Below are positions 1 through 33,410 of a stretch of DNA of 33,410 bases, piece by piece. Source of the DNA: Chromatiaceae bacterium (lineage in GTDB: Bacteria > Pseudomonadota > Gammaproteobacteria > Chromatiales > Chromatiaceae); contig JADZBU010000345.1 in the NCBI GenBank assembly GCA_020851955.1, positions 1 to 33,410 of the forward strand, in the 5' to 3' direction. Made by a program: the position numbers and the translations under genes. The notes under the pieces were generated by a model that made no database searches, was not told the origin of the DNA, and saw nothing but the letters and a program-made list of their open reading frames with translations. Positions within the stretch are counted from its first letter, which is position 1. Each line of letters starts with the position of its first letter.

Positions 1-786
1 GCCCGACAGGGCCAGGGCGCCGCCGGGCCGTACCAGGGCCGCGAGCCGCGGCGCCAGTTCGATCAGGGGACCGGCGAGGATGTTGGCCACCAGATAGTCG
101 GCCAGTTCCTCCCGCAAGTCCGGGGGCATCTCCGCGGCCGCCAGGCACCGCAGCCGGTCGGCGACGCCGTTCTCGCTGGCATTCGCTAGGGTTGCCTCCA
201 GGGCCTGGGGGTCATGATCCACGGCCAGGGCCTGGGCCGCGCCCAGCTTGAGGGCGGCGATGGCGAGAATTCCCGAACCACAGCCATAGTCGATCAGCCG
301 GGTTCCGTTCAGCGCGGCGCCATCCAGCCACTGGAGGCAGAGGGCCGTGGTGGCATGGTGGCCGGTGCCAAAGGCGAGACCCGGGTCCAGAGCCACGATG
401 ACCTGGTCGGGCCGTTCCTTGGGGGGCCGTTCCCCGCGTGGGCAGACCCACAGGCGCTCGCCGAAGCGGGTGGGGGCGAAGTCGTCCCGCCAGGTGTGCT
501 CCCAGGCCTGGTCCGCGATGCGCTCGTAGCGGGGCGGGGCGGCCAGATGCCCGGCCAGGGAGGCGACCAGGGCCTCGACGTCCTGGCGGCTGGCCTCGTC
601 CGGTTCAAAGAGGGCAGTGACCAGGACCTGACCCCAGAGGGGCGTGGCACCGGGCGGTGGCTCCAGTTGGGGCTCGTCGCCGGCGTCGCCCAGGGTCACG
701 GCCAGGGCGCCAATATTCTCCAGGGCCGCCTCGAGGAGGGTGGCGTGCTCCCGGTCGGTGGCGAGGGTGATCTGTAGCCAGGGCAT
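1..786 (-). CDS. prmA: Ribosomal protein L11 methyltransferase PrmA, 3' end cut by window edge
   Basis: Cytoplasmic SAM-dependent enzyme that methylates ribosomal protein L11. The 262 visible residues start at an ATG (784-786) with MPWLQITL and show the N-terminal substrate-recognition domain (about 1-100). The Rossmann methyltransferase domain follows, with AFGTGHHATT (about 138-147), the SAM-binding loop DYGCGSGILA (about 166-175) and the VANILAGPL motif near the edge. The family is about 290-300 residues, so roughly the last 30 are outside the window. It begins 9 bases after the accC stop and is probably cotranscribed with it, an order common in gammaproteobacteria. No internal damage is seen. 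Confidence 0.96.
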   Translation of the reverse strand, partial: MPWLQITLATDREHATLLEAALENIGALAVTLGDAGDEPQLEPPPGATPLWGQVLVTALFEPDEASRQDVEALVASLAGHLAAPPRYERIADQAWEHTWRDDFAPTRFGERLWVCPRGERPPKERPDQVIVALDPGLAFGTGHHATTALCLQWLDGAALNGTRLIDYGCGSGILAIAALKLGAAQALAVDHDPQALEATLANASENGVADRLRCLAAAEMPPDLREELADYLVANILAGPLIELAPRLAALVRPGGALALSG

Positions 787-795
787 GAGATATCG

Positions 796-2136
<1,341 letters not shown>

Positions 2137-2262
2137 GGCGATGTGATCCGCGTCTGGGCGCTGGTGGAGACGGCTGGGTCCCGGCTCGTCGGGGGCGGGA
2201 AAGGGTGGGCCGGCACGCCAAGGCGATAAGGCCGGGTATCCCCGCCGCCGGCGCGCGTGATT

Positions 2263-2721
2263 CTAGTCGATCACAAACAGGGGTTCGTTGTATTCCACGG
2301 GCTGGCCATTCTCGACCAGGATGCGCCGGATGGTGCCCGCCTTCTCGCACTCGATCTGGTTGAGGATCTTCATCGCCTCGATGATGCAGAGGGTGTCGCC
2401 GACCTTGACGCTGCTGCCTTCCTCGACGAAGGAGCGGCTGCCGGGGGAGGGCGAGCGGTAGAAGGTGCCCACCATGGGGGAACGCACCAGGTTGCCCTCG
2501 GGGATGTCCGCGCCCGGCAAGGAAGGGTCCTGGGTTAAGTCGGGCGGCGCCAGGGCGAGGGGAGGCGACGCCGGCGGGGGGGGCGCGGGCATGTAAAGCG
2601 GCATGCCCGAGGGGTTGGCGCGGCTGATGCGCACCGATTCCTCGCCTTCCCGAATCTCGATTTCCGTGATATCGGATTGTTCCAGGAGCTCGATGAGTTT
2701 CTTGACTTTGCGGATATCCAT
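2263..2721 (-). CDS. accB: Acetyl-CoA carboxylase, biotin carboxyl carrier protein
   Basis: The 152-residue carrier subunit has an N-terminal helical segment ([17 protein letters not shown]), a Pro/Ala-rich flexible linker at about 42-65, and a C-terminal biotinyl domain of about 78-152. The biotin acceptor is Lys118 in the conserved IEAMKIL motif, and [11 protein letters not shown] is the usual start of the domain. Length matches the family (about 150-160). The gene follows aroQ by 11 bases and precedes accC, the standard accBC arrangement often coupled to aroQ in gammaproteobacteria. Confidence 0.98.
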
Positions 2722-2732
2722 GGGGTGTCGCG

Positions 2733-3188
2733 TCAGTTCTGGGTGTTGTCCCCGGCCAAGCGATCGGCGGCGGCGCGCAGGGCTAACTCGTAGCCCAAGG
2801 CCCCCAGGCCGCTGATGACACCCGCCGCCAGGTCCGAAAAATAGGAGTGGCGCCGAAAGGGCTCGCGGGCGTGGACGTTGGACAGGTGCACCTCGATGAA
2901 GGGAATGGCCACCGCCGCCAGGGCATCGCGCAGGGCGACGCTGGTGTGGGTAAAGGCCGCCGGATTGAAAAGGATGAAGTCCACGCCCTGACGGGGGGCC
3001 TGGTGAATGGCATCGATCAATTCATGCTCCGCATTGCTCTGCCGGAAGCTGATGCTCAGCCCGAGCAAGTCGGCCAACCGCCGCAGGCTCTCCTCGATCC
3101 CGGCCAGGGTCGTCCGGCCGTAATGACCGGGTTCCCGGGTACCGAGCAGGTTGAGGTTGGGGCCGTTGAGGACGAGGATGGATGCCAT
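2733..3188 (-). CDS. aroQ: 3-dehydroquinate dehydratase, type II
   Basis: The 151-residue type II enzyme catalyses the third step of the shikimate pathway and normally forms a dodecamer. The start is placed at the ATG at 3188 because [16 protein letters not shown] is the canonical N-terminus; a 14-residue extension to 3230 is possible but unlike the family. Visible active-site elements are Arg18 and Tyr23 in [18 protein letters not shown] at about 75-83, the catalytic His101 in [14 protein letters not shown], and HSYFSD. It sits 11 bases before accB and is probably in the same transcript. Confidence 0.96.
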
Positions 3189-3323
3189 GAACACAAACCG
3201 GTGGGCAGGCGCCGGGGCCTGCTCACTCAAAAGGGTATCAAGGAGACTGGGTGTCTCGGGATTGCTGATTGCGGGATTCTCCGGATTCAGCGAGATGCTG
3301 TCCAGTTCCGCGCGCTTTTATCC

Positions 3324-3902
3324 CTAATTGGCCAGCGATGGGCTCGCGGGGATCAGGGGCGCCAGTTTCTCGCCCAGGCTGGCCTGGGTGACCTCCCCCT
3401 GGTGGGCATGGACCCAGCGGCCCTGGCTGTCGAAGATGACGGTGAAGGGCAGACCCTCCAGCCGATTGCCCAGGCGATGAGATATGGCCACGGCCTCGAT
3501 ACCGCCCAGCAGCATGAGGTAGTTGACCGGATTGTTCGCCAGATAGCGGGCCACCTCCTCCTGGGTATCAATGGCGATCCCCACCACCTGGACCGCCGTG
3601 CCCTGGGCTTGGGCGGCCTGGAGGAAGGGTATCCCCGCCAGACAGGTCGGGCACCAGGTGGCCCAGAAATTCAGGACCACCACCTTGCCGGCCCAGGCCG
3701 AACTGGCGATCTCCTGGCCATCCAGGTCACTCAGGCTGAAGGCGGGCAGGTGCCGGAGTGGGTCCTGGGGGCTTTTGGGGAGACCGGGCAAGGACAGGTT
3801 GAAGGCCTTGTCATCACCCCACCAGGTCTGACCCAGGACGGCGATCAGGATGCTGCTGGCCCCGGCCAGGACGGTGGCCAGCATGACCTTGCCCGCCTTC
3901 AA
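3324..3902 (-). CDS. TlpA/ResA-like thioredoxin-fold protein, membrane anchored
   Basis: A 192-residue protein with an N-terminal hydrophobic segment (about 7-25, signal anchor) and a periplasmic thioredoxin-fold domain. The redox motif is WCPTC (Cys84, Cys87) in NFWATWCPTCLAGIPFL, typical of TlpA/ResA thiol reductases for cytochrome c maturation or periplasmic thiol reduction. The first start is TTG at 3902, overlapping the dsbD stop by four bases (TTGA), which suggests translational coupling; an ATG at 3884 would shorten it by six residues. The position after dsbD suggests that it receives electrons from DsbD. The exact substrate cannot be told. Confidence 0.85.
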   Translation of the reverse strand: MKAGKVMLATVLAGASSILIAVLGQTWWGDDKAFNLSLPGLPKSPQDPLRHLPAFSLSDLDGQEIASSAWAGKVVVLNFWATWCPTCLAGIPFLQAAQAQGTAVQVVGIAIDTQEEVARYLANNPVNYLMLLGGIEAVAISHRLGNRLEGLPFTVIFDSQGRWVHAHQGEVTQASLGEKLAPLIPASPSLAN

Positions 3903-6298
3903 GGGCGCAGGCCTTGCAGATGACGGCTGAACTCGTCGGCGGGCATGAAGCCCACCAGGCGCCGGTCACGCCGCTCCTGGCCCTGGGGATCGAAAAAGAG
4001 GATGGCGGGGGGGCCTGGAATGCCGAAGCGCCCCTGCATCAAGGCCTGGTCCTCCTCGTCGTTGGCCGTGACATCGGCCTGCAGTAGGACGAAGCGCGCC
4101 ATCTCGGCGTTGACGGCGGGGTCGGAGAAGGTGTAGCGCTCCATCTCCTTGCAGGACACGCACCAGTCGGCGTAGAAGTCCAGCAGTACGGGACGACCGC
4201 TGGCCTGGGCGGCGGCCAGTTCCCGCTCCAGGTCCGCCACCCCCTTGATGGCCTTGAAACTCGCGTGGGGGGCGGCGTTGGCGGTCCCGCCCCCGAGCCC
4301 GAAGCTCAAACCGCGCAGGGGCTGGAGGGTATCCTTGCCCCCCGCCGCCGCTCCCACCAGCATGAGGCTGCCATAGACCAGGGTCACCAGCCCCAAGCCC
4401 TTCCACAGCTTGCGCCAGCCGCTGGCCTCGGGGGGCAGGTGGTGCAGCGCGCCCATGTAGGTCGCGGAACAGATCAGCAGGGCGCCCCAGAGCAGCATGG
4501 CGACACTGGGGGCCAGCAGGCGTTCGAGGAGGAGGATGGCAACCCCGAGCAGGGCGACGCCAAAGACCGCCTTGACCGCCTCCATCCAGGCTCCGGCCCG
4601 AGGCAGCAGCTTGCCCGCCGAGGTGCCGATCGCCAGCAGCGGCGCCCCCATGCCCAGGCCCATGGCGAAGAGGGCGGCGAAGCCCAGGAGGGCGTCGCCG
4701 GACTGGCTGATGAAGATGAGGGCCCCCGCCAGGGGCGGCGCCACGCAGGGACCCACGATGAGGGCGGACAGGACGCCCATGATGGCGACGCCGATCAGGT
4801 GCCCTCCCTGCTGGCGCTGACTGAAGGCGGCGATCCGGGTCTGGAGGCTGGAGGGTAACTGGAGGTCATAGAAGCCAAACATGGACAGGGCCAGGGCGAC
4901 GAAGACCAGAGCGAAGAGGGAGAGGATCCAGGGGTCCTGGAAGGCGGTCTGAAGGTTGGCGCCGCCCAGGCCCGCCAGCAGGCCGGCGACGGCATAGGTC
5001 AGGGACATGGCCAGGACATAGGTCAGGGACATCCAGAAGGCCTTACGGGTGGAGAGGCCCGGGCCATGGCCGGCGATGATGCCGGACAGGATGGGAATCA
5101 TGGGAAAGACGCAGGGTGTCAGGGACAGGAGCAGGCCGAAACCGAAAAAGAGGGCGATGGCCGTCCAGACGTTGCCGCTGGCCAGGGAGGCGGCAATGCG
5201 GTCCTGTTCCGAGATGGAGACGGGGGCGCTGGGCTGGGGGCTGGCACCCGTCGCCGCTGGCGGCGCGGTGGGAACCGGGCTCGCGGCCTGGTCGGCCTTG
5301 GCGAGTCTGGCTTCCGGCGCCGATTGGGGCTCGCCGCCAGGGGCTGCCGCCGTCAGCGCGGCTCCGGCCGTCGGGGGCAGGGTTAAGTCGATCCGCTCCT
5401 TGCGGGGCGGGTAGCAGACGCCGATATCGGCGCATCCCTGGAATTTTGCGACCAGGGCGACGGTCGCGGGCCCGGAGTCGTCCCGCTGGAGGGGCAGTTC
5501 CAGATCGATGCGGTCCCGGTAGAGGGCCACGTCCCCCAGGCTGCCATCGGGCCTGACGGCATTTTTTGCCAGTTCCGCGGGGGGTAGCTCGAAAGGACCG
5601 AGCTTGATGCCGGCGGATCCCTCCAGGTCCAGGGCCAACTTGTCACGGTAGAGAAAGGTGCCCTCGGCGATGGTCCAGGTGAGGCGCAGGCGATCCGGAC
5701 TCACCACCTCGAGGGCAAGGCGGAAGGCTTCCTCCGCCGGGAGCAGGGCCTGATCCTCGTTCGGGTCGGCGAGGCCCAGGGACTGGGTCAGGGCGGATTT
5801 ACTGCTTGCGGCCAGGGGCTTGGCCTGGTCGCCCGCCGCGTCGACGCGGGCCAGGGGGGGGATATCAACGGCCAGGGTCTGACGATGGGGGGGGTAACAG
5901 AGGCCAGCGTCGGCGCAGCCCTGGGAACCGACCTCCAGGCTCAGACGCGTGCCCTCCCGGGCGGTTGCCCGGTCGATGGGTAGCTTGACCCTCACCGAGC
6001 CGCGCAGAATCTCGACCTCGCCAAAGAATTCGTCATGGCGCTTCTCGCCCGCGGGTAGCTCGGGGTCGCCCGTCCGGATGCCCTCCGTCAAACTGCGAAA
6101 TTTGAACTTATTGCGGTAAAGGTAGTAGCCCTCCGCCACTGTCCAGTTCAGGAGCAGGGTGTCCGGTCCCTCGGCCACCGCCACGACGGGGAATGCTTTC
6201 TCCGGCAGGAGAAATTCCTCCTCGGCCCGGGGCGCGGCGCTGGCGACAAGCGCCAGGATCAGGATCAGGCAGAGGTGGGGGAAGTTGCGGTGGTACAT
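3899..6298 (-). CDS. dsbD: Thiol:disulfide interchange protein DsbD with duplicated N-terminal domain
   Basis: A 799-residue inner-membrane protein that carries reducing power from cytoplasmic thioredoxin to periplasmic thiols. After a signal peptide (about 1-25) there are two nDsbD-like domains, each with the CxxxxxC pair: SQGCADAGLCYPP (Cys128, Cys134) and KFQGCADIGVCYPP (Cys289, Cys295). A Pro/Ala linker (about 310-362) follows, then about eight membrane segments with redox Cys396 (LTPCVFPM) and Cys518 (VGPCVAPP). The C-terminal thioredoxin domain has ADWCVSC (Cys713, Cys716). E. coli DsbD has about 565 residues and one N-terminal domain, so the extra length is the duplication. The ATG at 6298 is chosen because the signal peptide starts there; it overlaps the end of cutA by 34 bases. 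Confidence 0.95.
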   Translation of the reverse strand: MYHRNFPHLCLILILALVASAAPRAEEEFLLPEKAFPVVAVAEGPDTLLLNWTVAEGYYLYRNKFKFRSLTEGIRTGDPELPAGEKRHDEFFGEVEILRGSVRVKLPIDRATAREGTRLSLEVGSQGCADAGLCYPPHRQTLAVDIPPLARVDAAGDQAKPLAASSKSALTQSLGLADPNEDQALLPAEEAFRLALEVVSPDRLRLTWTIAEGTFLYRDKLALDLEGSAGIKLGPFELPPAELAKNAVRPDGSLGDVALYRDRIDLELPLQRDDSGPATVALVAKFQGCADIGVCYPPRKERIDLTLPPTAGAALTAAAPGGEPQSAPEARLAKADQAASPVPTAPPAATGASPQPSAPVSISEQDRIAASLASGNVWTAIALFFGFGLLLSLTPCVFPMIPILSGIIAGHGPGLSTRKAFWMSLTYVLAMSLTYAVAGLLAGLGGANLQTAFQDPWILSLFALVFVALALSMFGFYDLQLPSSLQTRIAAFSQRQQGGHLIGVAIMGVLSALIVGPCVAPPLAGALIFISQSGDALLGFAALFAMGLGMGAPLLAIGTSAGKLLPRAGAWMEAVKAVFGVALLGVAILLLERLLAPSVAMLLWGALLICSATYMGALHHLPPEASGWRKLWKGLGLVTLVYGSLMLVGAAAGGKDTLQPLRGLSFGLGGGTANAAPHASFKAIKGVADLERELAAAQASGRPVLLDFYADWCVSCKEMERYTFSDPAVNAEMARFVLLQADVTANDEEDQALMQGRFGIPGPPAILFFDPQGQERRDRRLVGFMPADEFSRHLQGLRP

Positions 6299-6606
6299 GT
6301 GATAACCCAATTGAGGTAGTCGGGCAGGCCGTGACGGATCGGGACCGCCATGATCTCCGGGAGGTCGTAGGGATGCAACTCGCGCAACCGCGCCGCCAGT
6401 TCCGGGAAACGGGCGGCGGCGGTTTTGATCAGCAGCAGGACCTCGGCGTCGCTGTGCCGCTGGCCCTGCCAAAGATAGATGGACCTCACGCCCGGCACGA
6501 GGTTCACGCAGGCCGCCAGCCCCTCGTCGACCAGGGTCGCGGCGAGGGACAGGGCGATGGCCTCGTCCGGGCAAGTGCAGAAGGCCAGAAGGACGTCGTC
6601 GGTCAT
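6265..6606 (-). CDS. cutA: Divalent cation tolerance protein CutA
   Basis: A 113-residue CutA1-family protein, a small trimeric cytoplasmic protein of ferredoxin-like fold linked to divalent metal tolerance in E. coli. Family hallmarks are FCTCPDEAIALSLA, the segment LAACVNLVPGVRSIYLWQG, the KTAAARFPEL helix and ELHPYDLPEIMAVPI. It begins with ATG at 6606 and overlaps the dsbD start by 34 bases, the conserved cutA-dsbD order of gammaproteobacteria. It is the first gene of the minus-strand block and is divergent from fxsA. Confidence 0.95.
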   Translation of the reverse strand: MTDDVLLAFCTCPDEAIALSLAATLVDEGLAACVNLVPGVRSIYLWQGQRHSDAEVLLLIKTAAARFPELAARLRELHPYDLPEIMAVPIRHGLPDYLNWVITCTTATSPTSA

Positions 6607-6769
6607 GCTGGGATACCCCGCGGGCTGGTGGGGACCCTGCGGCCGGTCCGCGCCTGATCAAACCAAGTTAGGCGCCGGCCGTGGGCCAAAAGATCGCGGG
6701 ATGTTACCCTTAATCCTGGCCGGCGTGGACCGGTATCCCGCTTCTTCCACCACCAAGGGGCAACCCAAC

Positions 6770-7189
6770 TTGATCCTCTTCTTGCTGTTACTGGTCGGCA
6801 TCCCGCTGGTTGAACTCTATTTTCTCATCCAGGTGGGTACCGAGATCGGCGTCCTCCCCACCATCGCTATCAGCCTCTTCACGGCGGCCCTGGGTGGCTA
6901 CCTGGTGCGGCGGCAGGGCTTTGATGTCCTGGCGCGAGTCCGCCGGGCCAAGGATCAGGGGGAGCTACCGGCCTTGGCGGTGATGGACGGTGCCCTGCTG
7001 CTAGTCGCCGGCTTCTTTCTCCTCCTGCCGGGCTTTCTGACGGACGCCGTGGGCTTTTTGCTTCTGATCCCCGCCATTCGCCAGCACCTCATCAAGCGCT
7101 TTATCGTCATTCTGCCTCCGGGCCAGGGTCCCGGCGGCCCGGCGGGTCCTCGCGTCATCGAAGGCGATTATCGCCGCGAATCCGACTGA
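6770..7189 (+). CDS. fxsA: FxsA family membrane protein
   Basis: A cytoplasmic-membrane protein of the FxsA family (139 residues), named for suppression of phage T7 F exclusion when overproduced; its normal role is unclear. Three to four hydrophobic segments are visible: LILFLLLLVGIPLVELYFLI, the family signature around VGTEIGVLPTIAISLFTAAL, and two more around LLLVAGFFLLLPGFLTDAVGF and FLLLIPAI. The TTG at 6770 is preferred because AAGGGG stands about nine bases upstream and the product starts where family members start; an ATG at 6701 would add 23 atypical residues. It lies directly upstream of groES. Confidence 0.87.
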   Translation: MILFLLLLVGIPLVELYFLIQVGTEIGVLPTIAISLFTAALGGYLVRRQGFDVLARVRRAKDQGELPALAVMDGALLLVAGFFLLLPGFLTDAVGFLLLIPAIRQHLIKRFIVILPPGQGPGGPAGPRVIEGDYRRESD

Positions 7190-7249
7190 AGGGCGTTGGC
7201 CTGCCCTTTCCCCGGGACCCGCCCGCGTAACATTTGCGCGCTCCAACCC

Positions 7250-7277
7250 TTGACACGTCTGGATGAGCCCCTATTAT
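7250..7277 (+). promoter_or_regulatory. Sigma70-type promoter of groES-groEL
   Basis: A perfect -35 box TTGACA (7250-7255), a 16-base spacer and the -10 box TATTAT (7272-7277, five of six consensus bases). The last -10 base is also the first base of the CIRCE operator, so the predicted transcription start (about 7284) lies inside the operator. No sigma32-type promoter stands out, so control by repressor is the likely mode. Confidence 0.8.
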
Positions 7278-7303
7278 TAGCACTCGCAAGCGGTGAGTGC
7301 TAA
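7277..7303 (+). promoter_or_regulatory. CIRCE operator (HrcA binding site)
   Basis: A perfect inverted repeat TTAGCACTC - 9 bases - GAGTGCTAA, identical to the CIRCE consensus. HrcA, whose folding depends on GroEL, binds CIRCE and represses chaperonin operons until heat shock titrates GroEL away. HrcA itself is not encoded in the window. Confidence 0.95.
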
Positions 7304-7413
7304 TAACTGGCGCCGCCCAACGTGACCGCCGAGCCTCTGGTAGCTGACATCCAGCCGCCAGAGGCCAAAAATTATATCTAAATCAACCGTTATCACTTCG
7401 GAGACCGTTCTCG

Positions 7414-9415
<2,002 letters not shown>

Positions 9416-9446
9416 GCGCCCTGGGTCATCCGACCCAGCAAGACAA

Positions 9447-9472
9447 AGCCCCGCCTCGGCGGGGCTTTTTTT
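9447..9472 (+). terminator. Intrinsic terminator of the groE operon
   Basis: A perfect 9-bp stem (AGCCCCGCC / GGCGGGGCT, 9447-9455 and 9458-9466) with a very short loop, followed by seven T residues (9466-9472). A weaker hairpin CTGGGTC/GACCCAG (9421-9438) precedes it. It separates groEL from the convergent moaD. Confidence 0.93.
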
Positions 9473-9527
9473 ATGGACGCTAGCCGGGGGCCGGACTAGG
9501 GGTTGGCGCGTAAAAGGGAGGGGGGGG

Positions 9528-9797
9528 TCAGCCGCCGGTGACGGGTGGGAAGAAGGCGACTTCGTCGCCATCCTGGACCGGGGTGTCGAGGCGGGCCATG
9601 GCCTGATTGACCGCGGCGAGCAGGGGTTGGTCCCCGCCCAAGGCGTCGTTCCAGGGCTCGCCGCGCTGGCGCAGCAGCAGGAGCAGATCCGCAACGGTTA
9701 GGGGGCGGTCGGGGGTGGAGAAGTCAGGGCAGGGGATGGCCTCGGCGCCGGTGCCGACACGCTCCCGCAGGCTGGCAAAGTAGCGAAGCTGGATCAT
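9528..9797 (-). CDS. moaD: Molybdopterin synthase sulfur carrier subunit MoaD
   Basis: An 89-residue ubiquitin-like sulfur carrier. It starts [15 protein letters not shown] and ends FFPPVTGG; the terminal Gly-Gly is adenylated and thiocarboxylated so that MoaD can donate sulfur in molybdopterin synthesis. The start ATG at 9797 overlaps the moeA stop by four bases (ATGA), suggesting coupling. The partner large subunit moaE is not in the window. Length is normal (about 80-90). Confidence 0.93.
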   Translation of the reverse strand: MIQLRYFASLRERVGTGAEAIPCPDFSTPDRPLTVADLLLLLRQRGEPWNDALGGDQPLLAAVNQAMARLDTPVQDGDEVAFFPPVTGG

Positions 9798-11059
9798 GGG
9801 ATGATCTCGTTCAGGGGCAGGTACTGGACCCGGTCCCCGCGCCTGAGGGTCTGGTTGGCGGGGATGACCGCCAGCCCATCGGCCCAGGTGACGGAGCTGA
9901 GGACGCCGGAGGACTGACGGGGATAGAGGCGGACCTCGGGCTGGCCATCGGCGCCGGGTTCCAGGCGCGCGCGGGGGAACTCCAGGCGATCAGCGGCCTT
10001 GGGCCAGTCGAAGCCGGCCGGAAGGGTAAAAGCCTGGGGCTCCAGGTCGCCCACGCTACCCTGCATCCGGCGAATGAAGGGCCGGGCGAAGAGGCAGAAG
10101 GTGACGAAGAGGGACACGGGGTTCCCCGGGGTGCCGATGAAGGGCGTCCGCTCCGGGCCCAGATGCCCGAAGGCCAGCGGCTTACCGGGGCGGATGGCGA
10201 CCTTCCAGAGATCCAGGGTGCCGATCCGTTCCACCGCCAGCTTGACATGATCCTCCTCGCCCACGGAGACGCCGCCGCTCCCCATGACCAGGTCCGCCTG
10301 GCCGGCAGCCGCGGTCAGGGTAGCCATGGTCGCCTCCAGCTTGTCCGGAACCCGGCCCAGGTCCAGGGTCTCGCAACCCAGGGCCGCCAGCAGGCCGAGC
10401 AGAGTAAACCGGTTGGAGTTGTAGATCTGCCCGGGGCCCAGGGGCTGGCCGGGCATCACCAGTTCGTCGCCGCTGGCAAAGACCGCGACCTTGAGCCGCC
10501 GCCAGACGTTCAGCTCCGCCACGCCCACGGAAGCCGCCAGGCCCAGGTGCTGGGGGAGCAGGCGGGTCCCGGCGGCGATGATCTCGGCCCCGGCCTGGAT
10601 GTCCTCGCCGGCGCGCCGAATATTGGCGCCGGGCTTCACCGTCAGGGGTATGACGACCGCGTCCCCCTCGACGCGGCAGACCTCCTGCATCACGACCGTG
10701 TCGGCTCCCTCGGGCAGGGGAGCGCCCGTGAAGATGCGCGCTGCGGTGCCGGGCTCTAGCCGGGTGCCCGTGTTCCCGGCGGCGATGCGCTGGGAGACGC
10801 GCAGGCGGCCCTGGGCCGTCGCCAGGTCGCTGGCCCGCAGGGCATAACCGTCCATGGCGCTATTGTCCCAGCCGGGGACGCTGATCCGGCTCACCACGGG
10901 TGTCGCCAGGATGCGCCCCAGGGCCTCCAAGGAAGGGAGCTGTTCAGAATCCGGGACGGGAACGGCCTGGGCCAGGAGACGGGTCACGGCCTCCGCCATA
11001 CTCAGGAGGGCCTGGGACCCGGCCGATTCCGCGTGGCAACAATCAGGGGTGCTGGTCAT
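9794..11059 (-). CDS. moeA: Molybdopterin molybdenumtransferase MoeA
   Basis: A 421-residue enzyme that inserts molybdate into adenylated molybdopterin, the last step of molybdenum cofactor synthesis. Features seen are [15 protein letters not shown] at about 60-75, [23 protein letters not shown], the MoCF-domain motif [12 protein letters not shown], and [11 protein letters not shown]. The family is about 400-420 residues. It overlaps moaD by four bases and lies 27 bases after moaB, so moaB-moeA-moaD are probably one transcript. Confidence 0.96.
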
Positions 11060-11086
11060 GGTTCGATCTCGGTCACCGGGCGGGAA

Positions 11087-11617
11087 TTACTTTTCCAGCA
11101 CCCGCTTCAATAGTTGGGCGAAGTTGCAGGGCCGGGTGCGGTGGTCGAGTTGGGGGGCCAGGATCTGGTCCCAGGCCGTGCGGCAGGCACCACTGGAGCC
11201 CGGCAGGCAGAAAATGAAGGTGCCGTTGGCCAGACCGCCGAGGGCGCGGGACTGGATGCTGGCGATGCCGATCTCCTCCCGGGAGATAGCCCGAAAGAGC
11301 TCGCCGAAGCCCTCGATGCGCTTGTCGAGGAGGGGCGCGATGGCCTCCGGCGTGCTGTCACGACCGGTGACACCCGTACCGCCGGTGGCCAGGATTACCT
11401 GGATGTCGGGATCGGCGATCCAGCGTGAAAAAACGGCCCGCATCGGATAGATATCATCGGGCACGATCTCGCGTGCCGCCACCCGGTGGCCCGCGGCCTC
11501 GGCCTTGTCGCGCAGCAGGGCCCCGGATTTGTCATCGGCCTCCCCCCGGCTGTCCGAGACCGTCAGGACGGCGATATTCAGGGGGATAAAGCCGGAATTC
11601 TCAAAGTGTTCAGTCAT
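11087..11617 (-). CDS. moaB: Molybdenum cofactor biosynthesis protein MoaB
   Basis: A 176-residue MoaB/Mog-type protein (MoCF biosynthesis fold), which binds molybdopterin and probably adenylates it before MoeA acts. The start at 11617 gives [20 protein letters not shown]; upstream sequence in the same frame is unlike the family. Motifs are [15 protein letters not shown], the pterin-binding [19 protein letters not shown], and [15 protein letters not shown]. It is the first gene of the moa/moe set here. Confidence 0.95.
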
Positions 11618-11751
11618 GTTTCGATCGCGGATTAGCCTGCAAGTCAGCCTCCATCCTAACCAGCGCGCCGCGACGCGGCAACTCGTGATGGGGTCAATCG
11701 CCCGCGATAAGCCAGGCTGGGGTTGAACGAACCGGCACAACGCCGGCCCGG

Positions 11752-12030
11752 CTACTGGGTAGCGGCGCAATAGGCGCGGAAGGCCTCCTCCGTCACGGGG
11801 AACCCCCGCGCTTGCGCCAACTCCCAGGGCCGGACGCACCGCCGCTCCCGCGCGCACCAGGTGTAGCCCGCCGAGCCGATGCACCCATGGGCATCGCGGT
11901 CGGAGCCGAGCATGGCCGCCGGGGGCGACTCCGGGCCGTTCGCCGTTGCGGAGGTTTCCGCCTCCCCTGCCAGGACGCCGCCCGCAAGGAGCGGTAGCAG
12001 CGCCATCACTACCCCTTTGACTCGTTTCAT
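11752..12030 (-). CDS. Small exported Cys-rich protein
   Basis: A 92-residue protein of unknown function. The ATG at 12030 has GGAGA six bases upstream and begins a clear signal peptide (MKRVKGVVMALLPLLAGGVLAGEA). The mature part contains DAHGCIGSAGYTWCARERR, then CVRPWEL and a final YCAATQ, giving four cysteines that could form two disulfides in the periplasm. I recall this Gly-Tyr-x-Trp-Cys/Arg-Pro-Trp-Glu-Leu pattern in small exported proteins of other proteobacteria, but no function is established. It lies 134 bases from moaB on the same strand, with no evident functional link. Confidence 0.72.
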   Translation of the reverse strand: MKRVKGVVMALLPLLAGGVLAGEAETSATANGPESPPAAMLGSDRDAHGCIGSAGYTWCARERRCVRPWELAQARGFPVTEEAFRAYCAATQ

Positions 12031-12494
12031 CTTCGTCTCCGTGCTTGATCTTGACCCCCGGTTGGCTACGCTTGTTGGCACGGGGGACCCTATCCCCGAG
12101 TTTTCCTAAATCCGAACTGGTTTTCGCGTTCCTGGCATTCGTCGCTCTGTCGAGCAAGTTACCCCCCTAACACCACCCGCGGCAATCCCCCCGGACACGC
12201 TCGCCGGGGCCGAGGTCGCCAGGAGCCCCTCCGCGCGCCGGCGCCAGCCTCGCGGACCGAGGGTGTGGCGGGGCGGCGGCAACGGCCCTTTACCCGCCGG
12301 TTTGACAGGTTAAGTGGCAAGGATTAAGGTCCGCGCCACTGGCGCGAGCGGCGCGGCCGGGCAAGACCTGGGGCTTACCCACGGGTCAGGTCAGGGACTG
12401 GGCCTAACTATGGCCAAGGTAAATACTGTCTAGCACCATCATGAGGGAATCTGTCTAATTCACGGGTTTAGGCAAAGAAACGCAGGAGTCCATC
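12031..12494. other. Intergenic region upstream of the DUF4160/DUF2442 pair
   Basis: No gene is recognised in about 460 bases. Two items are visible: an isolated TTGACA (12302-12307) with only a poor -10-like TAAGGT 17 bases later, and a near-perfect palindrome CGCGCCA-C-TGGCGCG (12332-12346). The right end carries the AGGAG ribosome binding site (about 12484-12488) of the next gene. The sequence becomes noticeably less GC-rich from about 12410, matching the pair downstream. Confidence 0.5.
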
Positions 12495-12764
12495 GTGCCT
12501 ACCATTTCGATGTTCTACGGAATTCTTGTCTTGATGTATTTCTATGACAATAAGAAGCATAGCACTCCGCATATCCACGCGGAGTATGCAGAATACGAGG
12601 CAACCATCGCCATTGAGGATGGTTCTGTTCTCGGTGGCGACCTGCCACCAGCCAAGATGAAGCTGGTGCAGGCATGGATCGAAATACACCGGGACGACCT
12701 GATGGTGGACTGGCGGTTGGCCGTTTCGGGTGAACCTGTATTCAAGATTGACCCATTGCGATAG
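12495..12764 (+). CDS. DUF4160 domain protein
   Basis: An 89-residue protein of the DUF4160 family. The pattern MPTISMFYGILVLMYFYDN followed by KHSTPHIHAEYAEYEATIAI, with its His-rich PHIH motif, is characteristic. The GTG start at 12495 has AGGAG six bases upstream. Base composition is clearly lower in GC than the flanking genes, consistent with horizontal acquisition. It is paired with a DUF2442 gene whose ribosome binding site overlaps its stop codon. The pair recurs widely in bacteria, often considered toxin-antitoxin-like, but no activity is established to my knowledge. Confidence 0.85.
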   Translation: MPTISMFYGILVLMYFYDNKKHSTPHIHAEYAEYEATIAIEDGSVLGGDLPPAKMKLVQAWIEIHRDDLMVDWRLAVSGEPVFKIDPLR

Positions 12765-12773
12765 GAGGTCTTG

Positions 12774-13007
12774 GTGGACAAAATAGTAAAAGCCATCCCC
12801 CTCGAAAATCATCTGATTGAAATTCAGACGAGTAGTGGTATTTCTGGGATCTTTGACGTCAAACCCTACTTGGGGGGAAGCGCATTTAAAGAGCTTCAGA
12901 ATGAATCCTATTTTCGTAAGGTGCGGCCCGTGCGTCATGGCATTGCATGGCCACATGAGCAGGATTTCAGCGCAGACACCATTATCTGGGATATTCAAAA
13001 TGCCTAA
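12774..13007 (+). CDS. DUF2442 domain protein
   Basis: A 77-residue DUF2442-family protein with the usual core: IEIQTSSGISGIFDVKPYL, then GSAFKELQNESYFRKVRPV and the ending GIAWPHEQDFSADTIIWD. GTG at 12774 is preferred over TTG at 12771 because AGGAGG (12763-12768) lies five bases before it and only two before the TTG. That ribosome binding site overlaps the TAG stop of the DUF4160 gene, so the two are translated as a coupled pair. DUF2442 proteins are thought to bind DNA or the partner protein, but this is not established. Confidence 0.85.
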   Translation: MDKIVKAIPLENHLIEIQTSSGISGIFDVKPYLGGSAFKELQNESYFRKVRPVRHGIAWPHEQDFSADTIIWDIQNA

Positions 13008-13031
13008 CCAGGTGCCGCATTCGGACGGCAA

Positions 13032-13231
13032 TCATTGAACCGCCGCCGCGAAGTCCGGGTGGCGCTTGGCCAGGTGATTGGCCAGTTTGGCCAGGGTCTT
13101 GGTCGGCCCGATGCCCACCCCCACCGTCAGAGCAGTCTATTGCAGCACCCACGCCCGCAGGGCCAGATCCAGGGCGGTCAGGCCCGCGGCCTCCCCTGGC
13201 TGAAGCGCAGAATGGACTCGTCCATGTAAAG
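13032..13231 (-). pseudogene. umuC: Decayed umuC (DNA polymerase V / Y-family) fragment
   Basis: The minus strand holds three pieces of a UmuC-like catalytic core in three successive frames: LYMDESILRFSQG (about 13228-13190, matching the YSIDE catalytic motif region), GLTALDLALRAWVLQ then a stop (TAG at 13138-13140), and TVGVGIGPTKTLAKLANHLA continuing to a TGA (13032-13034). This corresponds to about 65 residues of the roughly 420-residue protein. Both ends are missing and at least two frameshifts are present, so it is a dead remnant. No umuD is nearby. Confidence 0.72.
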
Positions 13232-13409
13232 CGCCTATTTGGCCGCCCTTCAAAGCGATCCTGGCACCCATGCCTTCAGGCCCGGCACCCGCTTTGCCGA
13301 GGTCCTGGATCTCTACATTTTTGATCGTGAATTACGCCTGTTAGTCCCCCGGATGCCATTGAGCGGGTCGAGGTTTCGGTGCGCGGCCAATGCGCTTACC
13401 AACTGGCAT

Positions 13410-14186
13410 CTAGTCGAGGATTCCCATGACCTTCAGGCTTGCCCGGGTCAGTGCCTGGCGCTGGGGCAGGCCCGCCTTGCCGTCCATGTCCATGTTCATG
13501 GCGAAGATCCAGGTCACACCCGGCTGCTCGAGATACCCGACATACCACCCGATCTGGGGCGTGGACCGCGCGGCCCAGCCCGTCTTGGCGCGCAGGGAGT
13601 AGCCCTCGCCCGGCTCCACCAGCATCACCGCGCGCAGACCCTCATAGGCTGACGCGGCATAGGGCAGGGTCCGCAGGATCACCTGCCGCAGGAAGTTGAC
13701 CTGCTCCCTGGCGCTGACGGTGAGGGCGCCATCGAGCCAGAAGGTGGTCTCCTCGGCGGGCTCCTGGAGCTGGCCGTAGTCCGCGCGCGCCAGATGCACC
13801 CGGTAACGCTCGCCGCCGATCCGCCGGGCCAGTTCCTGATAGCACCAGACGCAGGAGGCCGCATAGGCACTCTTGAGGGTGTGATCCTGGTTCCAGTCGG
13901 GCCAGTCGTGGACACGTCCATCCCAGCGGATCACCTCGTCTTGCGCGGTGATCACCCCCTCGTCCAGTGCGATCAGGGTGTTGAAGATCTTGAAGGTCGA
14001 CGCCGCGGGAAACCGCCGTTGCGCCCTCGGCTCGTTGTGCACAAAGGTCCTGCTGCCATCGAGGGTGGCAATCACCAGCGTGCCCTCGACGCCAGCCGCC
14101 GAGAACAGGCGGGCGATATCCGGTTCTTCAGCCTGGATTTGTCCGGCAACCAAGATGGCGCAGAGGAGCGTGAGTAGGGGTCGCAT
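13410..14186 (-). CDS. Class D (OXA-type) beta-lactamase-like serine hydrolase
   Basis: A 258-residue periplasmic serine hydrolase of the class D beta-lactamase family. The start at 14186 begins a signal peptide (MRPLLTLLCAILVAGQIQA). Family motifs are Ser63-Thr-Phe-Lys66 in PAASTFKIF (nucleophile and the lysine carbamylated in the family), Ser111-Cys-Val113, Tyr137-Gly-Gln139 where class D normally has YGN, TFWLDGAL with Trp150, and Lys201-Thr-Gly203. Length is normal for OXA enzymes (about 250-275). Alternative starts at 14219 and 14270 would extend the N-terminus. Whether it hydrolyses beta-lactams cannot be told from sequence alone. It stands alone; no LysR-type regulator is adjacent. Confidence 0.88.
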   Translation of the reverse strand: MRPLLTLLCAILVAGQIQAEEPDIARLFSAAGVEGTLVIATLDGSRTFVHNEPRAQRRFPAASTFKIFNTLIALDEGVITAQDEVIRWDGRVHDWPDWNQDHTLKSAYAASCVWCYQELARRIGGERYRVHLARADYGQLQEPAEETTFWLDGALTVSAREQVNFLRQVILRTLPYAASAYEGLRAVMLVEPGEGYSLRAKTGWAARSTPQIGWYVGYLEQPGVTWIFAMNMDMDGKAGLPQRQALTRASLKVMGILD

Positions 14187-14411
14187 GGGCGTTGCGGATG
14201 GGGTGGTCGGTGGCGACATGATACGGCAACCTGGCGCGGGGTCGGGTAACCAGGCGCTTTTCCGCCCCAAGGCGCCGCGCAGCTTGCCTTCCTGTGGGGG
14301 ACGAGGCGGGTCACGCCGTCTAGCCCGGGCCTAACCCGGTACGCCAGCGCGTCTCGGTCTGCTGTTCCTGGCTCTCCTGCGCCGGGGGGATTGTGCCTGA
14401 TCGCTGCCCCT

Positions 14412-15074
14412 TCACCCCGCCAGCGGCGCCATCAAGTCCGCTCCTTCCTCAGCCACCCGATTCACGCGCTGACTGACCGGCCAGCAGCGCAGCGCCTCCT
14501 CGGGTGCCTGCACCAGCAAGGCCTGGGCCGCCGCCACCGGGCCATCCAGCCAGGTCCCCCAGGCGCGCGGCGCCAGGATCAGCGGCATCCGCTCATGCAC
14601 CGGCGCCACCCGGGCATTGGCGGCGGTGGTCAGGATGCAGCAGGTCCGTAACAGGCCGCCATCCGGGGCCCGCCACCACTCCCAGAGCCCCCCCAGTGCC
14701 AGGACCTGGCCCTGGGGGTCGCTGAAGAAAAAGGGCTGCTTTGTCCGCCCCTGGGCCTGCCACTCGTAAAAGCCATTAACGGGGATCAGACAGCGGCGTT
14801 GCCGGAAGGCCTCCCGAAAGGCGCGCTGGGTCAGCACCGTCTCGCTCCGGGCATTGATGGGCCGCGGGCCGTCGGTCGGGTCCAGGCGCCAATGAGGCAC
14901 CAGCCCCCAGCGCAGCAAATGGAGCACCCGGGCCCCCGCCGGCGACCGCCGCACCACGGCGATGTCCGTGGCCGGGGCGATATTGGCGCGCGGCGCCAGG
15001 TCCGGGCATTCCGCCAGGCCAAAGACGCGGGTCAGTTCCTCGGGGCTACGGGCAAGGGCGAAGCGGCCACACAT
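14412..15074 (-). CDS. SRAP domain protein (YedK/HMCES), abasic-site crosslinking
   Basis: A 220-residue SRAP protein, which forms a covalent thiazolidine link with abasic sites in single-stranded DNA. The ATG at 15074 is chosen over the GTG at 15080 because the nucleophile Cys2 (MCGRFAL) must become N-terminal after Met removal. Other active-site elements are Asn75 and Arg77 (RPINARSET), Glu104 (NGFYEWQ) and His160 (PVHERMP). Length is typical (about 220-230). It is convergent in neither direction with a repair gene and seems to be a single gene. Confidence 0.95.
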   Translation of the reverse strand: MCGRFALARSPEELTRVFGLAECPDLAPRANIAPATDIAVVRRSPAGARVLHLLRWGLVPHWRLDPTDGPRPINARSETVLTQRAFREAFRQRRCLIPVNGFYEWQAQGRTKQPFFFSDPQGQVLALGGLWEWWRAPDGGLLRTCCILTTAANARVAPVHERMPLILAPRAWGTWLDGPVAAAQALLVQAPEEALRCWPVSQRVNRVAEEGADLMAPLAG

Positions 15075-15236
15075 GCCCACTAGTTTAGCCCGCTTCCGGC
15101 CTCACCCCACCCCCGGCAACGCCTTCCACCGGCTCGTATCAGCTGGCGACAACCGCTCCCGCCGCATCCGCCACGGCTGCCCCCCGGCCCCGCCCTTCGA
15201 ATTAACAAAACCCGCCAAGACTATTACCGCGCAGGA

Positions 15237-15255
15237 TACTCCCTTCAATGGAGTA
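15237..15255. promoter_or_regulatory. Inverted repeat, possible operator
   Basis: TACTCC - 7 bases - GGAGTA, a perfect 6-bp inverted repeat in the AT-richer part of the intergenic region, about 200 bases upstream of the subtilase start. It could be an operator or simply chance; no regulator is identifiable. Confidence 0.25.
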
Positions 15256-15308
15256 GATTTACTCATTGTTAAATCCTCTCCTATGGCTAGCATTCTTCTG
15301 CGAGTGCA

Positions 15309-15334
15309 CCCACGCGGCATCCGCGTGGGATTTT
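15309..15334 (+). terminator. Perfect 9-bp hairpin upstream of the subtilase
   Basis: CCCACGCGG - CAT - CCGCGTGGG followed by ATTTT. The stem is strong but the T run is short, and it lies about 125 bases before the subtilase ATG with no plus-strand gene ending nearby. It may act as a 5'-leader structure or attenuator rather than a terminator. Confidence 0.4.
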
Positions 15335-15456
15335 GGCGGTATTTAACCGAAAACCACATGATGTTCCGGAAGTTTTTTTTCATGGGATTGGCCTGCGATA
15401 AGGCTAGCGGCCGACCCCAAAGTGTTCCTAACTCCCACAACGAGGAGAGCAACAGT

Positions 15457-18400
15457 ATGAAATCGAAATGGCTGCATGGTGTGTTGAGCGCGGCGCTGGC
15501 GGCGGGCGTGGCGAGCCCGGTTTTCGGCCAGCGGGACGCGGCGATCCGGTTCGAGGGGCGAGCCGTACCCGCTGCGATCGCGGAGCTGAAACTGGAGGCA
15601 CCGGTGACCGCGACCGGAATTACCCCCGGTGTGCTCGACCGGAGCCTCGTCGGCGCCGTCGGTACCAACCGCGTGATCATTCGCCTGTCGGCCGATTCGG
15701 CGGCGATCGCCTTCGCCAAGGGTGCTGACACGGCCCAGGCCAAGGAGGCCGCCAAGGCCCAGCAGGAAGCGTTCCTTGGCAGCGTACGTGCCCTCGACCC
15801 AAAGGCGCGCCTGATCGGCCGGGCGCAGTCGGTGCTGAACGCCGTTTTCGTTGAAGTGGATGCCGCGGCCCTGCCGGAGCTCGCGAAGGATCCGCGCGTC
15901 ATGCGCATCGCGCCCGTAGCGGACTACCAGCTCCACTTGTCCGAAACGGTGCCTTACATTGGCGCCACGAAGGTGCAGTCGTTGGGCTACGACGGTAAGG
16001 GCATCAAGGTGGCGGTGCTCGACAGCGGCATCGACTACCTGCACGCCGCACTCGGTGGATCGGGCAACCCGGCGGATTTCGCGGGTAACGATCCGAGCAT
16101 CATCGAGCCGGGCAGCTTCCCCACGGCGAAGGTCGTCGCCGGCTATGACTTCACCGGCTCGGTGTGGCCGAACGGCCCCGAGACGCCCGATCCCGATCCG
16201 CTGGACGACGGCCCGGGAGGTGGCCACGGTACGCACGTTGCCCACATCATCGCCGGCACGGGCGGCGTTGCCCCGGGCGCGAGCCTCTATGCGGTGAAGG
16301 TGTGCTCGTCGGTGTCAACCTCGTGCTCCGGTATTGCGCTGATCCAGGGCATGGATTTCTCCGCGGACCCCAACGGCGACGGCAAGTTCAACGACCGCGT
16401 CGACATCATCAACATGTCGCTCGGTTCTTCCTATGGACAACCCTTCGACGACGACCTTTCCGCCGCGGTGGATGCGGCGACCTCGCTGGGTATCCTCACG
16501 GTGGCGTCGGCCGGAAACGGCTCCGACAAGCCTTTCGTCAACGGCACGCCGGCGGCCGCGAAGACGGCGCTTTCGGTCGCGCAGACCGCCATGCCCAGCG
16601 CCTTCCTGCCGCTGATGCAGATCACCGCGCCAACCGACATCGCCGGCAGTTTCCCGGCCGTGTTTCAGCCATGGTCGGCCCCGCTGACAGCGGGAATCGA
16701 GGCGCCCGTGCAATACGGCGACGGTGCCGGCGGCAATCAACTCGGCTGCGCGCCGTTCGGGACGGACGCGCTGGCGGGCAAGATCGCCCTCATCGATCGC
16801 GGTGCTTGCACCTTCACCCTGAAGATCAAAAACGTCAACGACGGCGGCGGGCTGATTGGCATCATCGGACTGGTCGCGCCCGGTGATCCGTTCGAAGGCG
16901 GCGACGGCGGCGATCGTCCCATCACGATTCCCGGCTACATGGTCAGCCAATGGGTGTCGGCCCGCCTGAAGAGCGCGCTGCCTAACACGGTCGTGCGTTT
17001 CGATCCGGCGGTCGGCTTTCCGCTGGCGGGCTCGATGGTCGGCAGTTCCTCGCGGGGCCCGCAGCACGAGGACACGATGCTGATCAAGCCGGAGATCGGC
17101 GCGCCGGGCGCATCCGTCTCGGCCATTGCCGGCACGGGCACCGAAGAGGGGCCCTTCGGCGGCACCTCGGGAGCGGCGCCGATGGTGGCCGGTTCGGCCG
17201 CGCTGATTTTCCAGGCCTATGGGGGCAGCAAGGCCACGGCAAAGGGCAGGCCGCCTGGCAAGGCGCTCGGTCTGGGCCTGACACCGCTGGAGGTCAAGGC
17301 GCTGCTGATGACCAACGGCGAGACCGACATCGTCAATGATGCCCTGACCGGAGCGCTCGCCCCCATAACCCGCATTGGCGGCGGCGAAGTGCGCGTCGAT
17401 CAGGCGCTAGCGGCGCCGGTGGTCGCCTGGGATCAGGACGTGCCGACCGGTGCGCTCGGCTTCGGCTTCGTCGATGTCGCTGACGGGACCGTCACCTTGA
17501 AGAAGACCGTCGAGATCCGCAACCTCGACAACAAGACTCACCGCTACACCGTGACGCCGACGTTCCGTTTCGCCGACGACGCCGCGAATGGGGCGGTGAC
17601 CGTGAGTGCGCCGGCGCGGGTCACGGTCAAGCCTGGTCAGGGCAGACCGACCACCTTCGAGGTGACCCTGACCATCGACGGCGCCAAGCTGCGCGGCAAC
17701 TTCATGAACTCGGGCAGTGGCGGCGCCGACCCCGCCACCTTGACCACCAACGAGTACGACGGCTACCTCGTTCTGGATGACGGCAAGCACCCGATCCATC
17801 TCGCCTGGCACGTGCTGCCGCGCCAGGCCGCCCGTGTCGAGCCGTCCACCACCGCCATCCTGCCGGGATCCTTCCCGCAGGTCATCGGGCTCAACAATAC
17901 CGGCGTCGGCAGGGCGCAGAACGATGCCTACTCGCTGTTGGCGGTCAGCGACAACCTGGCCGAAGGCGGTCGCGGCCAGCAGTCGCCGACTCCGGACATC
18001 CGCGCGGTGGGCATCAACACCTTCCCGGTGCCGGCGGGCTACTGCTCGGCGAATGAGTCCTTCATCTGGGCGTTCGCGGTCAACACCTGGGAGCGCCAGC
18101 AGCATTTGCTGCCCGTAAGCCACGAGATCTATCTCGACACGAATAAAGACGGGACCGACGACTACGTCGTTCTCAATCGCGATGTTTCGGGCCTGGGTAC
18201 GATCACCGACGGCCGTCAGGTGAGCTGGGTGGTGAAGCTGGCCACGGGCTTGGCCACTGCCTTCTTCTATGCCGAGCATTCGACCAGCACGGGCAACACG
18301 GTGCTCTACAGCTGCGGCGAGCAGCTTGGCCTGACGGGCACGGACATGCTGGGTACGCAGGTCGACATGGCCGTCCATGCCCAGGACTTCTACTACGGCG

Positions 18401-18642
18401 GTCCGGGGGATGTTGTCGAAGGGCTGACCGTCACCCCGCTTGGCGAGCGCTTCTACGGCGTACCGCGCGATGTGCCAGGCAACACGCAGGATGAGGCCGG
18501 CCTTGCCGTATACGACTCTGGACAGTTCCCGGGCAATTCGCCCGAGCTTGGCCTGATGTTGTTCACCAACGGCGATCGTGGTTCGGGCTTCCACGGTGGG
18601 GCAACCCCGGCGACGGAAGCCCTGTTGTTCATGGCGCCATAG
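15457..18642 (+). CDS. Large secreted subtilisin-like serine protease (S8 family)
   Basis: A 1061-residue exported protease. The ATG at 15457 has GAGGAG nine bases upstream and begins a signal peptide cleaved near VFGQ (residue 25). An inhibitor-like propeptide (about 70-160) precedes the catalytic domain: Asp189 (VAVLDSGID), His257 (GGHGTHVAHIIAG), oxyanion Asn354 (SAGNGSD) and Ser571 (GGTSGAAPMVAGSAALI). The serine motif is GTSGA rather than the usual GTSMA. A protease-associated (PA) domain is inserted at about 405-515 (GKIALIDRGACTF is its hallmark), the lactocepin/cucumisin-type layout. About 450 C-terminal residues contain beta-rich, possibly Fn3-like segments and no visible anchor. It is followed by its own terminator and probably is monocistronic. 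Confidence 0.92.
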   Translation: MKSKWLHGVLSAALAAGVASPVFGQRDAAIRFEGRAVPAAIAELKLEAPVTATGITPGVLDRSLVGAVGTNRVIIRLSADSAAIAFAKGADTAQAKEAAKAQQEAFLGSVRALDPKARLIGRAQSVLNAVFVEVDAAALPELAKDPRVMRIAPVADYQLHLSETVPYIGATKVQSLGYDGKGIKVAVLDSGIDYLHAALGGSGNPADFAGNDPSIIEPGSFPTAKVVAGYDFTGSVWPNGPETPDPDPLDDGPGGGHGTHVAHIIAGTGGVAPGASLYAVKVCSSVSTSCSGIALIQGMDFSADPNGDGKFNDRVDIINMSLGSSYGQPFDDDLSAAVDAATSLGILTVASAGNGSDKPFVNGTPAAAKTALSVAQTAMPSAFLPLMQITAPTDIAGSFPAVFQPWSAPLTAGIEAPVQYGDGAGGNQLGCAPFGTDALAGKIALIDRGACTFTLKIKNVNDGGGLIGIIGLVAPGDPFEGGDGGDRPITIPGYMVSQWVSARLKSALPNTVVRFDPAVGFPLAGSMVGSSSRGPQHEDTMLIKPEIGAPGASVSAIAGTGTEEGPFGGTSGAAPMVAGSAALIFQAYGGSKATAKGRPPGKALGLGLTPLEVKALLMTNGETDIVNDALTGALAPITRIGGGEVRVDQALAAPVVAWDQDVPTGALGFGFVDVADGTVTLKKTVEIRNLDNKTHRYTVTPTFRFADDAANGAVTVSAPARVTVKPGQGRPTTFEVTLTIDGAKLRGNFMNSGSGGADPATLTTNEYDGYLVLDDGKHPIHLAWHVLPRQAARVEPSTTAILPGSFPQVIGLNNTGVGRAQNDAYSLLAVSDNLAEGGRGQQSPTPDIRAVGINTFPVPAGYCSANESFIWAFAVNTWERQQHLLPVSHEIYLDTNKDGTDDYVVLNRDVSGLGTITDGRQVSWVVKLATGLATAFFYAEHSTSTGNTVLYSCGEQLGLTGTDMLGTQVDMAVHAQDFYYGGPGDVVEGLTVTPLGERFYGVPRDVPGNTQDEAGLAVYDSGQFPGNSPELGLMLFTNGDRGSGFHGGATPATEALLFMAP

Positions 18643-18721
18643 CGAGCCCGCTCCCTCGGTCCCAGCAAGTCCCGTGTGCCCGCAAGGGCATAGGGGAGGG
18701 GCCAAGGGCAGGCAGAGAAGC

Positions 18722-18752
18722 GCGAAGCCCCGGATCAGGGGCTTCGCTTTTT
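18722..18752 (+). terminator. Intrinsic terminator after the subtilase
   Basis: A perfect 10-bp stem GCGAAGCCCC (18722-18731) / GGGGCTTCGC (18738-18747) with a 6-base loop, followed by five T residues (18748-18752), 80 bases after the subtilase stop. Confidence 0.92.
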
Positions 18753-18811
18753 GATCGCTTGGTTCGCCGCGCCGGGTGTCAGCGCCCACTAAGTGACTGA
18801 AGGAAGCCACG

Positions 18812-18989
18812 GAATTTGGCTTTGTTTCATAATTTCGCCTTTTCAACGCCCACGCCGATGGCTGGCCAGGGCGGAAAAGTTGGCTTTGTTTGGTAGTTGG
18901 GACCTTTCAGCGCCCCTCGCTGGCTGGTCAGCAACGCAAGAATTGGCTTCGTTTCGTAGTTGGAAGGGCTCGCGCCCGCGTGGCTAGCC
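18812..18989. repeat. Three imperfect tandem copies of a ~64-bp unit
   Basis: The core TTGGCTTTGTTT (or TTGGCTTCGTTT) begins at 18816, 18880 and 18943, a period of 63-64 bases. Each copy continues with a TAGTT-like block, a CGCCC block and a TGGCTGGYCAG-like block; the third is slightly shorter. Copies differ at many positions, so it is not a recent duplication. No open frame uses it and no known repeat family is recognised. Confidence 0.7.
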
Positions 18990-19104
18990 TTTTCCAAGGT
19001 TCTTTACTCGCCCCATCACCCTGTCCCCTAAGCGGATACCGATCTGCTCGCCCCGCCCCCGGCGGCATTCGATGCCTCCCGTTCCTCCCCGCAACCCTGG
19101 CGGA

Positions 19105-20145
19105 TCAGAACATCGCCGTCGTGCGCTCCAGGAACCAGAACACCGCCAATGAGCCGATGGCGTAGCTGGGGAGCTGGCGAACCGCCGTCGGCAAGCGCCG
19201 CGGAACCCTGCGCAGGCCGGCCGCCGCAGTCAGGATGACCGCAACGCACAGGAGCTGTCCGACCTCGATGCCGAGGTTGAATGTGGCCAGTGCGAGCGGG
19301 ATCTCGTGTGCCGGCAGGCCGATCTCGGTCAGGGCGCCCGCGAAGCCGAGGCCATGCAGTAGACCGAACGCGAAGGCCATGGCCCACGGAAACCGCTTGA
19401 TCCAGGTCTCGGGCCCCTGCCCACGCCCGGCACGGGCCAACTCCACGGCGACAACGACGATGGTCAGCGCGATCAAGGCCTCGACGGGATGCGACGGCAC
19501 CTTGACCACACCCAGCACGGCGAGCGCGAGGGTGACGCTGTGCCCGGCGGTGAAGGCGGTGATGGTCCAGAACAACCGTCGATGGCCAGGCACGAGCAGA
19601 ACGAGTCCGAGCACGAACAGCAGGTGGTCGAGACCGCCGAGGATGTGCGCGAAGCCGAGGAGGAGATAGTCGCGCAGGATGTCGAGTCGACCGGCGCTTT
19701 CCGGAACGGTCAAGGTGGGTGCGTCGCCGCGCAGGACCGCCTGGATCAAGCGCCCGTCGGCCAGGTGGATGCGCAGCACGGCATCGGTGCGGCGCTCGCG
19801 CAGGCCGTTGACACCGATCACCGAGCCGACCAGGCCGGTATCGCCGCACCGGACGCTCCAGCGCAGCGTCAGGCGCGAGCCCGCTCGGCTCGCAACCGGC
19901 TCGGCCAGGGGTTGGCAGGCCGCGGGGAGGATGGCCCGCAGGGGCACCTCCGCGGTCCGGGACACCGGCAATCGCCAGAGCACGTCGAGCGTCCCCGTCG
20001 GCGACTCCCGAATCTCCAGTAGCGCCGGGTCGAGCGGATGGGCGACAAGGCTCGATGCCGCGCCACCCAGCCACAAGAGCAGTGTCCACAGGACGATCGC
20101 CCCTGCGGACATCCCCGGCACCTGGCGCCGGGGGGTCGCTGTCAC
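19105..20145 (-). CDS. HupE/UreJ-like membrane protein
   Basis: A 346-residue membrane protein of the HupE/UreJ_2 group. The N-terminal signal-anchor (about 12-35) is followed by a periplasmic domain (about 36-155, starting HPLDPALLEIRE). Then come about six transmembrane helices carrying the family histidine motifs GFAHILGGLDHLLFVLGL, TAGHSVTLALAVLG and FGLLHGLGFAGAL. HupE and UreJ are linked to nickel uptake for hydrogenase and urease; this longer group, with the extra soluble domain, has no proven substrate, and no hydrogenase or urease gene is nearby. Its start overlaps the stop of the prolyl-isomerase gene by four bases, so the two are coupled. Confidence 0.86.
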   Translation of the reverse strand: MTATPRRQVPGMSAGAIVLWTLLLWLGGAASSLVAHPLDPALLEIRESPTGTLDVLWRLPVSRTAEVPLRAILPAACQPLAEPVASRAGSRLTLRWSVRCGDTGLVGSVIGVNGLRERRTDAVLRIHLADGRLIQAVLRGDAPTLTVPESAGRLDILRDYLLLGFAHILGGLDHLLFVLGLVLLVPGHRRLFWTITAFTAGHSVTLALAVLGVVKVPSHPVEALIALTIVVVAVELARAGRGQGPETWIKRFPWAMAFAFGLLHGLGFAGALTEIGLPAHEIPLALATFNLGIEVGQLLCVAVILTAAAGLRRVPRRLPTAVRQLPSYAIGSLAVFWFLERTTAMF

Positions 20146-21152
20146 GGCTGCGCTGCCACGGCGACGCCGGGCGTGGAGAGGTCCTCGCGCCCCTCGACGC
20201 GAATCCTGTAGCGCTCCCGCAGTCGTACCAGACCCTGGGCCAGGCGTTGCGTCGCACGCTCCGTCCCGACGGCTTCCAGGAGTTGTTGTCTGATCGCGGC
20301 CACCTCTGGCAGGTGCGGCTCGCGCGTCTCCTCGACCAGGACCAGGTGCAGTCCGTAGGCCGATGCGATGGGGCCGGACCAGACACCGGGCTCAAGGGCG
20401 AAGACCTGCTCGGCGAAGGCCGTGCCGAACCGCGCGATGAGGCGGGGCCGGGAATAGGCTTGAAACCGCAGCCCGAGGAGGAACGGATCCGACAATGCGG
20501 CCGCGTCGGCCAGGGGCAGCGTGCGCGCTTGCGCGAGGGTTGCCCGCGCGGCTTCCTCGATCGACGCACCCCGGAGGTCTTCGTCCAGAAAGAGTTGCGA
20601 GAACGTCAGCTCGGCGGGCTGCAGGAAGCGCTCGCGATGGCGGTCGAGATAGTCCCACAGATCCGCGTCAGTCAGCGCGGGAGCCGCTGGGTCCTGCGCC
20701 AGGAGGATGCGCATCTTTTCGACCAGCAGGCGGCGGATGACGACGTCATCGTCGAGTCCAAGGGCACGCGCCTCGCTGACCAGCTCCTCGGGCGGGCGTC
20801 CGGGGCGATCGCCGAGCGCGCGCATCTTCTCGACGAGTCGGCGATGCACGCTGCCGTCCTGGAAGTCGAGTGCCAGCAGGCGGGCCTCGCGATAGAGCAT
20901 CTCCTCTTCGATGTTTTGCGCGATCAGGGCGGACATCTGCGCCGGGGTGGCGGGGATTCCCCAGCGCCGGACGAAGTCCTCCTTCATTACGCCGATCTGC
21001 TCCGCCGAGATGAGGATCGGCTCGCGCTGCACGGGTGGCCGTGGCAGCGCGGCCGGCGACCAGAGCTCTCTGGCGACGAAGAGGGTCACCCCGATCAGCA
21101 CGAAGTGGAGAACCGGGTGTCGGAGCCAAGGCCCGAGCCGGTGCCGGGTCAT
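20142..21152 (-). CDS. Membrane-anchored PpiC-type peptidylprolyl isomerase
   Basis: A 336-residue parvulin/SurA-like protein. The start at 21152 (MTRHRLGPWLRHPVLHF) precedes one transmembrane anchor (about 15-33). A SurA-N-like helical chaperone region (about 45-170) is followed by a PpiC rotamase-like domain (about 180-300), with the C-terminal signature FALEPGVWSGPIASAYGLHL. It would act on the periplasmic side, helping to fold exported proteins. It lies between the DUF3604 gene (79 bases upstream) and the HupE-like gene (four-base overlap), so it may serve the DUF3604 protein. Upstream frame extension to 21503 reads antisense to DUF3604 and is not used. Confidence 0.85.
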   Translation of the reverse strand: MTRHRLGPWLRHPVLHFVLIGVTLFVARELWSPAALPRPPVQREPILISAEQIGVMKEDFVRRWGIPATPAQMSALIAQNIEEEMLYREARLLALDFQDGSVHRRLVEKMRALGDRPGRPPEELVSEARALGLDDDVVIRRLLVEKMRILLAQDPAAPALTDADLWDYLDRHRERFLQPAELTFSQLFLDEDLRGASIEEAARATLAQARTLPLADAAALSDPFLLGLRFQAYSRPRLIARFGTAFAEQVFALEPGVWSGPIASAYGLHLVLVEETREPHLPEVAAIRQQLLEAVGTERATQRLAQGLVRLRERYRIRVEGREDLSTPGVAVAAQP

Positions 21153-21231
21153 GCGCCGATCGCCATGGGGCGACTCGACCCCATCCGCGGCGGGCCGCGG
21201 CCGGCGGTTGGCGCGGACCGATCGGCCGCGC

Positions 21232-23724
21232 TCACGGGGTGTACCAGATCGGCGAGGTCCAGGCGCGTTGCTGCACGGTCTGGGGCACGATGCCGCTGCA
21301 GCACTGGGTGTATTCGAATTCCTCGTAGCTGTCCGGCAGGGTGCAAACGCCGCCGCCACAGTCGGCGTCGCTGTTGCAGCCGCGCGCGTTCGCCGTTGGG
21401 GCTTGGCTGCGGCAGGTCCCCATGGGCTTGCCGCAATCGACGCCGCGCGCGTTGCAATAGAATTGGTTCCAGCGGCAGCTCGGGTTTTCGAGCACGCGCA
21501 CATAGTAGAAGGCGTGCCGGGCAGGGTCGAAATCGGGATCCGTCCAGAGTGTGCAGAGCATCTTCAAGCCGCCGCCGGTCGGTCGGCAGGTGCGCAGGTC
21601 GACCTTGGCCTGGTCGTCGGCCCTGCCCGCCACGTCGTACACCTGCTCGTGGGTCTGCCCAGCCGCGTCGACCCAGCCCTTGACGATCTGCGCGCGCTGC
21701 AAGGGTGTGCCAGGGTGGCCGGACCAGCCGGGGTCCATGAGTGCGCTGACCGCGAAGCTCGGGGCCTGCTGACCGCGGCCGGGAGGGCGCCGTCCACGTT
21801 TGAGTGTGCCGCCCATGGGCACGCCGCGAGCGTAACCGCGCGCAGCGAAATCGCCCACCTTGCAGATGTCGGCAGGCAGGTTGAAACCGCCGAAGACCCG
21901 CACGATCGGGCGGGTTCCGCTGGTGGCGTAGGTTTCGCGGTTCTTGAGGGCGGTGAAGATCGCGTCGCGCGAGTTTTCCTCGGCCCAGGCGACGGTCAGC
22001 CCGCCGGCGTTGGTTTCGAGGCCGAGAAAAAAGCGCTCGTTCAGGGCCTCGGCCGAGGTGGCGAAGCTCTGGATGCCGTGCGCGCCGCTCTTGGCGTACT
22101 GCTGGGCATCGGACTGGCCAGGCGTGCCGTTGTGGTTGTCGAGCCCGCCGACGAACCCGAGCTTGAAGGGATTCACCCCTTTTACCGCGGCGTACGCGAT
22201 GCCGTTCGCGAGCGTGTTGCGCACGTAGCTGCGCGGCGGAATGCTCTCGGTGGTCTGCATGGCATCGGTGAGGTAGCCGTCCGCCGCCCCGCCGAGCCGC
22301 GCCCAGCCTTCGTTCTCGAAGTCGCACAGCTCGTCAGGCGGATTCGTCCAGGCCATCCCGGTCTTGGCGTTGTAGCGACATTCCGACTGGCCCTTGATCT
22401 GGGTGAGCTCGACCAGGGGCTCCAATTGGTTGCGCAAGCGCGCCTCGGCCAGCCCGGCGGGCGTGTTCTCCGGGAGGATGAACATGCTGCCCCGGCTCAT
22501 GTTGGGATTATGCGGGATGGTCAGGACGTCACAGCGCGGCTTCGCCGGGTTCTTGATGCAGGCGTCCTTCAGACTCTGGAGCATCACCGCAGGGGAGGCC
22601 ACCGGCGAGCCCGGCGTCGAGGTGCAATCGGCGCCGAAGCCGCAGCCGAGCGGACTCTCGACGTTGCTGATCGGCCGGTCGATCACGTCGTTGTTGCGAA
22701 AGATGACGTTGCGGTGCAGGTTGTCCGCGCCCGAGTCACCGGTGAAGTTGGCGATGCAGGCGGCGCCGCTCGGACAATCCGCGGACGGTGACCACCCGGC
22801 GTCAGGCACGTCGGGGATGGCGTTGTCCTGCGATTGATCCCAGCAGGGCAGGGCTTCCGCGTCCGCGCAGCGGCCGTTCGCGGCCATCGCCGTGTATTCG
22901 TAGGCGATGAAGGACGTGAAGGTGCAGGAGGAGGTGCGGTCGTAGGCGGCCTCGGCATCGTTACGGATCTTGTCCCAAACCAGCTTGGCCTGACGATCGC
23001 AGAGCGCCCCGTTCGGACCGCAGAAGGCCGGGCGCATCGGGTTCTGGCTGACGTTTTCGAGTCCCGCGAAGATGCTGGCCGCGGCGCCTTGGCGCAGGCG
23101 CGAGATCTCATCGCGGGCGATGCCGCAGAGGGGGCTGTTGTAGCCCTTTGGTCGGCACAGGTTGTCCGACGCGCAGGTTTGTCCGGTGACGGCCGGATCG
23201 CAGTCCTGATCGCTCGCGCAGGTCTCGGTCGCCTCGAAGGTGCAGATATTGCTCTCGCCGAACTGCTCCGAGTGATCGGTGATGGCGGCGAAGTCGAGCG
23301 CGCGTCCCTCGGGGAACTGGATGGTCCGGGTGGCCATGAACTGACAGTGCTCACCGGGCATGCAGTAGGGGTGCTCGGTGACGTCGGTGCGCATACTGGG
23401 CGGCGGCGGGAGTTGGGATTGCTCGGCCGTGCGCGTGTCGGCCCAGGGCGGCAAGCCCACGCGACCGCCCTTTGCGTACCAGTAGGCATCCGCCGGGGTA
23501 TTGCGCGTGTCGAGCACCACGGCATCGAACGAGTAGGCCGTATGCAGGTGGGTTTCACCGAAGAACGGCTGCTTGGTCGGCTCGTAGCTCGCGCAACGCT
23601 TGCGGGCTTCGGTTCGCTCGAAGGGCGGAGTCAGATCCGGCGGGACGGTCTGGGCCGATCCGGTCGGCGCCATTGCGAACAGCAGTGTCCAAAGGACGTA
23701 GGTCTGGATCGACGGCGATCTCAT
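21232..23724 (-). CDS. Secreted DUF3604 protein (PHP-like)
   Basis: An 830-residue exported protein of the DUF3604 family. The ATG at 23724 has GAGGA about seven bases upstream and starts a signal peptide (about 1-24). The family resembles PHP-type metal phosphoesterases: FFGETHLHTAYSFDA at about 54-68 and FAAITDHSEQFGE at about 145-157 supply the His/Asp ligands, followed by TIPHNPNMSRG and GFVGGLDNHNGTPGQS. Many cysteines in the second quarter and the C-terminus suggest disulfides, fitting periplasmic or extracellular location. Enzymatic activity is unknown. Neighbouring PpiC and HupE-like genes on the same strand form an apparent operon. Confidence 0.88.
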   Translation of the reverse strand: MRSPSIQTYVLWTLLFAMAPTGSAQTVPPDLTPPFERTEARKRCASYEPTKQPFFGETHLHTAYSFDAVVLDTRNTPADAYWYAKGGRVGLPPWADTRTAEQSQLPPPPSMRTDVTEHPYCMPGEHCQFMATRTIQFPEGRALDFAAITDHSEQFGESNICTFEATETCASDQDCDPAVTGQTCASDNLCRPKGYNSPLCGIARDEISRLRQGAAASIFAGLENVSQNPMRPAFCGPNGALCDRQAKLVWDKIRNDAEAAYDRTSSCTFTSFIAYEYTAMAANGRCADAEALPCWDQSQDNAIPDVPDAGWSPSADCPSGAACIANFTGDSGADNLHRNVIFRNNDVIDRPISNVESPLGCGFGADCTSTPGSPVASPAVMLQSLKDACIKNPAKPRCDVLTIPHNPNMSRGSMFILPENTPAGLAEARLRNQLEPLVELTQIKGQSECRYNAKTGMAWTNPPDELCDFENEGWARLGGAADGYLTDAMQTTESIPPRSYVRNTLANGIAYAAVKGVNPFKLGFVGGLDNHNGTPGQSDAQQYAKSGAHGIQSFATSAEALNERFFLGLETNAGGLTVAWAEENSRDAIFTALKNRETYATSGTRPIVRVFGGFNLPADICKVGDFAARGYARGVPMGGTLKRGRRPPGRGQQAPSFAVSALMDPGWSGHPGTPLQRAQIVKGWVDAAGQTHEQVYDVAGRADDQAKVDLRTCRPTGGGLKMLCTLWTDPDFDPARHAFYYVRVLENPSCRWNQFYCNARGVDCGKPMGTCRSQAPTANARGCNSDADCGGGVCTLPDSYEEFEYTQCCSGIVPQTVQQRAWTSPIWYTP

Positions 23725-23814
23725 GGTGGGTTCCTCGTCTCAGGCTTGGACTCGCTGGGGATTCGGGCAAACTCCTGGGAGTCCCGAACGTCTCCGACAG
23801 GCTGCGGCTATTGC

Positions 23815-24966
23815 TTAGAAAAAGATGAAGGCACTGATGGTCATGACGCCCATGAGGCCGAGATAGGTCAAGGGAAATGCCCAGCGGCAGAATTGATCGA
23901 TGCGCCTGGCCCGTGTGGCATCCCCCCGCTGTTCGAGACCGCCCACCATCAGGTGAAATAGCAGGGTGATGGCCATGATAATCAGGCTGAGGTTCAGGTA
24001 GCCGTGTATCAGGGTGACGTAGGCGATGCGAGGCATACTGTCACCGATCACCATCAAGTAGGCGACGGCGGTGAGGATGCCGATAAAGGAGACGCTGATC
24101 CGATCCCCTATGGATGAACGATCCATCCAGAACACCGCGAAGGAGAGCAGGACGATCACCGCGAGCGGGAAGACGACGAGGCGCATCAGATAGAAAGGCA
24201 GACGGTTCACGTCAATGGTGACGACGTAGGTCGAGGCCACGCCACCCCGGCCAGCGTAAGGCGCCTCCCAGTCCTGGATAGCGCTGCTGATGCCATTGAG
24301 ATCCCACTGGGGTATGTGGATACGAGAGGCCGCGGCAGGCGGCGGCTCGGTGTCCGCCACCAGTTGTACCTCGTCCTTGTCGAAGCCCAGCACCTGGAAG
24401 GCCGCCTCGAGATGCTGGCGGTCGAAGGGAAAGCGCCTCATCACCAGCTTGGATTCCGCGATGGCGTTCAGGGTCTCGGTCAAGATGGAGGTGCCGTCCG
24501 GGCGGACGCGCAGCATGACGGCGCTCTTTTCGTAGAGGCCCGCTTGGTTGACCAGCATCACTTGTGGATACCAGCCCGGCGACGCCTCGTCGAACTGGAA
24601 AGCGCCCGTATAGATCTTTTCGGCCACCCCCTCCACGTCGGGATCGAAGGCCTGGCGAGGGTCGCGCCAACTCAGGGTCATCACCCCGGAAAATTCAAAA
24701 TTTTCCGCGCCGTCGTCAATTTCGTTGATCTGGTTGATGTCCAGCCTGGCCCGCACGATCAAGGGACCGGCAGACCTGGGTGGCGTCAGGGCGATGGGGT
24801 AAGTCGCTTGTGAAGAGCTGGCCGTGCTTGGTGCGCCCGGGGCGCCAGGCTCTGGGTCCAGGCTTGCCTTGCCCGTGCCCCAGGCCAGAACTCCGAGGAA
24901 CATCAGGATAGCTGCCATGAGCCGCCCGTAGCCAGAGGGGGGGTGGATGCCGTAGTCTCGGTTCAT
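23815..24966 (-). CDS. Pentameric ligand-gated ion channel homologue (Cys-loop type)
   Basis: A 383-residue prokaryotic member of the pentameric ligand-gated ion channel superfamily (GLIC/ELIC group). The ATG at 24966 is preferred over the TTG just before it; AGGA is about nine bases upstream. A signal segment (about 14-32) leads to an extracellular beta-sandwich domain (about 66-255). Its loop RRFPFDRQ (177-184) corresponds to the Cys-loop without the cysteines, as in other bacterial members. Four helices follow: M1 about 257-281, pore-lining M2 about 284-308, M3 about 315-341 and M4 about 362-383, ending with the protein. Ligand and ion selectivity cannot be inferred. It is 90 bases upstream of DUF3604 on the same strand, so cotranscription is possible. 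Confidence 0.9.
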   Translation of the reverse strand: MNRDYGIHPPSGYGRLMAAILMFLGVLAWGTGKASLDPEPGAPGAPSTASSSQATYPIALTPPRSAGPLIVRARLDINQINEIDDGAENFEFSGVMTLSWRDPRQAFDPDVEGVAEKIYTGAFQFDEASPGWYPQVMLVNQAGLYEKSAVMLRVRPDGTSILTETLNAIAESKLVMRRFPFDRQHLEAAFQVLGFDKDEVQLVADTEPPPAAASRIHIPQWDLNGISSAIQDWEAPYAGRGGVASTYVVTIDVNRLPFYLMRLVVFPLAVIVLLSFAVFWMDRSSIGDRISVSFIGILTAVAYLMVIGDSMPRIAYVTLIHGYLNLSLIIMAITLLFHLMVGGLEQRGDATRARRIDQFCRWAFPLTYLGLMGVMTISAFIFF

Positions 24967-25215
24967 CAATATCTTTCCTGATTATTAACATGCCTCGGCC
25001 AATTTTAGGGCTTTTCACCTCCCTCTTGCGTCTTATCATGGCCGAGAGATGGCGCTTGTGATCAATTGTTCACGGTCATGCTGGCAGGGCAGGCCGCGTT
25101 CCTCAACGGGGCTTCGACTTCGACCCCGGGAGGTTGCGCCGGGGTGCAACCGGGGCCTGAATCGCATCAGGCGGCATGACGAGGTGTCGGAACCCCACAA
25201 CTTACAGGCCAGCCG

Positions 25216-26370
25216 TTACAGCTTGGCCTCGAAATACTCAGCGGTCGTCTCCAGGAAACTGGGGCTGAGGGCACCCGCCAGGCCGAGTTCACGGATACCG
25301 TCCACCTTCACCATCAAGTTAGAGAAGGACAAGAACCCGCAAATTTTATTGAGGGGCTTTGGCCGCAGCATAAAGGTTGGCCGTTTGATCTCGCGTTCCA
25401 CCTTTGCTCTCCGGGTTTCAGGGGCGACGATAAAGAGCTTGATGTCAAGATTCGGCTGCAGCGCCATGAGATCGCTCATGCGCAACAGGCCCGAATAGAC
25501 GGTCGTGGTGCACTCGATCTCGAAGGCCGCCAGGATGGAATTACCCTTCAGCCACAAGACATCGATCAGCTCGATCGTCTCTTGGGTCGCTTCATTGAAC
25601 TGCGTCGGCAACTCATCGACCATCCCCGCCAGGTCGCCGAGGGGTACGCCATTCCACAGCCGGCCGCGGTCGTTTTTCGCCGCCCACACGTTCAAGCCCA
25701 TCTCTGCGCCCAGCATCAACAGATTGGCCTGGATCGTCAGATGCTCCGAAGGTTGTTTGTCGGCGGTTTCCTGGGCAGGCGTCTCGGCGTCCTCGTCGCA
25801 CTCATCCTCCTCGTTGTCAGGGACGGTGACCACGGTCTGCACCGTTTTCTTACCGATCTGCTGCTCGGCCAGATAGAAGGGCTTACGCTGGAGCTTGGCC
25901 TGGCTGACGGGACGCCTCTCCGGGTGCGCTTGGGCCTGTTCCAAGAGCCCCAGTATTACGGCGGCATCCCCCGGGGATTGGAAGCGGTTCGGGCTGCCGC
26001 GCAAAAAGGCCTTGAACTTGCCGGCATCCTGGTCATTGACGTAGAACGAGGTCAAGCCTTTGAGGTGGGCCATCGGTACCCCGGTTTCTGGGTCCAGGAG
26101 GATCAGCGGCTTGACCTCGAATTGCACCGGGAAGGACATCTGCGACCAGATGGCGTGCTTTTCCTGGCTGGGGCCGCGCACCTCCACCGCGCCGACCCAT
26201 CGCATCACCCCCGTCAGGTAACAGAGAAAGACATCCCCCGGCTGGATCTTGGCCGCCAGCTTTTGGCGTGACGCCCGAAATCCGCTGATCGTCGCCCCCG
26301 CCGCGCGGAATTCCTTCCAGGTCGTCCCCGTGAACAGGTTCAGCCAGTAAGTCTTAGGTGAGCTTGCCAT
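25216..26370 (-). CDS. EVE-domain / PD-(D/E)XK nuclease fusion, probable restriction protein
   Basis: A 384-residue protein with two parts. Residues about 1-135 form an EVE/PUA-like domain (YWLNLFTGTTWKEF, then IQPGDVFLCYLTGVMRWVGA), the fold that binds modified bases. An acidic linker (about 183-205) leads to a nuclease-like domain (about 210-345). There Asp270 (ELIDVLWL) and Glu284-x-Glu286 (AAFEIECTT) fit a PD-(D/E)XK-like core, followed by YSGLLRMSDLMALQPN. EVE domains fused to nucleases are known in modification-dependent restriction. It is divergent from a DNA methyltransferase gene, 124 bases apart. The frame is intact from ATG 26370 although the neighbouring methyltransferase is broken. 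The nuclease assignment is by motif pattern only. Confidence 0.75.
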   Translation of the reverse strand: MASSPKTYWLNLFTGTTWKEFRAAGATISGFRASRQKLAAKIQPGDVFLCYLTGVMRWVGAVEVRGPSQEKHAIWSQMSFPVQFEVKPLILLDPETGVPMAHLKGLTSFYVNDQDAGKFKAFLRGSPNRFQSPGDAAVILGLLEQAQAHPERRPVSQAKLQRKPFYLAEQQIGKKTVQTVVTVPDNEEDECDEDAETPAQETADKQPSEHLTIQANLLMLGAEMGLNVWAAKNDRGRLWNGVPLGDLAGMVDELPTQFNEATQETIELIDVLWLKGNSILAAFEIECTTTVYSGLLRMSDLMALQPNLDIKLFIVAPETRRAKVEREIKRPTFMLRPKPLNKICGFLSFSNLMVKVDGIRELGLAGALSPSFLETTAEYFEAKL

Positions 26371-26494
26371 GATGCCGTCTTCTCGCGTCGGGTATTCTTC
26401 GAGTGCGGTATATTGACAGTCCCGCCGCTGCTTGACCAACGGCGTGGGGCCTGAGCGCGGTCCAAACCGCACCCCTAATCTGACCGGACGTGAC

Positions 26495-28897
26495 GTGACC
26501 CCCGACCAATTCATCACCAAATGGCGGAACGCCACCCTCAAGGAGCGCTCCGCCGCCCAGGAGCACTTCCTCGACCTGTGCCGCCTCCTGGACGAACCCA
26601 CACCCGCCGAGGCCGACCCCACCGGCGCTTGGTACTGCTTCGAGAAGGGTGCGGCCAAGGCCGGGGGCGGGGACGGCTGGGCGGACGTGTGGAAACGCGC
26701 CTGCTTCGGCTTTGAGTACAAGGGCAAGGGCAAAGACCTCAAGGATGCCTTCAAGCAGCTGCAGCTTTACACCCCCGCGCTGGAATACCCGCCGCTCCTG
26801 ATCGTCTCCGACCTGGACCGGATCGTCATCCATACCGCCTTCACCGGCACCGTGCCCGATGTCCATATCCTGCTCCTGGAGGATCTGCGCGACGCCAGCA
26901 AGCGCCGGCTGCTCAAGTGGGCCTTCAGCGATCCCGAGCGCCTGCGGCCGGGCCAGACCACGGCCGCCCTCACCGAGGCCGCCGCCGGGCGTTTCGGCGA
27001 TCTCGCGCAGCGCTGGCGTGCCCGTGGTCACGACCCCTGGGCGGTCGGTCACTTCTGCATCCGACTGCTGTTCTGCCTGTTCGCGGAGGATATCGAACTC
27101 CTGCCCCGCCAGATGTTCACCCGGCTGCTGGATGCGGGGCTCAAGGACCCGGCCAGCCTCACCGGGATGCTGCAAGACCTGTTCGGGGCGATGGCGAAGG
27201 GCGGGCGCGTCGGCTTCGATCCGGTTGACTGGTTCAACGGCGGGCTGTTCGATTCCGCTGACACCCTGCCGCTGGCGGTGGACGACATCAAGACCCTGCG
27301 GGCGCTGGCCGGGCTCGACTGGTCGGCCATCGAGCCGACCATCTTCGGTACCCTGTTCGAGCGCGGCCTGGACCCGGACAAACGCAGCCAGTTGGGTGCC
27401 CACTACACCGACCGCGGTTCGATCATGCGCCTGGTCGATCCGGTGGTGCTTGATCCGCTGCGGGATGCTTGGACGGCCAGGAAGACCGAGATCGCCGCCC
27501 TGATGGCGAAGGCCACCGCCGCCAAGTCCCTGTCCGCCCGCACCAAGGCCCGGAACGAGGCCCATGGGCTCCTCCAAGGCTTCCTGGCGCAGCTCGCCCA
27601 CTTCCGGGTCCTGGACCCTGCTTGCGGGTCCGGTAACTTCCTGCTGCTGGCCTTGCTGGGGCTCAAGGATCTGGAACACCGGGTCATCCTGGAGGCCGAG
27701 GCCCTGGGGCTGTCCAGGGCCTTCCCGATGGTTGGCCCGGAATGCGTGCTGGGGATCGAACTCAACCCCTACGCCGCCGAACTCGCCCGCGTCACCGTCT
27801 GGATCGGGGAGATCCAATGGATGCTGTCGCACGGCTTCTCGCTGTCGAAGAACCCGATTCTGAAGCCCTTGAACACCATCGAGCAGCGCGACGCCATCGT
27901 GAACCCCGACGGGACGGGACCGGAATGGCCGGAGGCGGATGTGATTGTGGGGAATCCGCCGTTCTTGGGTGGGAGCAAGAAGCGCGGCGCCCTGGGTGAC
28001 GCCTATTTCGAGGCGCTCGACCGACTCTATGCCGGGCGTGTTCCGGCCGGGGCCGACCTGGTAACCTATTGGTTTGAGAAATCGCGCGCCCAGATCGTTG
28101 CGGGTAAGGCGGGGGCGGCCGGCCTGGTCGCCACGAACTCGATCCGAGGTGGGGCAAACCGCACCGTGCTGGAGCGCATCCAGCGCACTGAAACCCGAAC
28201 CAAGCAGGGAGAATCGTATGACGACGATCACGTTCGACACGCTGCAACTGGTGGACAAGCTCAAGGCGGCGGGTTTTCCGCCCGAACAGGCGGAAGCGGT
28301 GATTCGGGCTATCGGCGAGGCCCAGGAGGAACTGGTCACCAAGACCTATCTGGACGTCACCTTGGAAAAAACACTGGCGCCGATTCGGACCGACCTGACC
28401 GTCCTAAAATGGATGATGGGGATGCTACTGGCGGGGGTAATGTCACTTCTTCTGAAGGGCTTGTTCTAGACGCGCCCCTGTGCATCTTCAACGCCTGGTC
28501 CGACGAGCCCTGGATCAATGAGGGCGCGGCGGTGCGGGTGTCGCTAGTGGCTTTCGGGCCGAAGCATGACAGGCAGGAGGGCATCAGGCTAGATGGTATG
28601 AAGGTGGCCAGTGTCCACGCCGACCTAACGGCCTCACCACTGGGTACCGAGAGCCAGGTGACGAACCTGACGGTGGCTGTTCCGCTCCGAGAAAATGCGG
28701 GAGCCAGTCTGAGGGGGACGACAAAAAATGGTCCTTTTGACATCTCCGGTGACCTTGCGCGCTCCTGGCTGACACGACCCAACCCCCACGGGCGTCCCAA
28801 CCCCGATGTGCTGAAGCCTTGGTGCAACGGCATGGATGTTACCCGGCGCCATTCGGATACCTGGATCATCGACTTCGGTGTGTCCATGCCCATGTAA
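26495..28897 (+). pseudogene. Class I DNA methyltransferase, main part, interrupted by an insertion and a TAA
   Basis: N-terminal and catalytic part of a large N6-adenine-type DNA methyltransferase. The GTG at 26495 gives the usual start (TPDQFITKWRNATLKERSA); a TTG at 26432 is possible. The SAM motif I VLDPACGSGNFL lies at about 372-383 and motif IV NPPF at 487-490; ATNSIRGGANRTVLERI follows. Here about 97 codons (28181-28471) interrupt the family pattern before it resumes at APLCIFNAWSDEPW. The insert contains a complete DUF1640 gene in another frame and reads as Gly/Asp-rich, non-family sequence in this frame. The frame then ends at a premature TAA (28895-28897) after FGVSMPM. It was probably a Type II-like modification enzyme or defence methyltransferase partnered with the divergent EVE-nuclease. 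Confidence 0.82.
28218..28469 (+). CDS. DUF1640 (CCDC90-like) small protein inserted in the methyltransferase gene
   Basis: An 83-residue protein starting MTTITFDTLQLVDKLKAAGF, with a predicted helical or coiled-coil N-terminal part (FPPEQAEAVIRAIGEAQEEL) and a C-terminal transmembrane helix (about 63-82), the layout of DUF1640/CCDC90 proteins. AGGGAG (28206-28211) lies six bases before the ATG, so it can be translated by itself. It sits wholly inside the methyltransferase gene, in a different frame on the same strand, and occupies almost exactly the segment that is foreign to the methyltransferase. Function is unknown in bacteria; mitochondrial CCDC90 relatives are inner-membrane proteins. 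Confidence 0.8.
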   Translation: MTTITFDTLQLVDKLKAAGFPPEQAEAVIRAIGEAQEELVTKTYLDVTLEKTLAPIRTDLTVLKWMMGMLLAGVMSLLLKGLF

Positions 28898-29698
28898 GAT
28901 GCGTCACTCTATGAGCTTCCGTTCGCACAGGTCCTAACGATGGTCAAACCAATGAGGGCCAGTAACAGACGTGATGCCTACCGCGAAAACTGGTGGCTTT
29001 TCGGTGAGAGCCGGCCCGGTTTCCGAGTCGCTATCAAGCCATTGGATCGTTATATCGCCACGGCAATGGTTGCCAAACACCGGATGTTCGTCTGGTTGCC
29101 AACTACCGTCATACCAGACCAGCAGGTCATCACCATCGTCCGCGCAGATGACACTACCTTTGGCATTCTGCACTCGCGGTTTCATGAATTATGGTCCTTA
29201 GGGCTATGCACCTGGTTGGGCAAGGGTAACGATCCCCGCTACACCCCAACCACCACCTTCGAGACCTTCCCCTTCCCCGCCGGCCTAACCCCCGACGACA
29301 CCGCCGGCCCCACCGAGGCCCTGGACTCCGGCGTCATCCTCCCGCCCGTAGCCCCCGATCGCCGCCCGGTCGCCCTCGCTATCGCCGAGGACGCGCACCG
29401 TCTGAACGCCCTGCGCGAAAACTGGCTGAACCCACCGGAGTGGGTAGAGCGGGTCCCCGAGGTCGTCCCCGGCTATCCGGACCGGATCATCCCCAAGCCC
29501 GAGCACGCGGCCGAGTTGAAGCAGCGGACCCTCACCAACCTCTACAACGCCCGGCCGGCGTGGCTCGACAACGCGCATCAGGCGCTGGATGCGGCGGTTG
29601 CGGCCGGTTACGGCTGGGAGGACTACGGGCCGGAGATGGCCGAAGAAGAGCTTCTGCGGCGGCTGCTGGCGCTAAACCTGGCGCGGGCCGCAGGCTGA
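28898..29698 (+). pseudogene. Class I DNA methyltransferase, C-terminal part after the in-frame stop
   Basis: The same reading frame resumes immediately after the TAA with DASLYELPFAQVLTMVKP and continues RASNRRDAYRENWWLFGES, the expected continuation of this methyltransferase family. It ends at 29698 after EEELLRRLLALNLARAAG. This part carries the C-terminal target-recognition/helical region, including FETFPFPAGL. An ATG at 28940 could in principle start a separate 252-residue protein, but no good ribosome binding site precedes it. Without the TAA and the insert the whole gene would encode about 970 residues, as expected for the family. Confidence 0.8.
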
Positions 29699-29846
29699 GG
29701 GGTTGCCCCGCGGATTTGGCGGGACCTTGCCGCAAGGCGGCTCCACCCGCCCCGCTCAAATCCAAAAAAACGCTCATTCCTCTCCCTAGCCCGGGCCCCC
29801 CCGCACCCCCACGCTGACCGGCCAACCGGCCCCTAAGCCGACGCGG

Positions 29847-30278
29847 CTATCGTTTCTTTTCCCACGTCGCACAGGCGGCCACCATGTGCGGACTGCTCTG
29901 TGTATAGCATTTTTCCATCCGGCCTTGGCCCGCCAACTTAAACGCGTGTTGACCTTCAGGTGCCGCCATCACGCCGGACTGTAGATCGGGGGATAAGACG
30001 CCCACCACTATTTCGCTCGCACTTGGCGAAGAGAATTTTCCGGCAAATCAGCGCCCCTCTTGGTGATCGATGGTCAGCGTAAAGGCATCGGGACCCTGCG
30101 AAAACCACAGCGTACCCTGCTTGGATTCGGAATGATGTTCTGACTGGCCATAGACCACCGAATCATCGGTGGAAGTGGTCACCCAGGTACCTTTCATGTC
30201 GGGTACTGTCTCCGCAATGCCATACGCTGGCATCAACGCCGCCGTGGCGATCAATACGATGGCTGCTGGTAATTTCAT
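29847..30278 (-). pseudogene. Small exported protein gene interrupted by one in-frame TGA
   Basis: The ATG at 30278 has AGGGAG six bases upstream and begins a signal peptide (MKLPAAIVLIATAALMPAYG). The frame continues VPDMKGTWVTTSTDDSVVYG and TLWFSQGPDAFTLTIDHQEGR, then stops at TGA (30048-30050) after 76 residues. The identical frame stays open for 66 more codons with sensible protein sequence (FAGKFSSPSASEIVVGVLSP, then GRMEKCYTQSSPHMVAACA) to TAG at 29847-29849. The whole 143-codon unit resembles a family of small periplasmic proteins of unknown function, as I recall it. A single TGG-to-TGA change (Trp after Arg76) would explain the interruption. The 76-residue product may still be made. 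Confidence 0.65.
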
Positions 30279-30479
30279 CGTGTGCTCCCTCTGTATTCCG
30301 CAAGGCTGATAGGGCATGGCAATGTTCGGTACAACATTTTCAGGATATCGCAAGATAACTATAGGTGGGGGTTTACGCTGTTGAAAAAGGACCCTGGAGA
30401 AACCAGCGTATGTCCCGAATACCCGCCGAAGACCACGCTCGCAACGTCCGGGTGTTGCATGGCTGGGTGGGGCCGCTTG

Positions 30480-30581
30480 ATCTCCGCCATTCAGCCGCAA
30501 GAGCAGGCCGGGCTGGTCGGCCGCGATGAAGTCGGACAGGACGCAGGTGTCCGCGCTGGCGGTCGTCCTACTGAACGGCAT
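30480..30581 (-). pseudogene. Truncated PIN-like protein, N-terminal fragment
   Basis: An ATG at 30581 lies inside the end of the ImmA/IrrE gene (14-base overlap). It is followed by ADTCVLSDFIAADQPGLLLR, which resembles the N-terminus of PIN-type proteins (Asp in the ADTxVLSDF pattern). After LNGGDQ recognisable sequence ends. The frame runs on into the leader of the next gene with no PIN acidic residues, so only about 34 residues of a roughly 150-residue protein remain. A PIN-like partner downstream of an XRE/ImmA-IrrE gene is a common toxin-antitoxin-like arrangement. The assignment is tentative. Confidence 0.35.
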
Positions 30582-31713
30582 CGACCTGGGCGTCCTGTTC
30601 CCAATCGGCGACGAGATCGCGCATAGCCAGGCGGTCTTTCCCGAGCACTTCCTCCAGGAAGGCGAGCGAAGCCTCGCCGCGCTCCCAGGCCACCCGAGCC
30701 AGGGCCTCGGTGCGGCGTCCGTAGGCGGGCAACTCCTGGAGGGGCTCGGGTTCTTGCCGATCCCACCCGCGCTGTTTCGCGATCCCCCAGAGGCGCGCGT
30801 TGTCCGCCGTGTTCAGATACCCCTCCTGGTGCAAACGGGTCAACAGGCTGGTGAAGGAGACCCGGAACAGGCGCTTGAGCCGCATGACGTCGGTCGGGGT
30901 GATCCGCCCCAGGGTGCCGGCATGTTGCCGCAGGGCGCCATCGGGTACCAGGAAGGCGCCGGCAAAGGTGTTGGCGATCTTTTCCTCCGGCGTGGCCGCC
31001 GCCCCGCGGGTCCGGTAGGGCTCACCCGGCTCCCGGTAGACATCCCGATGAAAGATCAGGTGCGCGTACTCGTGCATCACGCAGAAGATCTGGTGCTCGA
31101 TGGGCAACCGCGGGTGGGTATTGACGAAGATGCCGGCCCCCAACGCGGCGCTGAAGGCGGAAAAGCCGGACAGGACGTTGCCCGCCACGGGCTCTTCGGC
31201 GAAGGGAATCACCCGGATATCGAGACTTTCCAGCAGGGCCACGGGGTCGCTCACCGGGGCGCGATCGCCAATACCCAGGCGCCCGCGCTCCTCTTGGGCC
31301 ACGGTCCGCGCGATCTGCAACTCGCGCGGACCGGCCTTCGTCAAGGGTTCGGTAGGTGGGAGGCCCCGGCCGCGGTCTCCCTCGAGCCCAGCGGCGATTT
31401 CCAGGTCGGCGATGGCGGCCAGTCGGTCCAATAGGCGCTGTTTCAGCGCCAGATCGACCGCCTGCGGATTATCCGCACGGAACGCCAGCGCGAGACCCTC
31501 GGTCTCCCGCAGGTCGTAGAAATAGGTCACCGGCCGCCCGTAGAGATCGGCCATCGTCACCAACTGCACGCCATCGAACGGGACCCTACCTTGTTCCATG
31601 CTGGCCAGGGTCTGCCGGGCGATGCCCAGCCGCCCCGCCACGGCCGACTGAGCCAGGCCGGCCGCCTCCCGTGCGCTGAGTGCGCGCGCTCCCATCAAGT
31701 TCTGGATGTCCAT
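30568..31713 (-). CDS. XRE-family regulator fused to ImmA/IrrE metallopeptidase
   Basis: A 381-residue protein with an N-terminal helix-turn-helix (about 8-62: GLAQSAVAGRLGIARQTLAS) and a central ImmA/IrrE (COG2856-type) zinc peptidase with His214-Glu-Tyr-Ala-His218 (CVMHEYAHLIFHRD). ImmA/IrrE proteins cleave repressors in mobile elements and stress responses; those with an XRE domain are typically antitoxin-like or regulators of a neighbouring gene. The ATG at 31713 gives the usual N-terminus; an upstream ATG at 31758 would add 15 residues. A TGTTAA/TTAACA inverted repeat lies just upstream and may be its own operator. The following PIN-like gene is truncated. Confidence 0.88.
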   Translation of the reverse strand: MDIQNLMGARALSAREAAGLAQSAVAGRLGIARQTLASMEQGRVPFDGVQLVTMADLYGRPVTYFYDLRETEGLALAFRADNPQAVDLALKQRLLDRLAAIADLEIAAGLEGDRGRGLPPTEPLTKAGPRELQIARTVAQEERGRLGIGDRAPVSDPVALLESLDIRVIPFAEEPVAGNVLSGFSAFSAALGAGIFVNTHPRLPIEHQIFCVMHEYAHLIFHRDVYREPGEPYRTRGAAATPEEKIANTFAGAFLVPDGALRQHAGTLGRITPTDVMRLKRLFRVSFTSLLTRLHQEGYLNTADNARLWGIAKQRGWDRQEPEPLQELPAYGRRTEALARVAWERGEASLAFLEEVLGKDRLAMRDLVADWEQDAQVDAVQ

Positions 31714-31727
31714 GCCCGGTCCGCCCC

Positions 31728-31745
31728 TGTTAAATTCGCTTAACA
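31728..31745. promoter_or_regulatory. Inverted repeat upstream of the XRE/ImmA gene, possible autoregulatory operator
   Basis: TGTTAA - 6 bases - TTAACA, a perfect 6-bp inverted repeat ending 15 bases before the ATG of the regulator in an AT-rich stretch. The position fits self-repression by the HTH domain; the assignment is by location only. Confidence 0.35.
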
Positions 31746-31941
31746 ACCATGATGCCATCTTAGCGTAATGTTAGTTTATTTTGACATCCAGGTCTGAACC
31801 AACACCTCCCCTGTGGAGGCGCTTCTTTTGCTCCCTCGCCCAATCGCTCATGGCGTCCCCTTTGCCGATACGACCCACGTCACCATTGGCCAGGCACAAA
31901 TCCCACCGTGCCTGCAAGCTCTGTCGGTTCCTTTCCCCCGG

Positions 31942-32454
31942 TCAATGCAGGGTACCGCCATCCGCTCCCGCTCCCAACAGCCCACCGAACCGCCCTTCCA
32001 CCTGATCCCCGAACATAAAGTCGACCTGCCCGAAGGTCCGTTTCTTCTTGGAGTAGCCCTTGGGTTTGATCGTGGCCTGGGCGAGCCAGGTGCCATATGA
32101 GGTCTCCAGGACGAAGGCCGCGGCGTCGATGCGGTAAGGGCTAGCACCGATCGAGCCGTATTTCAGGACGATTTCCCCGTGGCGGTGCAGCTTGTCCTTC
32201 GGCAGGGCCCACGCCTCCATGATCGTGAAGACGAAGTGCGCCTGCGTCTGCTCGGCGGCGAGCCGGATCGCCGCGGCCGAGCCGTCTTTGGCGCGGTCGT
32301 CCCGCGTGTCGAGCAGGACCGGCAGGATCCGCCCGGTCTCGAAGTTGCCGATGAACGCGAAGGGCTGCAGCGACTCCCCGGACTCCAGGATCTCGCGCGC
32401 TTTGTCCACCAGGGGCGTCACGACCGCCAGGTACTTGGGGGGCATGGCAGTCAT
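31942..32454 (-). CDS. Hypothetical protein, unrecognised family
   Basis: A 170-residue protein (ATG at 32454; an ATG at 32445 is also possible). I do not recognise it. It has a plausible mixed alpha/beta sequence (QPFAFIGNFETGRILPVLLD, then HFVFTIMEAWAL), a basic stretch KPKGYSKKKR and a Gly-rich tail; no signal peptide or membrane segment. Its start overlaps by four bases (ATGA) the stop of a short upstream frame (32451-32561), as if it were once the second gene of an operon. It lies between the XRE/ImmA gene and the kinase, in a region with several damaged genes. Codon use agrees with its neighbours and supports real coding. Confidence 0.55.
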   Translation of the reverse strand: MTAMPPKYLAVVTPLVDKAREILESGESLQPFAFIGNFETGRILPVLLDTRDDRAKDGSAAAIRLAAEQTQAHFVFTIMEAWALPKDKLHRHGEIVLKYGSIGASPYRIDAAAFVLETSYGTWLAQATIKPKGYSKKKRTFGQVDFMFGDQVEGRFGGLLGAGADGGTLH

Positions 32455-32561
32455 GCGCCGCCCCGCAGGCCGACGGCCAGGTCATATTCCTTGTCCAGGC
32501 CCGTCCCGGTGTCGGCCCGCGGGTCCAGCCGCCGGCTGGCCGTCGAGCAACAGGCCGGCAT
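32451..32561 (-). other. Possible C-terminal remnant of a gene upstream of the hypothetical protein
   Basis: A 36-residue frame (RLDPRADTGTGLDKEYDLAV and a Gly-rich end) terminates in an ATGA overlap with the hypothetical gene. Its start lies only 11 bases from the kinase stop, so if coding it is probably the tail of a truncated gene, joined at this point to the kinase gene. The product is not recognised. Confidence 0.25.
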
Positions 32562-32571
32562 GTTCCGGGAT

Positions 32572-33410
32572 CTACAGCTCGATGCCATGTCCTGCCACCG
32601 CATCACGCAGCTGATCCATGGCCAGCGAATAATTGAAATCGTGAATGGCCGTCGCGATCACCGCGTAGCGGTCGCCGAGGGCCGCCCGCATGAGCGACTC
32701 ATGCTCGTCGAAGGTATCGCCACTGGCGAAGTCGAGCGCCTCCAGTTCGACTGCCAGCTTGGTGCTAATCGCGCGCAGTTCATCGACATCAACAGCCGTG
32801 TCACACCGCGCGGATTCCTCGATTGGCAAACGGTCGTTAATGGCGGCGATCAGTGCCGACAAGGGTTGTGAAAGCGTGCCCAGTGATGTCGCAATGCTTT
32901 CCTTTGACGCCTGGTGTTTGATGCCTTGCTCGAGATTCTCCGCCATCGTTCGCAATTCCTGGGCACCGATCTGGGCGCACAAACCTTTCAGCGTATGCGC
33001 CAGACGCTCCGCCGTCCGCCAGTCGTCCATTGCGAGGGCGTTCGTCAGTCGCGCGGGCAAGTCTTTCTGCCCGTCACTGAACTTCCGCAGCAATGACATA
33101 TAGAGTGCTTCGCGTCCCAAGGCTTGCCGCAGACCGACCTTTACGTCGAGCCCCGCGATCGGTTCCATGGCGATACGGGTGGCCGCGGCTGAAGCCGAAT
33201 CGGCGTACGTCGCCGGGACGGACCTTGGTCCAGTCGCATCGCGCAGCGGCTTGATCCATCGCCGCAAGGTGATCCAGAGTTGATCCGGATCGATCGGCTT
33301 GGCAACGTGATCATTCAGGCTCGCCTCGATGCAGCGATCCCGGTCGCTGGCCATGGCGTTGGCGGTCATGGCCACGATGGGTAGCGTTCCCCCCTCCGGC
33401 AGTTTGCGAA
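32572..33410 (-). CDS. Hybrid sensor histidine kinase, C-terminal REC-HPt part, cut by window edge
   Basis: The visible 279 residues are the C-terminal end of a multi-domain signalling protein. They start within a receiver domain (LPIVAMTANAMASDRDRCIE and the conserved Lys in NDHVAKPIDPDQLW). A linker leads to a histidine phosphotransfer domain with the phospho-acceptor His in ERLAHTLKGLCAQIGA. The final part ends HDFNYSLAMDQLRDAV and GHGIEL. The receiver Asp and the kinase core lie beyond the right edge. HPt-containing hybrid kinases use a four-step His-Asp-His-Asp relay (BarA/ArcB type). The partner regulator is not visible. Confidence 0.93.
   Translation of the reverse strand, partial: RKLPEGGTLPIVAMTANAMASDRDRCIEASLNDHVAKPIDPDQLWITLRRWIKPLRDATGPRSVPATYADSASAAATRIAMEPIAGLDVKVGLRQALGREALYMSLLRKFSDGQKDLPARLTNALAMDDWRTAERLAHTLKGLCAQIGAQELRTMAENLEQGIKHQASKESIATSLGTLSQPLSALIAAINDRLPIEESARCDTAVDVDELRAISTKLAVELEALDFASGDTFDEHESLMRAALGDRYAVIATAIHDFNYSLAMDQLRDAVAGHGIEL

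What the first reader, a model, noticed from the sequence alone, without database searches (positions are those of the whole stretch)
19105..23724. DUF3604 - PpiC - HupE/UreJ-like envelope module
A secreted, cysteine-rich PHP-like protein, a membrane-anchored prolyl isomerase and a His-rich membrane protein lie on one strand, with a four-base overlap between the last two. This suggests export and folding of the DUF3604 protein plus metal or small-molecule transport by the HupE-like protein. I recall these three families occurring together elsewhere, but the biochemical role is unknown.
Basis: partly seen in the sequence, partly recalled or inferred. Interest (0 to 1): 0.6.

Follow-up and report, generated by a model that had tools for sequence, protein, structure and literature searches.

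The report
DUF3604 enzyme, foldase and metal-permease module
Three neighbouring genes, for an exported metal-dependent hydrolase of unknown substrate, a periplasmic folding helper and a metal-capturing membrane permease, travel together across many proteobacteria as one undescribed unit, and this copy carries an unusual enzyme with 34 conserved cysteines.

Summary
On the minus strand, DUF3604 (21232-23724), a membrane-anchored SurA/PrsA-like PpiC foldase (20142-21152) and a HupE/UreJ_2 protein (19105-20145) lie in series; the last two overlap by 4 bases. The trio is a real unit: all three genes sit together in 52 of 86 DUF3604 loci examined in alpha- and gammaproteobacteria and on plasmids, including reordered, convergent and divergent layouts. 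The 4-base overlap recurs in 32 of 51 pairs. Against four Chromatiaceae relatives, nucleotide similarity stops at the module's edges. The module's HupE is its own subfamily: 20 of 22 gammaproteobacterial genomes that have it also have DUF3604. DUF3604 has an invariant PHP metal-ligand set, and its model matches a PHP phosphoesterase (3e38, Z 15.4). HupE has a ZrgA/PA4063-like periplasmic domain starting at a predicted N-terminal His, like the copper/nickel-binding 'anglerase' Ang-1-HupE described in 2025, but shorter. Best reading: an exported PHP metallohydrolase with its own foldase and metal-handling permease. The unit is well supported; metal direction and substrate are inferred. This copy belongs to a disulfide-rich clade: 34 cysteines, identical in five Chromatiaceae. 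No paper describing the module was found.

The parts
21232..23724 (-). DUF3604 protein, 830 aa, predicted Sec signal peptide (cleavage near residue 25, read by eye), PHP-type metallohydrolase core plus C-terminal beta domain
   Evidence: PF12228 E 1.4e-132; model core pLDDT >90, match to PHP protein 3e38 Z 15.4
23524..23550 (-). PHP motif I: H59, H61, S65, D67
   Evidence: invariant in 56 aligned DUF3604 proteins
23272..23277 (-). PHP motif II: D150-H151
   Evidence: invariant
22897..22899 (-). E276, candidate bridging carboxylate
   Evidence: invariant; role by analogy with PHP proteins
22510..22512 (-). H405, candidate metal ligand
   Evidence: invariant; role by analogy
22132..22140 (-). 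PHP motif IV: D529-N-H531
   Evidence: D529 and H531 invariant
21153..21231 (-). 79-bp DUF3604-PpiC intergenic gap, no terminator-like site on this strand
20142..21152 (-). PpiC/parvulin-type foldase, 336 aa, one N-terminal membrane anchor, SurA/PrsA-like
   Evidence: PF13145 E 1.5e-12; profile hits PEB4/HP0175/SurA/PrsA; H269 kept in 50 of 51, first active-site His is Gln here
20142..20145 (-). 4-base overlap of PpiC stop and HupE GTG start
   Evidence: same -4 overlap available in 32 of 51 PpiC-HupE pairs
19105..20145 (-). HupE/UreJ_2 permease, 346 aa (an internal ATG at 20112 is a possible alternative start)
   Evidence: PF13795 E 1.4e-47; model mean pLDDT 90.5
19705..20040 (-). Extracytoplasmic domain of HupE (residues 36-147), ZrgA/PA4063-like fold, starting at predicted N-terminal His36
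   Evidence: Z 10.6 to 8f1b and 10.0 to 7ahw; His in 39 and Asp in 10 of 50
19624..19647 (-). HX5DH motif of HupE (H167-H174) at the first transmembrane helix
   Evidence: H167, D173, H174 invariant in 50 sequences

Best explanation
The three genes are one functional unit for making and running an exported metal-dependent hydrolase. DUF3604 is secreted to the periplasm and folds into a PHP-type metal site that probably cleaves a phosphoester or related bond (substrate unknown). The PpiC protein, anchored in the inner membrane with its foldase domain outside, assists folding of the newly exported enzyme. HupE captures a transition metal on its periplasmic His1/beta-sandwich domain and hands it to its transmembrane part, keeping the metal needed by the DUF3604 enzymes available. 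Shown here: the unit, its conservation, the predicted domain folds and ligand patterns. Inferred: which metal, the direction of its movement, that PpiC's client is DUF3604, and the reaction.
For: All three genes together in 52 of 86 DUF3604 loci, with varied layouts: the usual DUF-PPI-HUP, PPI-HUP-DUF (L009, L066, L072), convergent (L025, L069), divergent (L012, L017); and split loci in G340, G244, G138. Nucleotide similarity to four Chromatiaceae relatives is confined to the module. Module-type HupE is a separate subfamily (A5 scores of 298 bits or more, full length, apart from one linked case at 249; all others 228 or less); 20 of 22 gammaproteobacterial genomes with it have DUF3604, Fisher p 4e-24; all 21 genomes of at least 90% completeness tested have it. 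Tree distances agree (Mantel r 0.58-0.77, 0 of 2000 permutations). One PpiC-HupE pair coexists with up to six DUF3604 copies (G161 6:1, G153 5:1), as a shared helper would. PHP ligands invariant; fold match to 3e38. HupE's outer domain matches zinc-binding ZrgA and PA4063, and Ang-1-HupE proteins with the same layout bind Cu and Ni at Kd 74 and 220 nM (PMC12537917).
Against: No activity, metal content or interaction has been measured. Characterised HupE proteins import nickel into the cytoplasm, which does not by itself put metal into a periplasmic enzyme. Some genomes have DUF3604 without the pair (G003, G011, G505). The first parvulin active-site His is Gln in 24 of 51 PpiC proteins including this one, so isomerase activity may be weak. 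Mantel agreement partly reflects shared species history.
Confidence: 0.45

Rival explanations
1. Scavenging unit: DUF3604 hydrolyses an external compound or metal complex in the periplasm, and HupE imports what is released (a metal ion or small product). PpiC helps fold the enzyme or the permease.
For: HupE relatives are importers; the Ang-1 authors propose metal capture and uptake (PMC12537917). Sulfatase, TonB-receptor and DUF1254/DUF1214 genes recur near DUF3604 in several loci, which fits nutrient scavenging. Copies on conjugative plasmids fit an accessory catabolic trait.
Against: DUF3604 paralogues multiply while the permease stays at one or two copies, which fits a shared supply role better than a product-specific importer, though one common product would also fit.
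Confidence: 0.3
2. PpiC is the dedicated partner of HupE (folding its periplasmic metal domain), and the pair is a metal-uptake device of which DUF3604 is merely a user.
For: PpiC and HupE stay together, with overlapping genes, even where DUF3604 is elsewhere (L114, L118, L122).
Against: At L021/L094 (G138) PpiC stays with DUF3604 and HupE is on another contig. Generic HupE proteins with similar periplasmic domains have no such PpiC neighbour.
Confidence: 0.15
3. No functional link: the genes are neighbours only by common descent or chance.
For: Within Chromatiaceae the same order could be inherited.
Against: Linkage persists through changed order and orientation, in two classes and on plasmids, with a strong genome-wide co-occurrence, and flanks differ in every relative.
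Confidence: 0.02

Closest known systems
Ang-1-HupE/UreJ-2 'anglerase' permease (Franco Cairo et al. 2025, PMC12537917, PDB 9GCE)
   Same: Signal peptide, predicted N-terminal His, beta-sandwich outer domain closest to 8F1B, PF13795 membrane part; profile alignment over the full length (hhalign E 6e-56) including the AHExRPA start
   Different: Outer domain about 115 instead of about 175 residues; no sequence match to 9GCE even at E 10, whereas a generic relative hits it at 1e-8; His1 is Asp in 10 of 50; tied to PpiC and DUF3604, which that paper's main text does not mention
BVU_3505 (PDB 3e38), two-domain PHP-like phosphoesterase of Bacteroides
   Same: PHP core plus C-terminal beta domain; Z 15.4 over 235 residues
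   Different: 17% identity; DUF3604 has large insertions and, here, 34 cysteines; 3e38 itself is named only as a predicted phosphoesterase
PEB4/HP0175, SurA and PrsA periplasmic foldases
   Same: Parvulin domain and flanking helical region (profile E 2.5e-13 to PEB4)
   Different: Membrane-anchored, smaller than SurA, WxGPxxS signature, Gln at the first active-site His in about half; genetically tied to one enzyme family
ZrgA / PA4063 periplasmic zinc-binding proteins (PF10986)
   Same: Fold of the HupE outer domain (Z 10.6 and 10.0)
   Different: No sequence-profile support (hhalign probability 5.5); no His-rich loop

Membership tests
DUF3604 (PF12228) | Match to the curated profile above its cut-off | tested here: met
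   443.5 bits against a cut-off of 20.4
PHP superfamily of metal-dependent hydrolases | Conserved metal ligands HxH, DH, Glu, His, DxH | tested here: met
   H59, H61, D67, D150, H151, E276, H405, D529, H531 invariant in 56 sequences
PHP superfamily of metal-dependent hydrolases | PHP fold | tested here: met
   3e38 Z 15.4, next row 3.9; Foldseek E 1.3e-3, probability 0.99; overall mean pLDDT only 76
PHP superfamily of metal-dependent hydrolases | Phosphoesterase activity | not testable with these tools
   needs purified protein
PpiC-type (parvulin) peptidyl-prolyl isomerase | Rotamase domain profile | tested here: met
   PF13145 48.8 bits, cut-off 27; PF00639 19.8 bits, under its cut-off 21.7
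PpiC-type (parvulin) peptidyl-prolyl isomerase | Two active-site histidines | tested here: inconclusive
   H269 kept in 50 of 51; the other position is Gln here and in 24 of 51
HupE/UreJ_2 (PF13795) metal permease | Curated profile and HX5DH motif | tested here: met
   161.7 bits, cut-off 24.5; H167, D173, H174 invariant
HupE/UreJ_2 (PF13795) metal permease | Transports nickel or cobalt | not testable with these tools
   needs uptake assays
Ang-1 anglerase | His directly after the signal peptide | tested here: met
   LVA|H36 here by inspection, no cleavage predictor run; His in 39 and Asp in 10 of 50 module HupE
Ang-1 anglerase | About 175-residue outer domain with helical insert, sequence-related to 9GCE | tested here: not met
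   about 115 residues; no 9GCE hit at E 10
ZrgA (PF10986) | Sequence-profile relationship | tested here: not met
   hhalign probability 5.5; the fold alone is similar

The most novel reading that the evidence does not exclude
A dedicated maturation system for an extracytoplasmic metalloenzyme family: a new short anglerase-type HupE handles metal on the periplasmic side in concert with a membrane-tethered foldase, so that DUF3604 enzymes are folded and metal-loaded at the membrane as they emerge from Sec. That would be a periplasmic counterpart of the cytoplasmic nickel-enzyme accessory systems.
Probability: 0.2. Interest if true: 0.75.

Novelty: new variant of a known kind. Interest (0 to 1): 0.5.

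Why it matters
DUF3604 is a large family with no known function, named in only one of 5.39 million searched papers. Its fixed partners turn an anonymous family into a testable hypothesis: an exported PHP metallohydrolase with its own foldase and metal-capturing permease. The link also gives the newly described anglerase idea a likely client enzyme, and the 34-cysteine clade offers a natural test case for folding of a heavily disulfide-bonded bacterial enzyme.

Tried and rejected
The pentameric ligand-gated channel just upstream (23815-24969) was tested as a fourth member: it occurs in no other DUF3604 locus fetched by then except for one distant relative 3 kb away (L059), so it was rejected. 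Sulfatase, DUF1254/DUF1214, TonB-receptor and oxidoreductase genes recur near DUF3604 but in at most 7 of 79 loci for any of these clusters, too few to belong. ABC-transporter ATPase and sensor-protein clusters reach 9-11 loci but are broad families that join by domain similarity. Generic HupE_UreJ_2 proteins were tested as equivalents and set aside: 19 of 20 such loci lack the PpiC gene, and the exception is a module-type HupE. No solved relative of DUF3604 by sequence and none of the module HupE. The weak match of the HupE membrane part to the zinc transporter BbZIP (Z 6.6) is below what helical bundles reach by chance and was not used. Literature searches for the module returned nothing.

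Full report
OBSERVATION. DUF3604 is 21232-23724, PpiC 20142-21152 and HupE 19105-20145, all on the minus strand; the first gap is 79 bp, the second junction is a 4-base overlap. The PpiC start must be near 21152, because the longer ORF runs inside DUF3604. No minus-strand terminator-like site lies between the genes. The window is a whole contig of a draft genome; the nearest named relatives found are Thiocapsa and Thiobaca, Chromatiaceae.

THE UNIT. DUF3604 is patchy: 29 of 369 genomes in the class sample, 28 of 398 in the phylum sample and 10 of 55 in the relatives sample; the three other genomes of the same genus lack it. In the neighbourhoods fetched all three genes lie together in 52 of 86 DUF3604 loci; many of the rest are cut by contig ends. 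Order and direction vary (DUF-PPI-HUP, PPI-HUP-DUF, convergent, divergent, split) while the linkage persists. Named examples with the usual order include Sinorhizobium meliloti, S. medicae, Rhizobium leguminosarum (one extra gene between), Ensifer and Pseudoalteromonas plasmids; solitary DUF3604 genes also exist. The PpiC-HupE overlap of 4 bases is available in 32 of 51 pairs. Compared with four Chromatiaceae relatives, DNA similarity covers the three genes (plus up to 48 bases upstream) and stops there.

A SPECIFIC HupE. Generic HupE_UreJ_2 proteins are common (101 of 369 genomes), but the module type separates in score: 298 bits or more over most of the profile, apart from one linked but more divergent case at 249, against 228 or less for all others. 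Of 22 genomes with it, 20 have DUF3604 (Fisher p about 4e-24). The two others, G264 and G361, have the PpiC-HupE pair; in G361 the contig ends inside PpiC. G544 keeps the pair beside a DUF3604 remnant, and G012 has one ORF that joins the start of DUF3604 to the end of HupE, as if the middle were deleted. In one search, 21 of 22 DUF3604 genomes had module HupE, the exception being 72% complete. DUF3604 without the pair also exists in nearly complete genomes (G003, G011, G505), so the dependence is mainly of the pair on DUF3604. Copy numbers point the same way: six DUF3604 genes to one HupE in G161, five to one in G153, three to one in G556.

DUF3604. Among 56 sequences H59, H61, S65, D67, D150, H151, E276, H405, D529 and H531 are invariant, the pattern of a PHP metal site (assignment by established PHP knowledge). 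The model has a confident core (blocks above 90) and weak Cys-rich insertions (mean 76). The only clear solved match is the PHP-like protein 3e38, Z 15.4, next row 3.9. Reaction and substrate are unknown.

CYSTEINES. This protein has 34 Cys, at 34 positions identical in five Chromatiaceae orthologues; most Cys-poor DUF3604 proteins have 0-2, a few up to 5. It sits in a clade with other Cys-rich gammaproteobacterial members (16-27 Cys) that share 12-18 of those positions; a third, distant group has 20-23 Cys but shares only one. An even number, all after the signal peptide, suggests disulfides (inference). The pair occurs beside Cys-poor and Cys-rich versions alike, so disulfides are not its reason.

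PpiC. The profile hits PEB4, HP0175, SurA and PrsA. One parvulin His (269) is kept in 50 of 51; the other position is His in 26 and Gln in 24, Gln here. It may act more as chaperone than isomerase.

HupE. The model (mean pLDDT 90.5) has an N-terminal hydrophobic helix read as a signal peptide, an outer beta-sandwich (36-147) and a membrane bundle. The outer domain matches ZrgA (Z 10.6) and PA4063 (Z 10.0), with other rows at 6.8 and below apart from one membrane-part match at 9.3. The predicted mature N-terminus is His in 39 and Asp in 10 of 50. A 2025 paper describes Ang-1-HupE proteins with His1, the same nearest fold (8F1B) and measured Cu (74 nM) and Ni (220 nM) binding (PMC12537917). A generic HupE fetched here is of that type (9gce E 1.4e-8). 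The module HupE is related along its length, including the AHExRPA start, but has a shorter domain without detectable sequence match to 9GCE. It is best called a short, anglerase-like variant.

MECHANISM. Shown: the conserved unit, the PHP ligand set and predicted fold, the metal-type outer domain and HX5DH motif. Inferred: PpiC assists DUF3604; HupE keeps a metal available for it, or imports metal or product that it releases. I favour supply because one pair coexists with many DUF3604 paralogues, but only moderately, since HupE relatives are importers.

LIMITS. Many genomes are draft; Fisher and Mantel tests do not fully correct for kinship; signal peptides were read by eye; no complex was modelled; no activity can be tested here.

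Noticed in passing
23815-24969 (-): A prokaryotic pentameric ligand-gated ion channel gene (PF02931/PF02932) lies 90 bp upstream of DUF3604 on the same strand; it is absent from the Thiocapsa, Thiobaca and other module loci, with one distant relative near DUF3604 in L059.
   Followed up: partly
L022 (G012:C2) 9040-10038: One open frame joins the first part of DUF3604 to the last part of HupE, with PpiC missing: apparent in-frame deletion relic of the module in a genome rated 100% complete.
   Followed up: partly
26432-29698 (+): An MmeI-like restriction-modification protein is split over two ORFs (26432-28897 methylase part, 28940-29698 target-recognition part).
   Followed up: no
3899-6661 (-): A DsbD thiol:disulfide interchange protein gene is on the same contig, of possible relevance to a 34-Cys exported protein; DNA similarity to the four related module loci does not extend to it.
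   Followed up: partly
14962-18642 (+): Large secreted subtilase with a PA domain; the full-length ORF is probably too long, with a signal-peptide-like start (MKSKWLHG...) inside it, and a strong hairpin plus T-run downstream at 18722-18747.
   Followed up: no
18800-18980: Degenerate repeats of a motif like 'TTGGCTTTGTTT..TAGTTGG' lie just downstream of HupE between the convergent genes (read by eye).
   Followed up: no
L012-L017: A very divergent DUF3604 group (about 745-782 aa ORFs in L012-L017, 20-23 Cys sharing only one Cys position with the window) in other gammaproteobacteria, divergently arranged with PpiC-HupE in L012 and L017.
   Followed up: partly
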